Shown piece after piece: positions 1 through 43,878 of a stretch of 43,878 bases of DNA. Position numbers and translations under genes: made by a program. Position 1 is the stretch's first letter. Each line of letters opens with the position of its first letter. Source of the DNA: Bacteroidota bacterium (GTDB taxonomy: Bacteria > Bacteroidota > Bacteroidia > Chitinophagales > Chitinophagaceae); NCBI GenBank assembly GCA_018267545.1, contig JAFDYG010000439.1, forward strand, positions 1 to 43,878, written 5' to 3'. The notes beneath the pieces were generated by a model, which was not told the DNA's origin, did not search any database, and worked only from the letters and a program-made list of their open reading frames with translations.

Positions 1-937
1 GCGCATGCGCCCACAGATAATTCTTCGCCTTTACAAACTGCTCGTTGTTGAAATACATGTTGAAGATGCGGAAATATGGATCCCACTTGAACAGCTCGTA
101 GTGCAGCGTATCCGCCAGCTGGATCGCATGCTCGTACATCCGCAGCGCCATATCCTGCTGCTTGTTCTTCCAATAAAGGTCCCCTATTTCATAGTCGCCC
201 GAAATGATTTGGTTGATGTCCCACTTCTTTTTATTCATCTCATACACCCGCATCCGGTAATCGATCGCCGTATCATAAGCCTTTATACTAGCATAAAAAT
301 CCGACAGATATCCATACGTCTCCTTCAGCAAAGACTCATCCCCGCTCTTCTCCGCCGCATTCAACGCCTGTAGGAAATTCCGGAACGAAAGCAGCTTCTC
401 GTTCATCTGCAGATAGGTGCCCCCCATCGCCAGATACCCTTCGACCCTGGCTGTATCATTCTCCGAATTGCTTCCCGTCGACAAAGCCTGGTTACTGTAA
501 AACATCGCTTTTTGAGCGTCCCCCTTCATCTGCATAGCGGTCGCCAGCTTCTTATAATTCATCACCAGCAAAGCCGAAAGATTGTTGGCCTTGGAAATCT
601 CCTCCCCCCGGTGAAAATTGGTAATCGCCCGATCCAGGTTGTCCGAAAGACCCGGCGCATTCATATACCGGTTCCCCTTCGCCAGGTAGATCATCGCCAT
701 CAGACGCCGGTCCCTGCTCAGCTCCGCTACCTCCACCGCCTGCCCCATATACTTCTCCGCAAGCTCATGGTCGGCAAAAGAAGCCATAGCAAGACTCGCC
801 AGCGTGGTCATCCGGTCATAATCCGTGGTGGCTGAAGCCAGTTTTTTTTTGAGACTATCCGTGAAACGATCTACCGGCTGAGCGAGTACAATAGTAGAAA
901 GGAATAAGAAGACAGTAGTAGAGTAAAGTCTAAGCAT
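1..937 (-). CDS. Secreted TPR-repeat protein, N-terminal part (cut by window edge)
   Basis: The minus strand is open from an ATG at 937-935 to the window edge, giving 312 residues with no stop. It begins with a signal peptide (MLRLYSTTVFLFLSTIVLAQ), so the product is exported or membrane-anchored with a periplasmic N-terminus. The rest is helical and contains tetratricopeptide-like repeats, for example around YLAMGGTYLQMNEKLLSFRN, LKETYGYLSDFYASIKAYDT and YSDYEIGDLYWKNKQQDMAL. In Bacteroidota this layout often precedes a membrane helix with a histidine kinase, LuxR-type or LytTR domain, but the C-terminal half lies outside the window, so that is only a possibility. A run of nine A on the coding strand (842-850) encodes KKK near residue 30. 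Function unknown; the TPR and signal-peptide calls are solid. Confidence 0.8.
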   Translation of the reverse strand, partial: MLRLYSTTVFLFLSTIVLAQPVDRFTDSLKKKLASATTDYDRMTTLASLAMASFADHELAEKYMGQAVEVAELSRDRRLMAMIYLAKGNRYMNAPGLSDNLDRAITNFHRGEEISKANNLSALLVMNYKKLATAMQMKGDAQKAMFYSNQALSTGSNSENDTARVEGYLAMGGTYLQMNEKLLSFRNFLQALNAAEKSGDESLLKETYGYLSDFYASIKAYDTAIDYRMRVYEMNKKKWDINQIISGDYEIGDLYWKNKQQDMALRMYEHAIQLADTLHYELFKWDPYFRIFNMYFNNEQFVKAKNYLWAHA

Positions 938-1038
938 AGGCCATAAAGATACCCATTTCCGCTAAGCACCTACCTGCGGGTAACCCCTACGAAGAAACAT
1001 TTACGAACCGGGTGAATCCCACCCAATAAGACATTCCT

Positions 1039-1254
1039 TCAAAAAGTACGGGTCGGAATAAGCAGCTCACGAATATCCACGTCAAGGGCGAGCGCAATCT
1101 CCCGGAGCAGCTTCAGAGTCGGCTGAAATTCGTTGTTGCAAATGCGCGTAACGCTGTTGGGCGCGATGCCGACTCTGATCGCCAATTCTTTATGCGATAT
1201 ATCTTTTTCTGCTAAGACGGCCTTAATCCTGTTAATTTTAATTTTGTTTTCCAT
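1039..1254 (-). CDS. Small XRE/Cro-C1-type HTH regulator
   Basis: The 71-residue protein is almost entirely one helix-turn-helix domain of the Cro/C1 type. The HTH core lies about residues 17-45 (HKELAIRVGIAPNSVTRICN), followed by the stabilising helices LKLLREIALALDVDIRELL. I chose the ATG at 1254 because the protein then starts just before the first HTH helix. An upstream start at 1284 would add ten residues with no domain character. It has no partner domain and no adjacent toxin or methylase gene. It lies divergent from araB across a 424-bp gap that holds a strong inverted repeat (1409-1438) which it could bind, but nothing in the sequence assigns its target. Confidence 0.8.
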   Translation of the reverse strand: MENKIKINRIKAVLAEKDISHKELAIRVGIAPNSVTRICNNEFQPTLKLLREIALALDVDIRELLIPTRTF

Positions 1255-1678
1255 TTCAATCCGGCGGTTTGAGGGGCAAGACAATTTAGGCTATTTCTCG
1301 AATAACCAATACGCAAGTGCGAAGATAAGTTTCTAGGAATCAATGCCTTCGAATTTTACAGGATACCTATATCGTACTTTTTAATCACAATAACGTATCA
1401 TAAAATAATTTTTACGTATCTTACCGACTACGTAAAAAATTGGTTAAGGCCCTGGTATTATTTTTTGATCTGGTCGATGCAGGTCTAAATACTGCTATTC
1501 TTTTCTTTTGGTTGCTCCTACCTGTACAAAGAAAATAGTCGGACAAATCTAATCGGGATTCCCATACACCCACGGCGAAGAATGAACCCCAAAAATTTTT
1601 TATAAACCCGAAAATTAAATGTTATTTTGACAAGAATTCCATCCGGCAAAAGGATGGGTATCCTGCATTAAAAGCCAT
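1255..1678. other. Divergent intergenic region upstream of araB
   Basis: This 424-bp gap lies between the divergent XRE gene and the arabinose operon and is much more AT-rich than the flanking genes. It holds an inverted repeat at 1409-1438 and an extra ACGTAT word at 1393-1398. A weak match to the Bacteroidota -7 element (TTATTTTG, 1622-1629, seven of eight positions) sits 50 nt before the araB ATG, but I see no TTG at the usual spacing upstream of it. No coding signal was seen. Confidence 0.6.
1409..1438. promoter_or_regulatory. Perfect 10-bp inverted repeat, candidate operator
   Basis: TTTTTACGTA (1409-1418) and TACGTAAAAA (1429-1438) are exact reverse complements separated by 10 bp. The arm centres are 20 bp apart, about two helical turns, as expected for a dimeric DNA-binding protein. 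A related half-site word, ACGTAT, occurs at 1393. Candidate ligands are the XRE regulator encoded 155 bp away or AraR acting on araB; the sequence does not decide between them. No T-run follows on either side, so it is not a terminator. Confidence 0.5.
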
Positions 1679-3337
1679 ATGGGACAAGAAAAATATGTTA
1701 TTGGAGTTGACTACGGAACTGATTCAGTACGCTCCCTGCTCGTAAATGCTGCCGATGGCAGTGAAATTGCATCGGCCGTTTTTTATTACCCCCGCTGGAA
1801 GGATGGGTTATTCTGCAATCCCGCAGACAACAGGTTTCGCCAACACCCCCTCGACTATGTCGAAGGACTGGAACAGACGATCAAGTCCTGCCTAGCAAAG
1901 GCCGGCCCCGCCATAGCCGCAGGCGTAAAAGCCATCTCCATCGATACGACCGGCTCCACACCGGTAGCCGTCGACGAGACCGGCACACCCCTGGGCCTGC
2001 TCCCTGGCTTCGAACAAAATCCCAACGCCCTCTTCGTATTGTGGAAAGACCACACCGGCGTCAAGGAAGCCGCAGAGATCAACGCCCACGCCACGAAATT
2101 CCCCGTCAACTACCTGCAATTCGTCGGCGGAATCTACTCCTCCGAGTGGTTCTGGGCCAAGCTGCTCCATATCCTCCGGGTAGATTCCGAGGTCCGTAAA
2201 GCCTGCTATTCCTGGGTGGAACACTGTGACTGGATTCCCTTCCTCCTCACCGGAGGCAAGCATATAAAAGACATGAAACGCGGTATCTGCTCGGCCGGCC
2301 ATAAGGCGCTCTTCTCGAAAGAGTTCGGCCCCAGCGGCTTCCCGCCCGATGAATTCTTCGCCACCCTCGACCCGCTGCTCAAAGGCTTTACCGAAAGACT
2401 GGGCAGCGAAGCCTATCCCGCAGACCAGGCCGCCGGTAAGCTCTCCCCAGAATGGGCAAGCCGCCTCGGACTGTCTACCGACGTCACCGTCGGCGTCGGA
2501 GCCTTCGACGCACACATGGGCGCCGTCGGCGGCCAGATCGAACCCTACCACCTCAGCAAGGTCATGGGCACCTCGACCTGCGATATGCTCGTCGCCCCGC
2601 TAAAAGAAATGGAAGGCAAGCTCGTAAAGGGTATCTGCGGACAGGTCCCCGGCTCCGTCATTCCCGGTATGCTCGGTATGGAAGCCGGACAATCTGCCTT
2701 CGGAGACGCCTACGCCTGGTTCCGAAACCTGCTTTCCTGGCCCCTGCAACAGCTGGGCTCCAGCCTTCCCAAAGAACAGATCGACGCCATCATCGATAAG
2801 ATCATCCCCGAGCTGAGCCGCCAGGCCGCAGCACTGCCGGATGACCCACAGGCCGAGCTCGCCGTCGACTGGTTCAACGGCCGCCGTACACCCGACGCCA
2901 ACCAGCTCCTCAAAGGAGCCATTACCGGCATCGACCTCGGCAGCGACGCCCCGCGGCTCTTCAAGGCCATCGTCGAAGCGACCTGCTTTGGAGCAAAGAC
3001 CATCGTCGACCGCTTCAACAGCGAAGGCGTTACCGTTCGCGGCCTCATCGGCCTGGGCGGCGTAGCCAAAAAGTCTCCCTTTATCATGCAGATGATGGCC
3101 GACGTCATGAACATGCCCATCCGCATCCATAAATCCGAACAGACCTGCGCCCTCGGCGCAGCCATGTTCGCCGCCACCGCCGCCGGCATCTACCCCAAGG
3201 TTGAAGACGCCATGGCAGCCATCGGCCAGGGCTTCGACGCAACCTATACGCCCAACCCGGCCAGGGTCGCACTCTACGCCGAACGTTTCAAAGCCTACAC
3301 ACAACTCGGATCATATATCGAAACAACCGTTCAATGA
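1679..3337 (+). CDS. araB: Ribulokinase
   Basis: AraB phosphorylates L-ribulose with ATP to L-ribulose 5-phosphate, the second step of L-arabinose catabolism in the cytoplasm. At 552 residues it has the usual AraB length. The FGGY-kinase N-terminal phosphate loop is seen as GVDYGTDSVRSLLV (residues 9-22). An ISIDTTGSTPV segment follows near residue 85, the catalytic-region motif GAFDAHMGAVGG near residue 275, and the C-terminal GLIGLGGVAKKSPFIMQMMAD segment near residue 455 typical of ribulokinase. It is the first gene of the arabinose operon and its stop overlaps the araD start (ATGA, 3334-3337), implying translational coupling. A xylulokinase or glycerol kinase is less likely given araD and araA next door. 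Confidence 0.96.
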   Translation: MGQEKYVIGVDYGTDSVRSLLVNAADGSEIASAVFYYPRWKDGLFCNPADNRFRQHPLDYVEGLEQTIKSCLAKAGPAIAAGVKAISIDTTGSTPVAVDETGTPLGLLPGFEQNPNALFVLWKDHTGVKEAAEINAHATKFPVNYLQFVGGIYSSEWFWAKLLHILRVDSEVRKACYSWVEHCDWIPFLLTGGKHIKDMKRGICSAGHKALFSKEFGPSGFPPDEFFATLDPLLKGFTERLGSEAYPADQAAGKLSPEWASRLGLSTDVTVGVGAFDAHMGAVGGQIEPYHLSKVMGTSTCDMLVAPLKEMEGKLVKGICGQVPGSVIPGMLGMEAGQSAFGDAYAWFRNLLSWPLQQLGSSLPKEQIDAIIDKIIPELSRQAAALPDDPQAELAVDWFNGRRTPDANQLLKGAITGIDLGSDAPRLFKAIVEATCFGAKTIVDRFNSEGVTVRGLIGLGGVAKKSPFIMQMMADVMNMPIRIHKSEQTCALGAAMFAATAAGIYPKVEDAMAAIGQGFDATYTPNPARVALYAERFKAYTQLGSYIETTVQ

Positions 3338-4032
3338 GCAAATACACCCACATTCGCGAAGCCGCATACGAAGCCAATATGAAGCTGCCCAAGCTCGGCC
3401 TGGTCCTCTTTACCTTTGGCAACGTCAGCGCAGCAGACCGTGACCTCGGCGTCTTCGCCATCAAACCCAGCGGAGTGCCCTATGATGAGCTGACCCCCGA
3501 ATCGATGGTAATCGTCGACTTCGAGGGAGTAACAGTAAAAGGAAAGCTCCGCCCCTCTTCCGATACCCTCACCCACGCCGTTCTATACAAACACTGGGAA
3601 AAGATCGGAGGCATCGTCCACACACATTCTACCTATGCCACCGCATGGGCCCAGTCACAACGCGACATTCCTATCTTCGGCACCACTCACGCCGACCACA
3701 ATACAGTCGACATCCCCTGCGCTCCGCCGATGAACGACGAGATGATCCAGGGCGACTACGAATACCAAACCGGCTTTCAAATTATGAACGCCTTCCGCGA
3801 CAAAAAGCTCAGCTATGAAGAGGTGGAGATGGTCCTCGTAGGCAACCATGCCCCTTTCACCTGGGGAAAAAACGCGGATAAAGCCGTTTATAATAGCGCC
3901 GTTTTGGAAAGTATCGCACAGATGGCCTATCTTACCGAGCAGATTAACCAAACCGCTCCCCGGCTTAAAGATTCCCTGATAAACAAGCATTACCAACGCA
4001 AACACGGCCCTAATTCCTATTACGGGCAATAA
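3334..4032 (+). CDS. araD: L-ribulose-5-phosphate 4-epimerase
   Basis: AraD converts L-ribulose 5-phosphate to D-xylulose 5-phosphate, feeding arabinose carbon into the pentose phosphate pathway. The 232-residue protein belongs to the class II aldolase/AraD family. The zinc-binding histidines H96 and H98 (IVHTHSTYATAWAQ) and H172 (VGNHAPFTWG) and the acidic residue D77 are all present, shifted by one from the E. coli numbering. The C-terminus KHGPNSYYGQ keeps the conserved family ending with its catalytic tyrosine. The start overlaps the araB stop by four bases. The last 38 bp of the gene are imperfectly duplicated just after the stop codon. Confidence 0.96.
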   Translation: MSKYTHIREAAYEANMKLPKLGLVLFTFGNVSAADRDLGVFAIKPSGVPYDELTPESMVIVDFEGVTVKGKLRPSSDTLTHAVLYKHWEKIGGIVHTHSTYATAWAQSQRDIPIFGTTHADHNTVDIPCAPPMNDEMIQGDYEYQTGFQIMNAFRDKKLSYEEVEMVLVGNHAPFTWGKNADKAVYNSAVLESIAQMAYLTEQINQTAPRLKDSLINKHYQRKHGPNSYYGQ

Positions 4033-4073
4033 AACGCAAACACGGCCCCGCCCCCGGGTAAGGGCAATAAAAC
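3995..4073 (+). repeat. 38-bp imperfect tandem duplication at araD 3' end
   Basis: AACGCAAACACGGCCC occurs at 3995-4010 and again at 4033-4048. GGGCAATAAAAC occurs at 4024-4035 and 4062-4073. Both pairs are exactly 38 bp apart, so the unit is a 38-bp tandem copy whose central 13 bp differ (4011-4023 versus 4049-4061). The second copy lies in the araD-araA gap, after the araD stop, and does not alter the protein. Confidence 0.85.
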
Positions 4074-4082
4074 AATAGCATC

Positions 4083-5570
4083 ATGGATTTAAAAAAACTC
4101 GAGGTTTGGTTCGTCACCGGCAGTCAGCACTTATATGGTGAAGAAACGCTAAAGCAAGTAGCCGCGCATTCCCAAACCATCGCAAAGTCTTTAAACGCAG
4201 CCAAACAAATTCCCGTTACGGTCGTCTTCAAACCAACCGTCAAGTCTCCGGAAGAAATCTACAACACCATCCTCGAAGCCAATACCACAAAAAATTGTAT
4301 CGGCATCATCGCCTGGATGCATACCTTCTCCCCGGCCAAAATGTGGATCGGCGGCCTTCGCATCCTGCAAAAGCCACTCGTCCACCTGCATACCCAGTTC
4401 AACAGGGATATCCCCTGGGGCACCATCGACATGGACTTCATGAACCTCAACCAGAGCGCCCACGGCGACCGCGAGTTCGGTTTCATGATGACCCGCATGC
4501 GCCTCGACCGCAAAGTCGTCACCGGCCACTGGGAAGACCCCGAAACACTCGACCAGCTCAACGCCTGGGCACGCGCAGCAGCCGGCTGGAATGACTGGCA
4601 GGGCGCAAAGTTCGCCCGCTTCGGCGACAACATGCGCTACGTAGCCGTTACCGAAGGCGACAAGGTAGAGGCCGAAATGAAATTCGGCTACTCCGTCAAT
4701 ACCTACGGCATCGGAGACCTCGTAAAAGTAGTAAACAGCATCACCGACAAGCAGATCGATACCCTCGTAAAAGAATACGAGGACAGCTACACCCTGGCTC
4801 CTTCACTCCACAAAGGAAAAGACCAGCATAGCTCCCTGCGCGAAGCAGCCCGCATCGAGCTGGGCCTTCGCACCTTCCTCGAAGACGGTAACTTCAAAGG
4901 CTTCACCGATACCTTCGAAGACCTCCACGGCATGGCACAGCTCCCCGGTATCGCCGCTCAAAGACTGATGGGCAGCGGATACGGATTTGCCGGAGAAGGC
5001 GACTGGAAAACTTCCGCCCTCGTCCGCGCCATGAAAGTCATGGGCAGCGGCCTGCCCGGCGGCAACTCCTTCATGGAAGACTATACTTACCACTTCGAAC
5101 CCGGCAATAATCTCGTTCTCGGCGCACACATGCTCGAGATCTGCGAATCTATCGCCAACGGCAAGCCATTCTGCGAAATCCATCCGCTCGGTATCGGCGG
5201 CAAGGCCGACCCCGTTCGCCTCGTCTTCAACTCCGCCGCAGGCCCAGCTATCAACGCCTCTATCGTAGACATGGGCAACCGCTTCCGTCTCCTCGTCAAC
5301 GAGGTCGAAGCCGTAGCACCTACCCACGACCTGCCCAAGCTGCCCGTCGCACGCGTACTCTGGAAACCCTACCCGGACATGAAGACCGGCTGCTCCGCCT
5401 GGATCCAGGCAGGCGGCGCCCACCACACGGGCTATAGCCAGAACCTGACGTCGGAACACATGCGCGACTTCGCCGACATGGCCGGCATCGAGTTCGCCCT
5501 CATCGGAAAAAAGACCGACCTCTACCAGTTCCGCAACGAGCTCCGCTGGAATGAGGCCTATTACAAATAA
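4083..5570 (+). CDS. araA: L-arabinose isomerase
   Basis: AraA interconverts L-arabinose and L-ribulose using a divalent metal, the first intracellular step of the pathway. The 495-residue length matches the family (about 500). Recognisable landmarks are the N-terminus [16 protein letters not shown], the catalytic-glutamate region [17 protein letters not shown], the metal-binding histidine region [15 protein letters not shown] and the C-terminal [14 protein letters not shown]. The ATG at 4083 follows the araD stop after a 50-bp spacer that contains the duplicated araD tail. It is co-directional with araB, araD and the symporter, so one transcript is expected. Confidence 0.97.
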
Positions 5571-5588
5571 TATAACCAACGATTGCTC

Positions 5589-7295
5589 ATGAACAAGAAC
5601 CTGGTTTCTGCTGACTACATCGTCTTCATCATTTACTTCGTACTCGTAGCCTCCTACGGCATCTGGATCTATCGCCGCAAACGCAAGGCCGTTACCGATA
5701 CCAAGGACTTCTTCCTCGCAGAAGGCTCCCTCACCTGGTGGGCCATCGGCGCCTCCCTCATCGCCTCCAATATCTCCGCCGAACAATTCGTCGGGATGAG
5801 CGGTGAAGGCTTCTTTGCCGGTATCGCCGTCGCCGCCTACGAATGGATCGCAGCCCTGGCGCTCATCATCATCGCAGTATGGTTTCTTCCGGTTTACCTG
5901 AAGAATAAGATCTATACCATGCCGCAGTTCCTGAAGACACGTTACAACGAAACCGTCGCCTTGGTCATGGCCATCTTCTGGCTCCTTTTATACGTATTCG
6001 TCAACCTGACCTCCATCTTATATCTCGGCGCCGTCGCCATCAACGGCCTCGTCGGCGGAGATAACCTCCACGCCATCATGATCGGCCTGGCCGTCTTCTC
6101 ACTGCTGATCACCCTCGGCGGGATGAAGGTCATCGGTTTTACCGATGTTATCCAGGTCGGCGTACTCATCATCGGAGGCCTCGCCACCACCTACCTCGCC
6201 CTGACCGTCGTCTCCGAAAGCTTCGGCCTCGGCAAAGACGCCCTCGCCGGCTTCAACGCCCTCATGAAGGACGCACCCGAACACTTCAAGATGATCTTCC
6301 ATAAACCCACCCCCGCCTCCTCTCAGCTGGAGGTCGACAAATACCTGGTGCTGCCCGGCATCGCCATGTACTTCGCCGGTCAGTGGATCGTCAACCTGAA
6401 CTACTGGGGCTGTAACCAATATATCACACAACGGGCCCTGGGCGCCAATATCACAACTGCCCGCACCGGCATCCTCTTCGCAGGCTTCCTCAAGCTGATG
6501 ATGCCCATCATCGTCATGCTGCCCGGTATCGCCGCCTTCGTGCTGTATAAGAACGGTCACCTGCAGCTCACCGACGGCCGTAAGGACTACGCCTATTCCG
6601 CCGTCCTCGGGTTCCTGCCCGCCGGTCTGAAAGGCCTTTCCATCGCAGCCCTCACCGCCGCTATCGTCTCTTCCCTCGCCGGAAAGGTCAATAGCATCTC
6701 CACGATCTTTACCCTCGACATCTACAAGAAATACATCAAGAAGGACGCGGACGAACAAAAGATGGTCTGGACCGGGCGTCTCGCCGTCGTCATCTCCATG
6801 TTCGTAGGCATCCTCTTCACCTGGAAAGACGTCCTGGGCATCGGAGGACAAGGCGGCTTCACGTTCATCCAGAAATATACCGGCTTCATCAGCCCCGGAG
6901 TACTGGCCATGTTCCTGCTCGGTATGTTCTGGAAAAGAACCACCGCAACCGCCGCCGTCGCCGGCCTTATCACCGGCTTTGGTCTGTCCGTCTTTTTCAA
7001 CGAGCTCGCCCCGCAGGTGATGGGACACGAAACCTTTCTCTATACTGCCTACCAAACCCAGGAAATCATCGACGGCGCCGCTCAAACCGTCTGGCGAATA
7101 CCCTTCCTGATCTGTATGGGCCTGGCCTTCCTCTTCACGGTCATCGTGATGGTAGGCCTCAGCCTGGCAGGCCCTAAAATCAACCCCAAGGCCTTCCTGC
7201 TCGATAGGGAAATGTTCAAGGTTAAACCCGCGACCCTCGCCCTTATTGTCGCAACCCTCGCAATTTTAATGGGACTATATGTAAAGTTTTGGTAG
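5589..7295 (+). CDS. Sodium:solute symporter (SSS/SLC5 family), probable arabinose importer
   Basis: A strongly hydrophobic protein of 568 residues with about 13-14 membrane segments and the sodium/glucose-cotransporter pattern. Examples are DFFLAEGSLTWWAIGASLIASNISAEQFVGMSGEGF near the N-terminus and the GQWIVNLNYWGCNQYITQRALGA segment around residues 255-280. It sits in the inner membrane and probably imports L-arabinose with sodium, inferred from its place between araA and araR. I prefer the ATG at 5589; a TTG at 5583 would add two residues. The gap after araA is 18 bp and there is no terminator, so it is operonic. Its stop codon lies at the edge of the repeat region upstream of araR. Confidence 0.9.
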   Translation: MNKNLVSADYIVFIIYFVLVASYGIWIYRRKRKAVTDTKDFFLAEGSLTWWAIGASLIASNISAEQFVGMSGEGFFAGIAVAAYEWIAALALIIIAVWFLPVYLKNKIYTMPQFLKTRYNETVALVMAIFWLLLYVFVNLTSILYLGAVAINGLVGGDNLHAIMIGLAVFSLLITLGGMKVIGFTDVIQVGVLIIGGLATTYLALTVVSESFGLGKDALAGFNALMKDAPEHFKMIFHKPTPASSQLEVDKYLVLPGIAMYFAGQWIVNLNYWGCNQYITQRALGANITTARTGILFAGFLKLMMPIIVMLPGIAAFVLYKNGHLQLTDGRKDYAYSAVLGFLPAGLKGLSIAALTAAIVSSLAGKVNSISTIFTLDIYKKYIKKDADEQKMVWTGRLAVVISMFVGILFTWKDVLGIGGQGGFTFIQKYTGFISPGVLAMFLLGMFWKRTTATAAVAGLITGFGLSVFFNELAPQVMGHETFLYTAYQTQEIIDGAAQTVWRIPFLICMGLAFLFTVIVMVGLSLAGPKINPKAFLLDREMFKVKPATLALIVATLAILMGLYVKFW

Positions 7296-7327
7296 TATAT
7301 AGTATATTCACAGTTTTAATATATACT
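7294..7327. promoter_or_regulatory. AT-rich inverted repeat ahead of araR, candidate AraR site
   Basis: AGTATATA (7294-7301) and TATATACT (7320-7327) are perfect reverse complements. A second, overlapping copy AGTATATT (7301-7308) also pairs with the right arm (AATATATACT, 7318-7327). The block fills the 45-bp space between the symporter stop and the araR start. This position suits an autoregulatory operator or an internal promoter for araR-xseA-xseB. The TATA composition makes chance pairing easier, so confidence is moderate. Confidence 0.4.
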
Positions 7328-7340
7328 TAAAAGCTGGATC

Positions 7341-8048
7341 ATGAATCGTTATCCGGGGGAAACCCGAATTCTGGTCGCCGTAGACTGTATCATATTCGGG
7401 TTCGATGGAAATGACATTAAACTGTTGCTTGTACAAAGAGGACTAAAGCCCGAGAAAGGAAAATGGAGCTTGATGGGAGGCTTCCTTCAACCCAGTGAAA
7501 GCCCGGAACAGGCCGCCAACCGTATCCTCAAGCAGCTCACCGGCCTCGAAGGCGTCTACATGGAACAGATGAAGGCCTTCGGCGAGCCCGACCGCGACCC
7601 CGTAGAACGGACGCTGAGCATCGCGTATTTCGCGCTGATCGATATTCACCAATACGAAAAGCAGATCATCAACGAATACCATCCCGAATGGTTCCACGTC
7701 AAGAAGATGCCCGAGCTCATCTTCGACCATAAGAAGATGGTGGAGATCGCCAAACGCCAGCTTCGCTACAAGGCAGCCCTCCACCCCATCCTCTTCGAGC
7801 TGCTGCCGGCCAAATTCACCATCCCCCAGCTCCAGATCCTATACGAAGGCATCTACGACACGACCTTCGATAACCGAAACTTCAGCCGCAAAGTCCTCTC
7901 TACCGAGCTGCTGATCAAACAAAAAGAAAAGGACAAGGCCAACTCCAAAAAGGGAGCCTTTTATTACAAGCTGGACAAACGAAAATACAAAGCCAATTTC
8001 CAAGCCTTTCTTAACTTTATCCCTAACCCGGATAAATTGTTATTATAG
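7341..8048 (+). CDS. araR: AraR: Nudix-fold transcriptional regulator of arabinose use
   Basis: The 235-residue protein has an N-terminal Nudix-like domain (about residues 8-145) and a C-terminal winged-helix region (about 155-225, LPAKFTIPQLQILYEGIYDTTFDNRNFSRKVL). This is the layout of Bacteroidota AraR and the related NrtR family, in which the Nudix fold binds an effector rather than hydrolysing it. The Nudix box reads GGFLQPSESPEQAANRILKQ and then LTGL. The glycine and first glutamate remain, but the catalytic REUXEEXGU portion has become RILKQLTGL, so hydrolase activity is unlikely. It lies at the end of the ara genes, 45 bp after the symporter, and probably represses them in the absence of L-arabinose. 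The ATG at 7341 gives a normal N-terminus. Confidence 0.9.
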   Translation: MNRYPGETRILVAVDCIIFGFDGNDIKLLLVQRGLKPEKGKWSLMGGFLQPSESPEQAANRILKQLTGLEGVYMEQMKAFGEPDRDPVERTLSIAYFALIDIHQYEKQIINEYHPEWFHVKKMPELIFDHKKMVEIAKRQLRYKAALHPILFELLPAKFTIPQLQILYEGIYDTTFDNRNFSRKVLSTELLIKQKEKDKANSKKGAFYYKLDKRKYKANFQAFLNFIPNPDKLLL

Positions 8049-9356
8049 GTGTCCATCACACAACCGATTCGACTCTCACAGCTCACGTCCTCCATCTCGG
8101 AGACGCTGAACAGAAAATTCAGCTCGCTCAGCTTTTGGGTGATTGCCGACGTGACTAGCCATACCTTCCGCCCGGACAAAAATTACCATAGCCTCGATCT
8201 CGTCGAGAAAGACCCTGCATCCAACGCCCTCATCGCCAAAATCCCCGCAAAGGCCTGGGGAAAGGGTTCTACCAGCATCACCAACTTCGAAATCCTCACC
8301 GGCCAGCGCTTCACCAATAATATCAACGTACTGGTCAACGTCTCCATCGACTACCACCCGGTCTATGGCCTGCAGCTCAACATCAACCAGATCGACAGCA
8401 ATTTCACCCTCGGCATGCTGGAACAGCAACGCCAGGCCACCCTCGCCAGACTAATTAAAGAAAATCCCGAATTCATCCGCAAGCAGGGAGACAATTACCT
8501 GACAAAAAATAAGGAGCTCCCCCTCAGCCGCGTCATCCAAAAGATAGCCATCATCTCCTCCAAAACATCCGCAGGCTGGCAGGACTTTCGACATACCCTC
8601 GATAATAATCCCTTCGGCTATTATTTCGATGTCGACGACTATTTCACCGTCGTGCAAGGCGAAAACAACGCACAGCAATTCCTCACCCGGCTCATCGACG
8701 TCTTCAACAGCGCCAGGCTTTACGACGCCGTCGTCATCATCCGCGGCGGAGGCGCCCAAACCGATTTCCTGATCTTCGACGACTACATGATCGGTAAAGC
8801 CATTGCAAAATTCCCGTTCCCCGTTATCACCGGCATCGGCCACCAAAAAAACGAAACGATCGCCGACCTCATGGCGCATACCCAAACAAAGACGCCAACC
8901 AAGGCAGCCGAGTTCATCATCAACCACAACCGCAATTTCGAGGACAACGTCACACGCCTCCGGCAACAGATCATCATCCGCACACAACAAACCATCGCCG
9001 GCAAGCTAAAAACACTCAATCAAATCAATAATGTCATCGTCAATCAATCCCATAGCCTTCTCTCCCACCGGAAGGAAATGCTCATGACCACCAAGGCCTC
9101 TATCAAGATTTTGTGTAACAACTACACGAAGAACCAAAGCGGTTATCTATCCCATTTTGCTTCCATGATCCGAATCGCCTCTCCCGAAGAAACATTGAAA
9201 CGAGGCTTCGCCATCATAAAAGCGAACGACCGCATTACCAGCAACCCTGACGATATCCATCCCGGTGAGGAGATCAGGATAATCCTCGCCAGCACCGAAT
9301 TCAACGCCAGCATCACATCAAAAAAAGACTACCATGGAACCGACTTTAACCTATGA
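8049..9356 (+). CDS. xseA: Exodeoxyribonuclease VII large subunit
   Basis: XseA is the catalytic subunit of exonuclease VII, which degrades single-stranded DNA from both ends into oligonucleotides. The 435-residue protein has an N-terminal OB-fold (about residues 5-110, IRLSQLTSSISETLNRKF onward) and then the Exonuc_VII_L domain. Motifs include IAIISSKTSAGWQDF, VVIIRGGGAQTDFLIFDD and PVITGIGHQKNETIADLMAHTQTKTPTKAAEF. The arginine and histidine matching E. coli R205 and H238 are present; the position matching D241 is asparagine (GHQKN versus GHETD). I take the GTG at 8049 as start. It directly abuts the araR stop (TAGGTG), so translation is probably coupled, and the N-terminus then matches the family. 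Confidence 0.93.
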   Translation: MSITQPIRLSQLTSSISETLNRKFSSLSFWVIADVTSHTFRPDKNYHSLDLVEKDPASNALIAKIPAKAWGKGSTSITNFEILTGQRFTNNINVLVNVSIDYHPVYGLQLNINQIDSNFTLGMLEQQRQATLARLIKENPEFIRKQGDNYLTKNKELPLSRVIQKIAIISSKTSAGWQDFRHTLDNNPFGYYFDVDDYFTVVQGENNAQQFLTRLIDVFNSARLYDAVVIIRGGGAQTDFLIFDDYMIGKAIAKFPFPVITGIGHQKNETIADLMAHTQTKTPTKAAEFIINHNRNFEDNVTRLRQQIIIRTQQTIAGKLKTLNQINNVIVNQSHSLLSHRKEMLMTTKASIKILCNNYTKNQSGYLSHFASMIRIASPEETLKRGFAIIKANDRITSNPDDIHPGEEIRIILASTEFNASITSKKDYHGTDFNL

Positions 9357-9537
9357 GGAAGCATACAAAGAATTGGCCGCCATCGCACGCGAGATCGAAA
9401 CAGAAGCCATCTCCGTCGACATTCTGGCGCAAAAGGTGAAAAGAGCCTCCGAGCTCATTACCTATTGCCAGGCAAGACTACGCACAACCGAAGCCGAAGT
9501 AAACAAGATCATCGCCCAAATGGATCAACAAGGCTGA
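9334..9537 (+). CDS. xseB: Exodeoxyribonuclease VII small subunit
   Basis: A 67-residue, highly helical protein with the XseB pattern: LTYEEAYKELAAIAREIETEAISVDILAQKVKRASELITYCQARL. XseB subunits bind the helical C-terminal part of XseA to form exonuclease VII. The ATG at 9334 overlaps the xseA end by 23 bp, the common arrangement for this pair. It is the last gene of the plus-strand block that begins at araB; a terminator hairpin follows at 9746. Confidence 0.93.
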   Translation: MEPTLTYEEAYKELAAIAREIETEAISVDILAQKVKRASELITYCQARLRTTEAEVNKIIAQMDQQG

Positions 9538-9745
9538 AATCTGGCTGCATAAATACTCACTTGTTACGCTACAACTACGCAAACCGTCTTTTTTCCTTAC
9601 TAAACCGGTAATTAGTAAGCCCAATAGCTTGCTTTATCCAACAAGAATGGTAATTTTGACAATTATCAGGCGCGCCAACCTATCCCATTAATACATTTAT
9701 ATTTTTCTATATTTTTAGTTTTGAATGGTCACAAAGTCGTGACGC

Positions 9746-9777
9746 GAGGGCAATTTCTATTGCCCTCTCTCTTTTTT
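9746..9777 (+). terminator. Rho-independent terminator after xseB
   Basis: GAGGGCAA (9746-9753) and TTGCCCTC (9760-9767) form a perfect 8-bp stem with a 6-nt loop, followed by TCTCTTTTTT. It lies about 210 bp after xseB. A smaller dyad, GTCAC/GTGAC (9728-9743), stands directly before it. The rest of the 9538-9954 gap shows no coding signal. Confidence 0.85.
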
Positions 9778-9802
9778 AGCCCATCCCCCTCCCACAAACA
9801 CG

Positions 9803-9828
9803 AAGCCCCCGCCAATCGGCGGAGGCTT
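9803..9828. terminator. GC-rich hairpin between convergent operons
   Basis: AAGCC...CGCC (from 9803) pairs with GGCG...GGCTT (to 9828) around an AATC loop, with a short internal mismatch. It sits between the plus-strand terminator of xseB and the minus-strand aldehyde dehydrogenase stop at 9955. It probably serves as the terminator or 3' stabiliser for the minus-strand operon. It lacks a clear T-run in the minus direction, so the role is tentative. Confidence 0.45.
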
Positions 9829-9954
9829 TCCTTACTTTCCCAATAATGTATACATAATATTACTCAACGTATTGAATACTTGGTAGCCCCAAATATGCAC
9901 AGCCCGTGCATAACCCACCACAGCCCCCATCCATCCCCCCCTTGCCCGGCAGAC

Positions 9955-11319
9955 CTACGGCCGTATATGATAGGCCTTTGGCTGCACAAAAGCCCGTATC
10001 CCCTGATACGACAATGTCGCCCCCAGACCCGAATGCTTCCTCCCCGACCAGGGCAGCCCGGCGCTCACCCGGTCACAGCAATTCCAATACACCGTTCCCG
10101 TATTCAGCTCCTGCATCACCTTCTCAGCCCGCTCATAGCTCGCCGAATAAACCGCCGCCGTCAGCCCATATTCCGTATCCCCCATCAGCTCCACCGCCTC
10201 CGCATCATCCTTCACCCGCTGTATCCCCACTACCGGCCCAAACGATTCCTCCGTCATAACCCGCATCCTATGATCTACATCCACCAACACCGCCGGCTCG
10301 ATAAAATACCCGACAGCCCCTACTCGACCACCGCCGTATAGAAGCTTGGCCCCCTTCCCCACCGCATCCGCAATCTGTTCCTTCAAAAACTCCAGCTGAC
10401 CCGGCCGGCTCAACGGCCCGACCTCCGTCGCCTTATCCTTCGGGTCACCCACCACCATCTTCCGCGCCTGCTCCGTATAAGATTTTACAAAGGCATCATA
10501 GACCTTATCCTGTACATAAATCCGTTCCACCGCACAGCAGCTCTGCCCATTATTATAAACCACCCCCTCCAGCGCCGCACCCGCCACTTTCGAGACATCC
10601 TCCACATCATCCATCACATACAACGGGTCCTTTCCTCCCAGCTCCAGCTGACAAGGCACCAGTTTCCCCGCCACCTTCTCCGCAATCGATCGCCCCGTCT
10701 TATAGCTGCCGGTAAAAAAATAACCGTTCAACGGAAGTTCCAATAAAACTTCTCCCGCCTTTCCCTTCCCAGCCACCAGCTGAAACGCATCCGATGGAAC
10801 CCCAGCCTTATACAACAAACGCTGGATATGCTGGCCCGTCAAGGTCGAATACTCCGAGGGCTTGTATAAAACCCCATTCCCACCGATCAGCGCAGGAATA
10901 AACACATTCACCCCTACCAGGTATGGATAGTTCCAGGCCGATATATTGGCGATGACACCCAACGGCTCATAGCTTATCTTTTCTCGAGTAGCCCCTTCCG
11001 TTACTACCCACTCTTCCTGCAGCCACTGCTTCGAATGATCCAGGAACCAACGAATCCTTCCCCTCGCCCCATTCAGCTCGTTATATGACTGCTGCAAAGG
11101 CTTGCCCACCTCGGCCGTCAATGTGCCAGCCAGCACATCCTTCTCTTCCTCCAGCAACCCGTAAAATTTTTCGATCGCCGCAATCCTTTCACCTACCGGC
11201 CGCACAGCCCAGGCCCGCTGCCCCTTCTTCACCAGCTGATATTTCTCCCTGATAGAACTTTCCGTATCCTCCGCTATCTCGGCAATAATCTCTTCAGTAG
11301 CCGGATTGATGATCTGCAT
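9955..11319 (-). CDS. NAD(P)-dependent aldehyde dehydrogenase, putative gamma-glutamyl-aminoaldehyde oxidation
   Basis: A 454-residue member of the aldehyde dehydrogenase superfamily that oxidises an aldehyde to its acid with NAD(P). Catalytic residues are visible: N130 in ISAWNYP, E226 in CQLELGGK and the nucleophile C261 in NNGQSCCAVERIYV. The FTGS cofactor motif lies at 202-205 and EESFGPVVG toward the C-terminus. It is the last gene of a five-gene minus-strand operon; its ATG follows the upstream gene's stop after one base. By context its substrate should be a gamma-glutamylated aminoaldehyde, comparable to PuuC in putrescine degradation. If ethanolamine is the starting amine, the product would be gamma-glutamylglycine. 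The substrate is inference; a general succinate-semialdehyde-type enzyme is the alternative. Confidence 0.9.
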   Translation of the reverse strand: MQIINPATEEIIAEIAEDTESSIREKYQLVKKGQRAWAVRPVGERIAAIEKFYGLLEEEKDVLAGTLTAEVGKPLQQSYNELNGARGRIRWFLDHSKQWLQEEWVVTEGATREKISYEPLGVIANISAWNYPYLVGVNVFIPALIGGNGVLYKPSEYSTLTGQHIQRLLYKAGVPSDAFQLVAGKGKAGEVLLELPLNGYFFTGSYKTGRSIAEKVAGKLVPCQLELGGKDPLYVMDDVEDVSKVAGAALEGVVYNNGQSCCAVERIYVQDKVYDAFVKSYTEQARKMVVGDPKDKATEVGPLSRPGQLEFLKEQIADAVGKGAKLLYGGGRVGAVGYFIEPAVLVDVDHRMRVMTEESFGPVVGIQRVKDDAEAVELMGDTEYGLTAAVYSASYERAEKVMQELNTGTVYWNCCDRVSAGLPWSGRKHSGLGATLSYQGIRAFVQPKAYHIRP

Positions 11320-11320
11320 A

Positions 11321-12022
11321 TTATTTCTTTAAAGCTTGAATAAATTGATCCCGGATAGCCTTATACAAAAAGGTATCCCCAAAACCATTGACGTACATCC
11401 GCTCCGGATGCCACTGCACCGCCATCAAAAAAGGCCGTCCCTCGGGCTCCGCCCACTCAATCCCTTCTATAGTTCCATCCTCCGACCGGCAGTTCACCAC
11501 CAATCTCTCCCCCAACCGGCCAATCGCCTGATGATGCGCGCTGTTGACCCTTCCACCATCCTTACGGATAATCTCCTGCAGCAAAGTCCCCGGCAGCACA
11601 CTCACCACATGTTCCTTATCCACACCAGCCGAATTCTCGTGCGTCTCATCCCCCTCTACCCCCAAATCCTGCACCAGCGAGCCACCCAGCGTCACATTGA
11701 TCAGCTGCAATCCGCGACACACTCCCAATACCGGCAACCCCTTGTCCCAGGCCAGCTTCAAAGCCAGCTGCTCGAAATTATCCCGCTCCCTCTCCCACTG
11801 CTGCGGACGCTTCACATACTCCTCCCCCCCACCATACACCCGCGGGTCGATATCAATCCCACCCGACAATACCAGTCCGTCACACTCCAAAAATTCAGAC
11901 AGATTCGACTGCGCCGCCGAAAGCCGCACCACCTCGATGGAAGAATCCCCATCCATGATCCACTTCACATAGTTCTCGTGCTTCCAATCCGTGCCGGTAT
12001 ACGTGATTCCTACCTTCCTCAT
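11321..12022 (-). CDS. Gamma-glutamyl hydrolase, class I glutamine amidotransferase fold (PuuD-like)
   Basis: A 233-residue peptidase C26 protein of the PuuD type, which removes the gamma-glutamyl group from gamma-glutamylated amines and releases glutamate. The nucleophile elbow is GVCRGLQLIN with C102, and the catalytic pair H205 and E207 lies in AVQWHPER. LVLSGGIDIDP (residues 50-60) and NSAHHQAI (160-167) are also typical. Its start overlaps the upstream dehydrogenase stop by four bases (12019-12022). In this operon it should perform the last step, giving glutamate (recycled to the synthetase) plus the free amino acid. The protein is cytoplasmic. Confidence 0.9.
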   Translation of the reverse strand: MRKVGITYTGTDWKHENYVKWIMDGDSSIEVVRLSAAQSNLSEFLECDGLVLSGGIDIDPRVYGGGEEYVKRPQQWERERDNFEQLALKLAWDKGLPVLGVCRGLQLINVTLGGSLVQDLGVEGDETHENSAGVDKEHVVSVLPGTLLQEIIRKDGGRVNSAHHQAIGRLGERLVVNCRSEDGTIEGIEWAEPEGRPFLMAVQWHPERMYVNGFGDTFLYKAIRDQFIQALKK

Positions 12023-13170
12023 AGCGCTTCCTTATATAATTTATAAAAATCATCCCTGCGCACCGGCTTCGGATTATTCGGATGCGCAAAATCCGCCAAA
12101 GCAAGATCCGCCAACGTATCCAAATGCTCCTCCTTCACGCCCGCATCCCGCAAACGCACCGGCAGGTCCAAATCCTTATTCAACGCAAAGAGCCGCTCTA
12201 CAACCGCCTCCCCATCGAAGTCCTTCAGCTCCATCGTCCTGGCGATCTTCCGGAACTTCGCTTCGCAGCCCCCGATGTTGAACCGCATGCCATAGGGCAG
12301 ATTGACCGCATTGGCCAGCCCATGATGCGTATCCAGCAGCGAAGACATCGGATGCGCCAGCGAATGCACGACACCCAGCCCCTTCTGAAAAGCTACCGCC
12401 CCCATCAGCGAAGCGATCATCATTTTGCTCCTCGATTCCAGGTCAGGCCGGTGTACCGCCTTGACGATAGACTGCGTGATCAGATCGATTCCCTCCAGCG
12501 CTATCCCCTCGCACATCGGATGCACCATCTTCGCGAGGTACGCTTCCAGGTTGTGCGTCAACGCATCCATCCCCGTAGCCGCCGTAACAAAGGGCGGCAG
12601 GTCCATCGTCAGCAAAGGATCCGCATAAACGATCTTCGCCAGCAGTTTTGGAGAAAACAGTATCCGCTTCCGATGCGTGTCATCTTCTGAGATGATCGCA
12701 CTCCGGCCCACCTCGCTGCCCGTCCCGCTGGTCGTAGGCACAGTGATAAAATAGGGCACGTCTTCCGTCACGTATTGATCGCCTCCAATTAAATCATCAT
12801 AGTCAAACAAATCGCGCCGGTGATAAACCCGTAAAACAATTGCCCTTGCGACATCCATCGCAGCTCCTCCGCCAATCCCGATAATACTGTCCCTGTCCGC
12901 AGCCGCAAACGCATCCCCACCTTTCAATACATCCGACTTTACCGGATTCTTATGGATATCGGAAAACACTTCTACCGAAATCCCCTCCGCTTCCAGGCTC
13001 TTTTTAACCCCCGTGAAAAACTCCAGCTTCGCCACGACCGGATCCGTCACCAGCAAAGGCCGGCTAAGCCCCGCACTTTTCAAATGCCCGGGCAGCTCCT
13101 TGATAACCCCCGCCCCAAATCTTATCGTCGTCGGAAAATTGTACTGTCGGATTACATTAAAGTCTATCAT
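12019..13170 (-). CDS. Iron-containing (group III) alcohol dehydrogenase
   Basis: A 383-residue Fe-ADH. The NAD-binding GIGGGAAMD lies around residues 98-106. Metal ligands match FucO-type enzymes in spacing: D202 and H206 (MDALTH), H269 (VVHS) and H283 (DTHHGLANAV). I chose the ATG at 13170, which overlaps the upstream synthetase stop as ATGA (13167-13170). An upstream in-frame start at 13236 would add 22 residues inside the synthetase gene. The enzyme interconverts an alcohol and an aldehyde with NAD(P). Canonical putrescine glutamylation uses a flavin oxidase (PuuB) at this step, so an alcohol dehydrogenase here points to an amino alcohol such as ethanolamine as the substrate class. Confidence 0.9.
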   Translation of the reverse strand: MIDFNVIRQYNFPTTIRFGAGVIKELPGHLKSAGLSRPLLVTDPVVAKLEFFTGVKKSLEAEGISVEVFSDIHKNPVKSDVLKGGDAFAAADRDSIIGIGGGAAMDVARAIVLRVYHRRDLFDYDDLIGGDQYVTEDVPYFITVPTTSGTGSEVGRSAIISEDDTHRKRILFSPKLLAKIVYADPLLTMDLPPFVTAATGMDALTHNLEAYLAKMVHPMCEGIALEGIDLITQSIVKAVHRPDLESRSKMMIASLMGAVAFQKGLGVVHSLAHPMSSLLDTHHGLANAVNLPYGMRFNIGGCEAKFRKIARTMELKDFDGEAVVERLFALNKDLDLPVRLRDAGVKEEHLDTLADLALADFAHPNNPKPVRRDDFYKLYKEAL

Positions 13171-14510
13171 ATGATTTCTAAATATCTTTTTATCTCCCAA
13201 TCGGTCACCACCTGCGCAAACTGCCGCCACTCCCATTCACGAGTCCGTGTGAAGTGGTCTACAAACTCCTCCCCAAACAGCTCCTTCGCCAACGACGACT
13301 CCTTCATCGCCTGCGTCGCCTCCCAGAGATTCCGGGGCAGCACACCCCAGGTCTTGTCCGCATATCCGCTCCCCTTCGTCGGCGGCACACCCAGCCGCAG
13401 TCCATTGCGAATTCCATACAAGCCCGAAGCCAGACAGGCCGCCATCGCCAGATAGGGGTTCGAATCCGAACCCACCACCCGCGTCTCCAAACGCGTCGAG
13501 CTGGCACCGCCCGGCAGGGCGCGGAGAGCCGTAGTCCGATTGTCCACCGCCCAGGTCAATGTCGTCGGCGCCCAGGCGCCCTCTACGAGTCTCTTGTAAC
13601 TATTCACAGTCGGCGCATACATCGGCAGCACAAACGGCAGACAATGCAGCTGCCCCGCAATATAGCTCTCCATCAGCTGACTCATCCCGGAGCTGTCACC
13701 GTCATAAAACAAATTCCGGCTCCCATCGGCCGTCCAAAGGCTCTGATGGACGTGTCCGCTGCAGCCAGGCAGTGTTTCGCTCACTTTCGCCATAAAGGTC
13801 GGCAGGATTCCGTGCCTGGCAGCGATTTCCTTTACCGCCGTCTTGAACAATACCGCCCGGTCCGCCGCTTCCAGCACGTCCGAATACAAAATCGCCGCCT
13901 CATACACCCCCGGCCCCGTCTCCGTATGAAGACCCTCCAGCGGCACCCTGAACTGCTTCAAACCATCGAACAACGCATGGAAGTATTCACTCCCCTGCGA
14001 AGCCCTCAAAACCGAATAGCCAAACATACCCCGGGAGATCGGCGTCAGATCGCTAAACGACTCCGGCGTCTTCTCCGGCATCTTATAATTGAACCACTCG
14101 AATTCCTGCGAGAAATAAGCCGAATAACCCATCTCCCCCGCCTGCCCGATCACTTTCTTCAGCAGAGTCCGCGGACATACGGGCACGGCAAAGTCCGCTA
14201 AAAAGAAGGGAATCCCCCCCTCCCACGGCACCCTCCTCATCGTCGCAACGTCCGCCACCGCAACCGCATCGGGATACCCCGTATGCCAGCCGGTAAACAC
14301 CCCATTATCATAAGCCTGGTCCATCGCATCCCACCCAAAAACCACGTCGCAAAAGCCAAACCCTTTCTCCGCAATCGACCTGAACTTATCGAAGCTGATA
14401 ATCTTCCCCCTCAGCACACCGTCGATATCGGCGATCGCCAGCTTGACCTTCTCGGTTCCCGCTGCAGCTAATTGTTCCAATAGTTCAGATAGCGTCTGTT
14501 TGTTTGGCAT
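13167..14510 (-). CDS. Glutamine-synthetase-like gamma-glutamyl-amine ligase (PuuA/GlnA4 type)
   Basis: A 447-residue protein of the glutamine synthetase fold. The N-terminal beta-grasp segment KVKLAIADIDGVLRGKIIS and the catalytic parts GLHTETGPGVYEAAI, MAKVSETLPGCSGHVHQSLW, NSYKRLVEGAWAPTTLTWAVDNRT and RVVGSDSNPYLAMAA are recognisable. The DIDGVLRGK start and overall pattern fit PuuA-like ligases that join glutamate to an amine with ATP, rather than the housekeeping enzyme. In this operon it should activate the imported amine as the gamma-glutamyl amide. Streptomyces GlnA4 is the known precedent for ethanolamine, and PuuA for putrescine. The ATG at 14510 lies inside the permease gene, overlapping its end by 26 bp. 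Confidence 0.88.
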   Translation of the reverse strand: MPNKQTLSELLEQLAAAGTEKVKLAIADIDGVLRGKIISFDKFRSIAEKGFGFCDVVFGWDAMDQAYDNGVFTGWHTGYPDAVAVADVATMRRVPWEGGIPFFLADFAVPVCPRTLLKKVIGQAGEMGYSAYFSQEFEWFNYKMPEKTPESFSDLTPISRGMFGYSVLRASQGSEYFHALFDGLKQFRVPLEGLHTETGPGVYEAAILYSDVLEAADRAVLFKTAVKEIAARHGILPTFMAKVSETLPGCSGHVHQSLWTADGSRNLFYDGDSSGMSQLMESYIAGQLHCLPFVLPMYAPTVNSYKRLVEGAWAPTTLTWAVDNRTTALRALPGGASSTRLETRVVGSDSNPYLAMAACLASGLYGIRNGLRLGVPPTKGSGYADKTWGVLPRNLWEATQAMKESSLAKELFGEEFVDHFTRTREWEWRQFAQVVTDWEIKRYLEII

Positions 14511-15825
14511 CGATGGTTTTTTTAACGAAAAAATGAAACCAAATATAGCTCAGGCAAAGGAGCGAAAAATAGATGGCGGATAATTTAATATTTAGCGTAA
14601 TCATGGCTACCAGACAGACCGTCCCGATCACCAGCGCCACAATCGGAAACACCGGATACCAGGGCACCCGGAACGGCCGCTCGAGCTGCGGCTCCTTCTT
14701 TCGCAGAACAAGCACCGTAACCATCGAAACGACATACAAGGTCAACGCCCCAAAGCAGGAAATGGTGATGATATCCCCCGTCCGGCCCGAAAGCAGGGCC
14801 ACAATCCCGATCACCATATTGACAAGCAACGCACTGACCGGCGTCTGCCGCTTCGGATGCACCCTGCCCAAAGCCGCAGGCAGGTAACGCACACGACCAA
14901 ATTCCAGCGTGGCCCTGCTCGCCGCCAGGATGATCCCATGAAAGGAAGCAACCAGCCCCATCAGACCGATCGTGATCAGCAAGTGATACATCCACCCCTC
15001 CGACCCCGTTATCTTCGACAACGCCAGCGGCAAAGGACTATCCGAAGAAGCCGCTCCCGGAGAAGGATAAACGATGGCCTCCCAGCCGGCAACACCGATC
15101 GAAGACAGAAAGACTAAAACACATAACACAATCAACGTCCCCAGCGCCGACCCAAAACCTAACAATACATTCCGCTGCGGCCGCACCGTCTCTTCCGCCA
15201 CATTCGCCACGCCTTCAAGACCCAGGAAAAACCAAACCGCAAACGGTACCGCCGCCCATACCCCCTTCCAGCCATTGGGAAAGGCATTCAGCTCGACATT
15301 CTTCCAGGAGAAATGCGGCAGGGTAATCCCCGAAAACAGCAGCAGCTCGAAGACCGCCAGCACCGTCACCACCAGCTCGAAGCTCGCCGCCGCCTTTACA
15401 CCATAAATATTCAAAGCGGTAAAAACAATATATGCCCCAATAGCGATCGTAGTCACCGGAACAGCAGGTAAAAAAATATGAAAATAAGCGCCGATTGCCG
15501 CCGCGATCGCCGGCGGGGCAAACAGGAATTCGATCAGCTGCGCTACCCCCGCGACAAACCCCAGATCACGCCCCAGTCCCCGGCTCGCATAGTCGAACAC
15601 CCCACCCGCCCGGGGAATAGCACAAGCCAGTTCGGTATAGGAAAAGGTAAACGTAATATATAATAGGATCACCGCCCCCGTAGCAATCGCCAAACCCGCC
15701 GTACCCCCTTCCGCCAGTCCCAGATTCCAGCCAAAATACATCCCCGAAATAACATACCCCACCCCTAACCCCCAGAGCATCCAGGGACCCAGCGTTCGAG
15801 ACAAACCAGATTGAGCAGTCGACAT
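14485..15825 (-). CDS. eat: APC-family amine permease, ethanolamine-permease type
   Basis: A 446-residue inner-membrane protein with about 12 membrane segments. Stretches such as LGVGYVISGMYFGWNLGLAEGG, LIEFLFAPPAIAAAIGAYFH, VWFFLGLEGVANVAEE and GLMGLVASFHGIILAASR closely resemble what I recall of the bacterial ethanolamine permease family (Eat, APC superfamily), more than general amino-acid permeases. The start at 15825 is the first gene of the five-gene operon and lies 29 bp after a 17-bp inverted repeat. Its presence with the ligase and alcohol dehydrogenase is the main reason to propose ethanolamine as the substrate. The family match is from memory of the sequence, not a search. Confidence 0.85.
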   Translation of the reverse strand: MSTAQSGLSRTLGPWMLWGLGVGYVISGMYFGWNLGLAEGGTAGLAIATGAVILLYITFTFSYTELACAIPRAGGVFDYASRGLGRDLGFVAGVAQLIEFLFAPPAIAAAIGAYFHIFLPAVPVTTIAIGAYIVFTALNIYGVKAAASFELVVTVLAVFELLLFSGITLPHFSWKNVELNAFPNGWKGVWAAVPFAVWFFLGLEGVANVAEETVRPQRNVLLGFGSALGTLIVLCVLVFLSSIGVAGWEAIVYPSPGAASSDSPLPLALSKITGSEGWMYHLLITIGLMGLVASFHGIILAASRATLEFGRVRYLPAALGRVHPKRQTPVSALLVNMVIGIVALLSGRTGDIITISCFGALTLYVVSMVTVLVLRKKEPQLERPFRVPWYPVFPIVALVIGTVCLVAMITLNIKLSAIYFSLLCLSYIWFHFFVKKTIDAKQTDAI

Positions 15826-15853
15826 AAATTTTTCCGCTTTTTTCTGAAGAATT

Positions 15854-15900
15854 GAATGAGTATAAAAAATATCCTGAAATATAATTTTTTATACTCATTC
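15854..15900. promoter_or_regulatory. 17-bp perfect inverted repeat, candidate operator of the ethanolamine operon
   Basis: GAATGAGTATAAAAAAT (15854-15870) and ATTTTTTATACTCATTC (15884-15900) are perfect reverse complements separated by 13 bp. The repeat lies between the divergent permease operon and the susC gene, 29 bp from the permease start. The predicted minus-strand -7 element falls in the 13-bp centre. A protein bound to both arms would therefore cover the promoter, which suits a repressor or a palindromic activator site. As RNA it would form a stable hairpin, but no T-run follows. Confidence 0.6.
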
Positions 15901-15906
15901 CACCAA
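15876..15906 (-). promoter_or_regulatory. Predicted promoter of the ethanolamine operon
   Basis: On the minus strand a TTG (15906-15904) is followed after 20 bp by TATATTTC (15883-15876). This matches the Bacteroidota consensus TTG / TAnnTTTG at seven of eight -7 positions with suitable spacing. Transcription would start near 15870, about 45 nt before the permease ATG. The match is short, so this rests on position as much as on sequence. Confidence 0.4.
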
Positions 15907-15911
15907 TATCT

Positions 15912-15957
15912 GTACTTCGGCCAAAGGCCTCAGTACAAATTGGGCTCCGCCCAATTT
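15912..15957. repeat. Two adjacent short hairpins upstream of susC
   Basis: GTACT-TC-GGCC (from 15912) pairs with GGCC-TC-AGTAC (to 15936) around AAA. Directly after it AAATTGGGC (15937-15945) and GCCCAATTT (15949-15957) form a perfect 9-bp stem with a TCC loop. A weaker dyad occurs at 16007-16026. They lie 135-180 bp before the susC start. Role unknown: leader structure, protein sites or remnants of a dispersed palindromic element are all possible. Confidence 0.5.
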
Positions 15958-16091
15958 AGAAAAATATTCAGTCGCATCTGCACCAAGTTCAGAATCAAAA
16001 ATTCCCGCTTCGGTCACAAACCGAGCTCCTGCTTGCACAAATTCGTCTATTTTTTTTGTCTGACTTGTATCCATTCAACAAACAACAGTTT

Positions 16092-19000
16092 ATGAGAAAA
16101 TCACTAAGCCTTCTCCTCCTGTGTGTATTCTTTACGATTTTGGCAAACGCGCAGAGCAGAGAAGTAAATGGTAGAGTAACCGATTCCGCAGGCAACGCAG
16201 TGTCCGACGCAACCGTGCGAATCAAAGGAATCAAAAGAGGCGTAAGCGCCACAGCAGACGGTTCATTTAAAATAGGCGTACCAGCGCAAAGCTCGGTCCT
16301 CATCATCAGCGCCGTCGGCTTCGAAACCCAGGAAATAGACGTCTCCAAAACATCATCAGTTGACATAAGACTACGCACCGCCGGCTCCAGGGTGCTGAAC
16401 GAAGTCGTCGTAACGGCCCTGGGCATCCGAAGGGAGAAACGGGACCTGGTCTATAGCGCCCAGGAAGTGAAAGGGGAAAGCCTCGTCGCGGCCAAACAGG
16501 ACAACGTCATCAACGCGCTCGCCGGCAAGGTCTCCGGCGTACAGGTGACCAACTCCACAGGCATGCCCGGGAGCTCTTCGCGTATCGTCATCCGCGGCGC
16601 AACCTCCCTCGTCGGCGAGAACCAACCCCTCATCGTCGTAGACGGTATCCCCATCGACAACACGGAAGCTGGCGCCATCGACGCCTTCAACCAGGGTCCC
16701 ACCAACGTGTCCCTCAACCAGGGTAGCACCTCCAACCGCGGCATCGACATAGACCCCAATATCATCGAGACGATGACTATACTCAAAGGCGCCGCCGCCA
16801 CCGCCCTTTACGGCTCCGCAGCCGGTCGTGGCGCCATTGTCATCACGACCAAGAACGGCATCAAGGGTAGCAAGCCCGTGATTAGCGTCAGCAGCAGCTA
16901 CGGCATCAATAAGCCGATCTTCCTTCCCTACCAGGATAAGTATGCACAGGGAATCGACGGACAATATATAGACGGCAACAACGGCGGACTCGCCTCCACC
17001 TCCTGGGGACCCAGGATCGACACGCTCAAGGTCAACGGCGTTCCCGTGGCCAAACACAATCCCCAAAAGGAATTTTTCAACGATGGCCATACGTATGACA
17101 ACAATATCAGCATCAACGGAGCTACCGATAAATCCCGCTACGTCCTGTCCTATTCTTACCTGAAAAACGACGGGATCATGGCCAAAACTGACTTCACCCG
17201 GCACTCCCTCTTCGGTAAATTCACCAACCAGATCAGCAACAAGGTAACGGCCACGTTCCAGTTGAATTATATCAACTCTCTGAATAATCGTATCGAAGAA
17301 GGCAACGGCCTCTCCAGCCCGCTCTGGACCATCTTCGCGGCCCCCATCTCCTGGAACCCCTTACCGACTACCAACCCCGACGGCACACAACGGCTGTACC
17401 GCACGGGCAGAAATAACCCGTATTTCATTCTCGACAACACGGGCTTCGTTTCGCAGGTCAACCGGTTCTTACCCGTCGTTACCCTGACCTATGCACCCAA
17501 CAACTGGATGTCATTCACAGAAAGGCTCGGCGCAGATATCTATACCGACCAGTCCAGCTATCACGAATCCGACAAGATTGTCAACGGCTTCTTCTTCAAC
17601 AACGGGGGCGTCACCAACCGGACCGGCAACTTCCGGCAGTTCAACAACGACCTCATCGCCGAGGCCCACAAACAGCTCAATGACGACCTCTTCGGCAGCC
17701 TGACGCTTGGGATGAACATCTATTCGCAGTATTCGGAGAACTATACCCAGACCGGCCTCGGACAGACTATCGAGAATTTCTATAACGTCGCCACCATGAG
17801 CGTCCAGAACGCCACCGACATCCTCACCAAATACCGGAAGGTCGGCTTCTACGCTCAGGCCAATTTCGAATACAAGAAGATGCTGATCCTGGGCCTCACC
17901 GGCCGCTACGACGGCAGCTCCGTCCTGTCCAGCTCCAAGCAGTACTACCCCTATGGCTCGGCAGCCTTAGGCTTTATCTTCAGCGAGCTGATGCCGTCCA
18001 ATACACCGCTTAGCTTTGGTAAGGTCAAGGTATCCTACTCCGCCGTAGGGAACGACAACCTGCTGCCCTACTCGCTCACCACGCCGTTCGTACCGGCTAC
18101 TGGCACGTCCAATAACATCAATTTCCCCTTCAACGGACAGGCAGGCTTCCTGCTCACCAATATTTTGGGGAATGCTACACTAAAGAACGAAAGCCTGAAG
18201 GAATTCGAAGTAGGCCTGGAATTGAAGTTCCTCAAGAATCGCCTCTCCTTCGACGGAGCATATTTCGATCGCAAGACTTCGGACCTCCTCACCCCTACCC
18301 CGGTCAACCCTTCTTCCGGCTTCTTCAAGTATAACCTCAACGCCGGTAGCATGCGCGACCGCGGTATCGAGCTGCTCGTCAGCGGTACCCCCATCCACAC
18401 CAAGGACTTCAACTGGGAGGTCAACGTCAATTTCACCCGCATCCGCAACAAGGTGCTGAAGCTCGCGACTGGCGTGGATAAATTGCAATTCGGTGGCTTC
18501 GGCGGCGGGGGCGGCGTCTATGCCTTCTCCGGTCTGCCCTATGGAGTGCTCTACGGCTCCAAATACGCCCGCGACTCCGCCGGCAACAAGCTGGTGGACG
18601 ACAACGGCCTGCCCATCATCGGCGACAACGGGATCATCGGCAACAACAGCCCTGACTTCCAGCTCGGCCTGGTCAACAACTTTACCTATAAAGGTTTCTC
18701 CCTGGGCTTTGTATTCGACTGGAAACAGGGCGGAGACATCTACAACCTGGACAATCACTACAACTGGTTCTACGGGACGCCAAAGACTACCGAAAACCGG
18801 GATAACCCCATCATCGTAAAAGGCGTCTACGCCAGCAGCGGTAAGCCGAATACTACACAGATTTCTGTTCAGGACTACTTCCAGCAGGTCAGCAGCATCG
18901 ACGAAGCCGTCATCGAGAAGTCTACTTTCATAAAGCTTCGCTCGGTTACACTCGGCTATACCTTCGGCCAATCTTTGTTAAAAGGCTCACCCTTCAAATC

Positions 19001-19166
19001 CATCAGCCTAAATCTGTCCGGCAACAATCTCTGGATCTATAAGCCAAACTTCACCGGCTCCGATCCCGAAGTAAGCCTCCAGGGCAGCGGCAACGGCCAG
19101 GGCGTCATCAACTTCCTGACCCCGACCTCCCGCAGCTTCATCCTTGGACTGAGGGCTACCTTTTAA
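16092..19166 (+). CDS. SusC/RagA-type TonB-dependent outer-membrane transporter
   Basis: A 1024-residue outer-membrane receptor. It has a signal peptide (MRKSLSLLLLCVFFTILANAQ), a carboxypeptidase-regulatory-like domain (about residues 24-105, VNGRVTDSAGNAVSDATVRIKG), a TonB plug (about 115-250, with IRGATSLVGENQPLIVVDGIPID and ALYGSAAGRGAIVITTK) and a long beta-barrel ending in the terminal phenylalanine RATF. With its SusD partner it imports a ligand across the outer membrane using TonB energy. I chose the ATG at 16092 because the signal peptide begins there; an in-frame TTG at 16056 is unlikely. No glycoside hydrolase, peptidase, anti-sigma factor or hybrid sensor is adjacent, so the substrate cannot be assigned. 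Confidence 0.95.
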   Translation: MRKSLSLLLLCVFFTILANAQSREVNGRVTDSAGNAVSDATVRIKGIKRGVSATADGSFKIGVPAQSSVLIISAVGFETQEIDVSKTSSVDIRLRTAGSRVLNEVVVTALGIRREKRDLVYSAQEVKGESLVAAKQDNVINALAGKVSGVQVTNSTGMPGSSSRIVIRGATSLVGENQPLIVVDGIPIDNTEAGAIDAFNQGPTNVSLNQGSTSNRGIDIDPNIIETMTILKGAAATALYGSAAGRGAIVITTKNGIKGSKPVISVSSSYGINKPIFLPYQDKYAQGIDGQYIDGNNGGLASTSWGPRIDTLKVNGVPVAKHNPQKEFFNDGHTYDNNISINGATDKSRYVLSYSYLKNDGIMAKTDFTRHSLFGKFTNQISNKVTATFQLNYINSLNNRIEEGNGLSSPLWTIFAAPISWNPLPTTNPDGTQRLYRTGRNNPYFILDNTGFVSQVNRFLPVVTLTYAPNNWMSFTERLGADIYTDQSSYHESDKIVNGFFFNNGGVTNRTGNFRQFNNDLIAEAHKQLNDDLFGSLTLGMNIYSQYSENYTQTGLGQTIENFYNVATMSVQNATDILTKYRKVGFYAQANFEYKKMLILGLTGRYDGSSVLSSSKQYYPYGSAALGFIFSELMPSNTPLSFGKVKVSYSAVGNDNLLPYSLTTPFVPATGTSNNINFPFNGQAGFLLTNILGNATLKNESLKEFEVGLELKFLKNRLSFDGAYFDRKTSDLLTPTPVNPSSGFFKYNLNAGSMRDRGIELLVSGTPIHTKDFNWEVNVNFTRIRNKVLKLATGVDKLQFGGFGGGGGVYAFSGLPYGVLYGSKYARDSAGNKLVDDNGLPIIGDNGIIGNNSPDFQLGLVNNFTYKGFSLGFVFDWKQGGDIYNLDNHYNWFYGTPKTTENRDNPIIVKGVYASSGKPNTTQISVQDYFQQVSSIDEAVIEKSTFIKLRSVTLGYTFGQSLLKGSPFKSISLNLSGNNLWIYKPNFTGSDPEVSLQGSGNGQGVINFLTPTSRSFILGLRATF

Positions 19167-19189
19167 TCATCACCTGTAAAACGAATGAA

Positions 19190-20617
19190 ATGAAAAAGAT
19201 CATCAATAATATTCTTCCGCTTTCTCTGGTTCTCCTGCTCGGCACGGGCTGTAAGAAATATCTCGACGTCAATAAAGACCCTAACAACCCCGCCGACGTA
19301 CAGGAAGCCTTGATCCTCGCGCCAGCCGTGACAGGCGTTTCCACAAACCTCGCCGGAGGTGCCCTCACCATCGGTAACTATGGCTCCGCCGCCGTCATCA
19401 CCAACTACTGGACCCAGCAGCTGGCTATCAACCAGCTATTCCCCCAGTACGATACCTACCGCGTTCGCCCGGACGACCTCGACCAGCAATTCCTGGTCAT
19501 CTATAGCAATATCCTGCAAAACCTGCGGATCCTGAACAACAAGGCCGTAAGCCAGCAGCACCATTCATACGGAGTAATCGCAAAGGTCCTGACCGCCTAT
19601 ACCCTCGGGTATGTAACCGACCTCTGGGGAGACGTTCCCTTCTCCAAGGCCTTCGACGGAGCCTTGCACCCTACCTACGACAAGCAGGAAGACGTGTATA
19701 AAAACATCCAGGCTTTGCTGGACAGCGCAATCACCGAGAGCACACTCGCTCCTGGAAGCAGCAAGCCAAGCTCCGATGACCTCCTCTACAAAGGGAATAT
19801 GACGAAATGGGTAAAGTTTGCCTATTCGCTAAAGGCGCGTTTCTACATGCACCTCACCAAGGCGCCGGGATATAACGCCGCCACTCAAGCCGGCCTGGCG
19901 CTTACCGCTCTGCAAAAAGGATTTAGTGTTCAGTCGGACGAAGCAAACTTCGCCGCCTACTCCGACAACTCCGGCAGCGAAAGTCCCTGGTACGAGAACG
20001 TCGACCCCACCGCGGGCCCTACCGTTCTCGCCTCGACCTTTGTAAATCGGCTCATGACCAATAACGACCCACGCACCGACGTCCTTATCACCACGGGCTC
20101 CGGAGGTAATTTCCAGGGCCGCGTCATCGGGACTAATCCCGCCCCCAACTTCGCCGTATATTCCGCCGTCAACGATTTCTACGCAGGCGCCGGCTCGGCT
20201 CAGCCCCTCATGACCTACTCGGAGCTCCTCTTCCTCAAAGCAGAGGCCGTCTTCCGCGTCTCCGGGGCAGCAGCGGCAAATCCCATCTATATCAACGCCA
20301 TCAACAGCAACATGAGCAAGCTGGGCCTCGATACGACTTCGGCGCCCGTCCTGACTTATCTCGCCGCCCGTGGAACACTCACCGCCGGGAACGCCATCCA
20401 GCGCATCATGGAAGAAAAGAACGTCGCCAATTTCCTCTCTATCGAGAACTTTACCGACTGGCGCCGCACCGGCTTCCCCACGCTGACCATCGTACAAAAT
20501 CCCTACGTACCCTCCATGCCACGTCGTCTCCCCTATCCACTGGCCGAGCTGACGTCCAATCCCCAGCCCCAACAAAACCTCCAGATCACGGACCGGGTTT
20601 GGTGGGACGCCCAATAA
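19190..20617 (+). CDS. SusD/RagB-like outer-membrane lipoprotein
   Basis: A 475-residue surface lipoprotein that forms the lid of the SusC channel and binds the substrate. The N-terminus MKKIINNILPLSLVLLLGTG is followed by C21 as the probable lipidation site, although the lipobox is slightly atypical (LGTGC). KKYLDVNKDPNNPADV and the C-terminal NLQITDRVWWD are typical of the second SusD family (SusD-like_2). TPR-like helices lie around residues 120-230. It follows susC after 23 bp and is followed by a strong terminator, so the pair is a two-gene unit. Confidence 0.93.
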   Translation: MKKIINNILPLSLVLLLGTGCKKYLDVNKDPNNPADVQEALILAPAVTGVSTNLAGGALTIGNYGSAAVITNYWTQQLAINQLFPQYDTYRVRPDDLDQQFLVIYSNILQNLRILNNKAVSQQHHSYGVIAKVLTAYTLGYVTDLWGDVPFSKAFDGALHPTYDKQEDVYKNIQALLDSAITESTLAPGSSKPSSDDLLYKGNMTKWVKFAYSLKARFYMHLTKAPGYNAATQAGLALTALQKGFSVQSDEANFAAYSDNSGSESPWYENVDPTAGPTVLASTFVNRLMTNNDPRTDVLITTGSGGNFQGRVIGTNPAPNFAVYSAVNDFYAGAGSAQPLMTYSELLFLKAEAVFRVSGAAAANPIYINAINSNMSKLGLDTTSAPVLTYLAARGTLTAGNAIQRIMEEKNVANFLSIENFTDWRRTGFPTLTIVQNPYVPSMPRRLPYPLAELTSNPQPQQNLQITDRVWWDAQ

Positions 20618-20644
20618 TACCCAAATACCACAACCAAAACCGAC

Positions 20645-20675
20645 AAAAAAGGCAACCCTCCAGGTTGCCTTTTTT
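20645..20675 (+). terminator. Rho-independent terminator after susD
   Basis: GGCAACC (20651-20657) pairs with GGTTGCC (20663-20669) around CTCCA. Six A precede and six T follow the stem, so it can act in both directions. It lies 28 bp after the susD stop. Confidence 0.92.
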
Positions 20676-20715
20676 GTATTCTACTATTTTGATAGGAAAT
20701 ATATTAAAAAAAAGA

Positions 20716-20737
20716 GCAGGTGGTAGAAACCACCTGC
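20716..20737. repeat. Perfect 9-bp hairpin GCAGGTGGT / ACCACCTGC
   Basis: GCAGGTGGT (20716-20724) and ACCACCTGC (20729-20737) form a perfect stem with a 4-nt AGAA loop. It stands 40 bp after the susD terminator, where no gene explains it. No T-run follows on the plus strand; on the minus strand it is followed by CTCTTTTTTTT, so it could terminate transcripts running leftwards. Confidence 0.6.
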
Positions 20738-21169
20738 GGGTCACATGAGAAAACTTCTAAGGACAACTTTTAAAAAGTCCGGGGAAGTTGCCCGTTAGAG
20801 AAATACCTTTTCCCCGGAATAAGTTTTAGGTCAAAGTATAACTGAAAGATAGAAACATTATTGCTCCAGTTTTGGATAAACTGACTTAAACGGGAAAATT
20901 CGAGGCTTAATGGTCTATTTGGCTGTATGAACGCGATCGATGTCAATAATACACTTTATTGATCGACTAATCGAATGAGCTTCACGACAAACGCTGCTTA
21001 ACGCTAATCCGTTTTATACTCCATTCACAATAAATTAACTTTTCTAATACAGGACAAATAGATTACTTGCCGTTATTCCAGTCTACTACACCAACCAACG
21101 ATCCAATAATTTTTTTCCAATCGAATAAACTGAATTAGCACAGGCCCATAACCTGAGCTCAAAACTGCT

Positions 21170-22204
21170 ATGGATAGTCAACAAGCATTGAACGACAGAA
21201 TGGTCAAGTTCATAGGCATTCCCGTACTGGGAGCGCTTATACCAAATCTCACGGGTCTTATCAGCAACCGGCTTTATACGATTTCCGAGCTTGTCGCCTG
21301 TTACCTCTTCTTCATAACAGTCGCATTTCTGGTCTGGGAAGGAAACGTACGGCTCATGTATTTTATTCGGGCGAAGTACCCCTGGACAAAAAAAGGATAT
21401 TACAAAATTATCATAGCCCTTTTCTTCGCCAACATCGTCTACTCCGGCCTCATCTCCACCGTCCTGCTCCAGCTCTGGCGATACTGCTCGCACGAGACGC
21501 GCCCGGGGAATGAAGCCGTGATCAATACCGTGCTGATCATCATCATCGCCGCTTGCTTTATTACCAATATTTACGAAATCCTCTTCCTCACCCGGGAAAA
21601 GGAAGTCTCCGAATCCCGCGTCGAGCAGCTCAACGTCGCCAAGGCCCAGGCCGAGCTCGAAGCCTTAAAGAACCAGATCGACCCGCACTTCATCTTCAAC
21701 TCCCTGAACACCCTCTCCTTCCTGATCACCCGCGACCCCAAGAACGCAAGACTCTATAACGACACGCTCGCCCGGGTCTATCGCTATATTCTCAGCAACA
21801 AGGAACGGGACCTGGTCCTTCTCAGAGAAGAAACAGAGTTTATCAGCAACTACTTCTACCTGCTAAAAATCCGCTTCGCCGACGCCATCAGCATGACCAT
21901 CGAGATTACCGACCTCTCCGCAGAGAACTTCCTGATCCCGCCCATCTCCCTGCAAGCCCTCGTAGAAAATGCAATCAAACACAACGAATTCAGCGAGAAG
22001 AGACCACTCGCCATCAACGTATCCATACATTCCGACTACGTCATCGTCAAGAATGTGCTTAACCGTAGGGAAACTGTACAGCCCGGTTCGAAAATCGGGC
22101 TCAGCAATCTCGACAACCGCTATAAACTGCTGACAAAGCGGAATATTATCATTGAAAACAACTTCGAATCGTTTACCGTTAAACTACCGATAATAAGATT
22201 TTAA
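21170..22204 (+). CDS. LytS/YehU-type sensor histidine kinase
   Basis: A 344-residue membrane kinase. Four membrane segments fill the N-terminal part (about residues 13-33, 40-60, 78-102 and 117-140). A short coiled linker follows (REKEVSESRVEQLNVAKAQAELEALKNQ), then the His_kinase domain with phosphoacceptor H173 in QIDPHFIFNSLN. The ATP-binding part shows PPISLQALVENAIKHNE and SKIGLSNLDNRYKLL. It should phosphorylate the LytTR regulator encoded 125 bp downstream. The signal is unknown: the sensor region is membrane-embedded with no sizeable outer domain. Confidence 0.9.
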   Translation: MDSQQALNDRMVKFIGIPVLGALIPNLTGLISNRLYTISELVACYLFFITVAFLVWEGNVRLMYFIRAKYPWTKKGYYKIIIALFFANIVYSGLISTVLLQLWRYCSHETRPGNEAVINTVLIIIIAACFITNIYEILFLTREKEVSESRVEQLNVAKAQAELEALKNQIDPHFIFNSLNTLSFLITRDPKNARLYNDTLARVYRYILSNKERDLVLLREETEFISNYFYLLKIRFADAISMTIEITDLSAENFLIPPISLQALVENAIKHNEFSEKRPLAINVSIHSDYVIVKNVLNRRETVQPGSKIGLSNLDNRYKLLTKRNIIIENNFESFTVKLPIIRF

Positions 22205-22255
22205 TTTTTTAAAAACGAAAACATGCAACATTTGCCGCTTATCCAACGTCACATA

Positions 22256-22287
22256 GTTACTGAAACTGTATAAGCGGTAACTGAAAC
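22256..22287 (+). promoter_or_regulatory. Direct repeat GTTACTGAAAC / GTAACTGAAAC, candidate LytTR site
   Basis: GTTACTGAAAC (22256-22266) and GTAACTGAAAC (22277-22287) match at 10 of 11 positions with a 21-bp period. LytTR regulators are known to bind two direct half-sites about two helical turns apart. The pair lies 43-74 bp before the LytTR gene. An overlapping inverted repeat, CCGCTTAT (22235-22242) and ATAAGCGG (22270-22277), frames it. Autoregulation is the natural reading, unproven. Confidence 0.45.
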
Positions 22288-22329
22288 GCGAATAATGATA
22301 ACTAATTTTGAAATATAAAACTTAGCCAC

Positions 22330-23088
22330 ATGAAAGTCCTCATCGTAGAAGATGAACGCCCCGCATCGGAGAACTTGGTGGAGGAGCTTCAGGCCATAGA
22401 CGACAACATCAACGTGGTAGCAGGCTGCAACAGCGTAGACGAAACGGTCCGCTGGCTGAACAGAAATCCCCAACCCGATCTCATCCTGATGGATATTCAA
22501 CTATCCGATGGTCTATCCTTCAACATCTTCAAAGCATGCGAGATCACTTGTCCCGTGATCTTCACCACTGCCTACGACAAGTACCTCTCCCAGGCCTTCG
22601 AGTATAGCAGCATCGACTACTTACTAAAACCTATTAGCCAGGATAAGCTCAAGAACGCTATCCGGAAATACAAGAACCTGCAAAGCCATTTTACCGCCGG
22701 TTCTCATGTCTCCCTACCCGACTATCTCAACAACCACGATCGCAAACGGTCCCGCATCCTCGTCCGCAAAGGCGTAGAATTCCAGGCCGTCCGCGTAGAG
22801 GACGCCGCTTACTTCTTCACCGAACACAAGCTCATCTTTTTGGTGGACAAGGAGAATAGAAAGTATATGGCCGAGAAAAGCAACCTCAGCGAGCTGGAAG
22901 AAGAGCTCGACAAGAACATCTTCTACCGCGCCAACCGCAAGTTCATCATCAACGCCAATTACATAAAAAGATTCAAACCGCTGGAAAGAAGCAAGATCAG
23001 CGTAGAGCTCATCCTACCCGTAAACGAAGAGATCATCATCAGCCAGGAAAACGCCGCCTCCTTCAAGAAATGGATCGGCGAATCCTAA
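22330..23088 (+). CDS. LytTR-family response regulator
   Basis: A 252-residue regulator with a CheY-like receiver (residues 1-120; acidic pair E7/D8, phosphoacceptor D55 in DLILMDIQLSD, conserved lysine in DYLLKPISQ). The C-terminal LytTR DNA-binding domain follows (about 140-248; RKGVEFQAVRVEDAAYFFTEHK, YRANRKFIINANYIKRFKPL). It is the partner of the upstream LytS-type kinase and belongs to the AgrA/LytR class that binds direct repeats. It converges on the next kinase gene with only 12 bp between stops and no visible terminator, so the two transcripts probably overlap. Confidence 0.92.
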   Translation: MKVLIVEDERPASENLVEELQAIDDNINVVAGCNSVDETVRWLNRNPQPDLILMDIQLSDGLSFNIFKACEITCPVIFTTAYDKYLSQAFEYSSIDYLLKPISQDKLKNAIRKYKNLQSHFTAGSHVSLPDYLNNHDRKRSRILVRKGVEFQAVRVEDAAYFFTEHKLIFLVDKENRKYMAEKSNLSELEEELDKNIFYRANRKFIINANYIKRFKPLERSKISVELILPVNEEIIISQENAASFKKWIGES

Positions 23089-23100
23089 CATTACCCTATC

Positions 23101-24447
23101 CTAGAACTGCAACAAAAACGAGCTTCCCACCCCTTCAACCGATTGCACTTGCACATTACCTTTGTGCAGCAACATAATCTGCTTACACAAGCTCAAGCCT
23201 ATACCACTTCCTGTCTTCTTCGTGCTGAAGAAAGGGATAAAGATATTGTCCATCACCTCCGGTGACATCCCCATACCGTTGTCACTCACCTTGATGATCG
23301 CCCGGTTATTCGCACCTATATAAGCCGAGAGCGTAATCAAAGGCTCGGAACTATTCTTCACCGCATCGATGGCGTTCAGCACCAGGTTGATCAACACCTG
23401 CTCGATCAAATTCGTATCCACATCCAGCGCCAGGTCCGTATCGGACAGCAAAATATCCATCTCGATCTTCTTCTGCTCCAGCGTCGGCTCCATCAGCACA
23501 TGCATCGTCTCGAACAAGTCACGCGCATAGACCTTCTTTAGATTTAACGTCGTAATCTTATTCAGACTCCGGTAGGTTTCCGCAAATTTCAACAAACCTT
23601 CGCTCCTCCGCCTGATCGTACCGATCCCCAGCTCCAGGTCTTCCAGGGCTCCCGGCTGACCTTCCAGCAACCTGGCCGACTCCTGTAGCCGGTGCAGCAT
23701 CGTCTCCGCCAACGAAGAGATAGGCGCCACCGAGTTCATGATCTCGTGCGTCATCACGCTCAGCAGTTTCTGCCAGGCCTTCGCCTCGGTCTCGTCCAAC
23801 GCCTCGTTTACGTCCTGAAAGGCTATCAATTTATACACGCGCCCATCCGTCTGGAAAGCCGTCGCCGCCATCAGCGTCTTGAAGACGGTCTTGTCCTTGG
23901 TCAAAGAAATGACCTTGCTATCCCCCGGCCGCAGATTTAAAATCTCCTGGTATAAAGCCGCATCCCGGCGCTCCAGCGAAGCGATCGTCTTTAGATAAGG
24001 TACCCCAAGCATATTCTTGAAGGACTCGTTCATCCACCCGATCTCTCCACTCTTGTGCTCATAGCTGAGGATCCCCGTGTTCACCAGCTCCAAAATTTTC
24101 TGCACGTACTGAAACTGGGTCTCCTTCTCCCGGCTTATCAGCTTGAAAGTGCTATTGATCTCGTTAAAGCCCTGCCGCAAAGACTGCAATTCCAGCGGCG
24201 CCTCCTTGACGTCGAAGTACCGCGAGAAGTCCCGGTAGTGGATTGACTCCACAAATTGCTCCACCTCCTGCTGCGCCTTGCGATGAAAATTATAAAAGTC
24301 GACCAGCTGGAAGATGATCAGCAGGATCAAAACGACCAGCTCAATCCCATACCGCCCCTTTACCAACAGGAAAGAGGCGCAGGACAATGTCAAAAACATG
24401 AACAGGACCCGTATCAGAATCCTTTCCTGGTAACGCTTAAATACCAT
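23101..24447 (-). CDS. NtrB/NtrY-like membrane sensor histidine kinase
   Basis: A 448-residue kinase with two N-terminal membrane segments (about residues 10-30 and 34-52). A HAMP-like and linker region follows, then a PAS domain (about 112-218, ILELVNTGILSYEHKSGEIGWMNESFKNMLG), a HisKA helix with phosphoacceptor H234 in SVMTHEIMNSVAPISSLAE and a HATPase domain (LVLNAIDAVKN, SDNGMGM, STKKTGSGIGLSLCKQIM). Its ATG overlaps the stop of the enhancer-binding regulator by one base (TAATG), so the two are co-translated and should form one two-component system. The loop between the membrane segments is very short, which suggests sensing in the membrane or cytoplasm. Confidence 0.92.
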   Translation of the reverse strand: MVFKRYQERILIRVLFMFLTLSCASFLLVKGRYGIELVVLILLIIFQLVDFYNFHRKAQQEVEQFVESIHYRDFSRYFDVKEAPLELQSLRQGFNEINSTFKLISREKETQFQYVQKILELVNTGILSYEHKSGEIGWMNESFKNMLGVPYLKTIASLERRDAALYQEILNLRPGDSKVISLTKDKTVFKTLMAATAFQTDGRVYKLIAFQDVNEALDETEAKAWQKLLSVMTHEIMNSVAPISSLAETMLHRLQESARLLEGQPGALEDLELGIGTIRRRSEGLLKFAETYRSLNKITTLNLKKVYARDLFETMHVLMEPTLEQKKIEMDILLSDTDLALDVDTNLIEQVLINLVLNAIDAVKNSSEPLITLSAYIGANNRAIIKVSDNGMGMSPEVMDNIFIPFFSTKKTGSGIGLSLCKQIMLLHKGNVQVQSVEGVGSSFLLQF

Positions 24448-25805
24448 TAGATATCGTATTTACTTAGTCTCCGGTAAAGAGCCGTTCTGGTCAGCCCAAG
24501 CTCCTTGGCCGCCTTTGAAATGTTCCCGTTGTGCTTCTCGATCACCTTGAGAATAGCATTCTTCTCGATGGTGCTCAGCTTCAGCTCCTGCGGCTCATCC
24601 GCCTGAGGCTGCACGGTCTCGATCGGAGAGAAGATAAGGTCCTTGGCCTGCAGCACGTCTCCCTCGGCCATGATGACCGCCCGCTCGATCGTATACTGCA
24701 ATTCCCGGACATTGCCCGGATAGTGATAGGATTTGAGCTTCTCGATCGCCTTCGAATCGAAGTCGTGCTGAGGTTTCATGTATTTATTGGTGTAGATCCG
24801 GTCGAAATGCCGGGCCAGCAGAATGATATCATCCTCGCGCTTCCGCAACGGCGGCACCATGATCTCCACAGTGTTGATACGGTAGATCAGGTCCTTCCGG
24901 AATTTGTTTTCGTTTGCCAGCTCAGTCAAAGGCACATTGGTGGCGCAGATCAGCCGGATATCGATCGGCGTGGCCTGGTTGGCCCCGAGACGGGTAACCA
25001 TGCGGTTCTGAAGAACCGTAAGCAGCTTGGCCTGCTGATGCAACGAGATGTTCCCGATCTCATCCAGGAAGAGCGTCCCCCCATTCCCCGACTCGAACCG
25101 GCCCACCCGGTCCTCACGGGCATCCGTAAAGGCCCCCTTCTTATGACCGAATAGCTCGCTTTCGAATAGGGTCTCCGTAAGAGCGCCCACGTCTACCTTT
25201 ATATAGGGCTTCTCCGCCCGAAGGCTATGCTGGTGAATCGCCTTTGCGATCAGGTCCTTTCCCGTACCATTCTCACCCAGGATCAGGATATTGGCGTCGG
25301 TAGGAGCAATTTTCTCGATTTTAAAGAAAATATCCCGCATGACTTCCGACTCGCCCAGCAGCTCCGACCCAATCACCGAATCCGAAGATTCCTCCTTGCC
25401 TCCGTTCCGCTTGGGGTCATTCTTGCGCAAAGCGTCCTTGATCGTAGTGATCAGCCGCTCATTATGCCAGGGCTTTACGACAAAATCCGCCGCGCCTTCC
25501 TTCAAAGACCGGACGGCAAGATCGATGTCCCCATAGGCCGTAATCATAATGACCGCCGCAGTCGAACCAAACTCCTTTATTTTTCTCAGCCAGAACAGCC
25601 CCTCGTTCCCCGTATTGATGCTGCTATTGAAATTCATGTCGAGCAGGATAAGGTCGAAGCTGCGCTTGGAAAGAATAGACCGCATATTCTCCGGGTTCTT
25701 CTCCGTCACCACATCCGCTGCCTCGGTCTTTAGCAACAGTCGCACCGCGGTCAAAACATCCGTATCATCGTCGATAACAAGTATGGAAGCATTTTTCAGA
25801 TTCAT
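24447..25805 (-). CDS. NtrC-type sigma-54 enhancer-binding response regulator
   Basis: A 452-residue activator with a receiver domain (residues 5-125, phosphoacceptor D56 in LILLDMNF, K111 in FVVKPW) and an AAA+ domain (about 145-375). The AAA+ domain shows Walker A GENGTGKD (177-184), the sigma-54 contact loop GAFTDA (224-229) and Walker B LFLDE (245-249). A C-terminal Fis-type HTH follows (KNAILKVIEKHNGNISKAAKELGLTRTALYRRL). I chose the ATG at 25805; the long upstream extension to 25994 has no domain character and crosses two hairpins. The usual GAFTGA is GAFTDA here. It is divergent from the HlyD operon and is the obvious candidate to bind the twin repeats at 25987-26024 and 38229-38266. 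Confidence 0.93.
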   Translation of the reverse strand: MNLKNASILVIDDDTDVLTAVRLLLKTEAADVVTEKNPENMRSILSKRSFDLILLDMNFNSSINTGNEGLFWLRKIKEFGSTAAVIMITAYGDIDLAVRSLKEGAADFVVKPWHNERLITTIKDALRKNDPKRNGGKEESSDSVIGSELLGESEVMRDIFFKIEKIAPTDANILILGENGTGKDLIAKAIHQHSLRAEKPYIKVDVGALTETLFESELFGHKKGAFTDAREDRVGRFESGNGGTLFLDEIGNISLHQQAKLLTVLQNRMVTRLGANQATPIDIRLICATNVPLTELANENKFRKDLIYRINTVEIMVPPLRKREDDIILLARHFDRIYTNKYMKPQHDFDSKAIEKLKSYHYPGNVRELQYTIERAVIMAEGDVLQAKDLIFSPIETVQPQADEPQELKLSTIEKNAILKVIEKHNGNISKAAKELGLTRTALYRRLSKYDI

Positions 25806-25834
25806 AAAAAAATAAGTTAAGCTATATGCAACCA

Positions 25835-25853
25835 GAGCCACCGGAGGTGGCTC
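25835..25853. promoter_or_regulatory. Perfect 8-bp hairpin in the leader of the enhancer-binding gene
   Basis: GAGCCACC (25835-25842) and GGTGGCTC (25846-25853) form a perfect stem with a 3-nt loop, 30-48 nt before the regulator's start codon. No T-run follows in the minus direction, so it is not a classical terminator. Confidence 0.55.
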
Positions 25854-25865
25854 CAAGTCATTAGA

Positions 25866-25912
25866 GAATGTTGCTGAATGGCTAATTTTTTTATGCCATT
25901 CATGCAACATTC
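25866..25912 (-). promoter_or_regulatory. 17-bp stem-loop at the 5' end of the enhancer-binding gene transcript
   Basis: GAATGTTGCTGAATGGC (25866-25882) pairs with 25895-25912 over 17 base pairs with a single bulged A, closing a 12-nt AT-rich loop. It sits directly downstream of the predicted minus-strand promoter, so the transcript would begin with this hairpin. A second hairpin (25835-25853) follows in the same leader. Confidence 0.6.
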
Positions 25913-25920
25913 GGTAACTA

Positions 25921-25951
25921 CAAGTATACCTTAAATGTAAATGTATGGCAA
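25921..25951 (-). promoter_or_regulatory. Predicted promoter of the enhancer-binding/kinase operon
   Basis: On the minus strand TTG (25951-25949) is followed after 20 bp by TATACTTG (25928-25921), seven of eight positions of the Bacteroidota -7 element TAnnTTTG. The spacing equals that of the predicted ethanolamine-operon promoter. The start would lie near 25914, about 110 nt before the ATG. Confidence 0.45.
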
Positions 25952-25986
25952 TTAATTTTTTATAAAAACGAGGGTTAAAAGCCAAC

Positions 25987-26024
25987 TGTATCAAAACCGG
26001 ACAGTTCTTGTATCAAAAATGAAC
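25987..26024 (+). promoter_or_regulatory. Twin 16-bp direct repeats upstream of the HlyD operon (enhancer site)
   Basis: TGTATCAAAACCGGAC (25987-26002) and the degenerate copy TGTATCAAAAATGAAC (26009-26024) have a 22-bp period. Exactly the same 16-mer occurs twice with the same period at 38229-38266, ahead of the second ABC operon. Each unit has a weak outer dyad (TGT-N11-ACA in the first copy). The location, 91 bp before a sigma-54-like element and next to an enhancer-binding-protein gene, fits an upstream activating sequence. Confidence 0.75.
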
Positions 26025-26077
26025 TATAAAAGGGCCAGATTGCACCTAATCATCTGTAAATCATTAGGCTTATATTC

Positions 26078-26092
26078 TGGCATGTGTTTGAT
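26078..26092 (+). promoter_or_regulatory. Sigma-54-like promoter of the HlyD operon
   Basis: TGGCATGTGTTTGAT resembles the -24/-12 consensus TGGCACG-N4-TTGC but has three rather than four bases between the two blocks and TTGA in place of TTGC. The same variant occurs at 38319. The predicted leader is about 130 nt and holds a hairpin with a T-run (26126-26155). Confidence 0.55.
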
Positions 26093-26125
26093 AGACTATC
26101 GATTGGAATTTTCTCATGTGTAGTC

Positions 26126-26155
26126 CTCCTGGTATTTTTATACTGGGGGTTTTTT
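26126..26155 (+). terminator. Leader hairpin with T-run, candidate attenuator
   Basis: CTCCTGGTAT (26126-26135) pairs with ATACTGGGGG (26140-26149), 10 base pairs including three G-U, followed by TTTTTT. It lies between the sigma-54-like element and the hlyD start, so it would end or modulate transcription in the leader. A related word recurs at 38343-38362 in the other operon's leader. Confidence 0.45.
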
Positions 26156-26219
26156 AAAACAAAGAGGGCCGTAGAAAAGCCCCAAACGATAGTAAATCAA
26201 AATATTTATTTCTTTTTTT

Positions 26220-27479
26220 ATGGTTGACATTGTTAGACAGAAAAAGACTTGGACCACTAAACGCATAATGACGATTGGCGGTATCGTTGCCCTGGCCTTC
26301 TTGATCGGCGGAAGTTTTTATTTTACCTCCGGAAAATCGAAGTTGAACGTTGATTTAGAACGCATTACGGTTAGTGAAGTGACCAAGGGACCCTTCCAGG
26401 AGTCTATCCCCCAAAACGGAACCGTACTCCCTCTGACCACCATCTACCTGGTAACTCCCGACGGCGGACGGGTCGATCAGAAATTCGTGGAAGACGGCGC
26501 GATTCTTAAAAAAGGCGACCCTATCCTGAAATTGAACAATACCGAGCTGGAGATGAACCTGGCCAATAATACAACAACCGTATCCAGTATGCTGGCCCAG
26601 ATGCAGTTTTCTAAAGTAACCGCCCAGCAGAACACGGTTAACAAGCTGACGAATATGGCCGACGTCGAGCTCTTGTTCAAGGAAGCCGAAAGGGTGTACA
26701 ACCTCGACAAGCGTCTCTATGAGCAGAAAGTCATCGGCTCCCAGGAATGGCAGACCGCCCAGAATAACTATAACTACCTTTCCCAGAAGAGGAAGCTCAC
26801 CCAGGAGATTCTCCACCAGGACACCCTCTCCCGCGCACAGCAGGAGGAGCAGGATAAGAGATCCCTGGAAGGCGCACAGCAGACGCTCGCCATCCTGAAG
26901 AGCCGGGTCAACGACCTCGTCCTCCGGGCCCCGGTTGACGGTCAGCTGACCTCCCTCGACGCGGAAATCGGTCAGTCTAAAACACCCGGCGCACCCCTCG
27001 GACAGCTGGACGTGCTCGACGGCTTCAAAGTACGGCTCTCCGACGTGGACGAACACTATATCAACCGCGTCTTCACCGGACAAACCGGCACCTTTACGTT
27101 CAACGATACGGCTTACAAGCTGAAGATCGTAAAAGTATATACCCAGGTAACCAACGGCCGCTTTATGGTGGACATGAACTTCGTCGGAAAAGTACCCAAG
27201 GGCATCCGCAAGGGACAAACCCTTCAGATCACCCTGGCGCTCAGCGACGAGACCACCGCTGTCCTGGTTCCCAAGGGCGGATTCTACCAGCAGACCGGCG
27301 GAAACTGGATCTTCAAGATCAGCGAAGACGGCAAGACCGCCTATCGCGTTGACATCCAGCTGAACCGTCAGAATACGGACTATTACGAAGTAATTTCCGG
27401 GTTGAAACCTGGAGATAAGGTTATAACTTCCAGCTACGAAACCTATGGCAACATCCAGGAATTAGTATTGAAAAAGTAA
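26220..27479 (+). CDS. HlyD/MacA-type periplasmic adaptor protein
   Basis: A 419-residue membrane-fusion protein anchored by one N-terminal membrane segment (about residues 17-37). It has a first lipoyl half (GTVLPLTTIYLVTPDGGRVDQKFVEDGAILKKGDPILKL), a long helical hairpin (about 100-220, RVYNLDKRLYEQKVIGSQEWQTAQNNYN) and the second lipoyl half (LVLRAPVDGQLTSLDAEIGQ). A beta-barrel and membrane-proximal domain follow (VPKGGFYQQTGGNWIFKI). It bridges inner-membrane MacB-type permeases to a TolC-like channel. It is the first gene of the export locus and lies downstream of the twin enhancer repeats. No SD is obvious; the ATG follows an AT-rich leader. Confidence 0.93.
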   Translation: MVDIVRQKKTWTTKRIMTIGGIVALAFLIGGSFYFTSGKSKLNVDLERITVSEVTKGPFQESIPQNGTVLPLTTIYLVTPDGGRVDQKFVEDGAILKKGDPILKLNNTELEMNLANNTTTVSSMLAQMQFSKVTAQQNTVNKLTNMADVELLFKEAERVYNLDKRLYEQKVIGSQEWQTAQNNYNYLSQKRKLTQEILHQDTLSRAQQEEQDKRSLEGAQQTLAILKSRVNDLVLRAPVDGQLTSLDAEIGQSKTPGAPLGQLDVLDGFKVRLSDVDEHYINRVFTGQTGTFTFNDTAYKLKIVKVYTQVTNGRFMVDMNFVGKVPKGIRKGQTLQITLALSDETTAVLVPKGGFYQQTGGNWIFKISEDGKTAYRVDIQLNRQNTDYYEVISGLKPGDKVITSSYETYGNIQELVLKK

Positions 27480-27574
27480 CCATTCGACTGTAACATCCGT
27501 TCAACCCCTATCGTCCATTTAGGAGGCCCTTCCAGGGCTTCGCCCAAAGGACAAACATTATAAAAACTAACGTT

Positions 27575-27781
27575 ATGAAACAGAAATTTCTCTACATCCT
27601 GGCCCTTCTGCTCTGCGTGAGCACCTTCGCCTCGTCGAACGAACGCGCCAGGAACTGCCGCCACGTGTGCCCCAAAGCCGCCACAGCAGCAACCCCGGCC
27701 ATCCCGGCAACCGTCACGGAGGACGCGGCTGAAATTTCCGAAGTTTCTCCCTTACCCGTCCTTAGACTTCTATCCATATAA
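27575..27781 (+). CDS. Small secreted peptide of unknown function inside the export operon
   Basis: A 68-residue ORF begins with a clear signal peptide (MKQKFLYILALLLCVSTFA), with a likely cleavage after TFA. The mature part is about 49 residues, with two cysteines in NCRHVC and an alanine/proline/threonine-rich middle (KAATAATPAIPATVTED). It fills most of the space between hlyD and the ABC ATPase, same strand, 95 bp after one and 38 bp before the other. I do not recognise a family. It could be a small accessory subunit, a transported or signalling peptide, or a lineage-specific periplasmic protein; a spurious ORF is possible but the signal peptide argues against it. Confidence 0.6.
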   Translation: MKQKFLYILALLLCVSTFASSNERARNCRHVCPKAATAATPAIPATVTEDAAEISEVSPLPVLRLLSI

Positions 27782-27819
27782 TAAAACACTACACTCACAT
27801 CACCTAAACAGCTTATATT

Positions 27820-28497
27820 ATGATCAAGATCAGTGAACTCCAAAAATCTTACCGCACGGAAGAAGTGGAAACTATCGCACTGAACAGACTCAGCTTCGAG
27901 GTAAAAGAAGGCGAGTTCGTCTCTGTCATGGGCCCCTCTGGCTGTGGCAAATCGACCCTCCTGAATATCCTCGGCCTCCTGGACGATCCCGATGGCGGCA
28001 GCTTCCTGTTCAACGGCACCGAAGTAGCCCACTTCAACGAGCGCAAACGCGCCGACCTGCGTAAACGCAACATCGGCTTCGTCTTCCAGAGCTTCAACTT
28101 GATCGATGAGCTGACCGTATTCGAAAACGTAGAGCTTCCCCTGATCTATCTCGGCGTAAAAGGCCCCGAAAGAAAGCAACGCGTGGAAGTGGTCCTTGAC
28201 AAGATGCAGATCATGCACCGTCGCAACCACTACCCCCAGCAGCTCTCCGGTGGTCAGCAACAGCGTGTAGCCGTAGCCCGCGCCGTAGTCAATAACCCCA
28301 AGCTGATCCTGGCGGATGAACCGACAGGTAACCTGGACTCCTCGAACGGTAACGAAGTAATGCAGCTCCTCACCGACCTCAACGAGCAAGGTACGACCAT
28401 CGTCATGGTCACCCACTCCGAACACGACGCCCGCTACAGCCACCGCATCATCCGCATGCTGGACGGACAGACGGTTACGGAGAACATTCTCGTATAG
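27820..28497 (+). CDS. MacB/LolD-type ABC transporter ATPase (ATPase 1)
   Basis: A 225-residue ATP-binding subunit with Walker A GPSGCGKST (about residues 39-47), Q-loop GFVFQSFNLIDELTVFENV, signature LSGGQQQR, Walker B LILADE, D-loop GNLDSS and H-loop VTHS. All catalytic motifs are intact. It powers the permeases encoded immediately downstream. The sequence is of the MacB/FtsE class, which drives mechanotransmission to periplasmic partners rather than transport through the membrane. Confidence 0.95.
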   Translation: MIKISELQKSYRTEEVETIALNRLSFEVKEGEFVSVMGPSGCGKSTLLNILGLLDDPDGGSFLFNGTEVAHFNERKRADLRKRNIGFVFQSFNLIDELTVFENVELPLIYLGVKGPERKQRVEVVLDKMQIMHRRNHYPQQLSGGQQQRVAVARAVVNNPKLILADEPTGNLDSSNGNEVMQLLTDLNEQGTTIVMVTHSEHDARYSHRIIRMLDGQTVTENILV

Positions 28498-28568
28498 TCA
28501 TAAGCCGGTTACGGAACGCCATCGAAGAAAATTTTATAACTGGTCGTCGCTGACCTAACACCTATGTT

Positions 28569-31004
28569 ATGCTTAAAAATTATCTAAAGATAGCCTTCCG
28601 TAACCTGGCTAAACATAAATTCATCTCGTTCATCAATATCTTCGGTCTCACAGTCGGCCTTACCTGCTGCCTGCTGATCCTCACCTACATCCTGCACGAG
28701 ACCAGCTACGACAGATACCACAAACAAGCCGACAACATCTGGCGCGTCACCCGCAGCTGGAACAACAAAGAAGGCATCGTCTCCCTCCACCTCGGAGCCG
28801 TAGCTCCCCCCTTCGGCCCCCTCCTCCAGAACGACTTCCCGGACATTCAGAAGATGACCCGGGTCCTGCTCACCGGCACACAGCCCATGCGCTACGAAGA
28901 CAAGGTCTTCAACGAAAAGGACGTCTATTTTGCCGACAACAACCTCTTTAGCGTTTTCGACGTACCCCTCCTCCAGGGAGACCGCCGCAACGCCCTTACT
29001 GACCCTTTTTGCGTGGTCCTGACGCCAGCCGTAGCCCATAAATACTTCGGCAACGCCGACCCCATCAACAAGGTCATCCGCCTCAACAACCAATATAACT
29101 TCAAGGTCACCGGCATCTTCGAGCCGCTCCCCGGTAATTCCCATTTCCACCCCGAAATCATGCTTTCCTTCAATACACTAAAGGATAGCACCATCTACGG
29201 TGAGAAAAACCTGGCTAGCAACTTCGGCAACAACGCCTTCTTTACCTACCTCGTGCTGCCAAAAAACTATCCGGTTAAGAATATGGAGGCGCAGTTCCCT
29301 GCCTTTATCGACCGGCACATGCCCGCCAATAAAAAAGACCCGGCAGCCAAGCCTTCCCAATATACCCGGCTCTACCTCCAACCCCTGACCGATATTCACC
29401 TCCGCTCACACCTCGACGAAGAGCTCGAAGAAAACGGCGACATCAAACGCGTCTATATCTTCGGCGCCATCGCCCTCTTCATCCTGCTCATCGCCTGTAT
29501 CAACTATATGAACCTGTCGACCGCCCGCTCAACCCTCCGCGCCAAAGAAATCGGCATCCGGAAGGTCGCCGGCGCACACCGCCAGGAGATCATCTTCCAG
29601 TTCCTGAGCGAATCGGTCCTCGTCTCCTTCCTCGCACTCATCCTGGCCGCCGCCCTGTGCTGGCTCACACTGCCCTCGATCAATACGGTAACAGGTCTGC
29701 AGCTTTCCATCCAAAGCCTGATCCAACCCGCCGTCTTAATCCCCATCCTTCTCACGCCAGTCCTGGTTGGTCTCCTCTCTGGCGTCTACCCCGCCCTGTT
29801 TATGTCCTCCTTCCAGCCCTCCAAGGTGCTGAAAGGCCTGTTCAAAGCCGGCAACGGCACGGTATCCTTCCGGAAGGTCCTCGTCGTCACTCAGTTTGCC
29901 GTCTCCATCGTACTTCTCATCAGCACAGCCATCGTCTTCCAGCAGCTGCACTATATGCAAAGCACTTCCCTTGGCTTTAGCAAAGAGCACGTCCTGGTCA
30001 TGGACTACAACGTCGGCCTCAACAATACCTACGAGTCCTTCCGCACCCGCCTTTTGCAGGACTCCCGCGTCCTGCAGCTTTCCCGCTCCTCCCGCGTACC
30101 CAGCGGCCGCCTGCTGGACCAAAGCGGCGCCTCTACCGAAAGCGGAGACTCTCTTCGCCCCGTCAGCGCAGACATCAAATTCCTGGCCGTCGACCACGAC
30201 TTTATCAATACGTATAAGATCCCCATCGTCGCCGGTCGCGACTTCTCCCGCAACTACACCACCGACAGCACCAACTACGTGCTGAACGTAGCCGCTACAA
30301 AGGCCCTGGGAATCAAAACCCCAGAGGACCTCGTCGGACATAGCTTCGCCTACGGTGGCGCCAAAGGCCGGGTCATCGGTATCATGGGCGACTTCAACTT
30401 CGAATCCATGCACCAGCAGATCGTTCCCCTGATCCTGACCATGCCCACCGCCAAACAAGCCTATAATTTCAATAATATCTCCATAAAAGTCGCCGGTAAC
30501 GACGTCACAGGAGCCCTGGCCAATATCGAAAAAGTCTGGAAGACCTATCTACCCGAAATTCCCTTCCAATACACTTTCCTCGACGAGAAATTCGACCAGC
30601 TCTATAAGTCCGAACAGAAACAAGGTAGCCTCTTCACCTGCTTCGCCGGCATCGCCATTTTCATCGCCTGTCTCGGCCTCCTCGGTCTTTCCGCCTTCTC
30701 CATCTCCCAACGAATCAAAGAGATCGGGGTACGGAAAGTGCTCGGCGCCAGCACCGGCAGCATCGTGGGCCTGCTGTCCCGCGACTTCCTGAAGCTAGTC
30801 GCCATCGCCGCCCTCATCGCCTTCCCCATCGCCTGGTATACGATGCACAGCTGGCTCCGCGACTTCGCCTATCGCATCTCCATCGAATGGTGGGTCTTTT
30901 TGATAGCAGGAATAGTCGCAGCATCGGTGGCCCTGATCACCATCAGCTTCCAGGCCATCCGAGCAGCGCTCGCCAACCCAGTAAAAAGCCTACGATCTGA
31001 ATGA
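28569..31004 (+). CDS. Long MacB/FtsX-type ABC permease (permease 1)
   Basis: An 811-residue inner-membrane permease. It has an N-terminal membrane segment (about residues 21-42), a large MacB periplasmic domain (45-280) and three membrane segments (about 285-425). A fifth segment, a second periplasmic domain (about 450-675) and three final segments (about 680-800) follow. Duplicated FtsX signatures are seen as AKEIGIRKVAGAHRQEI near 325 and IKEIGVRKVLGASTGSI near 718. This eight-segment form is about twice the size of a minimal MacB membrane domain and is common in Bacteroidota. It lies 71 bp after ATPase 1, and its stop overlaps the next permease start by ATGA. Cargo is unknown: drugs, peptides or lipids are all possible. 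Confidence 0.93.
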   Translation: MLKNYLKIAFRNLAKHKFISFINIFGLTVGLTCCLLILTYILHETSYDRYHKQADNIWRVTRSWNNKEGIVSLHLGAVAPPFGPLLQNDFPDIQKMTRVLLTGTQPMRYEDKVFNEKDVYFADNNLFSVFDVPLLQGDRRNALTDPFCVVLTPAVAHKYFGNADPINKVIRLNNQYNFKVTGIFEPLPGNSHFHPEIMLSFNTLKDSTIYGEKNLASNFGNNAFFTYLVLPKNYPVKNMEAQFPAFIDRHMPANKKDPAAKPSQYTRLYLQPLTDIHLRSHLDEELEENGDIKRVYIFGAIALFILLIACINYMNLSTARSTLRAKEIGIRKVAGAHRQEIIFQFLSESVLVSFLALILAAALCWLTLPSINTVTGLQLSIQSLIQPAVLIPILLTPVLVGLLSGVYPALFMSSFQPSKVLKGLFKAGNGTVSFRKVLVVTQFAVSIVLLISTAIVFQQLHYMQSTSLGFSKEHVLVMDYNVGLNNTYESFRTRLLQDSRVLQLSRSSRVPSGRLLDQSGASTESGDSLRPVSADIKFLAVDHDFINTYKIPIVAGRDFSRNYTTDSTNYVLNVAATKALGIKTPEDLVGHSFAYGGAKGRVIGIMGDFNFESMHQQIVPLILTMPTAKQAYNFNNISIKVAGNDVTGALANIEKVWKTYLPEIPFQYTFLDEKFDQLYKSEQKQGSLFTCFAGIAIFIACLGLLGLSAFSISQRIKEIGVRKVLGASTGSIVGLLSRDFLKLVAIAALIAFPIAWYTMHSWLRDFAYRISIEWWVFLIAGIVAASVALITISFQAIRAALANPVKSLRSE

Positions 31005-33436
31005 GAATGATTCGCTCCTATCTCACCCTCGTCCTTCGCGGTCTTTATAGAGACAAGAGCTATTCTTTTATCAACATCTTCGGCCTCGCCATGGGCCTCT
31101 CGGTTTGTCTTCTCATCACCCTCTACGTGATGGACGAGCTGAGCTACGACCGGTTCAACGAAAAATCGGCCCGCATCTTCCGGATCAACGGAGATATCAG
31201 TGTCCACGGCAACGGCGCCAACGATATTTACTCTCCCGCCCCCATGGGCGCCACCCTGGCCCATGAGTATCCAGCCGTAGAGAACTATACCCGCATCATC
31301 GACGTACGCGACATCTTAGTCAAAAATGGCAACACGACCATTATCGAGCCTGACTGTATCCTCGCCGACTCCACCCTCTTCGACGTCTTTACCCTCCCCT
31401 TCGTCGCCGGAGACCCACACACCGCACTGCTCCGTCCCTTCGACATGGTCATATCCGAAAGCGCCGCAAAAAAATATTTTCATTCTGCCTCCACCGACGT
31501 CCTGGGTAAGACTCTCCACGTCAACAACGAAAGCGACTACCGTATCACCGGCATCATCAAAGACATGCCGAAACAGTCTCATTTCAGGGCCAACTTTATC
31601 CGCTCCATAGCCGAGCTGAACTACGACCGCCAGCCCGACGCCTGGCTAAACAACGGCTTTATCACCTACGTCCTTCTACGACCCGGCGCCACCCAGTCCA
31701 ACCTCGACCATTCCCTGACCCAACTGACAAAAAAATACATCATCCCCGGCATCCAGGACCTCTTCAACGGGCAAACCGGTGACCTGCTCGACAAAAAGAA
31801 TCGCTTCAATTATTACTCCATACCCCTTACCCGAATCCACCTCTGGTCACACCTTCCCTCCGAAACAGGAAACGGCAACAGCCTCTACGTCTATATCTTC
31901 ACCATCATCGCCGCCTTTATCCTGCTGATCGCCTGCGTCAACTTCATGAACCTGTCGACAGCCCGGTCCGCCAGACGCGCCAAAGAAGTCGGCATCCGGA
32001 AAGTCCTGGGCTCCCTCCGAAGCGAGCTGATCACCCGCTTCCTCACAGAATCCCTGCTGACCAGCGTCCTGGCCATGCTCATCGCTCTTGTCCTGGCCAT
32101 CCTTCTGCTTCCCGGCTTCAACCGCCTCGCCGATAAACAAATCACTTTCTCCTTCCTCACCGAAGGCTGGCTCCTGCCCTACCTGCTCGGCATTACCTTA
32201 ATCGTCGGCCTGCTCGCAGGCCTCTATCCGGCTTTCTTCCTCTCGGCCTTTATGCCCCAGCGCGTGATGAAAGGAAACTTTTCCGCCGGATTCCGCAGCG
32301 GCTGGCTCCGCAACGCCCTGGTGGTCTTCCAGTTCACCATCGCCATCATCCTCATCATCGGGACCATGGTGATCTACCGACAGCTCGACTACGTCCGGCA
32401 CAAGGACATCGGCTACAACAGAGAACAGATCCTGATCGTCCGCAATACCTATTCCCTCTGGACCCACGCCAAAAACTTCCAGAAAGAGGTAGAGCACCTG
32501 CCCGGCGTCCTGGGCACGACGATGACCTTCTTCCTGCCCACCTACTCCGGCTCCATGAGCTCCGTCTACTACAAAGACGCCGCCCTCTCCGCTGACCAGA
32601 CCGTCCTGCTCTCCGACTGGCCCGTCGACGCCAATTATATTTCTGTGCTGGGCATGAAGATGCTCGATGGACATAACTTCGAACCCGGGAACCCCACCGA
32701 CTCCTCCGGCGTCATCATAAACGAAACAGCAAGCAACCTACTGGGTTACAACAACCCCATCGGCGCAACCATCTACGACCGCCAGTACGACGGCCGCGTC
32801 GTCCCCCATAAGATCCTCGGCGTAGTAAAAGACTTCAATTCAGGTACCCTGCACAGTAAGATCCCACCCATGATGCTGCACCTGGCCGAAGAACGCGGCT
32901 CCCTCGCCATCCGCGTCAAAACCACCGACATGCCCGGCCTCATCGCCCATATAGAAAAAGCCTTCCGCGCCTGGGACAAGATGAGCGACCAGCCATTCCC
33001 CTATGAATTCATGGACCAGGCCTTTAATCGACTCTACCGCGCCGACCAACGCACCGGCACCCTCTTCTGCGTCTTCGCCGCCTTCGCCATCTGTATCGGC
33101 TGCCTCGGCCTCTTCGGCCTGGTAAGCTACGCCGCAGAGCAGCGGACCAAAGAGATCGGCATCCGTAAGGTCCTCGGCGCATCCACCGGCAATATCCTGG
33201 GTATGCTGTCCAAAGAGTTTATGCTCTTGATAGTGCTGTCTTCCGCTATCGCCTGCCCGATCGCGGGATGGGGCATGGACAAGTGGCTGGATGACTTTGC
33301 CTATCGTACCGATATCAGCTGGTGGATCTTCGCCGCCGCCGGAGGAATGGCAGCCTTGATCACCGTATTTACCATCGGCCTGCAAGCGCTTCGCGCAGCC
33401 CGGACCAAACCCATCACCAGCCTTAGAAACGAATAA
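31001..33436 (+). CDS. Long MacB/FtsX-type ABC permease (permease 2)
   Basis: A second 811-residue paralogue with the same layout. An N-terminal segment follows RDKSYSFINIFGLAMGLSVCLLI, then comes the first periplasmic domain. The motif ARRAKEVGIRKVLGSLRSEL lies near residue 325, the second half begins at GWLRNALVVFQFTIAIILIIG, and QRTKEIGIRKVLGASTGNI is near 715. It starts within the last codons of permease 1 (31001-31004) and precedes permease 3 by 13 bp, so expression is tightly coupled. Whether it pairs with permease 1 as a heterodimer or homodimerises cannot be read from the sequence. Confidence 0.92.
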   Translation: MRMIRSYLTLVLRGLYRDKSYSFINIFGLAMGLSVCLLITLYVMDELSYDRFNEKSARIFRINGDISVHGNGANDIYSPAPMGATLAHEYPAVENYTRIIDVRDILVKNGNTTIIEPDCILADSTLFDVFTLPFVAGDPHTALLRPFDMVISESAAKKYFHSASTDVLGKTLHVNNESDYRITGIIKDMPKQSHFRANFIRSIAELNYDRQPDAWLNNGFITYVLLRPGATQSNLDHSLTQLTKKYIIPGIQDLFNGQTGDLLDKKNRFNYYSIPLTRIHLWSHLPSETGNGNSLYVYIFTIIAAFILLIACVNFMNLSTARSARRAKEVGIRKVLGSLRSELITRFLTESLLTSVLAMLIALVLAILLLPGFNRLADKQITFSFLTEGWLLPYLLGITLIVGLLAGLYPAFFLSAFMPQRVMKGNFSAGFRSGWLRNALVVFQFTIAIILIIGTMVIYRQLDYVRHKDIGYNREQILIVRNTYSLWTHAKNFQKEVEHLPGVLGTTMTFFLPTYSGSMSSVYYKDAALSADQTVLLSDWPVDANYISVLGMKMLDGHNFEPGNPTDSSGVIINETASNLLGYNNPIGATIYDRQYDGRVVPHKILGVVKDFNSGTLHSKIPPMMLHLAEERGSLAIRVKTTDMPGLIAHIEKAFRAWDKMSDQPFPYEFMDQAFNRLYRADQRTGTLFCVFAAFAICIGCLGLFGLVSYAAEQRTKEIGIRKVLGASTGNILGMLSKEFMLLIVLSSAIACPIAGWGMDKWLDDFAYRTDISWWIFAAAGGMAALITVFTIGLQALRAARTKPITSLRNE

Positions 33437-33449
33437 ACAACCAACGCTT

Positions 33450-35840
33450 ATGATAAAAAATTTTCTACAAACCGCCTGGCGCCGCCTCTGGCAATATCGC
33501 TCCGCCAGCTTCCTCAGCATCGCGGGTCTTTCCATTGGAATGACCTCCGCCCTGCTCATCTTCCTCTGGGTCCAGAACGAGATGTCATATGACAGCTATA
33601 ACCCGCAAGCCGATCGGACTTATCGTATCACCGCCTACCTGACCAACGTAAAATGGGTCTGGGCAACCGTCCCCCTTCCCACCGCCGCCGCCGTACAGCA
33701 AAAAATGCCCGAAATAGAAAAGACTACTAATATCCGCGGCACAGGAAACATCGCCTTTCACATCGGCAACGAATACTTCCCCGAGAAAAAATGCGCCTAT
33801 ATCGACAGCAACTGGTTCGACTTCTTTCACTATGACTTCCTCGAAGGCAATCCCAAAAATTTCTTCAACGACCCATTCAGCATCCTCCTCACCGAATCGA
33901 CGGCCAAAAAATATTTCGGCTCACGCGAAGCCATCGGTCAGGCCATCCAAATCGATACGATCAACTACCGGGTAGCCGCCGTCGTAAAAGACAACCCCGC
34001 CAATTCCAGCTTCCAGTTCGACGTCCTGATTTCCCTGCAAAGCTATCTGTCCAATCCGGCGGCGTTCAAAAATGACGCCACGTATAACAACTATAACTAT
34101 CGCACTTTTCTACGCCTCCGGCCCGGCGCCAACCCGAAAAAGGTCGCAGCCGGTATCGCCGGCGTCTTTCCCCAGTCCGGCAACGCAACAAAGACCACCT
34201 TCGATCTCATCTCCCTAAAAGATATGCACTTCGAAACCGGCCTGACGAACCAGAACGACATCCAGCCGGCCAGCATTAAGTCGGTCTATATCTTTAGCGT
34301 GCTCGGCGTCTTCCTCCTCGTCATCGCCTGTATCAACTACGTCAACCTGACCACAGCCAGGGCAAGCCGCCGCGCCAAAGAGGTCAGCATACGCAAGGTC
34401 ATCGGAGCCGGCAAAGCCAGCCTGTTCTCACAATTCATATTGGAATCCCTGTTGGTAAGCTTAATTTCACTCATAATTACCATCATACTCGTCCGTCTCT
34501 CCCTGCCCCTCTTCCGGCAGCTGACGGAGAAGAATTTTACCGACCCGCTCCTTCATCTCTTCACCTGGAAGCTGATCGGCCTTACCCTGCTCGCCGCCAC
34601 CCTACTGAACGGCATCTATCCCGCGCTCATGCTCGCCTCCTTCAAACCCCTCAGCGTCTTCAAAGGCCTCAACGTCCTGAAGGTGAAGGACGCCTGGCTC
34701 CGGAAAGGACTCGTCGTATTACAATTTACCTTCTCGGTGCTGCTGATCATCAGCACCATTATCATCCAGAGGCAGATGAATTATATCCAAAGCCTCGACC
34801 CCGGATATAGCCGCTCCCAGCTGTTTTCCTTTACGCTTCCATGGTCGATCTCCAAAGGCAAATCCGAGACCGAACGGGAGAGCATGTTCTCCGACGTCCG
34901 CCATGAGCTCCTGAAATACACCAGCGTCGCCGGCGCAACGGCCGCCAGCCAGTCCATCGTAAACCTCCAGAGCTCCAACGCCGGCTCCGCCGACTGGGAC
35001 GGACACGACACAAGCTTCCGCCCGACCGTCTTCCAGCTTTCTGCCGACCCCTACTATAAGGACGTGCTGCAGATCCAGCTGGCACAGGGCCGCTGGTTCC
35101 AGCCCGACAGCAAACTGGACCAGCACAATTTTGTCCTCAACGAAACGGCGATAAAAGACTTCAAAATACACACCCCCGTCCTGGGCCAGCGCTTCACCTT
35201 CCAGGGCGACACAGGACAGATCATCGGGGTCGTAAAAGATTTTCACTTCGCGAGCCTGCACAAACGCATCGGAGACATGGTCTTTATGAACAATCCGGGC
35301 TGGCGCAACACAATCTTCGTAAAGACACAGGCAGGCAAGACGCCCCAGGCCCTCGCAGCGGCCAAGGCGCTCTGGCAACGGCTTGCCCCGGACAAACCTT
35401 TTGAATATATCTTCCAGGATGAGCAGTTCGACCAGCTCTATAAGGACGACCGCCGCCTGTCTACCATGATCTGGGTCTTCTCCGTCATCGCCATCTTTAT
35501 CTCCTGCCTCGGCCTCTTTGGCCTCGCAGCCTTCGCCGCCGAACAACGGACCAAGGAGATCGGCATCCGCAAAGTCCTGGGCGCCACCGTCGGCAACCTG
35601 GTCACGCTCCTTTCCACCGATTTTCTCCGGCTCGTGCTGCTGTCAATCCTCATCGCCAGCCCCGTCGCCGGCTGGCTCATGCACCAATGGTTGCAGGATT
35701 TCGCTTATCACGTACCTTTGAGCGCATGGATCTTCCTGCTGGCTGGTTCGATGGCCCTGTTGATCGCCATCCTGACCATTAGCTTCCAGGCCCTGAAAGC
35801 AGCCCGCAGCAACCCCGTGAAGAATTTACGAACAGAATAA
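33450..35840 (+). CDS. Long MacB/FtsX-type ABC permease (permease 3)
   Basis: A 796-residue paralogue: an N-terminal membrane segment in SFLSIAGLSIGMTSALLIFLWV, a MacB periplasmic domain, SRRAKEVSIRKVIGAGKASL near residue 308, the second half from AWLRKGLVVLQFTFSVLLIIS, and QRTKEIGIRKVLGATVGNL near 700. It sits 13 bp after permease 2 and 10 bp before permease 4. The C-terminal NPVKNLRTE ending is shared with permease 4, and similar endings occur in permeases 1 and 2. Confidence 0.92.
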   Translation: MIKNFLQTAWRRLWQYRSASFLSIAGLSIGMTSALLIFLWVQNEMSYDSYNPQADRTYRITAYLTNVKWVWATVPLPTAAAVQQKMPEIEKTTNIRGTGNIAFHIGNEYFPEKKCAYIDSNWFDFFHYDFLEGNPKNFFNDPFSILLTESTAKKYFGSREAIGQAIQIDTINYRVAAVVKDNPANSSFQFDVLISLQSYLSNPAAFKNDATYNNYNYRTFLRLRPGANPKKVAAGIAGVFPQSGNATKTTFDLISLKDMHFETGLTNQNDIQPASIKSVYIFSVLGVFLLVIACINYVNLTTARASRRAKEVSIRKVIGAGKASLFSQFILESLLVSLISLIITIILVRLSLPLFRQLTEKNFTDPLLHLFTWKLIGLTLLAATLLNGIYPALMLASFKPLSVFKGLNVLKVKDAWLRKGLVVLQFTFSVLLIISTIIIQRQMNYIQSLDPGYSRSQLFSFTLPWSISKGKSETERESMFSDVRHELLKYTSVAGATAASQSIVNLQSSNAGSADWDGHDTSFRPTVFQLSADPYYKDVLQIQLAQGRWFQPDSKLDQHNFVLNETAIKDFKIHTPVLGQRFTFQGDTGQIIGVVKDFHFASLHKRIGDMVFMNNPGWRNTIFVKTQAGKTPQALAAAKALWQRLAPDKPFEYIFQDEQFDQLYKDDRRLSTMIWVFSVIAIFISCLGLFGLAAFAAEQRTKEIGIRKVLGATVGNLVTLLSTDFLRLVLLSILIASPVAGWLMHQWLQDFAYHVPLSAWIFLLAGSMALLIAILTISFQALKAARSNPVKNLRTE

Positions 35841-35850
35841 AAGCCGTCAC

Positions 35851-38226
35851 ATGAACAAAGAGCTCATACCCGCCCTGCGTAGCTTCCGGAAATACCCGGT
35901 CTTCTCCCTGATCAATCTCGGGGGGCTTTCCATCGGTATCGCCGCTTCCTTCATCCTGCTTATTTATTCCCAACGCGAATTCAGCACCGACCGCCACTTC
36001 AAGGATGCCAACCGTATCGCCCGCATCGGCACCGACTTCTTTCACATGGGCCCCTTCGCCATCAGTCAGCCCCAATTACCCCTCCTGGCAAAAGCAGGCT
36101 GTAAAGACGTCGAAAACGTGACTTCTATCTCTATTGAGGATAAGACATCCGTTCGGCTCAGCACACAGGAACGGGCCTTCAATGATATCCTCCCCTATTC
36201 TATCGACGCTGAATTTTTTACCGTTTTCTCCTACCAGGCATCGGCCGGCTCCATTCCCCAAATGGGACTCGCCCCCGGCGAAACCATCCTATCCGAAAAC
36301 AGCGCCCATAAATTTTTCGGAAACACGGACCCCATCGGCAAGACGCTGCTTATAGGAAAGAAAATGACACCCTACAAGGTCGTCGCTGTACTAAAGGAAG
36401 GTTTCGAAAAATCTCACCTCGAACCACAGCTGCTGCTGCCCCGCTCTACCGCCGCACCCGCCAATCCAAACAACTGGATGTCCGCCGCACTATACAATTA
36501 TGTCAAGCTAAAACCCCAGGGGTCTATCGCAGGCCTCAACGCCTGGCTCGAAACTCTGCGGAGAAAGGTTATCTATCCTTCCAGCGGCGCTACAATCTCC
36601 TACCAGGAATGGACAGCCAGCAACATGGCCGTCAGCTTTACCGTACAACCCCTTACCAGTATCTATTTTGACAATAACGCAAAATTCGACACTTCCCCCG
36701 GCGGTAACCTCACGCAGGTCCGACTGCTCAGCACTATCAGCATCCTGCTGATCCTTCTGGCCATCATCAATTACATCAACCTCGTCACCGCCCGCGCCTC
36801 CATCCGCGCCAAGGAGATGGGTCTCAAAAAAACCTATGGCGCCCCACGCAGCACCCTGGTCGGACAATTGCTGAAGGAATCCATTCTCTTCAGCCTGCTC
36901 GCCATGTTGATCGCCTGTGGACTCATCCAGGTCATTCTCTTCCTCTATCAATATTCTACCGGCGCCGCCCTCACCGGCCCCATCCCCTTCCTGTCGGCCA
37001 ATTATATCTGGCTGCTGTTCTTCTCCCTGGCAGTAGGCGCGCTCGCCGGACTCTACCCAGCGTTCTATCTCACCGGGCTACGCCCCCTGCTGACCATCCG
37101 CTCCACCACGACCAGCGGCATGGGCAGTAATTCGCACATCCGCAATGGCCTCGTAACCGTCCAGTTCGTAATCGCCACCGGTCTCGTATTCCTGTCTTTC
37201 GTCGTATATAGCCAGCTGTTATACATGAAGAACAAGGACAAAGGTTTTCAATCCGAAGGGATCGTATTGGTCGATAATATCGAGGGGATGAAAGATAGAG
37301 CCACCACATTCCAGCAGCTGATCGAACAGCAATCCCAGGTCGCCAGCACCAGCATCTGCGAACGCATCCCCGGCAGCAAGGGTGTCGCCATGTATAGCTA
37401 TCGTACCGCCGCCATGCCAAAACCCTTGAGCATCCAGACCTTCCCGGTCGATGACCGCTATATTTCTACCATCGGTATGCACCTTAGCGACGGCCGCGAT
37501 TTCAATAGACACCTAGCCTCCGATACCAACGCCCTTATCTTGAATGAATCTGCCGTAGCAGCGCTGGGACTTTTCAACCCGGTCGGCAGCGTCATCAATG
37601 GCAGTGAAAAGGTGATCGGCGTAGTAAAAGACTTCAATTATGCCTCCCTGCACGAGAAGATCGGCCCCGCCATCCTCCGCTATTCCACCCGACCCCGGAC
37701 ACTCGCCATTCGTCTCCGCGGCGGCAACACCGCCTCCTTCCTCGACTGGCTCGGACGCGCCAGCAAAGATTTCCAGACAGAAGCACCCACCATCAGCTTC
37801 CTCGACGACAATTTCGCCAGGCTGGCCGAAAAAGAACGACTGCTCGGACAAGCGATCAGCTTCTTTACGATACTGGCAATCATCCTCGCCACCCTGGGTC
37901 TGATCGGACTGACCATCTTTACCATCGAAAGACGGATGAAGGAGATCGGCATCCGCAAGGTGCTCGGCGCTACACGCTCCGATATTCTCAACCTGATTTC
38001 CAGCCAGTTCATCCGGCTCGCCGCCATCGCTTCGGGTATCGCCCTGCCGGTCAGCTGGTGGCTCGCCAACCGCTGGCTAAATAATTTTGCCTATCGTATC
38101 TCCATCAACGTCGGTACCTTTTTCCTGACCGAGGCCCTAATCCTGCTTATTGCCTTTGCAGTGATCGGCCTGCTGACCCTTCGGGCGCTCGCAGCCAACC
38201 CGGTCAAAAATCTCCGGACAGAATAG
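35851..38226 (+). CDS. Long MacB/FtsX-type ABC permease (permease 4)
   Basis: A 791-residue paralogue, the most divergent of the four. The first half has SIRAKEMGLKKTYGAPRSTL in place of the usual EIGIRKV form, and the second half has ERRMKEIGIRKVLGATRSDI. Membrane segments cluster at about residues 18-38, 285-415, 430-450 and 670-785. It ends the first export operon; just three bases separate its stop codon from the twin repeats that drive the second operon. No terminator hairpin is visible between them, so read-through into ATPase 2 is possible. Confidence 0.92.
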   Translation: MNKELIPALRSFRKYPVFSLINLGGLSIGIAASFILLIYSQREFSTDRHFKDANRIARIGTDFFHMGPFAISQPQLPLLAKAGCKDVENVTSISIEDKTSVRLSTQERAFNDILPYSIDAEFFTVFSYQASAGSIPQMGLAPGETILSENSAHKFFGNTDPIGKTLLIGKKMTPYKVVAVLKEGFEKSHLEPQLLLPRSTAAPANPNNWMSAALYNYVKLKPQGSIAGLNAWLETLRRKVIYPSSGATISYQEWTASNMAVSFTVQPLTSIYFDNNAKFDTSPGGNLTQVRLLSTISILLILLAIINYINLVTARASIRAKEMGLKKTYGAPRSTLVGQLLKESILFSLLAMLIACGLIQVILFLYQYSTGAALTGPIPFLSANYIWLLFFSLAVGALAGLYPAFYLTGLRPLLTIRSTTTSGMGSNSHIRNGLVTVQFVIATGLVFLSFVVYSQLLYMKNKDKGFQSEGIVLVDNIEGMKDRATTFQQLIEQQSQVASTSICERIPGSKGVAMYSYRTAAMPKPLSIQTFPVDDRYISTIGMHLSDGRDFNRHLASDTNALILNESAVAALGLFNPVGSVINGSEKVIGVVKDFNYASLHEKIGPAILRYSTRPRTLAIRLRGGNTASFLDWLGRASKDFQTEAPTISFLDDNFARLAEKERLLGQAISFFTILAIILATLGLIGLTIFTIERRMKEIGIRKVLGATRSDILNLISSQFIRLAAIASGIALPVSWWLANRWLNNFAYRISINVGTFFLTEALILLIAFAVIGLLTLRALAANPVKNLRTE

Positions 38227-38228
38227 AG

Positions 38229-38266
38229 TGTATCAAAACCGGACACTTTTTGTATCAAAACCGGAC
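38229..38266 (+). promoter_or_regulatory. Twin 16-bp direct repeats upstream of ATPase 2 (enhancer site)
   Basis: TGTATCAAAACCGGAC occurs at 38229-38244 and, perfectly, at 38251-38266, a 22-bp period. It is the same 16-mer and period as at 25987-26024. The repeat begins three bases after the permease 4 stop and ends 53 bp before the sigma-54-like element. Confidence 0.8.
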
Positions 38267-38318
38267 TTTAATCTATATAATTGATAGCTAGTATATTGCG
38301 TATCACTGCTTTGCAAAC

Positions 38319-38333
38319 TGGCATGTGATTGAC
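38319..38333 (+). promoter_or_regulatory. Sigma-54-like promoter of the ATPase 2-TolC operon
   Basis: TGGCATGTGATTGAC matches the element at 26078 at 13 of 15 positions, including the preceding C and the shortened spacer. It lies 90 bp from the first enhancer repeat (91 bp in the other copy) and 65 bp before the ATPase 2 start. Confidence 0.55.
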
Positions 38334-38342
38334 AATAAGAGG

Positions 38343-38362
38343 TAGCCCCTCGGGTATTTTTT
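38343..38362 (+). promoter_or_regulatory. Conserved leader word before ATPase 2
   Basis: TAGCCCCTCGGGTATTTTTT aligns at 16 of 20 positions with 26121-26140 in the hlyD leader. In the hlyD copy the word is the left half of a terminator-like hairpin. Here only a short stem (CCC/GGG or GAGG/CCTC) with a T-run is possible. It lies between promoter and start codon, so an RNA-level role is suggested. Confidence 0.35.
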
Positions 38363-38383
38363 AAAAATGATAATTACATCACA

Positions 38384-39049
38384 ATGATAGATCTCAAGCG
38401 CATCTCAAAATGGGTCAATGTAGGAGGAAAACCGAATTTCATCTTAAAGGATATCAACCTGAATATAAAAGAAGGGGAATTCGTCTCCATCATGGGACCT
38501 TCCGGCTCCGGTAAATCCAGCCTGCTCAATATCATCGGCATGCTGGACGATTCCTCGGAAGGAGAATATTTCTTCCTGGAGCAGGCCGTACACTCCCTGA
38601 AAGAAAAACAACGCTCTCAGCTTTATAAACAATACATCGGCTTCGTCTTCCAGGCTTATCACCTCATCGATGAGCTGACCGTATATGAAAATATCGAGAC
38701 GCCGCTCATCTACCAAAATATCAAGTCGTCCGAACGTCAGGCCATGGTCGCCGACATCCTCGACCGCTTTCAGATCGTAGGAAAAAAGGACCTCTTCCCG
38801 ACCCAGCTGTCCGGCGGTCAGCAACAGCTCGTAGGCATCGCCCGCGCGCTCATCGGCAAACCCAAGCTGCTCCTGGCCGACGAACCTACCGGCAACCTCA
38901 ACTCCCGTCAGGGCGAAGAGATCATGGAGCTTTTCAAACAGCTGAACAACGAAGGCGTGACGATCATCCAGGTAACTCACTCGGAAAAGAACGCCGCTTA
39001 TGGCTCGCGTATCATCAACCTGCTGGACGGAAGAGTGGACCTCAGTTAA
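38384..39049 (+). CDS. MacB/LolD-type ABC transporter ATPase (ATPase 2, variant motifs)
   Basis: A 221-residue ATP-binding protein with Walker A GPSGSGKSS, Q-loop GFVFQAYHLIDELTVYENI, signature LSGGQQQL, Walker B LLLADE, D-loop GNLNSR and H-loop VTHS. Compared with ATPase 1 the signature ends in L rather than R and the D-loop aspartate is asparagine; the catalytic glutamate and histidine are kept. It is the first gene of the second export operon, with tolC 23 bp downstream. No permease is in its own operon, so it probably serves the four upstream permeases, alone or paired with ATPase 1. Confidence 0.93.
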   Translation: MIDLKRISKWVNVGGKPNFILKDINLNIKEGEFVSIMGPSGSGKSSLLNIIGMLDDSSEGEYFFLEQAVHSLKEKQRSQLYKQYIGFVFQAYHLIDELTVYENIETPLIYQNIKSSERQAMVADILDRFQIVGKKDLFPTQLSGGQQQLVGIARALIGKPKLLLADEPTGNLNSRQGEEIMELFKQLNNEGVTIIQVTHSEKNAAYGSRIINLLDGRVDLS

Positions 39050-39072
39050 TAATAACCTATTCGAAGTAAAAA

Positions 39073-40530
39073 ATGTCTAATATCATGCAACGAGGAAAAT
39101 TAGCGCTGGCAGGAGTATTCTTTTTGTTTCTTTTTCAGTACAAGACCTTTGCCCAGACGGCTACCGATTCAGGCACCGTCTATACTTTACAACAATGCAT
39201 CGACAGCGCTATAAAGAATAACATACCCGTCAACCAGGCCGACTTCACCATGCGCGGCGCAAAGCTCACAGCCAGACAGCAATGGGCGACCATGCTTCCC
39301 AGCATCAGCGCCAATGCCAGCTATGGTAGCAACGCCGGTAAGAGTATCAACAACTTCACCAATAGCTACGTCAACCAGCAGTATGGCTCCGGCCAGGCGC
39401 AGATCAACGGCAGCTGGGTGATCTTCAACGCCTTCAGCATCCAGAATTTCATCAAGTCCTATGCCCTGCTCTACGAAGCAAATCACGCCGACTATCAGCA
39501 GGCCAAGGACCAGGCCACCGTCAACGTCATCCTGGCCTATATCAGCGTCCTCAGCAGCAAAGAGCAATTGAGCGCAGCCCGCACCCAGGCCGAAGCCTCC
39601 CGCAGAAGAGAGGCCCTGATGAAGATCCAAAACGACGAGGGCGCCATCGCTCCATCGGACTACACCGACATCAAAGGACAGCTCGCCTCGGACGAGCTTA
39701 CCGTGGTCAATACCGAAAATACCCTGGAGAGCAATAAGCTGCTGCTGGCACAGCTCATGAATATTCCCTATTCACCTAATCTCAACTTTACTTCTCTCGG
39801 CGAAAGCCTTACACCGGCGCCCTACAACTATTCTGTAGACCAGATCTATCAGGGCGCCCTGACCAATCTGGCGCAGGTGCAATCCGCCCGTCTCCACCTG
39901 GAAAGCGCGGAGAAATACGTAAAAGCTACCCACGGTACCCTGTATCCTACCCTGTCTGCACAAGCGCAGGTAAACACCAACTATTCGACCGTTCCTTCAT
40001 CCGTTTACCAGAATACGACCAACGAGCAGACTAACAGCTTTGTAAAGACCGGGACCGGAGAGACCCTGTATGTCATCTCTCCTCAAGACCATTATACGTC
40101 TCACAAAATCCCTTTTAAAGACCAGTTCGACAACAACCGGTTTACTTATGTAGGGCTGAACCTGAGCATCCCCATCCTTCAGGGATTGACCAGAAGAACC
40201 AACTATAAACAAGCACAGGTACAGCGCGACCTTGCCGCCTTCACGCAGAAGACAACGCTGACCCAGCTAAAGCAAAATGTAGAGTCCTACTATGTACAGA
40301 TGAACAACAACTATCGTACGTACAATACGATGCAGGTGCAGGTGGAGAACTACCTGGCCTCCTTCAACGCAGCCAGCATCAAGTTCGACGCCGGCGCCAT
40401 GAAATCCCTGGATTATATTATTTACAAGACAAATATCGACCGCGCCCGGATCAACCTGATCCAGGCCAAATACAACTATATTCTCCAAACAAAGGTCTTG
40501 GATTACTTCCAGGGCAAGCTTACCTGGTAG
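39073..40530 (+). CDS. TolC-like outer-membrane efflux channel
   Basis: A 485-residue outer-membrane factor with a signal peptide ending near TFAQ (residues 1-28). Two repeats of the long-helix/beta-strand TolC pattern follow: QQCIDSAIKNNIPVNQADFTMRGAKLTARQQWATMLPSISANASYG in the first half, and LSIPILQGLTRRTNYKQAQVQRDLAAFTQKTTLTQLKQNVESYYVQM in the second. It completes a tripartite exporter with the HlyD adaptor and MacB-type permeases. It is co-transcribed with ATPase 2 (23 bp gap) and followed by a terminator at 40549. Confidence 0.93.
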   Translation: MSNIMQRGKLALAGVFFLFLFQYKTFAQTATDSGTVYTLQQCIDSAIKNNIPVNQADFTMRGAKLTARQQWATMLPSISANASYGSNAGKSINNFTNSYVNQQYGSGQAQINGSWVIFNAFSIQNFIKSYALLYEANHADYQQAKDQATVNVILAYISVLSSKEQLSAARTQAEASRRREALMKIQNDEGAIAPSDYTDIKGQLASDELTVVNTENTLESNKLLLAQLMNIPYSPNLNFTSLGESLTPAPYNYSVDQIYQGALTNLAQVQSARLHLESAEKYVKATHGTLYPTLSAQAQVNTNYSTVPSSVYQNTTNEQTNSFVKTGTGETLYVISPQDHYTSHKIPFKDQFDNNRFTYVGLNLSIPILQGLTRRTNYKQAQVQRDLAAFTQKTTLTQLKQNVESYYVQMNNNYRTYNTMQVQVENYLASFNAASIKFDAGAMKSLDYIIYKTNIDRARINLIQAKYNYILQTKVLDYFQGKLTW

Positions 40531-40542
40531 CCGAACGACAGC

Positions 40543-41553
40543 TTACGCTAGCCACTCACGCAAGTGAGTGGCTATTTTATTTCCCTCTACCATAAAGCCG
40601 TCATGCCCATACGCAGAATCGATCTCCACTAATGTAGCATTGGGCAGATGATCCGCCATATGCCGCTGCTCTTCCACCGGACAGAGTATATCGCTCGTAA
40701 TTCCGATCAATAAGGTCCGCTGGGTAATCCCCTTCAGTACGGCTTCTACCGAACCACCCCTCCCTCTCGCCAGGTGGTGGCTATCCATCGACTTGGTCAG
40801 CAGCCAATAGGAGTACGCGGAGAAACGCTTGACCAGCTTGTCCCCCTGATAATTGATATAAGACGAGGCCCTAAAGCCATCCAGCTTCTCCGTATCCGGG
40901 TCCGTTTGCTTCTGCACCATGATGCCATAGTTGCGGTACGTGAGGATCCCGATGGCGCGCGCGGCCTTCAGCCCCTTTGCAGCGGCATCCTGCCTGTCCT
41001 CCCCCCAGCTCGCATCCGCCTCGATCGCCAGCCGCTGAGCCGTATGCACCGCAATCCCCCAGGCGCTCTCCGTAGGCGAGGTAGCAATCAGGAACAGCTG
41101 CCCGATCACGTCTTTTTCCATGACGCTCCATTCCAGGGCCTGGTAACCACCCATGCTCCCACCCATCAGGAGGTGGATTTTATCTATCCCCAGGTGCTGC
41201 CTTAGCAGGATATGCAGTCTTACCATATCCCGGACGGTAAAAGTGGGAAAATGGCTATAAAAGGGGCTTCCCGTACGGCTATCGACGCTCGACGGCCCCG
41301 TGCTGCCATAGCACGAGCCCAGTATATTGGCACAGACGATGAAGTATTTGTCCGGCGAGACGGCCCCATGCTCCCCCACGACACCCGGCCACCAATCGGC
41401 GACATCCGAATTGGCCGTCAACGCATGGCATACCCATACCACGTTGCTCCGGTCGGCATTCAGCCGGCCGTAGGTATGATAGGCCACCGTCACATTAGGC
41501 AGGGATTCTCCCCCTTCCAGGACGAAAGGGGCGTCATATGTAAAATAGTTCAT
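40543..41553 (-). CDS. metX: Homoserine O-acetyltransferase (MetX family)
   Basis: MetX acylates homoserine, usually with acetyl-CoA, in methionine biosynthesis. The 336-residue alpha/beta-hydrolase has nucleophile S133 in LLMGGSMGGYQALEW, D288 in GITSDILCP and H317 in SAYGHDGF, the full triad. The oxyanion region VCHALTANSD and the signature CANILGSCYGSTGPSS are family-typical. I chose the ATG at 41553; an in-frame TTG at 41568 adds five residues. The gene is divergent from osmC-metZ, whose MetZ uses its product. Some MetX relatives use succinyl-CoA, so the acyl donor is not certain. Confidence 0.94.
   Translation of the reverse strand: MNYFTYDAPFVLEGGESLPNVTVAYHTYGRLNADRSNVVWVCHALTANSDVADWWPGVVGEHGAVSPDKYFIVCANILGSCYGSTGPSSVDSRTGSPFYSHFPTFTVRDMVRLHILLRQHLGIDKIHLLMGGSMGGYQALEWSVMEKDVIGQLFLIATSPTESAWGIAVHTAQRLAIEADASWGEDRQDAAAKGLKAARAIGILTYRNYGIMVQKQTDPDTEKLDGFRASSYINYQGDKLVKRFSAYSYWLLTKSMDSHHLARGRGGSVEAVLKGITQRTLLIGITSDILCPVEEQRHMADHLPNATLVEIDSAYGHDGFMVEGNKIATHLREWLA
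40549..40582 (+). terminator. Terminator of the TolC operon, inside the metX 3' end
   Basis: TAGCCACTCAC (40549-40559) and GTGAGTGGCTA (40564-40574) form a perfect 11-bp stem with a GCAA loop, followed by TTTTATTT. It ends the plus-strand tolC transcript. The same bases encode the last residues of MetX on the minus strand (REWLA). Confidence 0.88.
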
Positions 41554-41598
41554 GGAGCCAATTCTCAATTTCGATGCAAAATAAGGGCTTGCAGGTCG

Positions 41599-41606
41599 TA
41601 AATTTG
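41599..41606 (+). promoter_or_regulatory. Candidate -7 element of osmC-metZ
   Basis: TAAATTTG matches the Bacteroidota -7 consensus TAnnTTTG exactly, 19 bp before the osmC ATG. No TTG stands at the usual upstream distance, so the -33 box is not identified. On the opposite strand TTATTTTG (41588-41581), with an upstream TTTG, could serve metX. Confidence 0.4.
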
Positions 41607-41624
41607 CAAAAAAGTTTTATAACC

Positions 41625-42068
41625 ATGATAAAGGTCCAACTAAGCAGGGTCAATGGAGACTTTGGTTTTGAAGCAAAAGACGCCTATGGAAATACCGTAC
41701 GCCTCGACAGCAGCCCCGAAACCGGGGGCGAAAACTTCGGCGTCCGCCCGATGCAGATGCTCCTGATGGGCCTCGGCGGCTGTAGCGGCATCGATATCGT
41801 ATCGATTCTCAAGAAACAAAGACAGACGGTAACGGGCTTTAATATGGCTGTCGAAGGCCATCGCGAAAAAGGTAAAGAACCCGCCCTCTGGGAAAACGTC
41901 CACATCGTCTTCGAGCTGACGGGAGAAATCGACCCCGACAAGGCTAAAAAGGCCTGCGAGCTCTCAATGGACAAATACTGCTCCGTAGCGGCAACCCTCC
42001 GCGAAGCCCACTGCAAGATCACCTGGGCAGTCTCCGTCAACGGCCAATCCTTATATTCAACAAAGTAA
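41625..42068 (+). CDS. OsmC/Ohr-family protein
   Basis: A 147-residue OsmC-fold protein. The two redox cysteines of the family are seen as C53 in LMGLGGCSGIDIVS and C119 in MDKYCSVAATL; such proteins reduce organic hydroperoxides with thiols. I chose the ATG at 41625, where the OsmC fold begins; an upstream in-frame ATG at 41574 adds a 17-residue tail that overlaps the probable promoter. It is followed by metZ after five bases, so the two are co-transcribed. The YhfA-like subgroup of OsmC proteins is the closest by pattern; its physiological substrate is not established. Confidence 0.9.
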   Translation: MIKVQLSRVNGDFGFEAKDAYGNTVRLDSSPETGGENFGVRPMQMLLMGLGGCSGIDIVSILKKQRQTVTGFNMAVEGHREKGKEPALWENVHIVFELTGEIDPDKAKKACELSMDKYCSVAATLREAHCKITWAVSVNGQSLYSTK

Positions 42069-42073
42069 CCGAC

Positions 42074-43237
42074 ATGTCACGTCAACGCATTACAAAAGCT
42101 ATCCGCATCCGTTCCGACCGCACCCAGGACCGCGAACACTCCTCCCCCCTCTATCTGACCAGCAGCTTCGCCTTCGACGACGCCGAGCAGATGCGCGCTA
42201 CCTTCGCCGACGAGAACGACGACTATATCTATAGCCGCTTCAGCAATCCCTCGGTACAGGAGTTTACGGACCGCCTGGCAGCCCTGGAAGGAGCCGAAGA
42301 CGGATTTGCCACTGCCTCGGGCATGAGCGCCATCGTCGCCTCCTTCCTGACCTTCCTGAAGAAGGGCGACCACTTTATTTCCTGCAATGCCATCTTTGGC
42401 AGCACACATACGATTATTACGAAGTACCTGCCCAAATATGGCATCGAATGCACCTACGTCGACGCCGCCAATCCGGGCTCATGGGAAGCCGCCGTCCGGC
42501 CCAATACCAAAATGCTTTACCTGGAAACACCGACCAATCCAGGCCTCGACATCATCGACCTCGAAGCCGCAGGAAAGCTCGCCAAAAAGCACAACCTGAT
42601 CTTCAACGTCGACAATTGCTTCGCCACACCGATCGGACAGACACCCATCGACTTTGGAGCCGACCTCGTGGTACACTCCGCGACCAAGTGGATCGACGGC
42701 CAGGGCCGCGTCCTCGGAGGCGCCGTCGTCGGAAAGAAAGAGCTGATCAAGGAAATCTACCTCTTCTGCCGCAGCACAGGCCCCGCCCTCTCCCCCTTCA
42801 ACGCCTGGGTGCTCAGCCGGAGCCTCGAAACCCTGGACGTACGCATGGAACGCCATTCCTCCAACGCCCTGCACATCGCCCAGGCACTGGAAGGACACCC
42901 CGCCATCACCTGGCTGAAATACCCCTTCCTCCCCAGCCATCCCCAATACGAGATCGCCAAACGACAGATGAAAAACGGAGGAGGACTATTCTGCTTCGAG
43001 CTAAAAGGAGGCCTTGCCGCCGGCAAGAAATTCCTGGATAACCTGAAGATGCTGTCCCTGACTGCCAACCTCGGCGACACCCGGACCATCGCTTCTCACC
43101 CCGCCAGCACGACACACGCCAAGCTGACCGAAGAAGAAAGGTCTTCCGTCAACATAACTCCCGGCCTCATCCGCATTTCCGTGGGGCTCGAACATCGCGA
43201 CGACATCCTCGAAGACATCCTGCAAGCACTAAAATAA
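42074..43237 (+). CDS. metZ: O-acyl-homoserine sulfhydrylase (MetZ type), PLP-dependent
   Basis: A 387-residue Cys/Met-metabolism PLP enzyme. The cofactor lysine is K205 in VVHSATKWIDGQGRVLGG. YSRFSNPSVQEFTDRLAALEGAEDG and TASGMSAIVASFLTFLKKGDH form the usual phosphate and substrate sites, and the aspartate that pairs with the cofactor lies in IFNVDNCFATP. It makes homocysteine from an activated homoserine (O-acetyl from MetX, or O-succinyl) and sulfide by direct sulfhydrylation. The sequence is closer to MetZ than to MetB or MetC because of the HSATKWIDGQGR segment; this is from family memory. It lies five bases after osmC and is followed by a terminator. Confidence 0.9.
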   Translation: MSRQRITKAIRIRSDRTQDREHSSPLYLTSSFAFDDAEQMRATFADENDDYIYSRFSNPSVQEFTDRLAALEGAEDGFATASGMSAIVASFLTFLKKGDHFISCNAIFGSTHTIITKYLPKYGIECTYVDAANPGSWEAAVRPNTKMLYLETPTNPGLDIIDLEAAGKLAKKHNLIFNVDNCFATPIGQTPIDFGADLVVHSATKWIDGQGRVLGGAVVGKKELIKEIYLFCRSTGPALSPFNAWVLSRSLETLDVRMERHSSNALHIAQALEGHPAITWLKYPFLPSHPQYEIAKRQMKNGGGLFCFELKGGLAAGKKFLDNLKMLSLTANLGDTRTIASHPASTTHAKLTEEERSSVNITPGLIRISVGLEHRDDILEDILQALK

Positions 43238-43238
43238 A

Positions 43239-43264
43239 AAAGGTCTGGCGCCAGCCAGACCTTT
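43239..43264. terminator. Bidirectional terminator between metZ and citrate synthase
   Basis: AAAGGTCTGGC (43239-43249) and GCCAGACCTTT (43254-43264) form a perfect 11-bp stem with a GCCA loop. A-rich sequence on the left and T-rich on the right allow it to serve both converging genes. It lies directly after the metZ stop and 20 bp from the citrate synthase stop. Confidence 0.88.
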
Positions 43265-43284
43265 CCATTTATTCTCGAAAAATC

Positions 43285-43878
43285 TTATTCTCCCCAAATC
43301 TCTCCCTCGCCCTTCAACCACTCCTTCACCAGCTCCGTCGTAACCGACTTCGGTCTTTCCAGCGGGAAACCCAAAGCCCGGTCCCAGCACAGGCTCGCCA
43401 GAACACCCAGCGCACGGCTTACTCCAAACAACACCGTATAGAACTCATATTCGACCAGCCCATAATGCACCAGCAAAGCTCCGCTATGCGCATCCACATT
43501 GGGCCAGGGATTCTTGATCTTACCAAGAGACTGCAAAATCGGCGGTACCGTCTCATAAATATTCCAGACCGTCTGCACCAGCGGATCATCCGGCATATGC
43601 TTCTTGCCGAATTCCATCTGTGCCGCAAAACGAGGGTCCGTCTTCCGCAATACGGCATGTCCATAACCCGGCACAACCTTTCCTTCGTTCAGGGTCTTCT
43701 TGACATATGCTTCGATCTGTTCCTTGCTAGGCAGCTCTACCCCCAGGTCCTCGCGCATTTCCAGGATCCACTTGATCACTTCCTGGTTCGCCAGGCCGTG
43801 CAAAGGACCCGCCAGGCCATTCATCCCCGCAGCAAAGCTCAGATAAGGATCGCTCAGCGCCGAACCTACCAGGTGTGT
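43285..43878 (-). CDS. gltA: Citrate synthase, eukaryote-like type (C-terminal part)
   Basis: The minus-strand frame is open from the window edge to a stop at 43287-43285, giving 197 residues of the C-terminal half. It begins [38 protein letters not shown], which resembles mitochondrial-type citrate synthase. It retains the substrate histidines in [10 protein letters not shown] and [15 protein letters not shown], and the active-site aspartate region [14 protein letters not shown]. The enzyme condenses oxaloacetate and acetyl-CoA in the citric acid cycle. The internal ATG at 43824 is not the start: the homology continues upstream to the edge. The N-terminal half is outside the window. Confidence 0.94.

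Follow-up and report, generated by a model that had tools for sequence, protein, structure and literature searches.

A sigma-54-type upstream site common to a tripartite exporter locus and dozens of orphan MacB/FtsX permease genes in a member of the Chitinophagaceae

The exporter locus and its paired repeats

The window, which is the whole stretch of DNA analysed, comprises 43,878 bp from a Bacteroidota bacterium of the Chitinophagaceae, whose 7.3-Mb genome is assembled into 553 contigs, the window being contig 376. Genes in the window were called with Pfam. A regulator, a sensor kinase, an adaptor, two ATPases, four permeases and a TolC-family protein are encoded together there (Table 1), and this locus is referred to as the hub. 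The initial annotation had named hlyD, an ATPase 2-tolC unit and a divergent NtrC-type activator gene, in agreement with Pfam. The adaptor, ATPase, MacB-type permease and TolC-family protein are, by Pfam, the co-encoded parts of a tripartite ABC exporter, whose assembly and export activity are predicted. ATPase 2 was 53% identical to ATPase 1. The regulator possesses a receiver domain, an AAA+ sigma-54 interaction domain and a Fis-type HTH, which place it in the NtrC family. The sigma-54 contact loop motif of enhancer-binding proteins is GAFTGA; that of the window regulator reads GAFTDA in the translation. The translated kinase has two predicted N-terminal membrane helices with a very short loop between them.

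Table 1. Genes and putative regulatory elements of the hub (positions of the window)
Feature	Position	Strand	Basis
Sensor histidine kinase	23101..24447	-	HATPase_c
NtrC-family response regulator / sigma-54 enhancer-binding protein, candidate site binder	24447..25805	-	Pfam Response_reg, Sigma54_activat, HTH_8
Putative distal activating site, adaptor gene	25987..26002	+	Motif match
Putative proximal activating site, degenerate, adaptor gene; 69 bp before TGGCA	26009..26024	+	Motif match
Sigma-54-type promoter TGGCATGTGTTTGA	26078..26091	+	TGGCA spacing to site
Terminator-like hairpin and T-run, adaptor-gene leader	26126..26149	+	Leader analysis
HlyD/DarC-like periplasmic adaptor	26220..27479	+	Pfam, NCBIfam
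ATPase 1, MacB/LolD/DarD-like, proposed shared motor	27820..28497	+	Pfam, NCBIfam
Duplicated MacB/FtsX permease (first of four)	28569..31004	+	Pfam MacB_PCD/FtsX
Duplicated MacB/FtsX permease (second)	31001..33436	+	Pfam MacB_PCD/FtsX
Duplicated MacB/FtsX permease (third)	33450..35840	+	Pfam MacB_PCD/FtsX
Duplicated MacB/FtsX permease (fourth)	35851..38226	+	Pfam MacB_PCD/FtsX
Putative distal activating site, ATPase 2	38229..38244	+	Motif match
Putative proximal activating site, ATPase 2; 68 bp before TGGCA	38251..38266	+	Motif match
Sigma-54-type promoter TGGCATGTGATTGA	38319..38332	+	TGGCA spacing to site
ATPase 2, proposed second shared motor	38384..39049	+	Pfam, NCBIfam
TolC-family outer-membrane protein (Pfam OEP)	39073..40530	+	Pfam, NCBIfam

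The initial annotation had also described four repeats in two pairs with a 22-bp period, each pair followed by a sigma-54-like element. The pairs were recovered exactly, at 25987/26009 and 38229/38251, and so were the elements, with TGGCATGTGTTTGA at 26078 and TGGCATGTGATTGA at 38319 lying 91 and 90 bp, respectively, after the first repeat. With up to 3 mismatches, TGTATCAAAACCGGAC occurs in the window only at these four positions (3 mismatches at 26009), while 100 dinucleotide shuffles gave a mean of 0.28 occurrences, a maximum of 2 and never four. The proximal repeat occupies the position that the site takes in permease promoters elsewhere, and the distal repeat is an additional full copy.

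Of 26 hub leaders from the genus and family set, 19 contain a terminator-like hairpin, with compensatory changes, and the one in the window is possibly an attenuator. The whole hlyD leader folded no better than its shuffles (z 0.02), though its inner hairpin is conserved.

Distribution of the site and anatomy of its promoters

The consensus of the site is CGGACA-N5-TGTATCRAAAnCGGACA, with a sigma-54-type TGGCAy approximately 70 bp downstream. With up to 2 mismatches allowed, the 16-mer was found 25 times in the genome, compared with 6 times for the backward pattern, and most of the occurrences inspected were followed by TGGCA and then by the start of a MacB-type permease gene. The 136 MacB_PCD matches of the genome resolved into 80 gene entries, of which 3 had too little upstream sequence and were dropped. 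Among the remaining 77 permease-family genes, 35 had the motif (up to 4 mismatches) within 300 bp upstream, while the antisense control gave 0/77 and the reversed motif 1/77. When sites were picked by motif alone in 450 bp of sequence, [TCA]GGC[AT] followed exactly 67–71 bp on in 28 of 36 cases. A site combined with GGC at 66–72 bp was found for 37/77 permease genes versus 4/77 in antisense.

A sequence-only profile without structure, R1, was built from 36 promoters (34 of permeases and two of the window). Genome-wide, R1 identified 49 sites at E ≤ 1e-4, including 44 before permeases, the two in the window, two at contig ends that still show the N-terminus of a permease, and an unexplained one on contig C463, where no permease is present. 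The permease sites lie within 100 bp of the permease start in 43 cases and 226 bp before it in one. Given that 36 of the 49 constituted the training set, the independent sites number 13, of which 10 precede permeases, two are the contig-end sites and one is unexplained. About half of the permease genes had no site at the threshold used. The motif is, strongly by sequence, a candidate upstream activating sequence of a genome-wide sigma-54 regulon. Random positions throughout the genome would speak against the regulatory link proposed in the initial annotation; the motif is widespread but placed, not random. A local extent of the regulon is not supported, as dozens of permease genes outside the window have the same site at the same distance, and so do permease genes in same-genus genomes.

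The half-sites recur every 11 bp in the 36 promoters, in which the first half-site is the usual remnant of the distal repeat. Two full copies are kept by the window promoters and few others; full 22-bp double sites were found at 3 places in the genome at 3 mismatches and are near-exclusive to the window. Among the 36 promoters, 29 have 69 or 70 bp between site and -24. GGC and the 67–71 bp range partly reflect how these promoters were selected, and the figure free of this selection is the above 28 of 36. Those sites were chosen regardless of GG, and the GG at -25/-24 in TGGCA is as expected of a sigma-54 promoter. Site, spacing and -24 are conserved, while the spacers mostly are not.

In canonical sigma-54 promoters the -12 G lies ten bases after GG. 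This spacing was found in 33 of 34 permease promoters. The G was one base nearer to GG in the two promoters of the window, in 22 of 24 before hlyD and in 6 of 8 before the ATPase 2 gene, a departure that counts against the proposed reading of the hub promoters. Transcription from the promoters is predicted to be sigma-54 dependent. The distance from TGG to the chosen ATG was 26–29 bp in 8, 39–50 bp in 19 and 56–88 bp in 7 of the 34 permease promoters, so many of the messages would have a leader of 0–20 nt.

An IHF-like element, YAANNNNTTGATW, matched at 7 or more of its 9 positions in 19 of 36 promoters at a fixed offset, 31 bp before TGG; at 23 other offsets tried, only 0–3 of 36 promoters matched. 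Its mean best score was 7.19, compared with 6.30 (sd 0.11) for 500 shuffles. Scored in reverse orientation, the promoters averaged 6.75, which also exceeds the forward-shuffle mean, and AT-richness therefore accounts for part of the signal. Neither window promoter has the element at the fixed offset, which rules it out as a feature of all promoters.

Conservation of the regulator, the sites and the hub in relatives

Orthologs of the regulator were found in 33 of 35 genomes, with identities of 71–95%, while the next-best regulators were 41–43% identical. The ortholog was missing in G003, which is 80% complete, and in G033, which also lacked an R1 match. A total of 759 R1 matches were found over these genomes (G000–G034). 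In a search of 58 genomes, R1 matches were found in 32/33 same-genus genomes (own included), 1/2 genomes of other genera of the family and 0/23 genomes of other families; the filters were stricter and the profile was trained on the genus, so the absence in other families is weak evidence. A permease was present at 18 of 19 inspected R1 loci of relatives, and the numbers of R1 matches and permease-domain candidates were correlated over 35 genomes (Spearman 0.81). Poor fits were G024 and G026, with 5 R1 matches against 102–104 domain candidates, and G020 possessed the regulator and no R1 match.

At 30 regulator loci, a paired site preceded the adaptor gene in 27 (second copy with up to 4 mismatches) and TGGCA followed the proximal site by 68–70 bp in 24. 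Among 80 named loci, which came from Chitinophagaceae, Mucilaginibacter, Pedobacter, Pontibacter, Rufibacter and others, an adaptor gene was divergent from the regulator in 57. Among the 57, a site with up to 2 mismatches was found in 53, a pair in 39, and a site with GGCA at 66–72 bp in 47; both controls gave 0/57. At least 7 of the 80 loci are the same contigs as in same-genus genomes; 6 of these belong to the 57, and without them a site was found in 47 of 51. At 22 loci (Pontibacter, Rufibacter and others) the 2 kb around the regulator showed no adaptor gene, and only 2 of these loci had the consensus site. The assignment of the sites to the adjacent regulator stands in so far as sites and promoters stay with the divergent regulator and adaptor gene in relatives. 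By this co-conservation, the window regulator is a candidate for binding the sites.

Where covered, 20 hubs of relatives, three of which were cut by contig ends, showed a recurrent gene order, which runs from the regulator through the adaptor, ATPase 1 and a series of one to six or more permeases to ATPase 2 and TolC. In the 9 hubs with ATPase 2 in view, a site pair was directly before it in 6, one permease earlier in one and absent in two. By tblastn, the identities were 88–99% for ATPase 1 (19 relatives' hubs), 80–97% for ATPase 2 (9 hubs), 62–87% for the adaptor, about 30–80% for the permeases and 34–54% for TolC. As a control, an ATPase that has a permease of its own was compared in 14 of the 20 genomes (one was the query and five had no ortholog) and was 77–93% identical. 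ATPase 1 was more conserved than this control in 14/14 genomes with both, by a median of 8 points, and ATPase 2 in 5/6. Such constraint would be expected if a motor had to accommodate many partners.

The genome contains two rpoN genes, whose products are 34% identical, and relatives have separate orthologs of each. RpoN could be counted clearly in 24 genomes (G001, with two partial matches that may be one split gene, was dropped); the 16 with two RpoN had 5–51 R1 matches versus 0–31 for the 8 with one RpoN (Mann-Whitney p 0.0009, uncorrected for kinship). Exceptions were G031 (one RpoN found, 31 matches) and G034 (two, 5 matches). In one-RpoN genomes, some inspected permease promoters have the -12 G in both places, and many permeases are in tandem arrays without their own sites. 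A split of the hub and permease promoter classes between the two sigma-54 proteins is only a lead.

Orphan permeases and a possible shared motor

Outside the window, 60 permeases are complete and of double length. None of them had an ATPase match within 300 bp, and in this 553-contig assembly 1 had a match within 3 kb and 3 within 5 kb. In the hub, by contrast, the four permeases are encoded together with ATPases. The putative ATPase-docking motif QRxKEIGIRKVLGA occurred at least once in 61 of 64 double-length permeases and, by the strict pattern, in both copies in 32; the two copies are the first- and third-ranked conserved blocks. From its position and from an excerpt of the MacB review PMC5985334, this motif is probably the major coupling helix, which lies between TM2 and TM3 and meets the ATPase. 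The missing neighbours and the observed conservation suggest that the hub ATPases may be shared by the orphan permeases.

Given these results, the NtrC-family regulator quite probably switches on the hub together with dozens of orphan permeases, which would draw on the ATPases of the hub. In the proposed mechanism, the kinase would phosphorylate the regulator, which would bind the consensus site and contact sigma-54 polymerase at TGGCAy, and in many permease promoters a bend at the IHF-like site would assist this contact. The hub, as the sole encoder of adaptor, two ATPases and TolC, and the dispersed double MacB/FtsX permeases would then be induced together, and permeases without their own ATPase gene would be powered by the hub ATPases. 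The hub adaptor and TolC may also serve the orphan permeases. More tentatively, and with somewhat less than even confidence, the system may be a one-to-many exporter, in which one kinase-regulator pair controls a shared motor, adaptor and exit duct together with dozens of interchangeable dispersed permeases; the two sigma-54 proteins may divide the promoters (GG-N9-G of the hub and GG-N10-G of the permeases), the second RpoN occurring mainly with a large dispersed regulon.

It is rather unlikely, yet a serious alternative, that the sites act as proposed while the orphans use other ATPases or none and the hub ATPases serve the hub permeases only. Other LolD-, FtsE- and MacB-like ATPases do exist in the genome, being 39–44% identical to ATPase 2, and non-transport roles are possible for FtsX-like proteins, as far as the literature excerpts go. 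However, the ATPases nearest to the hub pair either adjoin their own short permeases (contigs C403 and C518) or lie on contig C442, and the docking motif and regulatory site are common to orphans and hub. Binding of the permease sites by a different enhancer-binding protein, with the window regulator acting on the hub only or elsewhere, is improbable: the genome encodes about 18 such proteins, but the window regulator, the sole one followed in relatives, is divergent from the best paired sites, which are kept across many genera, and one consensus describes both hub and permease sites. A local regulon of one tripartite exporter, to which the near-exclusive double sites would point, can hardly be maintained and was ruled out by the genome-wide searches with their 44 permease sites outside the window. 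That the sites are passive leftovers of permease gene copying is hardly credible either, for although the permeases are one paralogous family, they are only 24–57% identical to the first of them, the spacers have mostly diverged while site, spacing and -24 were kept, and the same sites precede hub genes that are not permeases.

In the NtrC/glnA type of regulation, sigma-54 promoters have an upstream enhancer-like site bound by an NtrC-family enhancer-binding protein. Similar to this type, the system described here has such a site, a -24 TGGCA, a candidate -12 element, an IHF-like site between and an AAA+ response regulator. Different from it are the tandem half-sites every 11 bp, the fixed distance of 67–71 bp in dozens of promoters and the predicted 0–20 nt leaders of many of them. 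Similar to the DarBCD darobactin exporter (NF038007, NF038008 and NF038010) and MacAB-TolC, the hub has an adaptor, a separate ATPase and a duplicated permease. The best NCBIfam models were DarD for ATPase 1 and DarC for the adaptor, and DarB was second for the permease, with 298 of 375, 144 of 450 and 166 of 700 bits of the equivalog cut-offs, respectively. Different from both exporters, two ATPases and several permeases are found per hub, with dozens of permeases outside.

Acidobacterial duplicated orphan permeases (ADOP) are defined by the absence of a fused or adjacent ATPase gene. The permeases of this study resemble ADOP (TIGR03434) in being double FtsX permeases in large paralogous sets with no ATPase beside them. 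All 60 scanned permeases matched the ADOP and DarB models below the cut-offs; against the ADOP cut-off of 622.3 bits, 298.1 and 302.1 bits were reached where scores were shown, and the best of the 60 (E 7.9e-101) was also far below. Different from ADOP, a candidate pair of ATPases and a putative common regulator can be named here. One ATPase has also been proposed for several permeases in the case of MsmK of ABC importers (PMC4519317, in excerpt), which are importers of another type, whereas the permeases here are MacB-type and under a putative sigma-54 regulon. Known kinds of components are combined here into a larger system than the initial annotation stated.

Sigma-54 promoters were previously found enriched before COG0577 permeases in Bacteroidia, which was called the first link (PMC12316311, in excerpt). 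Its main text contains no mention of upstream activating, UAS, IHF or Chitinophag, and no prior description of the site, regulator or hub was found in the open-licence PMC literature. Our results name a binding-site candidate, a putative regulator and a list of genes for a Bacteroidota sigma-54 regulon, for which that source gives only statistical enrichment. Large sets of double FtsX/MacB permeases without ATPases are a known puzzle, as the name ADOP itself says. As one regulatory site marks both the orphans and the sole locus with fitting ATPases, the question of their motor becomes directly testable. If the one-to-many exporter is true, swapping the permease set would change the exported cargo. 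Our results suggest that the scattered pump genes of these soil bacteria are run together by a single regulator and perhaps by one common pair of motor proteins.

Regulator and permease loci outside the window

In the relative G026 (loci L236 and L362-L364), the permease genes form long tandem arrays close to the hub, the export locus with its regulator and kinase, and most of them lack sites of their own, whereas the permease genes of the own genome are dispersed single genes. One rpoN gene was found in G026. In the own genome, genes for an OMP beta-barrel protein and for Ku lie beside the second rpoN gene. Among own-genome matches to the promoter profile at E<=1e-4, only one, on contig C463 (E 1.6e-5), was not followed by a permease start.

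In Pontibacter, Rufibacter and Sabulibacter, the gene divergent to the regulator gene encodes a permease or an ATPase, not the adaptor. The loci with a permease or ATPase gene in the adaptor's place are L299, L306, L309, L313, L318, L320 and L323-L326. A weak profile match is present at this place in L309, L325 and partly L299.

Features in the window and the hlyD leader hairpin

Immediately past the hub kinase, one gene encodes a LytTR response regulator and another is a His_kinase gene. Inverted repeats are also located between the regulator start and the activating sites.

Features and their coordinates
Feature	Location	Remark
Terminator-like hairpin + T-run	window 26126-26149	between sigma-54 promoter and hlyD
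Inverted repeats	window 25861-25917	14-nt arms, 86%, enclosing perfect 8-nt pair
LytTR response regulator + His_kinase gene	window 21170-23088	
Second rpoN gene	L356:12850-14274 (G000 C470)	34% identical to first rpoN
Profile match without permease start	G000 C463:10134-10231	

The hlyD leader hairpin was not recognisable in leaders from other genera. The terminator-like hairpin recurs in 19 of the 26 hub leaders that make up the genus and family set, and its paired changes amounted to 9 double-change cells, compared with 3.3 in shuffles. The hairpin is possibly an attenuator.
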